From: Acidobacteriota bacterium
GTDB lineage: Bacteria > Acidobacteriota > Terriglobia > Bryobacterales > Bryobacteraceae
DNA: 46,153 nucleotides
Direction: 5' to 3'
Assembly: GCA_016213755.1 (NCBI GenBank)
Contig: JACQZT010000261.1
Span: 1 to 46,153 of the forward strand
The stretch's first letter is position 1; the number at the start of each line of letters is the position of its first letter. Below the pieces are notes generated by a model, which made no database searches, was not told the DNA's origin, and saw nothing but the letters and a program-made list of their open reading frames with translations. Made by a program: the position numbers and the translations under genes. Below are positions 1 through 46,153 of the stretch, piece after piece.

Positions 1-140
1 ACCCTCCCGGAATTTCTCGCAACTGCCGCCAAACCCTCAATCCTCGTGAAATTCATCCGAGACCGGCTTGATCTGTCCAGAACCGAAGGAACCAGCTTGG
101 CAGCATGAGAGGCCAACCTTCACATATCGGTACTCTCAAG

Positions 141-159
141 CACTGTACTGTCCCCGGTT

Positions 160-160
<1 letters not shown>
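141..160 (-). repeat. REP-like GGGGACAG motif after the htrA stop
   Basis: Read on the minus strand, CCGGGGACAG followed by TACAGTG comes directly after the htrA stop codon. A related CGGGGACAG occurs at 43966-43974, also just after a stop codon. Short GGGGACAG-containing repeats are common REP-type intergenic repeats in some soil bacteria; that family assignment is from general knowledge and two copies cannot prove it. The rest of 1-159 has no supportable gene; a T-rich terminator is not evident. Confidence 0.25.
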
Positions 161-1298
<1,138 letters not shown>

Positions 1299-1302
<4 letters not shown>

Positions 1303-1907
1303 ACCTGTTGGATGCTCCGTAGCGACCGGTACACTTCCACGGTCTGGTTGCAGGTGTCCTCTCTGGTACCCGAGGTGTCGATCACGTAGTGTGCGTATTT
1401 CCGTTTCTCTTCCAAAGGCATCTGCCGGGCGATGCGCGCCAGCGCCTGTTCGCGGCTCAAGCCGTCGCGCTTCATGGCCCTCTCCAGTTGGGCTTCCAGC
1501 GGACAGACAGTCACAATCAGCCGGTCGAAACGGCGCCAGCTTCCGGTTTCCACCAGAATCGCGGCTTCCACCACCGCTATTCGATTCGGATCCGCCGCCG
1601 CCGCTTCGGCGATCAACTGCTCTTCGCGCCGGATCACCACGGGGTGCATAATCCCGTTCAGCAAGGCCAGACGCTCGGGCCGGGCGAAGACCTCCTCGCC
1701 CAGCTTGCGGCGGTCGATCCGCTCCCCTTCATCCAGGATACCGCGCCCGAATTCCCGCACCACGGGTTCCCAGGCCGCACCGCCGGGTTCCAGGGCCTGG
1801 TGGCCCAGTTCGTCGGCTTTGACCAGATAGCAGCCCAACTCGGCCAGGGCCCGGCCGACGTGGCTCTTGCCGGTGGCAAACCCGCCCGTGAGCCCTACGC
1901 GGAGCAT
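1299..1907 (-). CDS. coaE: Dephospho-CoA kinase
   Basis: This 202-residue protein catalyses the last step of coenzyme A synthesis, ATP-dependent phosphorylation of the 3'-hydroxyl of dephospho-CoA, in the cytoplasm. It begins MLRVGLTGGFATGKS, a P-loop at residues 7-15. KADELGHQALEPG matches the substrate-binding DADxxxHxL region, and LLNGIMHPVV and VVEAAILVE are family landmarks. The length is normal for CoaE. I chose the ATG at 1907 because it puts the P-loop at the very N-terminus; the frame is open further upstream but that part reads through folD and is not CoaE-like. The start overlaps the 3' end of folD by 13 bases and the stop overlaps the htrA start by 4, giving a folD-coaE-htrA transcription unit. 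Confidence 0.95.
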
Positions 1908-2824
1908 AGGCCGAGTCTCCGCTCGGCAGCCGCGATGGTGTTCACCATGAGCATGGCCACGGTCAGCAATCCCACGCCGCCGGGGACCGGCGTGTAGGCG
2001 CCCGCGGCCAGGGCGACCTCGGCCGGATGCACATCGCCCACCAGGACGCTGCCGTTTTTCTCGAACAGCGCCAGTTTCTCCGGCGCGCCGGCCAGCAGGG
2101 AGCGGGCCTGGGCGCCATCCGTGAGGCGGTTCATGCCCACGTCGATCACCGTCGCACCGGGCTTGATAAACTCGCGGCGCACCAGCGCGGGCTTGCCGAT
2201 GGCGGCCACCAGGATGTCGGCGCGGGCGCATTCCTCCGCCAGATTGGACGTGCGGGAATGGCAGATGGTCACGGTGGCGTGCTGGTGCAGCAGCATCAGC
2301 GCCATGGGCTTGCCCACGATGTCGCTGCGGCCCACCACCACCGCGCGCCGCCCGGCCACCGGAATCTCGTACCGCCGCAGCAGCTCCATGATTCCGGCCG
2401 GCGTGCAAGGCCGCAGCCCGGGCCGGTTAGCCACCAGGTGGCCGACATTGACGGGATGGAAGCCGTCTACGTCCTTCTCGGGCTGGATGGCGGCCAGCAC
2501 GGCGCGCGACTCCGCCTGTTTGGGCAGCGGCAATTGCACCAGGATGCCGTCCACCTCCTCGCGCCGGTTCAGCTCCTCGATGGCGGCCAGCAGTTCCGCG
2601 GTCGTGACCGACTCGGACGGAGTGAGTTTCTCGCTCGCGATGCCCAGTTCCTGGCACACCTTCACCTTGTTTCGGACATAGATCTCCGAACCCGGGTCGC
2701 TGCCCGCCAGAATGACCGCCAGGCGCGGCGCCCGGCCCGCTTGGGCCACGATCTTCCGAACGCGCGGCAGACATTCCCGCTGGATTTCGTCGCGGACCCA
2801 CTTACCATCCAGGATGCGGCTCAT
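1895..2824 (-). CDS. folD: Bifunctional methylenetetrahydrofolate dehydrogenase/cyclohydrolase
   Basis: FolD interconverts 5,10-methylene-, 5,10-methenyl- and 10-formyl-tetrahydrofolate using NADP, supplying one-carbon units for purine and formyl-Met synthesis. The 309-residue protein has the catalytic Tyr49/Lys53 pair in EIYVRNKVK, the substrate-binding DGILVQLPLP (92-101), the Rossmann VVGRSDIVGKP (164-173) and the signature PVPGGVGLLTVAML (279-292). The ATG at 2824 (MSRILDGK) gives a typical FolD N-terminus; the open frame extends upstream into the divergent region, but that extension is not FolD-like. It is the first gene of the folD-coaE-htrA group, divergent from the TIGR03435 gene with a shared intergenic region of about 147 bases. 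Confidence 0.95.
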   Translation of the reverse strand: MSRILDGKWVRDEIQRECLPRVRKIVAQAGRAPRLAVILAGSDPGSEIYVRNKVKVCQELGIASEKLTPSESVTTAELLAAIEELNRREEVDGILVQLPLPKQAESRAVLAAIQPEKDVDGFHPVNVGHLVANRPGLRPCTPAGIMELLRRYEIPVAGRRAVVVGRSDIVGKPMALMLLHQHATVTICHSRTSNLAEECARADILVAAIGKPALVRREFIKPGATVIDVGMNRLTDGAQARSLLAGAPEKLALFEKNGSVLVGDVHPAEVALAAGAYTPVPGGVGLLTVAMLMVNTIAAAERRLGLCSA

Positions 2825-2873
2825 ACCATTCGCAGGATAACAGATGAAAACCCGGAGAACCGCCGGCCGCTCC

Positions 2874-2901
2874 TTGACTGCGATATTTTGGAACTTATCG
2901 G
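2874..2901 (+). promoter_or_regulatory. Possible sigma-70-like promoter for the TIGR03435 operon
   Basis: TTGACT at 2874-2879 is separated by 16 bases from TATCGG at 2896-2901, inside the folD/TIGR03435 divergent intergenic region. The -35 fits the consensus well and the -10 is weak. Initiation here would give a leader of about 60 bases before the ATG at 2972. This is a consensus match only. Confidence 0.3.
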
Positions 2902-2971
2902 GTCGCTGTCCGGAATCCATGTTGACGCACGTTTCGCGGATCGGCGAAACCCTTAAGGAGATGGGAGAAAC

Positions 2972-3799
2972 ATGATACGAGACCTCGCAGGCGCCACCTT
3001 GTTTGTTCTTGCTTCGTGCGCGGTCCAGACGCAGCCCCCGCCGGCCTTCGAGGTCGCATCCATCAAGCCGGCCGCGCCCATGACCGGTGGCCGGATGATG
3101 GTCCGCATGGGCGGCGATCCGGGGAGAATCAACTACACCGGCGTCACCCTGAAGGACGTCCTGGCGCGGGCGTATGACGTGAAGCGGTACCAGATCAGCG
3201 GGCCATCCTGGCTGGACAGCGAGCGCTATGACATCGTCGCCAAGGTGCCGGACGGCGCCCCGCGGGAGCAGATCCCGGCCATGCTGCAAAGTCTGCTGGC
3301 GGAACGATTCAAGATGGCCGTGCATCGGGAGAGCAAGCAACAGCCGGCCTACGCGCTGGTGGTCGGCAAGAACGGGCCGAAGCTGAAGAAATCCGAAGTC
3401 ACCGGCGACAGCGGCGCCCGCGCAACCGAACCCCGGGGCACCATGATGATGTCCAGCAACGGACGCCTGGAGGCCAGGAAGACCACTCTGGGGGCCTTCT
3501 CGGACCTGCTTTCGAAACTGCTGGACCGTCCGGTGGTGGACCTGACCAAGCTCGAAGGGTACTACGACATCACGCTCGAGGTTGCGATGGAGGACCTGGC
3601 CGGCATGAGGAAGTTGCCGGCGATGGCGGGGCCGGGACCGGGCGGACCGAGGCAGGAAGGCGGTCCCGCCCCCGACAGCGCTCCCTCGGCGTCGATCTTT
3701 ACGGCGGTGCAGCAGCTTGGACTGAAGCTGGACACGCGGAAACTGCCGATCGACTACATCGTCGTCGGCCAGGCGAACAAGGTTCCGACGGAAAACTGA
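2972..3799 (+). CDS. TIGR03435 family protein (predicted lipoprotein)
   Basis: A 275-residue member of the TIGR03435 family, which is expanded in soil Acidobacteria and has no established biochemical role. Visible hallmarks are FEVASIKPA near the mature N-terminus, GVTLKDVLARAYDVKRYQISGP, a WLDSERYDIVAKVP segment, LLAERFKMAVHRE, and a C-terminal LLDRPVVDLTKLEGYYD block. The N-terminus is hydrophobic and ends in LASC, a plausible lipobox, so it is probably lipid-anchored at residue 16. A strong ribosome-binding site (AAGGAGATGG) precedes the ATG. It is the first gene of a plus-strand group; the receptor begins 10 bases after its stop, suggesting a shared envelope task. The family call is secure; function is unknown. 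Confidence 0.92.
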   Translation: MIRDLAGATLFVLASCAVQTQPPPAFEVASIKPAAPMTGGRMMVRMGGDPGRINYTGVTLKDVLARAYDVKRYQISGPSWLDSERYDIVAKVPDGAPREQIPAMLQSLLAERFKMAVHRESKQQPAYALVVGKNGPKLKKSEVTGDSGARATEPRGTMMMSSNGRLEARKTTLGAFSDLLSKLLDRPVVDLTKLEGYYDITLEVAMEDLAGMRKLPAMAGPGPGGPRQEGGPAPDSAPSASIFTAVQQLGLKLDTRKLPIDYIVVGQANKVPTEN

Positions 3800-3809
3800 G
3801 ACCGGCGGA

Positions 3810-6704
3810 ATGGCATCCCATCGCAGCTTCGGCTTTCCGCGGCCGGGAATCGCGGTGCTCGCGTGCTGCTCGTTCTTGGCGGCGGCGGAGCATCACGGGC
3901 AGGTCCGGTTCGGCGGTCTGCCGGTGCCCGGCGCCACCGTCACGGCGGCTCGAGGCGACCAGCGGTTCACGACCATCTCCGATCCGCAAGGCGCGTATTC
4001 GTTCGCCGAACTGGCGAACGGCGTCTGGACGATACGAATCGAGATGCAGTGCTTCGCGCCGCTGGAGCGGGAAGTAGCGGTCGCTCCCGCCGCGCCGGCG
4101 CCGGTCTGGGAGTTGAACCCGCTGCCGTTGGAGAAGCTCAATTCGAGCGCGCCCCCGCCGAAGCCGCAAGCCGTCGGCGAGACGAACCAGGCGCCGAGCG
4201 ACGGGTTTCTGATCAACGGCAGCGTGAACAACGGCCTGGCCTCGCCCTGGGCGCAGCCGGCCGCCTTCGGCAACTACCGCAAAGGGCCGCGTTCGCTCTA
4301 CAACGGCAGCCTGGGGCTGGCCTTCAACAACTCCCTCTGGGACGCCCGCTCGTTTTCGCTCACCGGCCAGAACACGCCCAAGCCGGACTACAGCCGCGTG
4401 CAGGGCATGGCGTCGTTCGGCGGGCCGCTTCGGATTCCGCGCCTGGGCCTGCGCGAAGGCCCGAATGTGACGTTGAATTACCAGTGGACCCGAAACCGCA
4501 ATGCAACGATGCACACGGCGCGCGTTCCCACGGCAGCCGAACGGTCGGGCGACTTATCGCAAACGCCGGGCGCGGCGTTTGCGATGAACGCCATCCCGCC
4601 CAGCCGGATCAGCCCTCAAGCCCGGGCGCTCCTGGGCTTCTATCCGCTGCCGAACTTCAACGCCGGCGCGGGTTACAACTACCAGACGGCGCTGGTGGGA
4701 TCGAGCCACCAGGACAGCCTGCAATCGCGCGCGAACAAGTTCATCGGCAAGAAAGACCAGGTCTACGGCGCGTTCGCCTTCGAGAGCGCGCGCGGGGACA
4801 ACACCAACATCTTCGGCTTCCTGGGTACCACCAGTTCGCTCGGTCTGAACAGCTCCGTGAACTGGACGCACCGCTTCGGGATGCGCGGGTTCTCGAATCT
4901 CGGCTTCCAGTTCAGCCGCCAGTCGATGCGCACGACGCCGTTCTTCGCCGGCCGGCTGAACGTCTCCGGCCGCGCTGGAATCGCCGGCAACAACCAGGAG
5001 CCGGCCCACTGGGGCCCGCCCTCGCTTGTGTTCTCCAGCGGCATCGCGGCGCTGTCCGACGTCCGGAATTCGGCCACCCACAATCAAACGGGCGGAATCT
5101 CGGCATCGCTGTTCCGGGCGCACGGCGCGCACAACATCACGGCGGGCGCGGGTTTCCGAAGGCAGCAGTTCAACGCGTGGTCGCAGCAGGATCCGCGCGG
5201 CACGTTCACCTTCACGGGAGCCGCGGCGGGCAGCGATCTGGCCGGCTTTCTGCTCGGCATCCCGGACACGAGTTCCATCGCCTTCGGCAACGCCGACAAG
5301 TACCTGCGGGCCGCGGCCTGCGACGCCCACATCACCGACGACTGGCGCTTCGGCCCCTCGCTGACCTTCAACGGCGGCGTGCGCTGGGAGTACGGCGCAC
5401 CCATCACGGAACTCTACGGGCGACTGGTGAATCTGGATGTCGCGCCCGCCTTCTCCGCCATCGCTCCGGTGGTGGCGGCGAGCCCCGTGGGTCCGCTCAC
5501 CGGCCGCCGGTACCCCGACTCGCTGGTAAACCCGCATAGGCGCGCCTTCCAGCCGCGCGCCGGTCTTTCGTGGCGCCCGGTGCTGGCCTCCTCGCTGGTG
5601 ATTCGCGCCGGATACGGAGTCTACTACGACACTTCCATCCACCTGCCCATCGCCGCGCGCATGGCGCAGCAACCGCCGCTTTCCCGGAGCCTGAGCGTCG
5701 CCAACAGCGCCGCCAATCCGCTGACACTCGCCGACGGCTTCCGCGCGCCGCCGGACGCCACCACCAACACCTTCGCGGTCGACCCCAATTTTCGAGCCGG
5801 GTACGCGCAGACGTGGCAGCTCTCGATCCAGCGGGATTTGCCCAGCTCGACGGTGGTTACCGCGACCTATCTGGGGACCAAGGGCACGCGCGCGCAGCAG
5901 CAGTTCCTGCCCCATACCTGGCCCGCGGGCGGGCTCAGCCCGTGCCCGTCCTGCCCGTCCGGGTATGCGTACCTGGCCTCCAACGGCAACTCGACGCGCG
6001 AGTCCGGGCAGATCCAGTTGCGCCGCCGGCTGGGCGGCGGCTGGGCCGCGCAGTTGAGTTATACCTTTTCGAAGTCGATTGACAATGCCGCGCTGGGCGA
6101 CCGGGGGCAGGGGGCAACGGTAATCGCGCAGGACTGGCGAAACCTGAGCGGCGAGCGCGGCCTCTCCAGTTTCGACCAGCGTCATTTGCTGAGCGCCCAG
6201 ACGCAGTACACCAGCGGCATCGGCCTCGGCGGCGGCACGCTGCTGGATGGCTGGAGAGGACGCCTGACGCAGGATTGGACCATCACGGCCGTGGCCGGCG
6301 CGGGCAGCGGCCTGCCCCTCACTCCGGTCCACATGGCGGTGGTGGGTGGCACGGGCATCATCGGCAGTGTCCGGCCCGACTACACCGGCGCCCCGCTCTA
6401 CGCAGCTCCGCCCGGCATGTTCCTCAATCCCGCCGCTGTCGCCTCCCCCGCGCCGGGCCGATGGGGCAATGCGGGACGCAATTCCATCACCGGCCCGGCC
6501 CAGTTCACCCTGAATGCGGGCCTGGGCCGCATCTTTCGCTTGACGGAACGCCTTAGCGCCGACTTCCGGCTGGATGCCGTGAACGTGCTCAATCACGTCA
6601 CTTTCCCGAGCTGGAACGTGGTTTCGACCAGCGCGCAGTTCGGGCTGCCCGCCGCGGCCAACCCGATGCGCCACGTGCAGGCGAGCATGCGAGTGAGGTT
6701 CTAA
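3810..6704 (+). CDS. Oar-like outer-membrane receptor with carboxypeptidase-regulatory-like domain
   Basis: A 964-residue outer-membrane beta-barrel of the acidobacterial Oar/TonB-receptor-like type. A signal peptide (about 1-26, AVLACCSFLAAA) leads to a CarboxypepD_reg/Cna-B-like domain (about 27-95: GLPVPGATVTA, TTISDPQGAYSFAELANG). The rest is repetitive strand-rich barrel ending in MRVRF, a typical aromatic C-terminus for BamA recognition. Between the N-terminal domain and barrel there is SDGFLINGSVNNG but no convincing complete plug like that of the receptor at 9479-11776, so TonB dependence is uncertain. The start is the ATG 10 bases after the TIGR03435 stop; the VWFA gene starts three bases after its stop. 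The substrate is unknown. Confidence 0.88.
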   Translation: MASHRSFGFPRPGIAVLACCSFLAAAEHHGQVRFGGLPVPGATVTAARGDQRFTTISDPQGAYSFAELANGVWTIRIEMQCFAPLEREVAVAPAAPAPVWELNPLPLEKLNSSAPPPKPQAVGETNQAPSDGFLINGSVNNGLASPWAQPAAFGNYRKGPRSLYNGSLGLAFNNSLWDARSFSLTGQNTPKPDYSRVQGMASFGGPLRIPRLGLREGPNVTLNYQWTRNRNATMHTARVPTAAERSGDLSQTPGAAFAMNAIPPSRISPQARALLGFYPLPNFNAGAGYNYQTALVGSSHQDSLQSRANKFIGKKDQVYGAFAFESARGDNTNIFGFLGTTSSLGLNSSVNWTHRFGMRGFSNLGFQFSRQSMRTTPFFAGRLNVSGRAGIAGNNQEPAHWGPPSLVFSSGIAALSDVRNSATHNQTGGISASLFRAHGAHNITAGAGFRRQQFNAWSQQDPRGTFTFTGAAAGSDLAGFLLGIPDTSSIAFGNADKYLRAAACDAHITDDWRFGPSLTFNGGVRWEYGAPITELYGRLVNLDVAPAFSAIAPVVAASPVGPLTGRRYPDSLVNPHRRAFQPRAGLSWRPVLASSLVIRAGYGVYYDTSIHLPIAARMAQQPPLSRSLSVANSAANPLTLADGFRAPPDATTNTFAVDPNFRAGYAQTWQLSIQRDLPSSTVVTATYLGTKGTRAQQQFLPHTWPAGGLSPCPSCPSGYAYLASNGNSTRESGQIQLRRRLGGGWAAQLSYTFSKSIDNAALGDRGQGATVIAQDWRNLSGERGLSSFDQRHLLSAQTQYTSGIGLGGGTLLDGWRGRLTQDWTITAVAGAGSGLPLTPVHMAVVGGTGIIGSVRPDYTGAPLYAAPPGMFLNPAAVASPAPGRWGNAGRNSITGPAQFTLNAGLGRIFRLTERLSADFRLDAVNVLNHVTFPSWNVVSTSAQFGLPAAANPMRHVQASMRVRF

Positions 6705-6707
6705 GAG

Positions 6708-8750
6708 ATGCGCCGCGTGACCGCCACGGTTTTTTCATCCCTGTGGATCCTCGCGGCCCAGCAGCCGCCGCCGGACCCGGCCCTGCCCAGGTTTCAGAGC
6801 ACCTCGCAGCTCGTGATCGAAGTGGTCACAGTGAACGACAAGAACGGCAAGCCGCTGGAGGGTCTCCAGGCCGGCGACTTCACCCTCACCGAAGACGGCG
6901 TGCCGCAAAGTATCCGGATCTGTGAGTTTCAGAAGCTGCCCGGGCCGGAGGACGCCGCGGTCGAACCGGCAACTCGCACACGGAACGCGCCCGCCGCGCC
7001 GGGCGGTCTCCGCTACCAGAACCGCCGGCTGCTGGTGCTGTACTTTGATATGAGCGCCATGCCGCCGCCGGACCAGTTGCGCGCCTTCGCCGCGGCGAGG
7101 AAGTTCCTGACCTCGCGGATGACGCCCGCCGACCTGGTAGCGGTGATGGAATTCGCCGGCGGCGCGGTGAAGCTGCTGCACGATTTCACGGACGATCGCG
7201 ACCAACTGGCGGCCACGCTGAACCAGCTCGTCGCGGCCAGCCAGGGTCTGGACGAAAACGCCGGCGATGAAAGCTCGCCCGACACCGGCTCCGCGTTCGG
7301 CCAGAACGACAGCGAGTTCAATATCTTCAACACCGACCGGCAACTTTCCGCACTGCAAACGGCGGCCAAGATGCTCGGCGCGCTGAACGAACGCAAGTCG
7401 CTGATCTACTTCGCCAGCGGGCTGCGGCTGAACGGCGCCGACAACCGGGCGCAGTTGCGCGCCACGCTGAACGCGGCCATCCGCGCCAACGTGGCGTTCT
7501 TCCCCCTCGATGCGCGCGGCCTGGTGGCGCAGGCGCCGGCCGGCGACGCAGCCCAGGGTTCGCCGGGAGGGGCCGGCCTATACACCGGCGGGGCGGCGAT
7601 GGCCACGATGAACAACCTCCAGCGCTCGCAGGACACGCTGTATGCCCTGGCGTCCGACACCGGCGGCAAGGCCCTGTTCGATTACAACGACCTGTCGATG
7701 GGCATCGTCCAGGCGCAGAAGGCGGCCTCGAGCTACTACATCCTCGGCTACTACCCGGCCAATGCCGCGCTCGACGGCAAGTTCCGCCGGATCAAGATCT
7801 CGCTGCGGGAGTTTCCTTCGGCGAAGCTGGACTACCGCCAGGGATACTTCGCCGGCAAGGAATTCGCCAAATTCACGGCGGCCGACAAGGAACGTCAACT
7901 GGAAGACGCGCTGATGCTGGGCGATCCGATCACGGATCTCACCATCGCGATGGAGGTCAACTACTTCCAGTTGAACCGCGCCGAGTACTACGTGCCCGTG
8001 GTGATGAAGATCCCCGGCAGCGAGCTGGTGCTGGCGCGCAAGGGCGGCGCCGAGAGGACCGTCATCGACTTTATCGGCGAGATCAAAGACGAGTACGGCA
8101 CGACCATTCAGAACCTCCGCGACAAAGTCAATATCAAGCTGAGCGGCGAGACCGCGGCCGAGCTGGCCCGGCGCCACATCCAGTACGATACGGGCTACAC
8201 ACTGCTGCCGGGTGCGTACACCATCAAGGTCCTGGCCCGCGACAACGAAACCGGACGCATCGGGACGTACCTGAGCCAGTTCACCATCCCCAACCTGAAC
8301 AAGGAAACCCAGCGAGTGCCGATCTCCAGCGTCGTGCTGAGCAGCCAGCGCATCGATTTGCGCGAGGCCCTCTACACGGCCGGCAAGGACCAGGCGCAGA
8401 TCTCCAATCCGCTGGTGCAGGAAGGACAGAAGCTGATCCCCAGCGTGACGCGCGTGTTCAGCCGGAGCCGGGAGATGTACGTCTACCTGCAAGCCTACGA
8501 ACCCTCGGCCGCCAGCGTCCAGCCGCTGGTCGCGTACGTGACGTTCTATCGCGGGCCGGCCAAGGCCTTCGAAACGCCCCCGCTTACGGCGACCGAAGCA
8601 CTGAACAACCGGCTAAAGACCGTGCCGCTGAAGTTCGGCATCGCGCTGGCCAAACTGCCCCCAGGCCGCTACACCTGCCAGGTGACGGTGCTGGACCCCA
8701 AGGCTCGGAAGGCGGCCTTCTGGCAGGCGCCGATCCTGTTGGCGCGATAG
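6708..8750 (+). CDS. VWFA-related acidobacterial domain protein (TIGR03436 type)
   Basis: A 680-residue exported protein. A short signal peptide is followed by FQSTSQLVIEVVTVNDKNGK and LEGLQAGDFTLTEDGV, the entry motif of acidobacterial VWFA-related proteins. A von Willebrand A-like domain runs over about 100-345 (LLVLYFDMSAM as a partial MIDAS start, LVAVMEFAGGAVKLLHDFT, KSLIYFASGL, ASSYYILGYYP). The C-terminal half is beta-rich and ends FWQAPILLAR. No transmembrane helix is evident apart from the signal. It follows the Oar-like receptor by 3 bases and precedes a helical protein, so it is probably translated as part of this operon. Adhesion or scaffolding is suggested by the fold; no ligand can be named. 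Confidence 0.88.
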   Translation: MRRVTATVFSSLWILAAQQPPPDPALPRFQSTSQLVIEVVTVNDKNGKPLEGLQAGDFTLTEDGVPQSIRICEFQKLPGPEDAAVEPATRTRNAPAAPGGLRYQNRRLLVLYFDMSAMPPPDQLRAFAAARKFLTSRMTPADLVAVMEFAGGAVKLLHDFTDDRDQLAATLNQLVAASQGLDENAGDESSPDTGSAFGQNDSEFNIFNTDRQLSALQTAAKMLGALNERKSLIYFASGLRLNGADNRAQLRATLNAAIRANVAFFPLDARGLVAQAPAGDAAQGSPGGAGLYTGGAAMATMNNLQRSQDTLYALASDTGGKALFDYNDLSMGIVQAQKAASSYYILGYYPANAALDGKFRRIKISLREFPSAKLDYRQGYFAGKEFAKFTAADKERQLEDALMLGDPITDLTIAMEVNYFQLNRAEYYVPVVMKIPGSELVLARKGGAERTVIDFIGEIKDEYGTTIQNLRDKVNIKLSGETAAELARRHIQYDTGYTLLPGAYTIKVLARDNETGRIGTYLSQFTIPNLNKETQRVPISSVVLSSQRIDLREALYTAGKDQAQISNPLVQEGQKLIPSVTRVFSRSREMYVYLQAYEPSAASVQPLVAYVTFYRGPAKAFETPPLTATEALNNRLKTVPLKFGIALAKLPPGRYTCQVTVLDPKARKAAFWQAPILLAR

Positions 8751-8772
8751 CATGATTGGGGGTACGACAACT

Positions 8773-9462
8773 ATGTTCAAAGACGTTATCGAGGGGCTCA
8801 AACTGGTTAAGGAAGGCATCCAGAGCGTACAGACGATCGCCAAAGCCGTGCAGAGCGGAAAGGACTACCTGAAGGCAAAGCATCCGGACGTGCGGAGCGA
8901 TTTGCGCGCGATGGCCGGGGAGCTGGGCAAGAGCCTCTGGTTCGTCAAACAGGCCTCCGCGGTGCTGACCAACTTCCGGTTCGCCGTCGGGGCCGGCAGC
9001 GCGGGCACGGAACTCCGGGCCTTCAACGACCGCTACATCCAGTCCAAGACCGAAGCGCAACGATTGCGCGATCAAATCGACGATCTGCGGACCCATTGCA
9101 GCAAGGTCCGCGATCACGCCATGAGGATTTGCGGATCCGCGGGAGCGGCCGGGTTCGCGAAGCTCTTCGCCATGCTGGGCCTGAACTCGCCCGAGAAAGA
9201 GAAAGAACTGGGCGAGAAGCTCGACCGCTTGGCCTATGAGGACTTCACCGTCGCCAACAGCGCCCAGAAAATGCTGGAATGCCTGGAGAGCGCGTTGAGG
9301 GATATCCAGGACGCGCTGGGCGATGGCGGGGCCATGTATCCGGAGGGAATTCCGCGGGCGGCGGCGCTGCTGGCCCAGTACGGACCGGCGTTCGAGGAGA
9401 TGGAGGAAGAGGCCGCCCTGGGGGCGAAGACGATCCGCGAGATGGTGAAGGATCTGGAGTAG
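8773..9462 (+). CDS. Unrecognised helical protein ending the TIGR03435/VWFA operon
   Basis: I do not recognise this protein. From the ATG at 8773 it is 229 residues, almost entirely helix-forming and rich in Lys/Glu, with heptad-like stretches (IQSVQTIAKAVQSGKDYLKAK; KTEAQRLRDQIDDLRTHC). It has no signal peptide or clear transmembrane segment, so it is probably cytoplasmic unless exported by another route. An in-frame ATG lies at 8752, but it abuts the upstream stop without a ribosome-binding site, whereas GGGGGT precedes 8773. It is the last gene of the group and converges with the minus-strand receptor at 9479. A soluble coiled-coil partner for a membrane or secretion system is one reading; nothing in the sequence fixes it. 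Confidence 0.75.
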   Translation: MFKDVIEGLKLVKEGIQSVQTIAKAVQSGKDYLKAKHPDVRSDLRAMAGELGKSLWFVKQASAVLTNFRFAVGAGSAGTELRAFNDRYIQSKTEAQRLRDQIDDLRTHCSKVRDHAMRICGSAGAAGFAKLFAMLGLNSPEKEKELGEKLDRLAYEDFTVANSAQKMLECLESALRDIQDALGDGGAMYPEGIPRAAALLAQYGPAFEEMEEEAALGAKTIREMVKDLE

Positions 9463-9478
9463 GCCGCGGACAAGGGAC

Positions 9479-11776
9479 TCATTTGCCGCCCAGACGGAAC
9501 GTCAGCCCCACCACGGCCGTGAGCGGGTATCCCGGGGTCCCGTGGATTCTCGCCACGATGGGAGCCTTCGGAGCGGCACGCGACTCGAAGTAGTTCTGCG
9601 TCTCGTAGTAATCCCGGTTGGTCAGGTTATCCAGGCTCAGATTGAACTCAACGCCCCGGCGCACCCGTTTTGCGAGACCCAAATCAAAGACCGTGTGCCC
9701 GGCGGCGACCACCGAAGGATCGTCGCCGTCCAACCGGTAGTGGTTGATCGCTCTCATTCGAAACGAGCCGCTCCATCCGCGCCATCCGGCCAGGGTCAGA
9801 GCCGCGTTGGCGGCAAAATGGGGAGCGCTGTCGACATAAACCCGGCGGCCGCCGCCCCGGAAGAACGCATTCCCGATTTTGGTGAGGCCGCCATTGAGCG
9901 AGAGCCGCGGCGTGATGGCAACCGACGCCTTGGCTTCATAGCCATACGCACGACTCGGCCCCTTGAACTCGAAACTGCCATCGTCGGGGACGTAGACCTG
10001 TTCGTTGGAGTGGTCGATCAGAAACACGCCGGCGCCGATCCCAAACCGCCCGAAGTTCGATGCCGTGCCGAGCTGGTAGAAATCGGTGGTGGCGAGCTGC
10101 GGCTGGTCGGGCCGCTGAACGACGCCGCGAGCGTCGGTACTGTTGATGCCCCGCCCGTAGTTGGCCGTCATCGTGAGCGGCAAGCGGCGGGAGGGCGTGA
10201 AAGCAACGCTGCCCTTCCCCTGCCAGCGTCCCCCCGCCTGGACGCCGCTTTCGGCGGGATTGACCCGGTCGGCCACGCCGAAACGGAACTCGTCGAAGCG
10301 AACGCCGCCGCCAAGCAAAAGGCGTCCCTGAAACAGGCTCAGATTTTCCTGCGCATAGCCCGCACCGTTGGTGACGTGAGCATTGGCCCTGGCCGTCACA
10401 CCCGTTGGAACCCGGCCCCGGCGAGGATACAGCCCGACGTTGATCTGGTTGTCGTGGAAGTTCGAACCCGCCACCAGGACCGCGGCCGCGGACCCGAAGC
10501 GGTGCGGGTGGGTGTACTGAGCGTTCACGCCCTGCTGCAAGCGTGAGTCGTGCTGCTGAAATGCATCGCCGTTGACCGGGTCGTTCAGGTACATCGTGAA
10601 GTTCGAGAACAGGTCCAGAAGCGACCGCGAGAGGAATGCGTCGGCCTTAAACGTATCGCCGTTGGTTCTCAGCTTGCTGTAGTAGACCGAAGATGTCCCG
10701 AGCTTGACCCGGCCTCCGTGGGTCGGGTCGATGTAGCCCAACCGGCCGAGCAGGCCTTCGCTCACCAGGTCCAGAGGGATTTGTCCGCTGGAATGAAAAT
10801 TGTTACGCCCGAAGAGAAATCGGACGCCGATCTTCTCGCTCGTACCGACCGGCCTGGTGTAGCTGGCGTTGAAGTTGTCCCGGCGATAGCGGCCCGGATT
10901 CTGAAACGGCCCATCCGTGTACGAGCCTTCGTACGCCACATAAGCGTCGGCGTGTTGGGCATCGGGACTATACGCCAGGAACGCACGGCCCGTATCGAAG
11001 TTCCCGCCCTGAAGCCGAACGGTGGCCCGGTCCGGCAGCGATTCCCGCTGCCGGATGTGGACTACGCCCAGGCCGCTGAAATCCCCATACTCCGCGCTGA
11101 ACGGGCCGTTAATCAGCGTGACATCCTGGATCAGCTCCGGGCTCAGGGCTTTGAGCGCCCCAAGGTAGCCTTGTCCGTGGCCCTGCGTGCCCTGATTTTG
11201 CTGCACGCCGTCCACGAGAACCTTGAGACCGCCATTCGTGCCGCCGTGGTCGAGATTGAAGCCGAACCGCCGGATTTCGACGGATTTTCCGCCGCCTTCA
11301 TGCTGGCCCGCATCGATTCCGGCGTTCAGTTGCTGCATCGCCTGATCGTCGCGAGTGAACAGCGTCCGGTCGAAAACTTCGGCGTTGCGGAGATCCACCG
11401 CCGGCTCGACGGTTTTCGCCGTTATGACGATGCTTTGATGCTGTCCGGCGATTCCGGGGAGCGTGACGTCCAACTGTTCGACGCCGCCATCTCCGATCGT
11501 GACTTCCCGTGTGCTGCTCTGAAATCCGGGCGATTCCGCTGTCAGCCGGTACGGGCCGGGTGAAATGGAACCGAGGCGGACTTGGCCTCTCCCGTCCGTG
11601 GTCGCGACTGCGGCGGCGGCCGTTCCGGTTTGCAGCCGGACCGCCGCTCCGGCGACACTCCGGCCCTGCGGGTCAAGCACCCGGATCACAACTTCACTGG
11701 CGCAATGAACGGGCGGGACCGCAAGCGCCAACAGCGCCAGAAGACTCCCGGCACAAGTGGAAGACTGGTTTCGCAT
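9479..11776 (-). CDS. TonB-dependent receptor with N-terminal regulatory-like domain and plug
   Basis: A 765-residue outer-membrane transporter. The signal peptide (about 1-27, ending near VHCAS) is followed by a carboxypeptidase-regulatory-like domain (VIRVLDPQGRSVAGAAVRLQ ... TTDGRGQVRLGSISPGPY), then a real plug: VKVLVDGVQQNQ-like segment (seen as GLKVLVDGVQQNQGTQG), LIQDVTLINGPFSAEYGDFSGLG. A 22-strand-type barrel follows, with NLSLDNLTNRDYYE and a final TFRLGGK. The plug and size fit classical TonB-dependent transport, unlike the larger Oar-like neighbours. I chose the ATG at 11776 (MRNQSS), preceded by GGAGC at suitable spacing, over a TTG 30 bases upstream. It is divergent from the receptor at 11912 and convergent with 8773-9462. 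The substrate is unknown. Confidence 0.9.
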   Translation of the reverse strand: MRNQSSTCAGSLLALLALAVPPVHCASEVVIRVLDPQGRSVAGAAVRLQTGTAAAAVATTDGRGQVRLGSISPGPYRLTAESPGFQSSTREVTIGDGGVEQLDVTLPGIAGQHQSIVITAKTVEPAVDLRNAEVFDRTLFTRDDQAMQQLNAGIDAGQHEGGGKSVEIRRFGFNLDHGGTNGGLKVLVDGVQQNQGTQGHGQGYLGALKALSPELIQDVTLINGPFSAEYGDFSGLGVVHIRQRESLPDRATVRLQGGNFDTGRAFLAYSPDAQHADAYVAYEGSYTDGPFQNPGRYRRDNFNASYTRPVGTSEKIGVRFLFGRNNFHSSGQIPLDLVSEGLLGRLGYIDPTHGGRVKLGTSSVYYSKLRTNGDTFKADAFLSRSLLDLFSNFTMYLNDPVNGDAFQQHDSRLQQGVNAQYTHPHRFGSAAAVLVAGSNFHDNQINVGLYPRRGRVPTGVTARANAHVTNGAGYAQENLSLFQGRLLLGGGVRFDEFRFGVADRVNPAESGVQAGGRWQGKGSVAFTPSRRLPLTMTANYGRGINSTDARGVVQRPDQPQLATTDFYQLGTASNFGRFGIGAGVFLIDHSNEQVYVPDDGSFEFKGPSRAYGYEAKASVAITPRLSLNGGLTKIGNAFFRGGGRRVYVDSAPHFAANAALTLAGWRGWSGSFRMRAINHYRLDGDDPSVVAAGHTVFDLGLAKRVRRGVEFNLSLDNLTNRDYYETQNYFESRAAPKAPIVARIHGTPGYPLTAVVGLTFRLGGK

Positions 11777-11886
11777 GGCTTTCGCTCCAGTATCACGATT
11801 CTTCAATTCGTAACACTAGCACGAATTCTCTTCGCGCTTCAAGCAAAAAAAGGCGGGTGCGACTTCCACCCAGTCGCCGTTTGTTA

Positions 11887-11908
11887 TAGAATCCGTTGGG
11901 TAGGAGGC
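11887..11908 (+). promoter_or_regulatory. Possible -10 box and strong RBS of the 11912 receptor
   Basis: TAGAAT at 11887-11892 is a 5/6 match to a -10 hexamer; no clear -35 lies 16-18 bases upstream. TAGGAGG at 11901-11907 is a near-ideal Shine-Dalgarno sequence just before the ATG at 11912 and fixes that start. If the -10 is real the leader is very short. The RBS is much more secure than the promoter. Confidence 0.4.
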
Positions 11909-11911
11909 CGT

Positions 11912-14900
11912 ATGCGCGGTTTTCTGGAGGTCGCGGCAGCGACTTTGCTTCTCTCCTCTCTTCTGCCGGCTCAATCGGGGAATGCCACCATCTCCGGGCA
12001 GGTCAAGGACGCCACCGGAGCGGTGATTCCCGGGGCCAGCGTCGCGGTGAAGAACGCCGACACCAACGTCGTGCGCTCCACCACGGCGAACCACGAGGGC
12101 ATCTATACCATCACCAACCTGATTCCGGGCCCCTATAGCCTGTCGGCCGGCTTCCAGGGCTTCAAGAACCTGGAGCAAGGGCCGTTCACCCTGCGCGTGG
12201 GCGACCGCGTGACCCTGGATCTCACCATGGAGGTGGGCTCGCAAGCCGAGCGCGTCAACGTCACCGCCGAAGTGCCTCTGCTGCGCACCGAGGACGTGCA
12301 GACCGGGCTGGTGATCGACAACCGGCGCATCCAGGAACTCCCGCAGTACAACCGCAACGCGCTGGCCTTCGCGCAACTCACGCCCAACGTCAACGGCACT
12401 TCGGATCAGGGCGGCCACGACAACGACCTGCGCATCAACGGCGGTCGCACGGCGCAAATGGAGTACTTCATCGACGGCCAGCCGGTGACCACCGGCTATC
12501 GCCACGACGTGCCGGCCTCGGTGCCGACCATGGAATCCGTGGCCGAGTTCAAAGTGCTGACCAACGGCCTGTCGGCCGAGTACGGGCGGCTCTCCGGCGG
12601 CGCGGTGGTGCTGGTCACGCGCTCGGGCACCAACGACTTTCACGGTTCGGCTTACGAGTACTTCAAGAACGACAAGCTGAACGCCACCGACTGGAACTCC
12701 AACCGCTTCGGACGCAAGAAGGGCGTGTTTCACGAAAACGTCTTCGGCGCCGCCATCGGCGGCCCGATCCGGATCCCCAAGGTGTACAACGGCCGCGACA
12801 AGACCTTCTTCTTCCTGAACTACGAGGGCGGCCGCTACCGCTCGGGCAGCAATGCGCGCTTCGCCAGCGTGCCCACGGAACTGGAGCGCGCCGGCGACTT
12901 CTCGCAGAGCCTGATCGATTCCGGCTACGGGGTGCAGATCTTCGACCCGCTGACAGCCCGGGTGGTCGGCAACCGAATCGTCCGGCAGCCCTTCGCCGGC
13001 AACCGGATTCCGAGCGCGCGCGTCGACCCGATTTCGAAGATCTACCTGGGTTATTACCCCGCGCCAAACACCGCGCCGCGCGCCAATTCCAGTCACGACA
13101 ACAACTTCATCGGCGCCTCCACTAACCCGTCGGAGAACGACCGCTTCACGGGCCGCCTGGACCAGAACTGGAACTCCAACCACACCACGCACTTCTCGCT
13201 GGTGCGGCGCGACGATAAATCGGCTTCCACGCGCTGGCTATCCCCCCTGCAATCGGTGGGCACCACCTTTGGCACCGCGCACACCATCACTTTGGATCAC
13301 ACCTGGACCATGACGCCCACCACGGTGGTGAATTTTCGCGGCGGCGTCGTGCGCCGGGTCTATGCCGGCGGCGGCCTGGTGGAGGCCGACGCTTCCGGCT
13401 GGGGCTTGCAGAACGAGGTGGTGCTGCTGCTGGGCGGCGCCAAGGGCCGGGTCCCCACCCTGCAAACCGGCGACACTCTCACCAACCTCGGCGGCGGAGA
13501 TGTGAACAACCAGTGGGAGACCACCTACAACAGCTCCGTGAGCGTGCAGAAGTTGTGGGGCAAGCACACCTTCAAGGCCGGCTACGAGCACCGCCGTTAC
13601 TACTCCAATTATGTATCCGGCGGCAGTTTCGGCCTGGCATCGATGCGCAGCGTGACCTCGCAGTACTACGACCAGCCGATTCCCACCGGCTCCGGTTTCG
13701 CGGGCTGGCTGCTGGGCGCGGTCACTTGGGGCTCCGGCACGGAGATGGCCGGTCCCGCGTCGCTGCAAACCTACCACGGCGCTTACTTGCAGGACGACAT
13801 CAAGCTGAGCTCCAAGTGGACCATCAACGCCGGCATCCGCTGGGATTTCGAGCCGCCGCGCACGGAGCGCTTCAACCGCCAGATCTTCTGGGACCAGAAG
13901 TACAAGTGGGATTGGCAGCCGAACGCCGGATGGAGCTGGGATAAGGTGCAGCAACAGGCCGGCGTGACGGCGCCCGCACCGCAGTGGCTGACGCAGGGGT
14001 ATTTCGGCCGCGCGGGCATCACCGGCACCAAGGAGTACCCGTCGCGCATCTTCCAGGAAACTCAGCCGTTCCACTTCGGCCCGCGCATCGGCGTGGCTTA
14101 CCAGGTGAATCCCAAGACCGTCGCGCGCATCGGGTACGGCATCAACTGGATGACGCTGACCGGCAACAGCTTTATGAACGGCGCCATCTGGAACGTGGGC
14201 TACGGCGGGTTGGCGCGCCTGACCCAGGGCGGATCGCCCGATGGCGGGCTCACCTACCCCTTGACGTTCAAGGTGCCCATGCCCAACGGCGAGGGCTACG
14301 TGCCGCCCACGCGCGACGTTTCCGAGCTTAACCAGAAGATCATGGGCCAGTGGTTCATCGCCGGCGCTTCCGACATGAACCCCGGCTACGAGCACGTCTT
14401 CCAATTGGGTTTCCAGCGCGAGGTCGCGAGCGGAGCGAATAGCTGGGTGTTCGAACTGGCTTACAACGGCAACCTGGGCCGCCAACTGCCCTTCTGGCAC
14501 GGCAAGGGCGAACACATTCTGCCGGACGCCTATCACAAGATCGGCCCCTATGGCGAAAAGCTGTTTGCCATGGTGGACAACCCGTTCTACGGGCGCATCC
14601 CCTCCGGCGGGCAGGCCGGCCGGCAGCTTCCCGTCGGTCGCATGTTCCAGTTGAACCCGCTGTGGAACGAAATCTGGACCTTCGGCCAGCCCATGGGCGT
14701 GTCGAACTACCATTCCGGGTACGTGCAAGCGGAGCACCGCTTCGGACACGGCTTCACCTTCCTGGCCAACTACACGCTCGGCAAGTCGCTCCAGGATGTG
14801 GGCGCCCTGGAGGGACAGAGCATGCAGGGCCAGGGCGGGCAGGCCTTCCCGCAGGCGGGACTCGGCCTGGGCGACATCTACGGCCTGGCGGTGAACGACA

Positions 14901-15487
14901 TCCGGCACAAGCTGCTGTTCAACTATAGCTGGGACCTGCCCGTGTTCCGCGGCAAGGCGATTCTAGGCGGGTGGCGGATCGCCGGAACCACCACCATCCG
15001 CGCGGGCACCCCGGCGCTGGCCTACGTCCCCAGCGGGGGCGTGGGCGGCTTGGGGAGCCAGTGGTACAACATCGGCCACAGCCGCACTTCGCGGCCGGTG
15101 TTTGTGCTCCCGCGCGCCGACTACAAGGGCGGAGTGGACGGCCACACGGCGCTGGAAGGCTCGGCCGGCTACAAGCCCTACATGATCCGCGAGTCGATGC
15201 GGCTACCGCAGACTCTGCCCAGCATCGTCGAGATCGGCGACGTGCCCAGCGCCTTCAGCGACCTGCGCTACCCGAGTTTCTCGCAGTGGGACTTCTCGCT
15301 GCTGAAGAACTTCCGGCTGGGGAAAGAGACCCGCTACCTGCAATACCGCCTGGAGGCGGAAAATATCCTCAACCACATGAATGCCGGCAACCCCGGCCAG
15401 GCCATCACCGCCCGCGATTTCGGCATGATCACCGGCCAAAGGGGCAGCCCCCGCCGCGTCATGATGGCCCTCAAGCTGTATTTTTAG
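11912..15487 (+). CDS. Oar-like TonB-dependent receptor, 1191 residues
   Basis: A very large outer-membrane receptor. Signal peptide (MRGFLEVAAATLLLSSLLPAQ), then a carboxypeptidase-regulatory-like domain (about 25-105: ISGQVKDATGAVIPGASVAV ... GIYTITNLIPGPYSLS), then a plug-like region (QELPQYNRNALAFAQLTP, FIDGQPVTTGYRHD, FKVLTNGLSAEYGRLSGG), then a long barrel ending in MALKLYF. These are the hallmarks of the Oar/SusC-like receptors expanded in Acidobacteria, generally assigned to uptake of large or complex substrates. The ATG at 11912 is set by TAGGAGG; the frame is open back to 11582 but that runs antisense through the neighbouring receptor. RtcB begins 15 bases after its stop and could be co-transcribed. 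Confidence 0.92.
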   Translation: MRGFLEVAAATLLLSSLLPAQSGNATISGQVKDATGAVIPGASVAVKNADTNVVRSTTANHEGIYTITNLIPGPYSLSAGFQGFKNLEQGPFTLRVGDRVTLDLTMEVGSQAERVNVTAEVPLLRTEDVQTGLVIDNRRIQELPQYNRNALAFAQLTPNVNGTSDQGGHDNDLRINGGRTAQMEYFIDGQPVTTGYRHDVPASVPTMESVAEFKVLTNGLSAEYGRLSGGAVVLVTRSGTNDFHGSAYEYFKNDKLNATDWNSNRFGRKKGVFHENVFGAAIGGPIRIPKVYNGRDKTFFFLNYEGGRYRSGSNARFASVPTELERAGDFSQSLIDSGYGVQIFDPLTARVVGNRIVRQPFAGNRIPSARVDPISKIYLGYYPAPNTAPRANSSHDNNFIGASTNPSENDRFTGRLDQNWNSNHTTHFSLVRRDDKSASTRWLSPLQSVGTTFGTAHTITLDHTWTMTPTTVVNFRGGVVRRVYAGGGLVEADASGWGLQNEVVLLLGGAKGRVPTLQTGDTLTNLGGGDVNNQWETTYNSSVSVQKLWGKHTFKAGYEHRRYYSNYVSGGSFGLASMRSVTSQYYDQPIPTGSGFAGWLLGAVTWGSGTEMAGPASLQTYHGAYLQDDIKLSSKWTINAGIRWDFEPPRTERFNRQIFWDQKYKWDWQPNAGWSWDKVQQQAGVTAPAPQWLTQGYFGRAGITGTKEYPSRIFQETQPFHFGPRIGVAYQVNPKTVARIGYGINWMTLTGNSFMNGAIWNVGYGGLARLTQGGSPDGGLTYPLTFKVPMPNGEGYVPPTRDVSELNQKIMGQWFIAGASDMNPGYEHVFQLGFQREVASGANSWVFELAYNGNLGRQLPFWHGKGEHILPDAYHKIGPYGEKLFAMVDNPFYGRIPSGGQAGRQLPVGRMFQLNPLWNEIWTFGQPMGVSNYHSGYVQAEHRFGHGFTFLANYTLGKSLQDVGALEGQSMQGQGGQAFPQAGLGLGDIYGLAVNDIRHKLLFNYSWDLPVFRGKAILGGWRIAGTTTIRAGTPALAYVPSGGVGGLGSQWYNIGHSRTSRPVFVLPRADYKGGVDGHTALEGSAGYKPYMIRESMRLPQTLPSIVEIGDVPSAFSDLRYPSFSQWDFSLLKNFRLGKETRYLQYRLEAENILNHMNAGNPGQAITARDFGMITGQRGSPRRVMMALKLYF

Positions 15488-15502
15488 ATATAAGGGGGGT
15501 GA

Positions 15503-16894
15503 ATGGACGCATTCCGGCACCAGGTGGCGCCCGGCGTGGTGGTCTATGCGAGCGCGGCGATCCTGGAGCAGATTAGCCAGGATCTGTCGATCGAGCAGGC
15601 CAAGAACGTCGCGCAACTGCCGGGCATCGTCGGCCCCAGCCTGGCCATGCCCGATATCCACCAGGGCTACGGCTTCCCCATCGGCGGAGTGGCGGCCCTG
15701 GGCTGGGAGCACGGCGTGGTGTCGCCCGGCGGCGTGGGTTTCGACATCAATTGCGGCGTGCGCAGCGTGACCACCTCGCTCACCGCCGACCAGGTGCGGC
15801 CCAGGCTGCGAGAGCTGGTGGATCAGCTCTTCCGTGACGTGCCCTGCGGCGCGGGCGCCGACGGGCCGCTGCCGGTCACGGACAAGCAGCTCGACGAGGT
15901 GCTCGAGAAGGGCGCGCGCTGGATGGTCGAAAACGGCTACGGCATGGAGCGCGACCTGGAGTACTGCGAGGCCAACGGCTGTCTGGCCGAAGCCGACCTA
16001 GCGGCCGTCTCCGAGCGCGCCAAGAAGCGCGGCAAACCGCAACTGGCCACGCTGGGCAGCGGCAACCACTTCCTGGAGGTCCAGTGGGTGGAACAAATCC
16101 ACGACGCCGCGGCCGCCCGCGCCATGGGCTTGAGCGAAGGGCAGGCAGTGGTGCTGATCCACTGCGGCTCGCGCGGGCTGGGCCACCAGGTCTGCACGGA
16201 CTTTCTGGCCCAGATGGGTCCGGCCATGAAGCGCTACGGCATCACCCTGCCCGACCGGCAACTGGCCTGCGTGCCCATCCACTCGCCCGAGGGGCAGGCC
16301 TACCTGGGCGCCATGCGCGCGGCGGCCAACTTCGCCTGGGCCAATCGCCAGGCCATCCTGCATTTCATCCGCGGCTCCTTCCGCAAGGTTTTCGGCCCGT
16401 CGGTGCGGCTGGACCTGGTCTACGACGTCAGCCACAACATCGCCAAGCGCGAAAAGCACGTGGTAGAAGGGCGCAAGGTGGACGTGCTGGTGCACCGCAA
16501 GGGCGCTACGCGGGCCTTCCCGCCGGGCCACCGCGAGCTGCCGCGCGCCTACCGCGACATCGGCCAGCCGGTGCTGATTCCGGGCAGCATGGGCACGGCC
16601 TCCTGGATTCTGGCCGGTGCCGAAGGCGCCATGCGCGAGACCTTCGGCAGCGTCTGCCACGGCGCCGGGCGGCGCATGAGCCGCACTGCGGCGCGCAAGG
16701 GGCGCGACGCGCGCCAGGTACAGAAGCAGCTTGAGGAGGCCGGCATCCTGGTCAAATCCGAGAGCCGCGACGGCATCCTGGAAGAGGTGCCGGAAGCTTA
16801 CAAGGACGTGGATGAGGTGATCGAGGTGGTCCACCAGGCCGGCCTGGCCCGCAAGGTCGCGCGGTTGCGGCCCATGGGCGTGATCAAAGGTTAG
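15503..16894 (+). CDS. rtcB: RtcB family RNA-splicing/repair ligase
   Basis: RtcB joins RNA 2',3'-cyclic phosphate or 3'-phosphate ends to 5'-OH ends using GTP and Mn2+, in RNA repair or tRNA splicing. This 463-residue protein carries all metal and guanylylation landmarks: PDIHQGYGFPIGG (50-62), SPGGVGFDINCG with Asp81 and metal-binding Cys84, GSGNHF with His189, IHCGSRG with His220, SHNIAKRE with His311, and CHGAGRRMSR in which His386 is the expected guanylylated residue. The start is an ATG preceded by AAGGGGGGTGA. It follows a receptor by 15 bases and its stop overlaps the convergent nusG-like stop by 4. No rtcA or rtcR lies nearby, but an archease gene is present at 33499-33909. Confidence 0.94.
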   Translation: MDAFRHQVAPGVVVYASAAILEQISQDLSIEQAKNVAQLPGIVGPSLAMPDIHQGYGFPIGGVAALGWEHGVVSPGGVGFDINCGVRSVTTSLTADQVRPRLRELVDQLFRDVPCGAGADGPLPVTDKQLDEVLEKGARWMVENGYGMERDLEYCEANGCLAEADLAAVSERAKKRGKPQLATLGSGNHFLEVQWVEQIHDAAAARAMGLSEGQAVVLIHCGSRGLGHQVCTDFLAQMGPAMKRYGITLPDRQLACVPIHSPEGQAYLGAMRAAANFAWANRQAILHFIRGSFRKVFGPSVRLDLVYDVSHNIAKREKHVVEGRKVDVLVHRKGATRAFPPGHRELPRAYRDIGQPVLIPGSMGTASWILAGAEGAMRETFGSVCHGAGRRMSRTAARKGRDARQVQKQLEEAGILVKSESRDGILEEVPEAYKDVDEVIEVVHQAGLARKVARLRPMGVIKG

Positions 16895-17409
16895 GCCACG
16901 CGGCGCTCATTCGTCTCGACCACCAGCCGCTCGCGCGCGATCTCCACCGCCACCGACCGCCGCAACAGGTTCACACTGACCACCACCCGCAGGGCGTCCT
17001 TCTCCTGCACCAGCAATCCGGACAGCCCGTCCAGCGAACCGCCCTGGATGCGCACGCGCTGGCCGACTTCCAGGAATTCCCACGGCTCCACCCGCATCCC
17101 CGAGGCGACCATGGTCCGGATGGACTCAATCTCCTGGTCCGCGACCGGCTGCGGCTGCCGGCCCACGCAGATGACCGACAGGATGTAGGACGACGCCAGC
17201 ACCCGCAGACGCTGCTCGAGCGTGAAGCGGCAGAATACGTAGCCGGGAAACAGGGGCAGTTCCAGCGTCTTCGCGCGATCCGACCATTGCCGGCGCGACT
17301 TGTAGAAAGGAAGAAACGTCTGGAATCCCTGGATGTTCAGAGCCTGAACGGCCTTTCGTTCGTGCTGGGGTTTGGTCGTCAGAGCGTACCAGGCTAAACG
17401 GTCCGGCAT
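16891..17409 (-). CDS. NusG-like specialised antiterminator (UpxY/RfaH type)
   Basis: A 172-residue NusG paralogue. NusG homologues bind RNA polymerase through the NGN domain and modify pausing or termination; specialised forms act on particular long operons. The NGN domain is clear at about 5-110 (WYALTTKPQHERKAVQAL, FPGYVFCRF), and a KOW region follows (about 118-165: GQRVRIQGGSLDGLSGLLV). Housekeeping nusG sits with ribosomal-protein genes, which are absent here, so this is probably the UpxY/LoaP-like class. It lies 57 bases downstream of a 3.5-kb receptor gene on the same strand rather than at the head of a polysaccharide operon. Its ATG has GGAGGAGG upstream, but that site is complementary to a CCCCCTCC just before it. 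Confidence 0.88.
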   Translation of the reverse strand: MPDRLAWYALTTKPQHERKAVQALNIQGFQTFLPFYKSRRQWSDRAKTLELPLFPGYVFCRFTLEQRLRVLASSYILSVICVGRQPQPVADQEIESIRTMVASGMRVEPWEFLEVGQRVRIQGGSLDGLSGLLVQEKDALRVVVSVNLLRRSVAVEIARERLVVETNERRVA

Positions 17410-17413
17410 AAGT

Positions 17414-17439
17414 CCTCCTCCAAGTAGTGCGGGAGGGGG
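17414..17439 (-). promoter_or_regulatory. Hairpin enclosing the RBS of the nusG-like gene
   Basis: On the minus strand CCCCCTCC (17439-17432) is separated by 10 bases from GGAGGAGG (17421-17414), the Shine-Dalgarno sequence of the nusG-like gene. They can form seven of eight base pairs, so the site would be occluded unless the stem is opened, for example by ribosomes leaving the upstream receptor or by a factor. The complementarity is seen; regulation is inferred. Confidence 0.45.
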
Positions 17440-17466
17440 CGTACTTCTCTCCGACGGATCGAACGC

Positions 17467-20400
17467 TCAGAAGTTGATCTTGGCCGCCACCTGGCCTACG
17501 CGCGGTAACAGGAGGGTCGAATCGATGCGCCCAAACGCTCCGCTGCCCAGGCCGGTATTGGGGAGCGCGAAGTTCGGCTTGTTGAACACGTTGAAGTACT
17601 CGAAGCGAAGCTGGAGGCTCACGTTCTCCCGGATTTTCGTGTTCTTGATGAGAGACAGGTCCTGGTTGAACAGGGAGGGGCCGCGAACATCGGGCAGGGT
17701 CCGGCCAACGTTGCCGAGCGTGTAGGAGGCCGGCTGAAGAAATGCCGTGGTGTCGAACCACCGGCTCAGGGCTTCGCCCCGGGTTCGCGAGGTTTCGATC
17801 GCCGCGCTCTTTCCCGTGCTGTTGGGCCGGTTGCCGCCCCCGGGAATCGGCGCCGTCATGCTCAAGGGGAGGCCGGTGCGGTAGGAAGTGATGCCGTTCA
17901 GTTGCCAGCCGCCGGCCAGGGCCGCCGCCAGCCGGCGGCCGGAGCCGAACAGCGGCTTGCCCGGACCGAAGGGAAGCTCGGCGACATAGCTGACGGTGAG
18001 ATTCCGCGATACGTCCAGCTCCGAAACCGCGCGCTCCGAGCGCAGGTTGTACCAGTTCTGGGTGTTGGTGACGTTGCCGCCGCCGATCTGGGAGACATCG
18101 TTGTTGGAGTTGGAGATGAGCTTGCCGAAGGTGTACGCCAACAGGACGCTGAAGCCCTTCGAGAAGCGCTTGTCCATCTTTAATTGCAGCGCGTGGTAGA
18201 TGCTGTCGGCCGAGGTCATGTTGACCACGCTGACCCCGGTGAACTGCGGGTAAGGCAGCAGCAACTGGCGGCGGGTCACCGTCCTCTGCGCGAGCGTTCC
18301 GACGTTGATGGCTCCATAGAAAGGATTCGCGACCAACTGGTTCAGTCCCGTGCCGAGGCTCAGGTACTGAGGATCGAGATCGTTGAGCTGGCGGTTGCGA
18401 AAGGCCAGGTGGACTCCGCGGCTGCCGGCGTAGGCCACATCCACCAGGACCTGCCCGGGCAATTCTCTCTGCACGTCGAAGTTCCACTGGTACGTGCGCG
18501 GCATCACCTGCCGGTCGTCCCAGACCGTCAGCCCCTGGCCCAGGTACGTCGAAGCCCCCAGGGAGTTGCGAGTGGGCTGGATCAGGCCCTCCGGGAAGGG
18601 ATTGCTTATCGAATTGTAGGGCGTCAGCCCTCCATCGACCGAACTGACAAAGGGGGTGGTGGCGGAGTACCCGGCGTTGGAAGCGAACGCCGTGGCCGTG
18701 TTGGAGGTCTCGGCCGGAGCGAAGAACACGCCGCTTCCCCAGCGCAGGACGGTCTTGGGCAGCACGCTCCAGGCAAAGCCCAGGCGCGGCGCGAAGTTCA
18801 TCCGGTTCCATTGCCAGACATGCCGGCTGGAGGGGGTGGCGAAGACCAGGCCTCCCCGCAAGCCGGGAAACTGGCTGTTCCGGACGGGAGACGGCAGGCC
18901 GCTGTCGAAGTAGTTGATGGAATTGTATCTCTCGGTGAACGGCGACTCGGTTTCATAGCGCAAACCGGCGTTCATGGTGAGGCGCTTCGTCAGGCGGATG
19001 TCGTCCTGCACGTAGCCGGCCGTGTAGACGTTCTGGAGGGACACGCCGCAGATGATGGGCGCCGAGCCCGAGGCCGGAAAACCGAGCAGCAGACTCGCCA
19101 CGCCGTTGCCGGCGTTGTCATAAAACGTCAGCGGGTTCGGACCCCGTGTGAAGGCGCGGTTGAAAGTGTAGGAGCCGCTGCCGCCGCCGATGAGGATGAA
19201 GTTGACCCGGTTGAGGCGCACATCGCCGCCGGTCTTGAGCGTCTGCTTGCCCATCACCCTGGTCAGGGAACCGTTCAGGCTGTGCGTGTCGTTGCCGCTG
19301 CTGAAGTAGGTCTGCCCGCCGAGGCCGCTGTACTGCTCGACAGTGGTGGCGGGGAACACCGGGATCTGGAACTGGCGGACCAGCGAGTCGGGGAAGCCGG
19401 CGGCTCGGGCGTCAAAGCCATAGCTCCGGGTCGCCCGAAACTGGTACCAGCGGGCAAAACCGTATTTCAGACTCAGGATCGAACTGGGACTGAGGTTCGC
19501 GGTATGATCCCAGGCGACGCTGGTCTGGCGGAAAGGCGTCTTCCCGACGGACCCGGTCGAGGGCGACGCCACATTGTCAAAGTAATCCGGCTGAGCCAGC
19601 ACCGTCCGGTTGTGCGCAAACCGCAGGAAGGTGCGGTAGGAGTCGGAAAAGTTGTGGTCCATGCGCCCGCTGAACTGGTTCTGGTCGATGTTGCGGCCGG
19701 CGTTGCTCACGAAGTTGTTGAAGTTGGTGAACGGGTCGCCGGCGGCATTGGGTTGCGGGTAGAACTCCAGCAGTTTGCGTGCAATGGAGTTGAGCCGGTT
19801 CGAGGGCAGAACATTGCCGGCGAAAGGAGTGCGAATGGAGGCGCCCGCCCGCGCCGGATCGGGCTTGGTGGAGGTCGGATCGTAGATCACGACCAGGCTG
19901 CCCTGCTGGTTCAAGGTTTTCGAGAAATCGCCGTTGCGCTGCTCGGGCGCGGGCACCGAAGTGCGAAACGTATCTCCCCGGCGCCACTTCGTACCCTGGT
20001 AGTCGGAGAAGAAGAACGTCCGGTTCTTTCCGTCGTAGAGCTTGCCGAACCGCACCGGCCCTCCGATGGCGCCTCCGAATTGATTGACGCGAAAAGGCGG
20101 AATGCCCCGGCCGGCGCCCTTATTGAAAAACTCGTTGGCGTCAAAGGCGTTGTTGCGCAGGTATTCGTAGAGCGCTCCGTGCAACTGGTTGGAACCGGAG
20201 CGGGTGGAGACGTTAACCACGCCGCCGCTGAACCGGCCCCACTCGGCCGAAAGGTTGCTGCTCTGCACCTTGAATTCCTGCGTGGCCTCGATCGACGGAA
20301 TGGTGGTGATGGTGTTGAACTGCCCGGTGGTGCTGGGCACGCCGTCGATGAGGATCTCGTTGCTCATCTGGTGGCTGCCGTTGATCGAGAAATTCGTGTC

Positions 20401-20940
20401 CCAATTCGTGTTCACGGGGATGTCGCCGAACTGCCCGTTGGCCCCCGGCGACGTCAGCAGGCCCGGCGTCAATTGAACCAGGCGGAACGGACTGCGGCCG
20501 TTCAGCGGGATGTTCTGGATCTTGGCGTGGTCGACGATCTGGCCCAGCGCCGAGGTTTCCTGGTCCAGCAGCGGCGCCGCCGCCGACACCTGGATCTCCT
20601 GCGTGACCGTGCCGAGTTCCAGCTCCACATCGAGGCGCGCCACCTGATCGACCATCAGCGCGATCCCGGTGCGGCTGACCGGCCGAAACCCCTCCTTGGT
20701 CACGCCGATCCGGTAGTTGCCCGGGGGAAGAAGGGGGCAAACGTAGGCGCCGGCTTCGTTGCACCGGCTTTCCCGAGTGGTCCCCTGGTCCACATTGGTG
20801 ACCTTGACGGACGCGCCGGGAACTCCGCCGCCCGACGGATCCGTGACCCGGCCGACGATCTGGGCGGTTGTGCCTTGGGCGAAGACGATCCCCGCACCCA
20901 GCAAACCCGCAACGAGCCCTTTGAGCAAGCAAGCGTTCAC
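17467..20940 (-). CDS. Oar-like TonB-dependent receptor, 1157 residues, GTG start
   Basis: Another large acidobacterial receptor. Signal peptide about 1-22 (GLLGAGIVFAQ), regulatory-like domain about 25-110 (IVGRVTDPSGGGVPGASVKV, AGAYVCPLLPPGNYRIGV), plug-like region (NIPLNGRSPFRLVQLTPG, ILIDGVPSTTGQFN, FKVQSSNLSAEWGRFSGG), then a long barrel closing with a C-terminal aromatic (AAKINF). The start is GTG at 20940, preceded by a consensus AGGAGG six bases away; no better ATG is available. It is transcribed ahead of the nusG-like gene and divergently from the respiratory operon, sharing a 218-base intergenic region. The substrate cannot be inferred. Confidence 0.92.
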   Translation of the reverse strand: MNACLLKGLVAGLLGAGIVFAQGTTAQIVGRVTDPSGGGVPGASVKVTNVDQGTTRESRCNEAGAYVCPLLPPGNYRIGVTKEGFRPVSRTGIALMVDQVARLDVELELGTVTQEIQVSAAAPLLDQETSALGQIVDHAKIQNIPLNGRSPFRLVQLTPGLLTSPGANGQFGDIPVNTNWDTNFSINGSHQMSNEILIDGVPSTTGQFNTITTIPSIEATQEFKVQSSNLSAEWGRFSGGVVNVSTRSGSNQLHGALYEYLRNNAFDANEFFNKGAGRGIPPFRVNQFGGAIGGPVRFGKLYDGKNRTFFFSDYQGTKWRRGDTFRTSVPAPEQRNGDFSKTLNQQGSLVVIYDPTSTKPDPARAGASIRTPFAGNVLPSNRLNSIARKLLEFYPQPNAAGDPFTNFNNFVSNAGRNIDQNQFSGRMDHNFSDSYRTFLRFAHNRTVLAQPDYFDNVASPSTGSVGKTPFRQTSVAWDHTANLSPSSILSLKYGFARWYQFRATRSYGFDARAAGFPDSLVRQFQIPVFPATTVEQYSGLGGQTYFSSGNDTHSLNGSLTRVMGKQTLKTGGDVRLNRVNFILIGGGSGSYTFNRAFTRGPNPLTFYDNAGNGVASLLLGFPASGSAPIICGVSLQNVYTAGYVQDDIRLTKRLTMNAGLRYETESPFTERYNSINYFDSGLPSPVRNSQFPGLRGGLVFATPSSRHVWQWNRMNFAPRLGFAWSVLPKTVLRWGSGVFFAPAETSNTATAFASNAGYSATTPFVSSVDGGLTPYNSISNPFPEGLIQPTRNSLGASTYLGQGLTVWDDRQVMPRTYQWNFDVQRELPGQVLVDVAYAGSRGVHLAFRNRQLNDLDPQYLSLGTGLNQLVANPFYGAINVGTLAQRTVTRRQLLLPYPQFTGVSVVNMTSADSIYHALQLKMDKRFSKGFSVLLAYTFGKLISNSNNDVSQIGGGNVTNTQNWYNLRSERAVSELDVSRNLTVSYVAELPFGPGKPLFGSGRRLAAALAGGWQLNGITSYRTGLPLSMTAPIPGGGNRPNSTGKSAAIETSRTRGEALSRWFDTTAFLQPASYTLGNVGRTLPDVRGPSLFNQDLSLIKNTKIRENVSLQLRFEYFNVFNKPNFALPNTGLGSGAFGRIDSTLLLPRVGQVAAKINF

Positions 20941-21158
20941 GATGACCTCCTAGCGAGTCCGGCGCAGCAATCCCACTGTATCACTGGAGCCGGTGCGCGG
21001 CGAATCGCGGCATGGAGGCAGAAAACTTGAAGCCATTTTGTTTACAACATCATCTACAGGGTTGCTGCTGGCAACTCACGGTTGTTCTCCGGCGCGAACC
21101 CGAGTATCGTGGTCAAATAAGGTAGAACAGCGTCCAAAGGGGATGGGATTCATATTGG

Positions 21159-21806
21159 ATGGGACAGGTGTTTCCAAAGTCCATCGACAGGATTGTGCGC
21201 CTTTCCGCGGCGGTCCTGATCGTCGTGGGAGGTGCGGTGGCGGCCTTGCTGGGCTACCTGGCGCGCCCCAGCAATACCGACATCGGCTACATGCCGGTCC
21301 AGCCGGTCCCTTACAGCCATAAGCTGCACGCCGGCAACCTGGGCGTGGACTGCCGCTATTGCCACTTCACGGTCGAGAACGCCGCATACGCCGCCATTCC
21401 GCCCACCGAAGTCTGCATGAACTGCCATGTGCGGGTGAAGCCGCAGAGCCCGCTTCTCACGCCCATTCGCGAAAGCTACGCCAGCGGGCAGCCGGTGGAA
21501 TGGGTGAAGGTCCATCGCCTGGCCGACTACGTCTACTTCAACCACCAGGTGCACGTCAGAGCGGGCGTGAGCTGCGCAAGCTGCCACGGCCGGGTGGACC
21601 AGATGATTGAGGTGCGGCAGGTGCACGAACTGACCATGGCCTGGTGTCTGGAGTGCCACCGCAACCCGGCGCCGAACCTGCGCCCGGCCGAGTTCGTCAC
21701 CAAGCTGGATTGGAAGCCCGATCGCGACCCCGCCGAGATCGGCCGCGAGATTCAGGCCGCCAGGCGCATCGCTCCACCGTTGAACTGCTCGGGGTGCCAC
21801 CGATGA
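21159..21806 (+). CDS. actA: Alternative complex III pentahaem cytochrome subunit ActA
   Basis: ActA is the multihaem subunit of alternative complex III, passing electrons from quinol oxidation towards cytochrome c or the oxidase. The 215-residue protein has an N-terminal membrane anchor (about 13-35) and five CXXCH motifs: Cys65-His69, Cys86-His90, Cys139-His143, Cys163-His167 and Cys210-His214, the last one residue from the C-terminus. Five haems is the expected number for ActA. It opens the respiratory operon; its stop overlaps the actB start (ATGA). The upstream region to 20940 is AT-richer and must hold the operon promoter, but I cannot place convincing -35/-10 boxes. Confidence 0.93.
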   Translation: MGQVFPKSIDRIVRLSAAVLIVVGGAVAALLGYLARPSNTDIGYMPVQPVPYSHKLHAGNLGVDCRYCHFTVENAAYAAIPPTEVCMNCHVRVKPQSPLLTPIRESYASGQPVEWVKVHRLADYVYFNHQVHVRAGVSCASCHGRVDQMIEVRQVHELTMAWCLECHRNPAPNLRPAEFVTKLDWKPDRDPAEIGREIQAARRIAPPLNCSGCHR

Positions 21807-24499
21807 ACCTGTCAGAGGGGAAGTTCCCCGACGGAATGCTGGAACTCAGCGCCGCTTCGCGCCGCAGGATTTTGAAGCTCATGGGAGCGTCCTTCGGGCT
21901 GGCCGGACTGACCGCCTGCCGCCGGCCGGTGGAAAAAATCCTGCCCGCGGTGAAAGGCGTGGAAGACTACATCCCCGGCAATCCGCTCTACTACGCCACG
22001 GCGGCCCCGGTGGCCGGCTCGGTGGCGGGCCTGCTGGTGGAAACGCACGACGGCCGGCCCACCAAAATCGAAGGCAACCCGCGGCACCCTTCGAGCGGCG
22101 GCGCGGCGTCGGCCTTCGCGCAGGCCGAAATCCTGAGCCTGTACGACCCGGACCGCTCGCAGGCGGTTCTCCGGGGCGGAGAAAAATCGAGCTGGGAAGA
22201 GTTCGCGCGGGCGGTGCGGGAGATGCGCGGAAAAGTTCGCTTCCTCAGCTCTCGCGTCGCGTCGCCGTCTTTGGCATCCATGCGAAAGATCGCGCTGGAA
22301 AAGTTTCCGGGCTCGGCGTGGGTGGAATACGAGCCGGTTTCGGACCGTGAAGTTCTCGCGGGCGCACAGCTTGCCTTCGGCCAGCCGCTCCAGCCGCACT
22401 ATCACTTCGACAAAGCCGAAGCGATTCTCGCGCTGGACGCCGATGTCCTGGGCTTGGACGCGCCCTCGCAAGCCGCCATTCGCGCGTTCTCGCGCCGCCG
22501 CGGCGCAAGCTCAAACCGGCTGTACGCCGCGGAAAGCCAGTTTTCGATCACCGGGGCGATGGCCGATCACCGCCTGCGCATGTGCTCCGGCGACATCGCG
22601 CGCTTCGCGCAGGAACTGCCCGCGGGCAGTCACCCGATCTGGAAGGACCTGGCCGCGCACAAGGGCCGCTCGCTGGTGGTGGCCGGGCCGCGCCAGCCGG
22701 CCGTGGTGCACGCCCTGGCTCACTGGCTGAACGCGCAACTGGGCAACCTGGGCGAGACGGTCACCTTCACCGCCGCGCCGGCGCCGGGGCTTTCCATCGC
22801 GGAACTGGCGCAAGAGATGTCGCGCGGCGAAGTCGGCGCGCTGGTCGTCCTGGGCGGCAACCCGGCCTACGACGCGCCCGCCGACACCAACTTCGCCGGC
22901 GGGATGAAGAAAGTCCCGCTCTCGATTCACCTCGGCCTGGACTTGAACGAAACGGCGAAGCTGGCGAGCTGGCACCTGCCCGAAGCGCACTTCCTGGAGG
23001 CCTGGGGCGACGTGCGCGCCGCCGACGGCACGGTTTCCATTCAGCAACCGCTCATTCAGCCGCTCTACGGCGGCAAGACCGCCGTCGAGGTGGTGGCTCT
23101 GCTGGCCGGCCACAGGGACCAGCGGGCTTACGACATCGTGCGCGGCCTCTGGCAGGCGCAATGGCGCAAGTCGCTGCACGAAGGCATCGTCGAAGGAACC
23201 CGATCCGCCGAAGTGAAGCCGGCTCTGAAATTCACCCCGGCTCCGCTACCGAACCGCGACCGTCAGGGAGCGGTCGAAATCACCTTCCACCCCAGTTGGA
23301 GCGCCTGGGACGGCCGCTACGCCAACCACGCCTGGCTGCAAGAAACTCCCGACCCGATGACCAAGCTCACCTGGGACAACGCGGCGCTCCTCAGCCCGGC
23401 CACCGCGCGCTCGCTGGGAGTCGAGACCGGCGACGTGATTGCCCTCGAACGCGCCGGCCGTAGGATCGAAGCCGCGGTCATGACGATGCCGGGCCAGGCC
23501 GACCATTCGATCGCCCTGCCGCTGGGCTACGGGCGCGCCTCGGTGGGCCGCGTGGGCAAGGGCGTGGGGTTCAACGCCAACCCGCTGCGCTCGAGCGACG
23601 CCATGTGGATCGCCTCCGGCGTCAAGGTGACCAAGACCGGCCGCAAGCGCAAACTGGTCACCACCCAGGAGCACCACTCCATGGAAGGCCGGCCGCTGGT
23701 GCGCGAGGGCTCTGTCTCCCAGCACGAGCACGGCCCGAAGCTCTTCTCGCTCTACGAAGAGCACAAGTACGACCAGGGCAACCAGTGGGGCATGGTGATC
23801 GACCTGAACGCCTGCATCGGCTGTAACGCCTGCGTGGTGGCCTGCCAGGCGGAAAACAACATCCCCGTGGTGGGCAAGGAACAGGTGGCCAACGGCCGCG
23901 AGATGCACTGGCTCCGGCTGGACCGCTACTTCACCGGCCCGCCCGAGGAGCCGCGGGCGGTGGTGCAGCCGGTGGCCTGCGCGCAGTGTGAGAACGCGCC
24001 CTGCGAATCGGTCTGCCCGGTGGCGGCCACCACGCACAGCCCCGAGGGCCTCAACGACATGGCCTACAACCGCTGCGTGGGCACGCGCTACTGCGCCAAC
24101 AACTGCCCCTACAAGGTGCGGCGGTTCAACTTTCTCGATTACCACAAGGACCTGGTCGAGATCGGGAAGATGCAGTTCAACCCGGACGTCACCGTGCGCA
24201 TGCGGGGCGTTATGGAGAAGTGCACCTACTGCGTGCAGCGCATCCAGGAAGCCAAGATCCACGCCAAGGCCGACGGGCATCGGCCGTTGAAGGATGGAGA
24301 GGTCGTCACCGCCTGCCAGCAGACCTGCCCGGCCGAGGCCATCTCGTTCGGCAACCTGCTGGATCCCAACAGCCGGGTTTCCAAACTCCGCGCCGCGGAC
24401 CGGAACTACGCGCTGCTGGGCGAACTCAACACCAAGCCGCGCACGACGTACCTGGCGAGATTGCGCAACCCCAATCCGGAGCTCGAGAACCATGGCTGA
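21803..24499 (+). CDS. actB: Alternative complex III iron-sulfur/molybdopterin-fold subunit ActB
   Basis: An 898-residue subunit of ACIII combining a molybdopterin-oxidoreductase-like fold, which carries no Mo cofactor in characterised complexes, with a ferredoxin-like domain holding several Fe-S clusters. The N-terminus has a twin-arginine-like signal ([10 protein letters not shown]) followed by LTACRRP, a possible lipobox. The Mo-fold region is about 50-650. From Cys671 come cluster motifs [42 protein letters not shown] and CQQTCP, fitting the usual three [4Fe-4S] plus one [3Fe-4S]. I chose the ATG at 21803 overlapping the actA stop; an open extension upstream lies antisense-free inside actA and lacks the signal. 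actC overlaps its 3' end by 8 bases. Confidence 0.94.
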
Positions 24500-25847
24500 C
24501 GCGGCGCTCGTCCTGAATCAGACCACCTGCGCCGACGTGACCCGCACGGTGAGCGAGATCACCGAACGCAAGACGCCGCGCGCCTGGTATATCGCGATCT
24601 CGATCACCGGCTCGATGACGCTGATGCTGGGCGCGATGCTGGGCTACCTGTTTTTCACCGGCATCGGCGTGTGGGGCAACAACTCGCCCGTGGGCTGGGC
24701 CTGGGACATCACCAATTTCGTTTTCTGGATCGGCATCGGCCACGCCGGCACGCTGATCTCGGCCATCCTGTTCCTGTTCCGCCAGCGCTGGCGCACCTCG
24801 ATCAACCGTTTCGCCGAGGCCATGACGCTGTTCGCGGTGGCCTGCGCGGGCATCTATCCGCTGGTACACGTGGGCCGTCCCTGGCGCGCCTACTGGCTGT
24901 TCCCGGTGCCCAACCCGGCGCTGGAGATGTGGCAGAACTTCCGCAGCCCGCTGCTGTGGGACGTCTTCGCGGTGTCCACCTACGGCACGGTCTCGCTGCT
25001 GTTCTGGTACGTCGGGATGCTGCCGGACCTGGCCACGCTGCGCGACCGCGCGACATCCAAGGCGCGCCGCATCGTCTTCGGCGTGCTGAGCCTGGGCTGG
25101 CGCGGCTCGGCGCGGCACTGGAAGCATTACGAGATGGCCTACCTGATCCTGGCCGGCCTGTCGACGCCGCTGGTGATCAGCGTGCACACCATCGTCAGCT
25201 TCGACTTCGCGGTATCCATCATCCCCGGCTGGCACACCACCATCTTCCCGCCCTACTTCGTGGCCGGCGCCGTGTTCTCGGGCTTCGCCATGGTGGTGAC
25301 GCTGATGGTGGTGGCGCGGCAGGTGTTCGGGCTCCAGAACCTGGTGACCATGAAACACCTGGACAACATGTGCAAGGTGATGCTGGCTACCGGTTCCATC
25401 GTGGGCTACGCCTATGCCGTCGAGTTCTTCACCGCGTTCTTCAGCGGCAATCCGTACGAGCGCTTCGTTTTCCTGAACCGCGCCACCGGGCCTTACGCCT
25501 GGGCCGTGTGGACCATGTTCACCTGCAACGTCTTCGCGCCGCAGTTGTTCTGGTTCCGGCGCATCCGGCAGTCGATTCCGGCCATGTTCGTCATCTCCAT
25601 CATGGTGAACGTGGGCATGTGGTTCGAGCGCTTCGTGATCATCGTGACCTCGCTGCACCGCGACTTCCTGCCCTCGTCGTGGGGCTACTTCCGGCCGACC
25701 TTGGTGGACATTCTGACCTTTCTCGGCAGCTTCGGGCTGTTCCTGACGCTGTTTCTGCTGTTTGTCCGCTTCCTGCCCATGATCTCCATGAGCGAAGTGA
25801 AAGGGATGATGGCCGCCGGCGCGCACAAGGAGGGCGGGCATGAGTGA
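24492..25847 (+). CDS. actC: Alternative complex III membrane subunit ActC (NrfD family)
   Basis: A 451-residue polytopic protein of the NrfD/PsrC family, the quinol-interacting membrane subunit of ACIII. About ten transmembrane helices are visible, starting after a soluble N-terminus ([20 protein letters not shown]) and ending [60 protein letters not shown] and [20 protein letters not shown] are typical of ActC. The ATG at 24492 lies 8 bases inside actB and fits family N-termini; an earlier open stretch runs in another frame through actB. Its stop overlaps actD by 8 bases. In ACIII two NrfD subunits (ActC and ActF) are paired; only ActC is generally considered the main quinol site. Confidence 0.95.
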
Positions 25848-26379
25848 GATGAGCAAGATCCATGGAGTGATCGGCGAGTTCGCCAGCCCCGAGACGTTGC
25901 TGCACGGGGTGCGCGAGCTGCGCGCGCAGGGCTTCACCCGGCTCGACGCGCTGACCCCGTTCCCGATTCACGGCATCGACGAGGCGCTGGGCGAGCAGCG
26001 CTCGAAACTCGGGTATCTGGTCGTGGTCATGGGGATCCTGGGCTGTGCCGCCGCGCTGCTGTTGCAGTGGTGGACCGGGGCCAGGGCCTACCCGCTGGTG
26101 ATCGGCGGCAAGCCGCTGTTCGCCTTCGAATTCTCGATTCCCATCACCTTCGAGCTGACCGTGCTGCTGGCCGCCTTCGGCGCGGTCTTCGGGATGCTGG
26201 CCTTCAACGGCCTGCCGCGCCTGTATCACCCGGTCTTTCGCTATCGGCGCATCCATGTGGCCAGCGACGACCGGTTTCTGCTGGTGGTGGAAAACTCGGG
26301 CGCCGGCTTCAACGCCGGCCAGGCGAAAAAGGCATTGGAATCCGCGGGGGCGGCGCATGTCGAAACGGTTCCGGAGTAG
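25840..26379 (+). CDS. actD: Alternative complex III subunit ActD (DUF3341)
   Basis: A 179-residue DUF3341 protein, the ActD membrane subunit of ACIII. It has a soluble N-terminal domain (about 1-60; [35 protein letters not shown]) and two helices (about 63-85 and 104-127) joined by a short loop, with a cytoplasmic-type tail ending in AHVETVPE. Size, order and two-helix topology match ActD. The start overlaps actC by 8 bases and actE begins 23 bases before its stop. It has no redox cofactor motif, as expected. Confidence 0.93.
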
Positions 26380-26926
26380 CGCGGTGGCGGCGGTGCTGGC
26401 GCTGGCCGGCTGCGGCTCCACCTCCCGCCGCCCGCCCATTGAGATCTTCCCGGACATGGACCGCCAGCCCAAGATCAAGGCGCAGACCACGACACTGCGG
26501 CCCGTGCCCGGCACGGTGGCGCAGGGACAGCTCCAGGAAGACGAGAGCCGGACCACGGGCATCGCCAGCGGAATGTACATCGGCCGGAATCCTCTGCCCC
26601 TCAATCGCGAGACGCTTTCGCGCGGCCGGGAGCGCTTCGATATCTACTGCGCGCCCTGCCACGACCGGCTGGGCTCGGGTCACGGCATCGTGGCGCAGCG
26701 CAGCTCCTGGCTGCCCGCCAACATGCACGACGCGCGCGTCAAGAACATGACCGACGGCGAGCTGTTCTCGGTCGCCACCCACGGCCGGCGCAGCATGCCC
26801 GCTTACCGCTTCCAGGTTTCCGAGAGCGACAGATGGGCCATCGTGGCTTATGTGCGCGCGTTGCAGCGCACCACCAGCGCAACCCTCGAGGACGTTCCGG
26901 CCGAACTCAGGAGGGATTTGCGATGA
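26357..26926 (+). CDS. actE: Alternative complex III monohaem cytochrome c subunit ActE
   Basis: A 189-residue predicted lipoprotein (LALAGC, Cys19) with a single haem c site, Cys98-Ala-Pro-Cys101-His102, and a likely axial Met147 in RRSMPAYRF. ActE carries electrons at the periplasmic side of ACIII. The segment EIFPDMDRQPKIKAQ near the N-terminus is a common ActE landmark. The ATG at 26357 lies 23 bases before the actD stop and yields a clean lipoprotein signal; an earlier open extension overlaps most of actD and lacks one. actF overlaps its stop by four bases and has a strong AGGAGGG ribosome-binding site inside actE. Confidence 0.94.
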   Translation: MSKRFRSSAVAAVLALAGCGSTSRRPPIEIFPDMDRQPKIKAQTTTLRPVPGTVAQGQLQEDESRTTGIASGMYIGRNPLPLNRETLSRGRERFDIYCAPCHDRLGSGHGIVAQRSSWLPANMHDARVKNMTDGELFSVATHGRRSMPAYRFQVSESDRWAIVAYVRALQRTTSATLEDVPAELRRDLR

Positions 26927-28023
26927 CGCTCCCGGAAAGCCGCTGGACGCGCGGACGCAACCTCATCGCCGCGCTGGCGCTGGCGGGCGCGGCCGCCTCG
27001 GCCGCCGGCTGGGCCTCCAACCCCAGGCAGTTCTTCGCGTCGTACCTGGTGGCTTACGTCTTCTTCGTGCTGCTGGCCCTGGGCGGCATGTTCTTCGTCA
27101 TGCTCCAGCACCTGACCGGCGCGGTGTGGAGCGCCGGCATGCTCCGCATCATGGAGAACGTCATGGTCACCGTGCCGCTGGCGGCGCTGCTGTTCGTGCC
27201 CGTGGCCGCGGGCATCCCCACGCTGTACGAATGGTCGCATCCCGAGTTCGCCTCGGAAGACCCGGTGATGGCGGTCAAAATGGCCTTCTTCAACCCGGTG
27301 TTCTATACCGCGCGAATGCTGCTTTATTTCGGCGTCTGGAGCGCGCTGGCACTGATCCTCTACCGCCGCTCGAAAGACCGCGTGAAAGCCGCGTGGTGGA
27401 GCGGCCCGGGCATGGCGGCGCTCATGGTCACCGTCACCATGGCCTCGGTGGACTGGCTCATGTCGCTCGAGCCGCACTGGTACTCGACCATCTTCGGCGT
27501 GTACATCTTCTCGGGCGGCGTGCTGGCGTTTGTGGCGACGCTGACGCTGGTTTTGCTGCTGTTCCGCCGCGCCGGCGTACTGGCGGGCGCGGTCACCGTC
27601 GGGCACTATCACGACCTGGGCAAGTGGATGTTCGCGCTCACGATTTTCTGGGCCTACATCGCCTTCTCGCAATACTTGCTGATCTGGTACGCGAACCTGC
27701 CGGAAGAGACCATCTGGTTCCAGCATCGTTTGGAGGGGAACTGGATCTATATAAGCGGGGTGCTGTTGTTCGGACGATTCCTGCTTCCGTTCGTGGTGCT
27801 GCTGGCGCGCGCGCCCAAGCGCAACCTGGCGGTGCTGGCGGTCATGTCGGTGTGGATGCTGGCCATGCATTTCGCGGACCTGCACTGGGTGGTGATGCCC
27901 ACGCTGCACCGGCACGGCTTCCACCTGCACTGGCTGGACCTGGCTACCCTGGTGGCGGTGGGGAGCCTGTTCGCGCTCGCGTTCTGGTGGCGGCTGGAAC
28001 GCGTGACAGGAGCCAGGGGATGA
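26923..28023 (+). CDS. actF: Alternative complex III membrane subunit ActF (NrfD-like)
   Basis: A 366-residue second NrfD-like integral membrane subunit of ACIII. About ten hydrophobic helices are visible, including SYLVAYVFFVLLALGGMFFVMLQ, MASVDWLMSLEPHWYSTIFGVY, HDLGKWMFALTIFWAYIAFSQYLLIWYANLPEE and ISGVLLFGRFLLPFVVLL. The last two are characteristic of ActF. The ATG at 26923 is preceded by AGGAGGG and overlaps the actE stop. The actF stop overlaps the start of a small membrane protein. The family call is secure; its precise role in proton pumping or structure is not settled in the literature. Confidence 0.94.
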   Translation: MTLPESRWTRGRNLIAALALAGAAASAAGWASNPRQFFASYLVAYVFFVLLALGGMFFVMLQHLTGAVWSAGMLRIMENVMVTVPLAALLFVPVAAGIPTLYEWSHPEFASEDPVMAVKMAFFNPVFYTARMLLYFGVWSALALILYRRSKDRVKAAWWSGPGMAALMVTVTMASVDWLMSLEPHWYSTIFGVYIFSGGVLAFVATLTLVLLLFRRAGVLAGAVTVGHYHDLGKWMFALTIFWAYIAFSQYLLIWYANLPEETIWFQHRLEGNWIYISGVLLFGRFLLPFVVLLARAPKRNLAVLAVMSVWMLAMHFADLHWVVMPTLHRHGFHLHWLDLATLVAVGSLFALAFWWRLERVTGARG

Positions 28024-28382
28024 CAGACAGCGGCTACGAAAAAAGCGAACCGCGCATGGGCCTGGTGGCACTGGCCTTCGGCGGCATCATGGTGGCCCTG
28101 ATCCTGGTGGTCCTGGCCTTGCAGGGATTCTACGACCGCGCGCGCGAGCAGCAGATTTTCGTCCAGGTCTTGCAGCCCGTTTCCGAAGACCTGGTCAACC
28201 TGCGCGCCAAGGAAGACGGGCAGTTGCACTCCTATCAGTACCTCGACCGCGCCGCCGGCACGGTGCGGATTCCCATCGAGCGCGCCATGGAACTGCTGGA
28301 AAAGGAGGCTGCCGAGGGGCGGCTGAGCTATCCGGCCAAGCCCGCGCCGGTGAAGCCGCAAGGAGTGCCCAATGCGAACTAG
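28020..28382 (+). CDS. Small single-helix membrane protein between actF and sco1
   Basis: A 120-residue protein with one central transmembrane helix (about 13-35: MGLVALAFGGIMVALILVVLAL) and a periplasmic C-terminal domain containing VNLRAKEDGQLHSYQYLD, a conserved-looking block with AMELL and a Pro/Lys-rich tail. It has no haem or metal motif. The overlap with actF (ATGA) and with sco1 (11 bases) makes it an integral operon member. Some characterised ACIII complexes have extra small single-helix subunits (ActG, ActH); position and topology fit such a subunit, but I cannot show homology. An oxidase assembly factor is the alternative. Confidence 0.82.
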   Translation: MTDSGYEKSEPRMGLVALAFGGIMVALILVVLALQGFYDRAREQQIFVQVLQPVSEDLVNLRAKEDGQLHSYQYLDRAAGTVRIPIERAMELLEKEAAEGRLSYPAKPAPVKPQGVPNAN

Positions 28383-29178
28383 TGGGCTGTTGTTACTCTT
28401 GCTGGCGGCCGTGAGCGCCTGGGGCGCCGAACCGCAACTGCCCAGCGAACTGGAAGGCGTCGGCGTGAACGAGAAACTCGGCGCGCAGGTGGACCTCAAC
28501 CTGACCTTCACCGCCGAAAACGGCTACCAGGTCCCGCTGAAGAGTTTTTTTGGACAGGGCCGGCCGGTGCTTTTGAACCTGGTCTATTACGAGTGCCCCA
28601 TGTTGTGCAACCTGATCCTGAACGGGCAGACCGGCACGCTGCGCGAGATTCCCTGGATGCCGGGCAAGGAGTTCGAGATCGTCACCATCAGCATCGACCC
28701 CACGGAGACCTTCGAACTGGCCCGGAAGAAGAAACAGATCTACCTGGCCAGTTACGACCGTCCGGCGCCGGGCTGGCACTTCCTCACCGACTACCAGGGC
28801 AGCGCCAAGAAACTCGCCGAACAGGTGGGCTTCCAGTACCGCTGGGACGAGGCCACCAGACAGTACGCGCACGCGGCGACGCTGATGTTTCTGACGCCGG
28901 AAGGGAAGGTGTCGCGCTACCTTTACGGGATCCGCTTCAAAGCGCGCGATATGCGGCTGGCCCTCACCGAAGCGTCCGAAAACAAGTTCGCGGTGAGCGT
29001 GGACCGGTTCTTGTTGTACTGCTTCCACTACGACCCCGCGGCGCGCTCTTATGTCCTGTTTGCGACCAACCTGATGCGTGGCGGCGGCGTTCTGGTAGTG
29101 CTGGTGATGGCCTTCGTACTGTGGCGCCTGTGGCGATTCGAGAAGCGGCTGGCGGCCGCCGGAGCGCCCGCGAAATGA
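28372..29178 (+). CDS. SCO1/SenC family copper chaperone
   Basis: A 268-residue thioredoxin-fold copper protein that delivers copper to the CuA site of cytochrome c oxidase. A cleavable-type signal (about 1-19, ending AWGAEP) precedes the SCO domain with the metal-binding CPMLC in VYYECPMLCNLILNG and the partner His in TRQYAHAATLMFLTPEG, followed by SRYLYGIRF. Unlike soluble SCOs it has a C-terminal helix (about 235-256: GGGVLVVLVMAFVLWRLWRF), so it may be anchored at its C-terminus. It lies directly upstream of coxB, whose start overlaps its stop (ATGA), consistent with maturation of that CuA subunit. Confidence 0.94.
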   Translation: MRTSGLLLLLLAAVSAWGAEPQLPSELEGVGVNEKLGAQVDLNLTFTAENGYQVPLKSFFGQGRPVLLNLVYYECPMLCNLILNGQTGTLREIPWMPGKEFEIVTISIDPTETFELARKKKQIYLASYDRPAPGWHFLTDYQGSAKKLAEQVGFQYRWDEATRQYAHAATLMFLTPEGKVSRYLYGIRFKARDMRLALTEASENKFAVSVDRFLLYCFHYDPAARSYVLFATNLMRGGGVLVVLVMAFVLWRLWRFEKRLAAAGAPAK

Positions 29179-30116
29179 ACTGGCTCCGCGACTTGCTGCT
29201 GCCAGCCCAAGGCTCGGCCTACGCCGGCGAGATCGACAAGCTGTTCCTGTTCATCACGCTGCTGAGCGCGTTCTTCTTCCTGCTGATCGCCGCGCTGACG
29301 GGTTGGTTCGTGTGGCGCTACCGTCGCGCGCGGGTGGCGGCGCCGTCCTCGACGGTCACGCACAGTTTGGCGCTGGAGCTGACCTGGACGCTGATTCCCC
29401 TGGCCATCGTCACCGGCATCTTCTTCTGGAGTTTCAACCAGTACGTGGCCGCCTCCGTGGCCCCCGGCGATGCCATGGAAATCCAGGTCACCGCCAAGAA
29501 ATGGCTGTGGACCTTCGAGTATCCCAACGGCACGCGCACCATCAACGAGATCCACATCCCGCTGGGAAAGCCGGTGAAGTTCGTGATGTCGAGCGAAGAC
29601 GTGATCCACAGCTTCTACGTGCCGAGCATGCGCTTGAAGCAGGACGTTCTGCCCAACCGCTACACTGAGCTCTGGTTCACGCCCACCGCCGCCGGAATGC
29701 ACACCTTGCTGTGCGCCGAGTACTGCGGCCGCTCGCACTCCGACATGCTGGGCAGGATCTGGGTGGACAACGACGCGGCGTACCAGAAGTGGCTGGAGGA
29801 GGGCGACGAATCCACGCGCAGCATGCCGCTCAAGGAACTGGGCAAGATGATCTACGAGAGCCGGGGCTGTTCCACCTGCCACTCGATCGACGGCAGCCGG
29901 GGGCAGGGGCCGAGCTTCACAGGCGTTTTCGGCCACGAGATCAAACTGGCGGACGGTAAAACCGTCCAGGGCGACGCCAACTACATTCGCGAATCGATCC
30001 TCCAGCCGCAGGCTAAGATCGTGGCCGGCTACGAAGGGATCATGCCGACTTTTCAGGGCCTGCTGCGCGAACGCGAAATCGTGGCCCTGATTGAGTTCAT
30101 CAAGTCTTTGAAATAG
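29175..30116 (+). CDS. coxB: Cytochrome c oxidase subunit II with fused cytochrome c domain (caa3 type)
   Basis: A 313-residue subunit II. Two transmembrane helices (about 23-47 and 69-91) lead to a cupredoxin domain with all CuA ligands: His145 (DVIHSFYVP), Cys180, Cys184, His188 and Met191 in CAEYCGRSHSDM. A cytochrome c domain is fused at the C-terminus (haem motif Cys232-Cys235-His236, likely axial Met290), which defines caa3-type oxidases and allows direct electron entry from a complex III equivalent. ATG at 29175 overlaps the sco1 stop; an open extension upstream is in another frame of sco1. coxA starts 9 bases after the stop. Confidence 0.96.
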   Translation: MNWLRDLLLPAQGSAYAGEIDKLFLFITLLSAFFFLLIAALTGWFVWRYRRARVAAPSSTVTHSLALELTWTLIPLAIVTGIFFWSFNQYVAASVAPGDAMEIQVTAKKWLWTFEYPNGTRTINEIHIPLGKPVKFVMSSEDVIHSFYVPSMRLKQDVLPNRYTELWFTPTAAGMHTLLCAEYCGRSHSDMLGRIWVDNDAAYQKWLEEGDESTRSMPLKELGKMIYESRGCSTCHSIDGSRGQGPSFTGVFGHEIKLADGKTVQGDANYIRESILQPQAKIVAGYEGIMPTFQGLLREREIVALIEFIKSLK

Positions 30117-30125
30117 GAACGGACC

Positions 30126-31687
<1,562 letters not shown>

Positions 31688-31691
<4 letters not shown>

Positions 31692-32323
31692 GCCAAAGCG
31701 CCTTCCTGCAGCACCACTTCACCACGCCCGAACAGCAGTTTGAAGCCGGTAAGATCGGCATGTGGCTGTTTCTGGTAACCGAGGTGCTGCTGTTCGGCGG
31801 GCTCTTCGTCGGCTTCGGCCTGATGCAGAACCGCCACCCGGAGGCCTTCAAGGCGGCGCATCACCACCTGGACCGCATTCTGGGCCTGGTCAACACCCTG
31901 GTCTTGCTAGCGAGCAGCTTCACCATGGTCATGGCCGTACACGCCGCGCAGGGCGGCCGGCGCAGGCGGTTGATCGCGTTCCTGGTGCTGACTTTGCTGC
32001 TGGCCGGCGTCTTCCTGGGCATCAAGTATTTCGAGTATGCGCACAAGTTTCATGAAGGACTTCTGCCCGGCAAGTTCTACTCGCACAAGGGCGACACCGT
32101 ACCCGGCCAGTTCATGTTTTTCAGCTTCTACTTCATGATGACCGGGCTGCACGGGCTGCACATCGTGGCCGGCATGGGCCTGATGGTCTGGCTACTATGG
32201 CGCGCCCGGAAGGGCCATTTCACAAGCCGCTATTACACGCCGGTCGATTTGGTGGGGCTCTACTGGCACGTGGTGGACCTGATCTGGATCTACCTGTTTC
32301 CGCTGTTGTACCTGATTGGCTGA
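31688..32323 (+). CDS. coxC: Cytochrome c oxidase subunit III
   Basis: A 211-residue, five-helix subunit III of the haem-copper oxidase, which stabilises the catalytic core and protonic uptake. Typical motifs are [19 protein letters not shown], the [13 protein letters not shown] loop and [18 protein letters not shown] at the C-terminus. Lacking the first two helices of seven-helix versions is usual in this bacterial group. ATG at 31688 overlaps the coxA stop; coxD starts one base after its stop. Confidence 0.95.
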
Positions 32324-32324
32324 T

Positions 32325-32675
32325 ATGTCTTCCGACTTGTCCCATACTCATCCCGGCGGCCCCCGAGTCTATGCCCTGGTGCTGGCCGCGCTGGTCGCCT
32401 TGACCGGCATCACCGTCGCGGCGTCTTATGTGAACTTCGGCGCGCCCTGGGTGAACGTGGTCATCGCGCTTTCCATCGCCAGCATCAAAGGCAGCCTGGT
32501 GGCGCTCTACTTCATGCACCTGCGCTGGGACAAACCGATCAACGCGATGATCTTCGCCGGCGGCCTGTTCTTCCTGGCGCTGCTGCTGATGCTGACGCTC
32601 ATCGACACCGAGACGCGCGACGTCGTCCCGTACTGGAATTCCAAGCCCCCCGCCGGCGGAGCCGCAACCAAGTAA
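32325..32675 (+). CDS. coxD: Cytochrome c oxidase subunit IV family protein
   Basis: A 116-residue, three-helix protein of the prokaryotic subunit IV (CtaF) family, an accessory oxidase subunit. The N-terminal HTHPGGPRVYALVLAALVALTGITV, the central ASIKGSLVALYFMHLRWD signature and a third helix (about 76-96) followed by TETRDVVPYW are typical. The ATG at 32325 (MSSDLSHTH) is one base after the coxC stop; a TTG nine bases earlier is possible but overlaps coxC and is less likely. An SDR gene follows after nine bases. Confidence 0.92.
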   Translation: MSSDLSHTHPGGPRVYALVLAALVALTGITVAASYVNFGAPWVNVVIALSIASIKGSLVALYFMHLRWDKPINAMIFAGGLFFLALLLMLTLIDTETRDVVPYWNSKPPAGGAATK

Positions 32676-32684
32676 TCTGGTTTT

Positions 32685-33467
32685 ATGGAAAAGACCCGGC
32701 CCCTGGCCGCCGTTACCGGCGCCTCGAGCGGCATTGGCGAGACGTTTGCGCGCCGGCTGGCGCAAGACGGGTACGACCTGCTGCTGATCGCCCGCCGCCG
32801 GGAGCGGCTGGAACGGCTGGCCGCCCAACTGCCCACCACGGCCGAAGTCCTGGCGGCCGATCTGGTGCAGGATGCCGATCTGAACGCCGTGGCAGCCCGC
32901 CTGGCTTCCGAGCCCCGACTGGAACTGCTGGTCAACAACGCCGGCTACGGCACCAAGGGGCATTTCTGGGAAGCCGCCGGTCAGGTGGAGATGCATAAGC
33001 TGCACGTGATCGCGACCGCCGCGCTCACGCGCGCCGCCCTGGCCGGCATGGCCGGGCGCCGGCGCGGCGCCATCGTCAACGTCGCCTCGGTGGCCGGCTT
33101 CATGCAGAACCCGGCCAACGTCAGCTACTGCGCCACCAAGATGTGGATGAACAGCTTTTCCGAGGGGCTGTGGCTGGAGATGAAGAACGCGGGGCTCCCC
33201 ATCCGCATCCAGTCCTTGTGCCCCGGCTTCACCTGGTCCGAGTTCCACGACGTGATGGGTGTGGACCGCGCTTCGATCCCGAAAAGCTGGTGGACCACGG
33301 CCGAGTTCGTGGTGCAAGAGTCGCTGCGAGGCCTGGAGCAAGACCGCTTGTTCGTGGTCCCCGGCTGGCGCTATAAGATCATCGTGTGGCTCTTCTCCTG
33401 GCTCCCCCGCCGATCCCAGCACGCCATCATGCTCAAATACGGCGCCCGCGGCCGCAAACCCCGTTGA
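32685..33467 (+). CDS. Short-chain dehydrogenase/reductase
   Basis: A 260-residue classical SDR that uses NAD(P)H on an unknown carbonyl or alcohol. The dinucleotide motif TGASSGIG (11-18), NNAG (84-87) and the catalytic Ser135/Tyr148/Lys152 set are all present. Arg-rich LIARRRERLERLA after strand two suggests NADPH preference. The C-terminal YKIIVWLFSWLPRRSQ is amphipathic and could touch a membrane. It starts nine bases after coxD and may be read-through from the respiratory operon; there is no obvious functional link. The convergent archease gene begins 31 bases away. Confidence 0.9.
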   Translation: MEKTRPLAAVTGASSGIGETFARRLAQDGYDLLLIARRRERLERLAAQLPTTAEVLAADLVQDADLNAVAARLASEPRLELLVNNAGYGTKGHFWEAAGQVEMHKLHVIATAALTRAALAGMAGRRRGAIVNVASVAGFMQNPANVSYCATKMWMNSFSEGLWLEMKNAGLPIRIQSLCPGFTWSEFHDVMGVDRASIPKSWWTTAEFVVQESLRGLEQDRLFVVPGWRYKIIVWLFSWLPRRSQHAIMLKYGARGRKPR

Positions 33468-33498
33468 TCCCGAAGCGGCAATGGAATGGTCCACCGGT

Positions 33499-33909
33499 TC
33501 AAACGTCCAGGAACACCTGCACCTGCCAGCCTCCGGCCAATTGCTCAATCTTGAGCTGATGGTAAGTGATTCCTTTGACCATCACGTTGGACCGGTGCCG
33601 GACCGGGTCGCGCGGCTCTCCCCAGGCCTGGCCGGCGACCCGGTCCGGACCCAGGTGCAGGATGCGGAAGCGCCGCAGGACCACGCGCTGCGCGTCGGAG
33701 CAGTAGAGCACTTCGCTCAGCCAGTTCACCAGCAGCGATTCGTGGTCTTCGCCGGCGGCGGCGATGGGATATACCAGGCGGGGCTCGACGTCATCGAGTT
33801 CGACCATGATGGCCGAAAGCGCGGCGGCGGCGTTCTCAAACGCCTCGGCGAGCGTCGCGCCGCGGGCGCGCAGTCCGATGTCGGCGGTGTGTTCCAGGAT
33901 CTCGAACAC
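33499..33909 (-). CDS. Archease family protein (RtcB cofactor)
   Basis: A 136-residue archease. Archeases activate RtcB by promoting guanylylation and multiple turnover. The N-terminal HTADIGLRARG, the LVNWLSEVLY core, GEPRDPVRH and the C-terminal LDV are classic; Asp10, Asp135 and the terminal Val carboxylate match the known calcium site. The start is a GTG at 33909 with a poor Shine-Dalgarno sequence; no upstream alternative is better. The cognate rtcB is at 15503-16894, on the opposite strand, outside this gene's neighbourhood. It lies downstream of the sulfatase-like gene on the minus strand (19-base gap). Confidence 0.93.
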   Translation of the reverse strand: MFEILEHTADIGLRARGATLAEAFENAAAALSAIMVELDDVEPRLVYPIAAAGEDHESLLVNWLSEVLYCSDAQRVVLRRFRILHLGPDRVAGQAWGEPRDPVRHRSNVMVKGITYHQLKIEQLAGGWQVQVFLDV

Positions 33910-33928
33910 GGAAAGCTCTTGCGCGCGA

Positions 33929-34864
33929 TTATCTCACACCCAACCGCCGCGGCAGGCGGTCGCCGGTGCGCAGCATCCACCGGCGCAGCAGCGCCAGCAT
34001 CTCGTCCCGTTTGCGGCGCTCGAAAGGCTCGGAAACCAGGTTGACCAGCTCCTCCGGATCTTGCCCAAGGTTGAACAGGTGCGTGGGCTGGAGTTGTGCG
34101 CTTACCACCAGCTTGTCCAGACCGCGCACCACCATGCGCCATTCTCCCTCCGTGTGCAGGCCGCCTTCCGCGTATATCGATTCGGGCGGATCGCCCTGGC
34201 CGTTGAGGAGCAGGTCCGACAGGTCCCGCCCCTGCATGGCGCGGGGCGTTTCGAGGCCGCACAAGCCGAGCAGCGTCGGCGCCAGATCGACGCCCGAAAC
34301 CAGGAACTCGAGGACCCGGCCGCCCGGGATGCGGCGCGGATAGCGCAGCGCCAGCGGCACGCGCGCCGATTCGTCGCGGGGGCCGCCGGCCGCTGGGCCG
34401 CGCAGGGAAGTGAGAACCACGATGGTGTCGCCGGCCAAGCCGGTCCGATCAAGCGCTTCCAGCACCGGTGCCGCGTCGGAATCCAGCGCCAGGCACAGGC
34501 AGAAACTGGAGGGGATGCCGGCGCGCAGGAAGCCGATCGCCGCCGCCCGGTCCCCGGCGGCCGGACCGCAGCCCCATTCGCCCATGCAGGCGGCCGAATA
34601 GCCGGCCCGTTTCAGTTCCGACTGGAGCGACGGTTCCCCGCACGGGGCGGCGTGCGGGAAGCGGCCGCCGAGAATCGCCGCCCGGCCGGGCGCGCTCGAC
34701 GGACACGCGGCGTAGGCCCGGCTGAAGCGGAGGATTCCCGGGCCGGGGATCTCGCCGCCGGCCACCAGCAACAGGACATTCGGCCGCTTCGGCGCCGCGG
34801 CGGCGGACACAAAGATCACAAATTCGCGGCGCGAGATCCGAGCTGACGTTGGCGTGCCTTCCAA
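33929..34864 (-). CDS. Degenerate sulfatase-like protein (probable pseudoenzyme)
   Basis: About 311 residues with a recognisable but decayed sulfatase/alkaline-phosphatase fold. A Tat-like SRREFVIFVSAAAA precedes RPNVLLLVAGGE, where active sulfatases have RPNVLLIxxDD, so both metal-binding aspartates are lost. The second metal-binding block reads VVLTSLRG instead of SDHG, losing Asp and His. Ser57-Ala-Pro-Gly-Arg61 still fits the SxPxR formylglycine motif, and ARVPLALRYP, GVDLAPTLLGLCGLETP, GRDLSDLL and HLFNLGQDPEELVNL are standard sulfatase landmarks. At about 310 it is shorter than the usual 430-500. The start (TTG at 34864) is my best guess: it keeps the Tat-like signal, but no ribosome-binding site supports it. 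It could be a lipoprotein-like regulator or a decaying gene. Confidence 0.75.
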   Translation of the reverse strand: MEGTPTSARISRREFVIFVSAAAAPKRPNVLLLVAGGEIPGPGILRFSRAYAACPSSAPGRAAILGGRFPHAAPCGEPSLQSELKRAGYSAACMGEWGCGPAAGDRAAAIGFLRAGIPSSFCLCLALDSDAAPVLEALDRTGLAGDTIVVLTSLRGPAAGGPRDESARVPLALRYPRRIPGGRVLEFLVSGVDLAPTLLGLCGLETPRAMQGRDLSDLLLNGQGDPPESIYAEGGLHTEGEWRMVVRGLDKLVVSAQLQPTHLFNLGQDPEELVNLVSEPFERRKRDEMLALLRRWMLRTGDRLPRRLGVR

Positions 34865-34875
34865 ACAGATATAAT
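34849..34875 (+). promoter_or_regulatory. Candidate promoter of the cpaF gene
   Basis: A perfect TATAAT occurs at 34870-34875, 49 bases before the GTG start. TTGGCG at 34849-34854 is the best -35 but the spacer is only 15 bases. The site lies within the divergent region shared with the sulfatase-like gene, whose TTG start overlaps it; if this promoter is used, that start may be too far upstream. Confidence 0.45.
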
Positions 34876-34923
34876 AATGGTCGAGATCACGGGATTTCAC
34901 GCCACTCGTCACCAGGAGCAATA

Positions 34924-36267
34924 GTGGGTTCCAGTTTTCGTCCCATGCCGTCCCGCGGCGGCAACAACAATCCGGGCGCGGTCCGGCCGGCCGACCGCTA
35001 CTTCGAGCTTAAGTCCGAGATCCACAAGAAGCTCATCGGCGTGCTCAACATGGAGCGCGTCTCGTCGCTCCCCAAGGAGCGCCTGCGCGCCGAAATCGGC
35101 CGCGTGGTGGAGCGCCTGCTGGAAGACGAGCGCGTGCCGATGACCACGGCCGAGCAGAACAAGATCGTCGAGGAGGTGCTCGACGAGGTGCTGGGGCTGG
35201 GGCCGCTGGAGACGCTGCTCAAAGAGCCTACCATCTCCGACATCCTGGTCAACGGCTTCAACAAGGTTTACATCGAGCGCTTCGGCAAACTGGCGCTCAC
35301 CCCGGTGCGCTTCAAGGATAATGGCCACCTGCTGCACATTATCGAGAAGATCGTGTCGCAGGTGGGCCGCCGCATCGACGAAGCGCAGCCCATCGTCGAC
35401 GCCCGCCTGCCCGACGGCTCGCGCGTCAACGCCATCATATCCCCGCTGGCCCTGGACGGCCCCGCGCTCAGCATCCGCCGTTTCGGCCGCCACGTCATTA
35501 CCAGCGAGGAGATGCTGAACAACAAGACGCTGATGCCGGCCATGCTCAAGTTCCTGGCCGCCTGCGTCCAGGCCAAGACCACCGTTCTCATCTCGGGCGG
35601 AACCGGTTCCGGCAAGACCACCACGCTGAACGCCCTGTCGCGCTTCATTCCCGAGGAAGAGCGCATCATCACCATCGAAGACACGGCCGAGCTGCAACTG
35701 CAGCAGCGCCACCTGGTCAAGTTCGAGACCCGCCCGCCCAACCTGAACAAGGAAGGCGGCATCAATCAGCGGCAACTGGTGCGCACGGCGCTGCGCATGC
35801 GCCCGGACCGCATCATCGTCGGCGAGTGCCGCGGCGCCGAAGCGCTGGACATGCTGCAAGCCATGAACACGGGCGTGGAAGGCTCGATGAGCACGGTGCA
35901 CGCCAACTCGCCGCGGGACGCCTTCTCGCGCCTGGAAGCCATGATTCTGATGGCCGACCTGGAGATACCCACCCGGGTCATCCTCCAGCAACTGGCCAGC
36001 GCCATCAAGATCGTGGTGCAGGTTTCGCGCCTGCAGGACGGAACCCGCAAGGTCATCGCCATCTCCGAGGTCGAGGGCGTCCGCGACGACCGCGTGGAGA
36101 CGCGCGACGTCTTCGTTTTCGACCGCGCGGGCGTCAACGACGCGGGCAAAGTGCAGGGCCGCTTCCGTGGCACCGGCGAAACGCCGCGCATCCTGGAGCG
36201 GCTGCGCATCAGCGGCATCACCGTGCCGCTCACCCTCTTCCAGGAAACGCTGGACGTCAACCTGTAA
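34924..36267 (+). CDS. CpaF/TadA family secretion ATPase
   Basis: A 447-residue hexameric ATPase of the type II/IV secretion GspE superfamily, TadA/CpaF branch, powering tight-adherence (Flp) pili. N-terminal domain about 25-130 (LGLGPLETLLKEPTISDILVNG), Walker A GGTGSGKT (225-232), Asp box ITIEDTAELQL, a Walker B-like RMRPDRIIVGECRG and the His box GSMSTVHANSPRDA. A Pro-rich N-terminus and FHA-less architecture are usual for CpaF. The GTG at 34924 has AGGAG at five bases. The usual partners (tadZ/B/C, cpaB, rcpA, flp) are not in this window, so this is an isolated CpaF; a MscS gene follows after the palindrome. Confidence 0.93.
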   Translation: MGSSFRPMPSRGGNNNPGAVRPADRYFELKSEIHKKLIGVLNMERVSSLPKERLRAEIGRVVERLLEDERVPMTTAEQNKIVEEVLDEVLGLGPLETLLKEPTISDILVNGFNKVYIERFGKLALTPVRFKDNGHLLHIIEKIVSQVGRRIDEAQPIVDARLPDGSRVNAIISPLALDGPALSIRRFGRHVITSEEMLNNKTLMPAMLKFLAACVQAKTTVLISGGTGSGKTTTLNALSRFIPEEERIITIEDTAELQLQQRHLVKFETRPPNLNKEGGINQRQLVRTALRMRPDRIIVGECRGAEALDMLQAMNTGVEGSMSTVHANSPRDAFSRLEAMILMADLEIPTRVILQQLASAIKIVVQVSRLQDGTRKVIAISEVEGVRDDRVETRDVFVFDRAGVNDAGKVQGRFRGTGETPRILERLRISGITVPLTLFQETLDVNL

Positions 36268-36332
36268 ATTCGGTGACGGGCTACTCAATCCCCAATTTCG
36301 AAATCGGGGATTGAGTAGCCCGTCACCGAATT
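36267..36332. repeat. 66-bp near-perfect palindrome
   Basis: Two 27-base arms (36267-36293 and 36306-36332) are perfectly complementary, and the 12-base centre is itself palindromic (ATTTCGAAAT) except for one A/C mismatch. The whole 66 bases therefore read the same on both strands but for one pair. It begins within the cpaF stop codon and ends 15 bases before the MscS start. The right side has no T-run, so a classical intrinsic terminator is not shown. It could be a REP-like hairpin, a tiny mobile element, a transcription block or a protein-binding dyad. I see no second copy in the window. Confidence 0.9.
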
Positions 36333-36347
36333 CGTTAGAATCGGAGC

Positions 36348-37400
36348 GTGGTCAACTCTTCGGCTCCCGCCAACGCACCCTGGCGAGTGCAGCGCGACCT
36401 GTTCGTCCAACTGGCCGAACCGGCAGTCATCTTCGGAGTGGCTCTGCTTGCACTGGGGGTATTGCGGCAGATTGCGCTGCGCTGGCTGCGGTGCAAGGCG
36501 GCCGGCCCGGAAAGCCCGGCCGCCGTGCTGGCCGGCGCGGTGCGCATCCCTTCCCTGCTCTGGTGCCTGGCCGGCGCGCTGGCGGTGGCGCTGCGTTTTG
36601 CCGAGCTCACCGAGCGGCAGATTCACCTGGCCGGGATCTGGATTGTCATCTTCCTGATTGTCAGCCTGAGCCTGGTGGGAGCGGCTGCGGCGGTGCGCAT
36701 GGTGGCGCTGTACGGGCAGCGGCGCAACATGCCGTTCGCGGTGGCCGGACTGTCGCGCACGCTCACCCATATCGTCGTCCTGAGCGTCGGCGCCATGGTC
36801 CTGATGCACTACCTGGGTCTGGACATCCGGCCCATGCTGACCGCCCTGGGCGTCGGCGGTCTGGCCCTGGCCCTGGCGTTGCAGGACACGCTGGCTAACA
36901 TGTTCGCCGGCATTCACATCCTGATCGAGGAACCCATCTCGCCGGGCCACTTCATCCGGCTGGCGTCGGGAGAAGAAGGGACGGTGGCCGACATCGGCTG
37001 GCGCACCACGCGCATCCGGACCGGAACGAACAACATTATTGTGGTTCCGAACACCAAGATCACCTCCGGCATCCTGATTAATTTCAGCCTGCCCGAACTT
37101 CGCGCCGTGATTGAAATTCCGGTCTATGCGGGCCGCGACGCCGATGCCGCCCGCGTGCGGGAGATCATTCTCGAAGAGGCGCTGGAAACCGAAGGCGTGC
37201 TGCCGGATCCGGCGCCCCTAGTGCTGTTCGATCCCGGGCCGACCCCGGCCTACCAACACTTCCGACTGTTCGTGCACATCGAGCGCCAGGTCCAGCGCGG
37301 GCTGGTTGCCTCAGCCGTCAATCTGCGCCTCACCGCCCGTTTTCGGGCCGAGGGTGTGCCACTGCCGGCGGACGGCCAAACCGGCCTCCTCCGCGCCTGA
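36348..37400 (+). CDS. Small-conductance mechanosensitive channel (MscS family)
   Basis: A 350-residue MscS-type channel, which releases osmolytes on hypo-osmotic shock. Four hydrophobic segments are visible (about 23-42, 62-85, 99-122, 137-160), the last leading into the pore helix GVGGLALALALQDTLANMFAG, then the MscS beta domain (ISPGHFIRLASGEEGTVADIGWRTTRIRT; IVVPNTKITSGILINFS) and an alpha/beta C-terminal domain. The GTG at 36348 is the most upstream start; GGAG is present but only one base away, so a slightly downstream start is possible. A long palindrome separates it from cpaF. Confidence 0.9.
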   Translation: MVNSSAPANAPWRVQRDLFVQLAEPAVIFGVALLALGVLRQIALRWLRCKAAGPESPAAVLAGAVRIPSLLWCLAGALAVALRFAELTERQIHLAGIWIVIFLIVSLSLVGAAAAVRMVALYGQRRNMPFAVAGLSRTLTHIVVLSVGAMVLMHYLGLDIRPMLTALGVGGLALALALQDTLANMFAGIHILIEEPISPGHFIRLASGEEGTVADIGWRTTRIRTGTNNIIVVPNTKITSGILINFSLPELRAVIEIPVYAGRDADAARVREIILEEALETEGVLPDPAPLVLFDPGPTPAYQHFRLFVHIERQVQRGLVASAVNLRLTARFRAEGVPLPADGQTGLLRA

Positions 37401-37401
37401 G

Positions 37402-37695
37402 TTACTGCACCGAGCCGCTCGCCGGTTGCTGCTCCAGCCGCAGTTCTCCGAAAGCGGATTCATACTGCGTGACGTGCTGATGCAGCACATTCAGCAGGGC
37501 CTTCGCCTGCTGCGGACTGAGGTAGACGCCCTGGAAATTGCTGATGGAAACGGTCTCGGGCGAGGTCTGATTGACCAGCCCGAAGGTGAGGAAGAAGTCC
37601 CACAGGCTGGCGCGCACCTGGACGCTGTTGGCGTAATTCTCGCGGTAATCGGCGCCGTTGGATAGCTCGATTCTGGGTTGCGGTAGAGGGTTCAT
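37402..37695 (-). CDS. DUF3467 family protein
   Basis: A 97-residue cytoplasmic protein matching the DUF3467 pattern: ANSVQVRASLWDFFLTFG, a central SISNFQGVYLSPQQAKALLNVL and a helical end (HQHVTQYESAFGEL). The molecular role of this family is unknown. ATG at 37695 follows GGAGGG; the frame is open further upstream but that part overlaps the TPR gene. It is downstream of the TPR gene (23-base gap, same strand), so they probably form one operon, and converges with the MscS gene. Confidence 0.85.
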   Translation of the reverse strand: MNPLPQPRIELSNGADYRENYANSVQVRASLWDFFLTFGLVNQTSPETVSISNFQGVYLSPQQAKALLNVLHQHVTQYESAFGELRLEQQPASGSVQ

Positions 37696-37718
37696 TGGGG
37701 GTCCCTCCACCGATCTTA

Positions 37719-39773
37719 CTATGGTTGCCGGACGGCGCCCGAAGATTCCTTGGCCAGCCGCACGCGCGCGCCCTCGAGTTTCTTCTGGACCTTGGCCACC
37801 TCGGTCGGATCGCTCTCGCTGGGCGCGGTGGCTTCCCACTCCTTGAGCGAGTTCCGCCACGAGGCCATGGCGTCCTTTAGCCGGCCCTGGCGGAACAGGA
37901 CGTCGCCCAGGTGGTCGTGGATGGCCGGGTCGCGCGGATAGCGTTCCAGGGCGCGCCGCAGCGTCGCCTCGGCTTCCTCCAGCTTGCCCAGGCGGAAGTA
38001 CACCCAGCCGAGGCTGTCCAGGAAAGCGCCGTTGTTCGGCTCGCGATCCAGGGCTTTCTGGATCAATTGCTGGGCTTCGCTCAAGCGCACATTCCGGTCG
38101 GCGAACATGTACCCCAGGTAATTCAGTGCCGAGGCGTTGTCCGGGTTGATCTCCAGCACCTTGCGGAACGCGGCTTCGGCGGCCTCGAAGCGCTTCTGCC
38201 TCTCGTACATGGCGCCGCGCATGAACAGCACCGCCTCTTTTTCGTCCTTGGACTCGGAGAGCTTTTCGGCCGCGTCCAGCGCCTGGGCCATCTCGGGGTA
38301 GTTCTTGGCCTTCTCCTGCGCCTGGGCGATGGAAAGGTGGATCTCGCGGTCGGCCTTGCCGTCCAGCAGCTTTTTCAATTCCTCGACCGCCAGGGCGGCC
38401 TTCCCGGTTTCCGACAGCACCGAGGCGCGCACCATCAGCAGCATGCGGTCGCCGGGGTATTTCTTTACCGCTTCCGCGGATTCGCGCTCGGCGCTGGCGA
38501 AGTCCTTGGCGGCGCGGAACGACTCGACCACCTGTGCAGCCGAGCGGGAACTCATCGACGGGTCAAGTTCGCCGATCTCCCGGAAGGCCGCCACCGCCTC
38601 CTGGTGCTGGTCGTTGGAGCGGTACAGCAAACCCAGCCGTTCGAGCAGCGCCACGCGGTTGGTCTTCTCGCCGGCCGAGTAAGAACTCTTCCCGGTTGCG
38701 GCGAGCAGGTCCTTGAGCGCGGCGATCGCTTCGGCCGTTTTGCCTTCGGCTTCCAGCAGGTTGACGTCGTTGTAGCGGATCTCCATGCTGTCGGGGTCCA
38801 TCTCCCGCGCCTTGCGGCTGGCTTCCCGCGCCTTGGCGAAGTCGCGCTTCTGGCGGTAGATCTGCGACACCCGAAGCTGGCTCTGGGCATCCTTGGGCTC
38901 TTCGGCCAGCACTTCCAAATAGATCTTGAGAGCTGCGTCGTACTGCTCGGAGAGCATCAGGTTTTGGGCCAGCGCTCGTTTGAGATCGGCGTTCGAGCCC
39001 GGGCTGAACTCCAGGGCCTTCGTCAGGCTTTCGGCCGCCAGCGCGTACTCGCGCATCTGTTCGTAAGCGCCAGCCAGGGTGGTCAGCGTGCGCAGGCTGG
39101 GGTTCTTGCCGGCCACCTTGCGCAGCAGCTCGCTGGCGCTCTTGCTGTCGCCCAGGTCGGAATAGACCATGGCCAGGCCGGTCATGGCGTCTTCGTTTTC
39201 CGGATCCAGCTCGAGCGTTTTCTTGTATGCCTTCTCGGCGTCGACCGAGTTCTGCGCGACCTTGTAGAGCCGGCCCAGCATCAGCCAGTTGTCCAGGTCC
39301 TGGGGTTCCTTCTCGCTGATTTTCCGGTACTGCTCGGTGGCTTTCTTGAGCATCTCCTCGTTGATCTGGCGCTGCTGCGGATCGCCGATCATGCGCGTGT
39401 AGATGCGGCCCAGAATGCGGCGCGCGGTAAGGTCGTCGGGATTCTGCCGCAGGGCCTCCTCGGCCTCCAGCACCGCCATGCGGGTCTGTCCGGCCTGGAG
39501 GTAGAGATCGGAAAGCTCCTCGGCCAGGAAGCCGGCGGCGGGGTCCGCCTTGAGCGCCGCCTTGTAGTTCTCGATGGCCTTGTTTACATAGTCGCCCTTG
39601 TTGCCGAAAGTGCCCGCCAGTTCGGCGTACAGGTGGCCCAGCGCGAAGTGGTAATACGCGTCGGCCCGTTCCGCCTTCTTGGCCGCCGGGGCGGCTGTCT
39701 GCGCGGACCAGGCGATGCCGGCCGCCGACAGCAGCAGGCAAACTATAGTTGTCGCTTTGGATGGGTGACTCAT
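37719..39773 (-). CDS. Exported tetratricopeptide-repeat protein
   Basis: A 684-residue protein with a signal peptide (about 1-24, ending AWSAQ) and at least a dozen TPR-like 34-residue helical hairpins, for example ADAYYHFALGHLYAELAG, NWLMLGRLYKVAQNSVDAEKAYKK and NNGAFLDSLGWVYFRLGKLEEAEATLRRAL. TPR arrays are protein-interaction scaffolds; being exported, it would act at the periplasmic or outer-membrane side, for example in secretion or biogenesis. No catalytic domain is seen. It starts with ATG at 39773 and is divergent from the sulfatase maturase; DUF3467 follows downstream. Confidence 0.9.
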   Translation of the reverse strand: MSHPSKATTIVCLLLSAAGIAWSAQTAAPAAKKAERADAYYHFALGHLYAELAGTFGNKGDYVNKAIENYKAALKADPAAGFLAEELSDLYLQAGQTRMAVLEAEEALRQNPDDLTARRILGRIYTRMIGDPQQRQINEEMLKKATEQYRKISEKEPQDLDNWLMLGRLYKVAQNSVDAEKAYKKTLELDPENEDAMTGLAMVYSDLGDSKSASELLRKVAGKNPSLRTLTTLAGAYEQMREYALAAESLTKALEFSPGSNADLKRALAQNLMLSEQYDAALKIYLEVLAEEPKDAQSQLRVSQIYRQKRDFAKAREASRKAREMDPDSMEIRYNDVNLLEAEGKTAEAIAALKDLLAATGKSSYSAGEKTNRVALLERLGLLYRSNDQHQEAVAAFREIGELDPSMSSRSAAQVVESFRAAKDFASAERESAEAVKKYPGDRMLLMVRASVLSETGKAALAVEELKKLLDGKADREIHLSIAQAQEKAKNYPEMAQALDAAEKLSESKDEKEAVLFMRGAMYERQKRFEAAEAAFRKVLEINPDNASALNYLGYMFADRNVRLSEAQQLIQKALDREPNNGAFLDSLGWVYFRLGKLEEAEATLRRALERYPRDPAIHDHLGDVLFRQGRLKDAMASWRNSLKEWEATAPSESDPTEVAKVQKKLEGARVRLAKESSGAVRQP

Positions 39774-39788
39774 CGGAACCCTAACCTA

Positions 39789-39794
39789 AGTATA
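39789..39794 (-). promoter_or_regulatory. Possible -10 element of the TPR gene
   Basis: On the minus strand TATACT (39794-39789) lies 16 bases before the TPR ATG and matches the -10 consensus at five of six positions. No credible -35 is found 16-18 bases upstream, so the promoter is tentative. The 78-base intergenic region must serve two divergent genes. Confidence 0.3.
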
Positions 39795-39851
39795 CCCTCC
39801 CGGATTGCGGTTCGCCCTCGGAGTTCGTGCAACTCTTGTTAAACTCGGGGT

Positions 39852-41069
39852 ATGGGCAACAGCAATCCGCTGCCGGTTCTGAATGCGGGGATGGGTTTGA
39901 TGCCGGCGCTGGGAACCACGCCGCGGATCGGTTCGCTGCTGATCAAGCCTGCTTCGGCGGTCTGCAATCTGGACTGCGAATACTGCTTCTACCTGGACCG
40001 CGAAGCGGACCCGTACGCCTCGCTGCCGGCGCGCCAGATGACCGGAGAAACCCTGGAGCGGTTGGTCGAGACCTTCCTGTTCTATTCGTACCCTAACAGC
40101 GTTTTCGCTTTTCAGGGTGGCGAGCCGATGCTGGCCGGGCTGAAGTTCTACCGCCGGCTGATCGAGTTGGAGAAGGAACACGGCCGGGACGGGCAAAACG
40201 TCAGCAACGCGCTGCAAACCAACGCCATGCTGATCGACGAGGAGTGGGCGGAACTGTTCCACGAGTACCACTGGCTGCTGGGCGTCTCACTGGACGGTCC
40301 GGCCGAGATCCACGACCGCTACCGCCTCAACAAGGGCGGCCAGCCCACCTGGAAGCGGGTGATGCAGTCGGTCGAGATCCTCCAGAAGGGCAGGGTGGAC
40401 TTCAACATCCTGTGCGTGCTGAACCAGGCCAACGTCGAAAAGCCCCGCGAACTGTACAAGTTCTACAAGAGCCTCGGCGTCGACAACGTGCAGTTCATCC
40501 CCCTGTCGGAATTTTTCCCCGACGGCTCGCCCATGCCCTTCACCATCACTCCGCAACAGTACGGGCGCTTCCTGTGCGACACCTTCGACCTGTGGTGGCC
40601 GGACCGCCGCAAGATGCGCATCCGCTTCTTCGACAACCTGGCCGAGGCTCTGGCCGGCCAGCGGCCGGGAAGCTGCACCCTGCACGAAACCTGCGACAGC
40701 TACGTGGTGGTGGAATATAACGGCGACATCTACCCCTGCGACTTCTTCGTCGAGCAGGACTGGAAGCTGGGCAACGTCACCATCGACTCGTGGCCCGAAA
40801 TCGCCCGCCGCCAGCGGCGTTTTAACTTCGCCTCGAAGAAGACCCTGGCCCGCCCCGAGTGCCAGGTCTGCGAATACCAGGGCATCTGCCACGGCGGCTG
40901 CCCCAAGTTCCGCCACGCCCGGCGCCGCAGCTTCGAGGACCTGGACTACTTTTGCCTGGCCTACAAGATGATCTACGCCAAGGCCGTCGGCCCGCTGCGG
41001 GAAGAGGTTAAGAAGATCCTGGGCCACGAGGCGCCGGAACTCGCCATGCACTCCATCAGCCCGTATTAG
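39852..41069 (+). CDS. Anaerobic sulfatase-maturating enzyme (radical SAM/SPASM)
   Basis: A 405-residue anSME-type radical SAM protein that oxidises a Cys or Ser of a sulfatase to formylglycine. The radical SAM cluster motif is Cys38-x3-Cys42-x2-Cys45 (VCNLDCEYCFYL). QGGEPMLAG and SLDGPAEIHDRYR are family hallmarks. The SPASM region has the Cys pattern for two more clusters (SCTLHETC, DIYPCDFF, CQVCEYQGICHGGCPKFRH, YFCLAY). No clear ribosome-binding site stands out before the ATG (only CGGGGT). Its proper substrate is presumably an active sulfatase elsewhere; the only sulfatase-like gene in the window (33929-34864) is degenerate yet keeps a Ser-type motif. waaF follows after 10 bases. Confidence 0.92.
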   Translation: MGNSNPLPVLNAGMGLMPALGTTPRIGSLLIKPASAVCNLDCEYCFYLDREADPYASLPARQMTGETLERLVETFLFYSYPNSVFAFQGGEPMLAGLKFYRRLIELEKEHGRDGQNVSNALQTNAMLIDEEWAELFHEYHWLLGVSLDGPAEIHDRYRLNKGGQPTWKRVMQSVEILQKGRVDFNILCVLNQANVEKPRELYKFYKSLGVDNVQFIPLSEFFPDGSPMPFTITPQQYGRFLCDTFDLWWPDRRKMRIRFFDNLAEALAGQRPGSCTLHETCDSYVVVEYNGDIYPCDFFVEQDWKLGNVTIDSWPEIARRQRRFNFASKKTLARPECQVCEYQGICHGGCPKFRHARRRSFEDLDYFCLAYKMIYAKAVGPLREEVKKILGHEAPELAMHSISPY

Positions 41070-41079
41070 CCGGCGCGCC

Positions 41080-42081
41080 ATGCCGTTCCACCGGATCCTC
41101 GTGCGAGCCACCAACTGGGTGGGCGATGCGGTGATGTCGCTGCCCGCCTTGCGCGCCTTGCGCGTCCGGTTCCCCCAGGCGCACATCGGCGTGCTGGCAC
41201 TGCCCTGGGTGGCGGACCTGTACGCGCGCGAGCCGTTCGCCGACGAAGTGATCCCGTATTCCGCCCGGCGCGGCGCCCGTGACCTGGCGGGCAAGTGGCG
41301 CCTGGCGGCCGAACTGCGCGCGCGGCGGTTCGACTGCGCCATCCTGCTGCAAAACGCTTTCGAAGCGGCCCTCATCGCCTGGCTGGCGCGCATCCCGCGC
41401 CGCATCGGGTACGACCGCGACGGCCGCGGCCTGCTGCTGACCGACGCCATCCCCGTCCCCCAACCCGGCCAGACGCCGCCGCACCAGCGCTTCTACTATC
41501 TCGAACTGCTGCGGCGGGCCGGAATCCTGCCCGCATTCCCCGCCGACGACACGGTGCGGCTGGAAGGCGCCGCTACGCCCGCGCCCGGCCCGGCCTGGGT
41601 GGGCGTCAGTCCCGGGGCCGCTTTCGGCGGCGCCAAGCGCTGGCGGCCGGAGGGTTTCGCCGAGGCCGCCGTTCAGGTGGCCACGCGCCTCGGCGCCGGC
41701 GTGGCGCTGTTCGGCTCGGCCGGCGAGCGGGAGCTGTGCGAGCAGGTCGGGGGATTGATCGGCGCGCGCGCCGCGGTGTCCAACTTCGCCGGGCGCACCA
41801 GCCTGCGCGAGTTCATCGACCGGGCTGCCGCCTGCCGCCTGTTCCTGACCAACGATTCCGGAGCCATGCACATCGCCACCGCGCTGGGCGTGCCCACCGT
41901 GGCCGTGTTCGGCGCCACCGACCCCGTCGCCACCGGACCGGCCGGCACGCGCTGGCGCATCGTGCGCGAACCGGTCGAGTGCAGCCCCTGCCTGTTGCGC
42001 GAATGTCCCACCGACCACCGCTGCATGACCCGCGTCACGGCCGAGCGTGTGGCGCGCGAGGCACTCGAACTGCTGAAATAG
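41080..42081 (+). CDS. waaF: Lipopolysaccharide heptosyltransferase II
   Basis: A 333-residue GT-B glycosyltransferase of family 9 that adds the second L,D-heptose to the LPS inner core in the cytoplasm. VRATNWVGDAVMSLPALRAL at the N-terminus, PGAAFGGAKRWRPEGFAEAA in the middle, LTNDSGAMHIATALGVPTVAVFGATDP, and a Cys-containing CSPCLLRECPTDHRC near the end are typical of WaaF. It lies directly after the sulfatase maturase and is followed, after six bases, by a nucleotidyltransferase-like gene and waaC, an LPS inner-core cluster that establishes a Gram-negative envelope. Exact acceptor specificity is inferred. Confidence 0.9.
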   Translation: MPFHRILVRATNWVGDAVMSLPALRALRVRFPQAHIGVLALPWVADLYAREPFADEVIPYSARRGARDLAGKWRLAAELRARRFDCAILLQNAFEAALIAWLARIPRRIGYDRDGRGLLLTDAIPVPQPGQTPPHQRFYYLELLRRAGILPAFPADDTVRLEGAATPAPGPAWVGVSPGAAFGGAKRWRPEGFAEAAVQVATRLGAGVALFGSAGERELCEQVGGLIGARAAVSNFAGRTSLREFIDRAAACRLFLTNDSGAMHIATALGVPTVAVFGATDPVATGPAGTRWRIVREPVECSPCLLRECPTDHRCMTRVTAERVAREALELLK

Positions 42082-42087
42082 AATACA

Positions 42088-42462
42088 GTGGACACACGCA
42101 GCAAGATCATCGACCGGGCCGCGGCCGAATCCTCCTGGGCCGGCCAGCCGCCGTTTACTGTCGTGACCGGGTTCTTCGACCCGCTCACCGCAGCTCACGC
42201 CGCCCGCCTGGAAGAAGTGGCCGGCCAGGGCGGCCTTCTGCTGGTGGTGGTCCGCACGCCCGGGCGGCCGCTGCTTCCGGCACGGGCCCGCGCGGAACTG
42301 GTGGCCGGGCTGGCGGCGGTGGACGGCGTGGTGATCGAAGAGGGCGACCCGGCGTGGATTTCGCGCCTGCCCGCCTCCGCCGTGATTCACGAAGAAGAGG
42401 CGGACCTCGCGCGAACCCGCGCGCTGCTCCGCCGCGTCCACGACAGGCAGGCCGCTGGGTAG
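42088..42462 (+). CDS. Degenerate HldE-C-like nucleotidyltransferase
   Basis: A 124-residue protein resembling the C-terminal cytidylyltransferase-fold domain of HldE/RfaE, which makes ADP-heptose. It has VVTGFFDPLTAAHAARLEEV and a VVVRTPGRPLLPARARAELVAGLAAVDGVVI block, the latter very like the RPVNPLEDRAEVLAAL region of HldE-C. The nucleotide-binding HxGH motif has become Thr34-Ala-Ala-His37, and the C-terminal STT/IxxR motif is not visible; the protein is also shorter than the usual ~150. It may be catalytically dead or use another substrate. The GTG start is 6 bases after waaF, without a visible Shine-Dalgarno. Sitting between waaF and waaC supports a heptose-related origin. Confidence 0.72.
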   Translation: MDTRSKIIDRAAAESSWAGQPPFTVVTGFFDPLTAAHAARLEEVAGQGGLLLVVVRTPGRPLLPARARAELVAGLAAVDGVVIEEGDPAWISRLPASAVIHEEEADLARTRALLRRVHDRQAAG

Positions 42463-42468
42463 CGCACC

Positions 42469-43413
42469 ATGGCCGGACCGCGCATTCTCGTAATCCGACT
42501 GGGAGCCATGGGGGACATCGTCCACACCCTGCCCGCCGTGGCGACCCTGAAACACAGCTTTCCCCACAGTCAACTGGTCTGGGCCGTGGAGCGCAAGTGG
42601 GCCGCGCTGGTGCGTGGCAATCCGTTCGTCGACCAGGTGGTCGAGGTGGAACGATCCCTGGCCGGCCTGCTTGCGCTGCGGCGCCGGCTGCGCGAGACCC
42701 GCTTCGATCTGGCGGTGGATTTTCAGGGGCTCATAAAGTCCGCCCTGGTGGGGCTGCTGGCCCGCGTCGAAAAGATCTACGGGCTGCACCAGAGCCAGGC
42801 GCGCGAACGCTGGGCCGCGCTGTGCTACTCGACGCGCGTGCGCGTGAGCGCCACCCACATTGTCGACCGGCACCTGGAACTGGCCGCCGCCGCGGGCGCT
42901 TCCAACGTCATCCGGACCTTTCCTCTTCCCCCCGGCGAGCCGCAGGGGAAGCTCCCCGGCGGCTCGTTTGTGCTCGCCTGCCCCCTGGCCGGATGGCCCT
43001 CGAAACAGTGGCCGCTCGAGTATTATGCGGACCTCGGAGAGCGGTTGTACGCTCTGGGGCGTCCCCTGGTGTTGAACGGACCGCCGCAGGCCATGGCGGA
43101 CTTTAAGTGCCTGCCCCACGTCACTCCTCACTGCTCGTCCGTGGCGGGACTCATTGACGCCACACGGCGCGCCGCGGCGGTGGTAGGCATCGACAGCGGG
43201 CCCATGCACCTGGCGGCGGCGCTGGCCAAGCCCGGAGTGGCCATCTTCGGCCCCACAGACCCAGCCCGCAACGGGCCCTGCGGCGACTCGCTGAGGGTGC
43301 TGCGCGGCCCGCGCGCTCAGACCAGCTACAAGCGGCGCAAGGAGACCGATCCGTCGATGCGCGAAATCGCCCCCGAACAGGTTTTCGAGGTCTTGAAAGA
43401 GGTTTTGGCGTGA
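42469..43413 (+). CDS. waaC: Lipopolysaccharide heptosyltransferase I
   Basis: A 314-residue GT-9 enzyme that adds the first heptose to Kdo2-lipid A. MAGPRILVIRLGAMGDIVHTLPA is the WaaC N-terminal hallmark, DFQGLIKSALVGLL follows, and the nucleotide-sugar region is IDSGPMHLAAALAKPGVAIFGPTDPARNGP. The acceptor-side PLAGWPSKQWPLEYYADL segment also fits. ATG at 42469 is 6 bases after the preceding stop. Its stop overlaps the GTG start of the methyltransferase-like gene (GTGA). Confidence 0.9.
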   Translation: MAGPRILVIRLGAMGDIVHTLPAVATLKHSFPHSQLVWAVERKWAALVRGNPFVDQVVEVERSLAGLLALRRRLRETRFDLAVDFQGLIKSALVGLLARVEKIYGLHQSQARERWAALCYSTRVRVSATHIVDRHLELAAAAGASNVIRTFPLPPGEPQGKLPGGSFVLACPLAGWPSKQWPLEYYADLGERLYALGRPLVLNGPPQAMADFKCLPHVTPHCSSVAGLIDATRRAAAVVGIDSGPMHLAAALAKPGVAIFGPTDPARNGPCGDSLRVLRGPRAQTSYKRRKETDPSMREIAPEQVFEVLKEVLA

Positions 43414-43961
43414 TCCGCCGCTATTGGTTTCCGAAGCCGTACGCCGACCGCGTCCAGCGGCTGCGCGTGCCCTTCGGTTTTCTGCTGGTGGGCGCCTTCG
43501 CCTGGCTTTCCCAACCCACGCTGGGGTCGCTGGCGGCCGGGATTCCCATCGCGCTGGCCGGATTGGCTCTGCGCGCCTGGGCGGCGGGCCACCTGGCCAA
43601 GAACCGGGAACTGGCCACCTCGGGACCGTACGGGCACACGCGCAATCCGCTCTACGTGGGCACCCTGACGGTCGCCGCCGGACTCGTGCTGGCGGCCCGC
43701 CGCCCGGCGCTGGCCGTGCTCTTCGCGGCCGCTTTCGCCCTGGTCTACCTGCCGGCCATCGAACTGGAAGAGCAGCACCTCCGGAAGCTCTTCCCCGCCT
43801 ACGCCGAGTATGCCCGCAACGTGCCCCTGCTCTGGCCGCGACCGCGGCGCTGGGGCGCCGCCCGCCGTTTTCGCTTCGAACTGTACCTGCGCAACCAGGA
43901 ATACCAAGCCCTGGCCGGTCTCCTAGCCGGCCTCGCCCTGCTAACCTGGAAAGCCGCCTGA
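43410..43961 (+). CDS. Isoprenylcysteine-methyltransferase-like membrane protein
   Basis: A 183-residue polytopic protein of the ICMT/PEMT-like methyltransferase family. Hydrophobic segments at about 22-43 and 45-60 are followed by the SAM-region motif ELATSGPYGHTRNPLYVGTL and the second signature ELEEQHLRKLFPAYAEYARNVP, both typical of this family. A C-terminal helix (about 162-182) is extra. In bacteria these proteins methylate isoprenoid or lipid substrates; the real one here is unknown. The GTG start overlaps the waaC stop, so it is probably part of the LPS-linked operon. Confidence 0.86.
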   Translation: MIRRYWFPKPYADRVQRLRVPFGFLLVGAFAWLSQPTLGSLAAGIPIALAGLALRAWAAGHLAKNRELATSGPYGHTRNPLYVGTLTVAAGLVLAARRPALAVLFAAAFALVYLPAIELEEQHLRKLFPAYAEYARNVPLLWPRPRRWGAARRFRFELYLRNQEYQALAGLLAGLALLTWKAA

Positions 43962-43965
43962 GTCT

Positions 43966-43980
43966 CGGGGACAGGTTGCG
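43966..43980 (+). repeat. REP-like GGGGACAG motif after the methyltransferase stop
   Basis: CGGGGACAGGTTGCG lies five bases after the stop at 43959-43961. It resembles the motif after htrA (141-160, opposite strand), and the following GAAACTCGGAGGGT loosely resembles the inverted ACCCTCCCGGAATTTC at the window start. Two or three copies are suggestive only. Confidence 0.25.
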
Positions 43981-44007
43981 AAACTCGGAGGGTATGATGG
44001 AGGGAGC

Positions 44008-44271
44008 ATGCGGCAAAGCGGAGAGTTTTTCAGCGAACAGGAATTGGCCCTCGTTTTCATCGCCAAGAAGCTCAAAGAGGCGCTGAGGGCCGAATCCGAG
44101 CTCACCTCCGCCGGGTTCGACTACCTCGTGGAGACCGACACCTACCACGGCGGCCTGATCTTCCAAAGCCAGCGCGTCGGCGCCTTTTTCTACGTCCTGC
44201 CGGCGGTGGAAAACGCCGCCCGCGAGTTGCTGTCGAGCCGCGGTTTTAGGCCCTACAACCCGGTGTGCTGA
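44008..44271 (+). CDS. Small conserved-looking protein (possibly DUF2007-like)
   Basis: An 87-residue soluble protein. AKKLKEALRAESELTSAGFDYLVE, a central hydrophobic GAFFYVLP and ENAARELLSSRGF recall the signal-transducing DUF2007 layout (helix, strand, short helix, strand), in which a small domain senses or binds partners; I cannot confirm this. The ATG has GGAGGGAG upstream. It is on the same strand as the LPS cluster, about 46 bases after the methyltransferase stop, and may be the last gene of it. Confidence 0.7.
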   Translation: MRQSGEFFSEQELALVFIAKKLKEALRAESELTSAGFDYLVETDTYHGGLIFQSQRVGAFFYVLPAVENAARELLSSRGFRPYNPVC

Positions 44272-44279
44272 GGCATCCT

Positions 44280-44438
44280 ATGTGCCAGATCGAACCGATG
44301 CCGGAGCGGAGATGCACAAAAGCGGACCTGGTGCGATTCTCCGAGACCGCTCCAAAAATCGATGACGAGTACCTCGATATCCTGGAAGAGATCACCCGGA
44401 ATCAGCAGCCCGTACCGGAGTCTCCGTGGTCAGGCTGA
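44280..44438 (+). CDS. Possible 52-residue micro-protein (antitoxin-like tail)
   Basis: An ATG frame of 52 codons with helical IDDEYLDILEEITRNQQPVPESPW. The shape of its C-terminus, a helix followed by a Pro-rich tail, is seen in small antitoxins, but no known family is secure. It starts nine bases after the 44008-44271 stop without a clear ribosome-binding site. Confidence 0.4.
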   Translation: MCQIEPMPERRCTKADLVRFSETAPKIDDEYLDILEEITRNQQPVPESPWSG

Positions 44439-44560
44439 TCGCGGTTGCGCGGCGCTTACAATTGTTAAATTCCGGCCGTCCACTGAAAATCGAGGAGCGC
44501 GCGGGCGGCACAACGCCGTCCGTGCCCGACCACGAGATCGGGGCCATCGATCTGGCTTGA
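44426..44560 (+). pseudogene. Doubtful 44-residue ORF, possible toxin remnant
   Basis: A GTG frame overlapping the previous micro-ORF by 13 bases encodes 44 residues ending PDHEIGAIDLA. An antitoxin-toxin overlap arrangement and a PIN-like ending are faintly suggested; the sequence lacks a PIN start (no acidic residue near the N-terminus), so if it was a toxin it is truncated. It may be chance. Confidence 0.2.
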
Positions 44561-44568
44561 AACAAAAG

Positions 44569-44590
44569 GCCCCGCGCTTTGGCGCGGGGC
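44569..44590. terminator. Strong GC hairpin, terminator-like on the minus strand
   Basis: GCCCCGCGC (44569-44577) and GCGCGGGGC (44582-44590) form a perfect nine-pair stem with a TTTG loop. A-rich AACAAAA lies immediately left, so in the minus direction the hairpin is followed by TTTTGTT, as in an intrinsic terminator; in the plus direction there is no T-tract. It could shield the upstream plus-strand genes from antisense transcription. Confidence 0.6.
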
Positions 44591-44728
44591 GTTGGCCGGA
44601 CAGAGAGGCAATCCCCCACAACAGCGAAAACCTCGAACCCCCACAGCTCGGGAGCAATCCTTTTTCCAATTTCATCTTGTTGATTCCACTAGACTACTGG
44701 CCTGAAGGCTCCCGATTTTCATAGAAAT

Positions 44729-44748
44729 CCTCCGCTGCTCTACGGAGG
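44729..44748 (+). other. Short inverted repeat upstream of the MFS gene
   Basis: CCTCCG (44729-44734) and CGGAGG (44743-44748) form a six-pair stem with an eight-base loop, about 14 bases upstream of the candidate -10. It could be an operator for the MFS gene. The rest of 44591-44773 shows no further gene. Confidence 0.3.
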
Positions 44749-44761
44749 TACGGATTGGGGG

Positions 44762-44767
44762 TACAAT
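44762..44767 (+). promoter_or_regulatory. Candidate -10 box of the MFS gene
   Basis: TACAAT differs from the -10 consensus at one position. Its distance to the GTG at 44774 (six bases) is what is expected between a -10 and the transcription start, which would make a GTG-started mRNA leaderless. No good -35 is present. Confidence 0.4.
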
Positions 44768-44773
44768 ACCTGG

Positions 44774-45991
44774 GTGACCCAATCCGAGCCGGTCCCGATG
44801 GGCTTGAGCGCGGAAGGCCGAGCGACGTCGGCGGCGAGAAAGGCCCTGTCCGCTTTTTTCCTGTCGGGGTTCTTTCTCTCCTTCCTCGGCGCGATCCTGC
44901 CTGCCTGGGGCTACCATCTGCATACGCACTACGACATCATCGGCCACTACTTCCTGGGCATGATTCTGGGGCTGCTGGTGGGGGCCCGGGCCAGCAAAGA
45001 ACTGTTGCCGCGCAAGGGCCTGCGTTTTACCCTGGTGCTGGCCTGCGCGATCGGGTCCGGCGCCCTGCTGTTTCTGGCGTTGTTTTCGCCGCCCGCCGCG
45101 CCCTGGTGGAGGGTGTTCGGCATCTTCTTGCTAGGCTCGGGCGCGGGCCTGCTGCACTCGGCGGTCTTTCACGCCATCACTCCGGTCTATCATCACGATC
45201 CCGCGGCGACCATCAACCTGGCCGGCATCCTGTTCGGCTTCGGCTGTGTGGTGATGACGCTGTTCGTCGCGGCCACCTTCGACGCCTACTCGGTGGCGAG
45301 CATTCTGTTCCTCGCCGCGATGATCCCGTTCTTTTTCACGTCGATCTTCAGCCGCGGCCCATTGCCGCGGAACATGGCCGAGGATCATCTGCCGGTCCGC
45401 CAGGTGCTGGCCGATTTTCGCAACCCGGGCGCCATCCTGATGGCGCTGTTGCTGTTTTTCCAGTTCGGCAACGAGTGGGCCATCGCGGGCTGGCTGCCCC
45501 TGTTCCTGATCCAGCGTCTGGGCGTGAGCCCGGCGGCCTCGCTGATGCTCCTGGCCTTGTACTGGATGGCGCTGCTCATCGGACGGCTGGTGGCCCAGGC
45601 GATCTTGCCGCGCGTCCGGCACGGCCGATTGCTGGTGGCCAGCGTCGTATCGGCCATGTTCGGCTGCCTGATCCTGAGCCTGACCGACAACAGCTTCGGC
45701 GCCGGTTCCGGGATTCTGTTTGTCGGCGGCGGCTTCGCGGTGGTCTACCCGCTGGCGGTGGAGATGATCGGCGACCGCTTCCCTTATTACCACCCCGGCA
45801 TCTTCAACGGCGTGTTTTCCATCGCGGTCACGGGCGGCCTGCTGGCTCCGGCCACGCTGGGCTACTTCGCCGAACTGTGGGACATCCGGGTGGTTATGTG
45901 GCTCCCGCTGGCCGGCACGATCCTGGTGCTGGTTCTTGTCCTGCTGATCATGCTCGAAACCAAGCTCAGCGGCAAACCCTCCACGTTCTAG
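44774..45991 (+). CDS. MFS transporter
   Basis: A 405-residue major-facilitator permease with twelve predicted helices in two halves. Helix-rich segments are SAFFLSGFFLSFLGAILPAWGY, YFLGMILGLLVGARAS, VFGIFLLGSGAGLLHSAVFHAI, ILMALLLFFQFGNEWAIAGWLPLFLIQ and ATLGYFAELWDIRVVMWLPLAG. The second half has FQFGNEWAIAGWLPLFL and YPLAVEMIGDRFPYYHPGIFNGVFSIAVTGGLLAP, as in sugar or organic-acid transporters of the FucP/GLUT-like branch, but specificity is not assigned. GTG at 44774 is taken as the start because of its distance to TACAAT; an ATG at 44798 is a good alternative. Nothing supportable is seen after it in 45992-46153. Confidence 0.85.
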   Translation: MTQSEPVPMGLSAEGRATSAARKALSAFFLSGFFLSFLGAILPAWGYHLHTHYDIIGHYFLGMILGLLVGARASKELLPRKGLRFTLVLACAIGSGALLFLALFSPPAAPWWRVFGIFLLGSGAGLLHSAVFHAITPVYHHDPAATINLAGILFGFGCVVMTLFVAATFDAYSVASILFLAAMIPFFFTSIFSRGPLPRNMAEDHLPVRQVLADFRNPGAILMALLLFFQFGNEWAIAGWLPLFLIQRLGVSPAASLMLLALYWMALLIGRLVAQAILPRVRHGRLLVASVVSAMFGCLILSLTDNSFGAGSGILFVGGGFAVVYPLAVEMIGDRFPYYHPGIFNGVFSIAVTGGLLAPATLGYFAELWDIRVVMWLPLAGTILVLVLVLLIMLETKLSGKPSTF

Positions 45992-46153
45992 CCCGACTTT
46001 CGCAGTTCCAGCGAGTTTTGCGGGGGGCGCGGGCCAAAAGTCGTTTGCCTGCAACGCGGGGGTTTGGAAATGGCCTGAGTGAAGACCTGCCCTCTTTTCA
46101 TGCCGCAGGAATTCTGGCATTCTGCTGCTTCCGATGTTTTTGCGCAGCACGAA

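Follow-up and report, generated by a model that had tools for sequence, protein, structure and literature searches.

A conserved envelope module of Acidobacteria linking a DUF3738 protein, a TonB-transporter-type barrel without recognisable plug and an exported VWFA protein

The described systems closest to the locus analysed here are Oar and the other TonB-dependent transporters, the SusC/SusD pairs, two-partner secretion and the BlaR1/BlaI sensors. In PMC6434023, the plug domain belongs to the definition of a TonB-dependent transporter. Oar of Myxococcus is described there as having a plug and using TonB, and it sets an example of such a barrel acting in protein secretion.

The locus lies in a window of 46,153 nucleotides, which is the whole stretch of DNA that was analysed (contig JACQZT010000261.1 of the Acidobacteriota assembly GCA_016213755.1, family Bryobacteraceae). 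It comprises four genes, here called P1 to P4 (Table 1). The barrel protein P2 resembles Oar and the TonB-dependent transporters in that a TonB-transporter-type barrel comes after a CarboxypepD_reg domain, and the fold of its predicted model matches BtuB, FecA, FhuA and Sus-type barrels. Unlike those transporters, neither P2 nor any of its 23 aligned relatives matches the Plug family PF07715 (0/24 at E 0.01). As in SusC/SusD, a large barrel and an exported partner are encoded by adjacent genes, but P2 has no Plug match, the partner P3 is a VWFA protein, and no SusD match was obtained in P1, P3 or P4 at E 1 (Pfam). A barrel gene adjoining one exported-protein gene is also the arrangement of two-partner secretion (TpsB/TpsA). 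P2, however, belongs to another barrel class, and no POTRA or TPS domain was matched by Pfam at E 1 in the four proteins of the window. In sister loci, as in BlaR1/BlaI (MecR1/MecI), a BlaI-like repressor gene stands beside the gene of an M56 protein whose C-terminal domain lies outside; in the two proteins scanned, this outer domain differs in being DUF3738 instead of a penicillin-binding domain. The window itself holds no M56 or BlaI gene, whereas both are present in 13 of 65 sister loci.

The preliminary description had reported four genes on one strand, separated by about 10, 3 and 22 bases, and the open reading frames lie as it claimed, the gaps being 10, 3 and 22 bases long. The families it had named for the first three genes were confirmed by profile matches. 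P1 matches TIGR03435 (E 9e-84, 280.9 bits against a curated cut-off of 40) and DUF3738 (E 5e-50, 170.8 bits against a curated cut-off of 22). P2 matches PF25183 (OMP_b-brl_4, E 2e-147) and CarboxypepD_reg (E 3e-10) in Pfam, and P3 matches TIGR03436 (E 2e-71, 241 bits against a curated cut-off of 81.25). The fourth gene is indeed unrecognised, as all the matches of P4 fall below the family cut-offs. A codon model, for which relatives of P1–P3 served as training set, gave a positive coding score to each of the four genes and placed the start of P4 at 8773, an alternative longer frame covering 8752-9462; since the same model puts the start of P2 inside the gene, its start calls are rough.

Table 1. 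Features of the locus, with positions counted in the window
Feature	Position	Strand	Size or remark
P1, TIGR03435/DUF3738 protein with signal-peptide-like start	2972..3799	+	275 aa
P2, Oar-like outer-membrane beta-barrel without recognisable plug domain	3810..6704	+	964 aa
P2, N-terminal CarboxypepD_reg domain	3912..4100	+	residues 35-97
P2, linker occupying the plug's place	4101..4322	+	residues 98-171
P2, barrel domain PF25183	4323..6680	+	residues 172-957
P3, exported VWFA protein TIGR03436 with conserved C-terminal extension	6708..8750	+	680 aa
P3, VWFA region	6786..7853	+	residues 27-382
P4, without known relatives, after the trio	8773..9462	+	229 aa; ATG behind GGGGG

P1, P2 and P3 form one conserved envelope module in many Acidobacteria, and P4 stands outside it. 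The trio was followed in 65 loci from four families, each holding the best P3 match of its genome: those of ranks 1-29, then 20 from ranks 30-50, then 16 from three other families, with full-length matches of at least 50% identity. The count leaves out L118 (genome G140), although all three genes are present there, and likewise L116, L117 and L119; the set from outside the family omits the cut-off matches G321, G427 and G394 and the second copies G479, G439 and G401. A barrel gene lies directly upstream of the P3 orthologue, on the same strand, in all 65 loci, and in 51 of the 65 a DUF3738/TIGR03435 gene is found within 1.5 kb upstream of the barrel. Adjacency in related genomes was thus found for the first three genes. 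The earlier idea of a single four-gene surface system is supported as far as these conserved neighbours reach and fails for P4, for which no search gave a relative.

The presence of P1 is less constant. Seven of the 14 loci with no DUF3738 gene end at contig ends, and P1 is missing in 7/58 loci of this set that have enough upstream sequence. Loci without P1 on the same strand despite more than 900 bases upstream are L083, L089, L096, L101, L102, L193 and L197; in L083, a DUF3738 gene lies on the opposite strand. In addition, five of the 51 DUF3738 reading frames are short, at 138-211 codons (L094, L108, L159, L180 and L187). These absences and short frames indicate that P1 is not obligatory. 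In distant pairs, below 40% identity, the barrel is kept in 4/4 and DUF3738 in 0/4. Among named loci (best 80 of 337), a set that overlaps the 65 loci and is not independent of them, the barrel is present in 77/78 and DUF3738 in 52/58 with enough sequence. P1 is also missing in the named loci L233, L236, L245, L260, L287 and L292, and L275 has a P3 gene with 4.4 kb upstream, yet no barrel directly before it. The named carriers include Bryobacterales MAGs, Solibacter MAGs, Granulicella isolates and strains KBS 89 and KBS 96.

Many genomes of the window's family encode long, close relatives of P3. The other genome of the window's genus (G019) carries a barrel-VWFA pair at ~50% identity and gave no TIGR03435 match. 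The genome of the window contains four further barrel-VWFA pairs of the same type, on contigs C396, C231, C441 and C413 (L109-L112), with no TIGR03435 match. In this draft genome, the gene in the module is the single TIGR03435 gene found; relatives have up to 21 P1 matches per genome (at most 12 candidates each scored).

The association of the families was also examined in two ways that did not select loci by P3, the first of them in four near-closed genomes. There, nine of ten TIGR03435 genes are followed, 3.7-6.3 kb downstream, by a TIGR03436 gene on the same strand. Counted as independent loci, these are 7/8, against a null mean of 0.1 and a maximum of 3 in 20,000 (the VWFA positions of genome G103 being drawn at random), and chance juxtaposition of TIGR03435 and TIGR03436 was rejected on this basis. 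The second, a survey of TIGR03436 copies in one of these genomes, covered 23 of its 29 matches. A barrel lies directly upstream of 5/5 P3-type copies, four of which also have DUF3738, and of 0/18 other copies, one of which has barrel remnants ~5 kb upstream. Pairing with a barrel as a general TIGR03436 trait was likewise rejected, since in this genome only the P3 type pairs.

The barrel and VWFA genes of the module are closely linked. The distance from barrel stop to VWFA start is -1 to 5 bases in 61/65 loci, as measured to the nearest VWFA start, a choice that favours small values. The trees of the two proteins agree, with a Mantel r of 0.97 that 0/2000 permutations reach (28 pairs chosen for spread, five of them from the window's own genome). 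The pair has mostly been inherited and duplicated together, and this co-inheritance can also stem from co-regulation without contact.

P2 fits the large outer-membrane barrel of the preliminary description, PF25183 and the predicted structure pointing to a TonB-transporter-type barrel. PF25183 was found in 24/24 P2-type barrels, and TonB_dep_Rec_b-barrel in only 6/24. The plug's place is taken by a variable, Pro/Ala- or Gly-rich linker; it spans 74-210 residues in P2-type barrels, and its length alone does not prove plug loss. A conserved DGFLINGS-like stretch inside this linker could be a plug remnant. The window holds three other barrels, which are a plugged TonB-dependent receptor (9479-11806), converging with the operon and ending 16 bases from the end of P4, and two Oar-like barrels at 11912-15487 and 17467-20904. 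Two of these three match the Plug family, including the one at 11912-15487; the barrel at 17467-20904 has plug-sized room and no Plug match at E 0.01, so that a missing match alone is no proof of plug loss either. By the definition given in the passages of PMC6434023, P2, having no Plug match, is no TonB-dependent transporter, although its barrel is of that class. In another locus, the barrel at L110:487-3933, whose weak Plug match (E 1e-4) falls just short of the cut-off, directly precedes the plug-less barrel in one of the paralogous pairs. These tandem barrels possibly show the plug-less form arising by duplication.

The AlphaFold2 model of P2 has a middling mean pLDDT of 62.6, and the linker is poorly predicted. 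About 22 long strands were counted on its listed elements. The model loosely fits solved barrels of TonB-dependent transporters, with Z up to 15.5 and an rmsd of mostly 5-7, the best structural match being entry BT1762-1763, which we take to be a Sus-type pair. When the model is aligned with BtuB, FhuA and FecA (rmsd 6-7), the matched part starts at residues 134, 157 and 221 of the respective chains, presumably behind their plugs. Compared with PDB sequences, P2 gave a match only to its N-terminal Ig-like part.

The exported VWFA protein expected in third position is well represented by P3, given its TIGR03436 match and a signal-peptide-like start, which ends in AQQ in most of 29 aligned sequences. 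No lipobox was seen in the P3-type starts of this alignment, no sorting tail was noticed in P3 by eye, and the C-terminal part is strongly conserved. The standard VWA metal site is formed by a D-x-S-x-S motif. In 29/29 P3-type sequences, the corresponding motif is D-x-S/T/A-x-M, with Met as the last residue (DMSAM in P3), which makes a standard MIDAS in P3 doubtful. No solved structure was matched by P3 among the PDB sequences.

P1 had been described as lipid-anchored. Its own start does carry a lipobox-like LASC, but of the 44 sequences in a DUF3738 alignment of 48 whose N-terminus can be read, only nine, P1 included, have such a motif, which leaves the anchor doubtful. Many of the DUF3738 starts that lack a lipobox resemble signal peptidase I sites, and being a lipoprotein does not appear to be a trait of P1's family. 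The AlphaFold2 model of P1 (mean pLDDT 83) consists of two alpha/beta halves with a beta-alpha-beta-beta-alpha-beta-like order. This predicted order of elements fits the idea of an STN-type fold; the model itself gave no match to an STN or secretin N-terminal domain (Foldseek best E 0.53; VIA best Z 3.1). The two halves, compared by profile, reached a probability of 6% at best, an STN profile gave three matches in 21 genomes, two of them over the cut-off, and the matches of P1 to PDB sequences were at chance level only.

The DUF3738 domain before the barrel sits at the C-terminal end of a longer M56 (BlaR1) protein in 11 of 51 loci, an architecture that Pfam confirms in the two proteins scanned and that is visible in L174 only at a looser E limit of 1e-3. 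M56 sequence occurs in 19/65 loci and BlaI in 13/65, and nine of the 11 loci with a fusion also have a BlaI-like repressor. In L086, L103 and L107, among others, the matches to BlaI and M56 adjoin or overlap. The free and the M56-fused forms of DUF3738 share one slot in the gene order, and we infer that DUF3738 acts as a receptor reading an envelope signal.

The fourth gene was not borne out as a conserved neighbour, as no search returned a relative. At E 0.001, the 199 other genomes searched within the family yielded none. In 395 other genomes of a phylum sample, 30 gave short scattered matches (E 0.0019-0.098), which are read as helical background; the two samples share a few genomes and together comprise about 590. 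None was found in phages or plasmids, nor in reference species genomes or viral contigs, where the short exact-pattern seeding used reaches close relatives only. P4 is absent from all 80 named loci holding a VWFA gene (0/80), and no recurrent gene occupies its slot behind P3 in sister loci. Pfam returned six weak matches (the best KxDL, E 0.005, below the cut-off) and PHROGs one (E 0.008); PADLOC found nothing, and no PDB sequence was matched. P4 was rejected as a system component on account of its missing relatives, its absence from the named loci and the lack of a recurrently filled slot. Its start only 22 bases after P3, on the same strand, and its coding score would suit a four-gene system including P4. 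Against such a system stand the family genomes, named loci, phages, plasmids and viral contigs, all without relatives, and the phylum sample with its background matches only, so that it is most improbable. To judge from these searches, P4 seems to be a lineage-specific gene outside the conserved module, and it may be co-transcribed with the trio.

Farther along the window, a gene run at 21159-32675 resembles alternative complex III with a cytochrome oxidase, as seen from translated starts only. The start of the gene at 15503-16894 resembles what we take to be an RtcB RNA ligase, and that at 33499-33909 presumably an archease; these two genes lie ~17 kb apart.

Roles for P3 and P1 can be proposed from the gene order and near-overlap, from the co-duplication, from the missing Plug match and from the sensor fusions. 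Our reading, a tentative one held at somewhat less than an even chance, is that the plug-less P2 barrel works with a dedicated exported VWFA partner, P3, as a stand-in for the plug or a gate, while P1 is sensing. The core would be a pair, made of the TonB-transporter-type barrel P2 and of the exported P3 encoded by the almost overlapping gene. As dedicated partner of P2, P3 would take over the role of the plug: its VWFA and C-terminal regions would dock on the barrel, and P3 would open or close it. P1 would bind a ligand outside the cytoplasm and signal the state or the substrate of the P2 channel. Since DUF3738 is placed as the outer part of a BlaR1-type sensor in 11/51 loci, the signal that it binds would switch the module on in loci with the M56-DUF3738 sensor.

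The tie of one exported-protein gene to one barrel gene, near-overlapping and co-duplicated, would also be expected of dedicated secretion, with P2 conveying P3 through the outer membrane to the cell surface or into the medium and P1 sensing or helping. This is supported by the requirement of Oar of Myxococcus for PopC secretion, reported in the Oar passages of PMC6434023. The same passages give Oar a plug whose TonB box matters, whereas P2 has no Plug match, and the P3 alignment revealed no sorting tail; secretion of P3 is considered unlikely. Uptake of large soil polymers or peptides, in which P3 and P1 would be the binding proteins of a SusC/SusD-like arrangement lacking the TonB drive, is less probable again. 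The top structural match of the barrel (BT1762-1763, Z 15.5) agrees with it, and P1 as a sensor domain would suit substrate induction, but Pfam recognises no glycoside hydrolase or carbohydrate-binding domain in P1, P2 or P3, and in 41 neighbourhoods no neighbour cluster occurs in more than four, except the BlaI-like one (five loci). A role for P3 as partner and gate of P2 is preferred over both secretion and uptake.

It is also conceivable that the proteins are independent envelope components that are merely co-regulated, the operon reflecting shared induction only. That P1 can be missing from loci is in line with this, but one VWFA subtype pairs with one barrel subtype through the paralogues, and we regard such independence as improbable, even more so than uptake. 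Returning to P3 as partner and gate, a wider formulation would see here an undescribed outer-membrane translocation or surface-assembly system, in which an Oar-derived barrel has its plug swapped for a separate VWFA partner and BlaR1-type sensors with a DUF3738 receptor control expression in some of the loci. This is possible but rather unlikely.

The open-licence literature contained no paper mentioning TIGR03435, TIGR03436, VWFA-related or DUF3738, and no assigned function; it gave no title on plug-less Oar barrels as part of such a module, and no title on this module among searches for Acidobacteria with VWFA, M56/BlaI or TonB/von Willebrand. The Solibacter genome paper (PMC3174227) tabulates TonB-receptor and von Willebrand paralogues, in passages in which the word operon does not occur. 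The open literature searched yielded no description of the module, which is a variant of Oar-type barrel systems.

Soil Acidobacteria are rich in TIGR03435 and TIGR03436 proteins and in Oar-like barrels. By tying defined subsets of these three unknown families into one module, the analysis turns them into one testable question. The sensor form of DUF3738 occurs in some of the same loci as the module, and the barrel offers a natural case of a TonB-transporter-type barrel seemingly without its plug.
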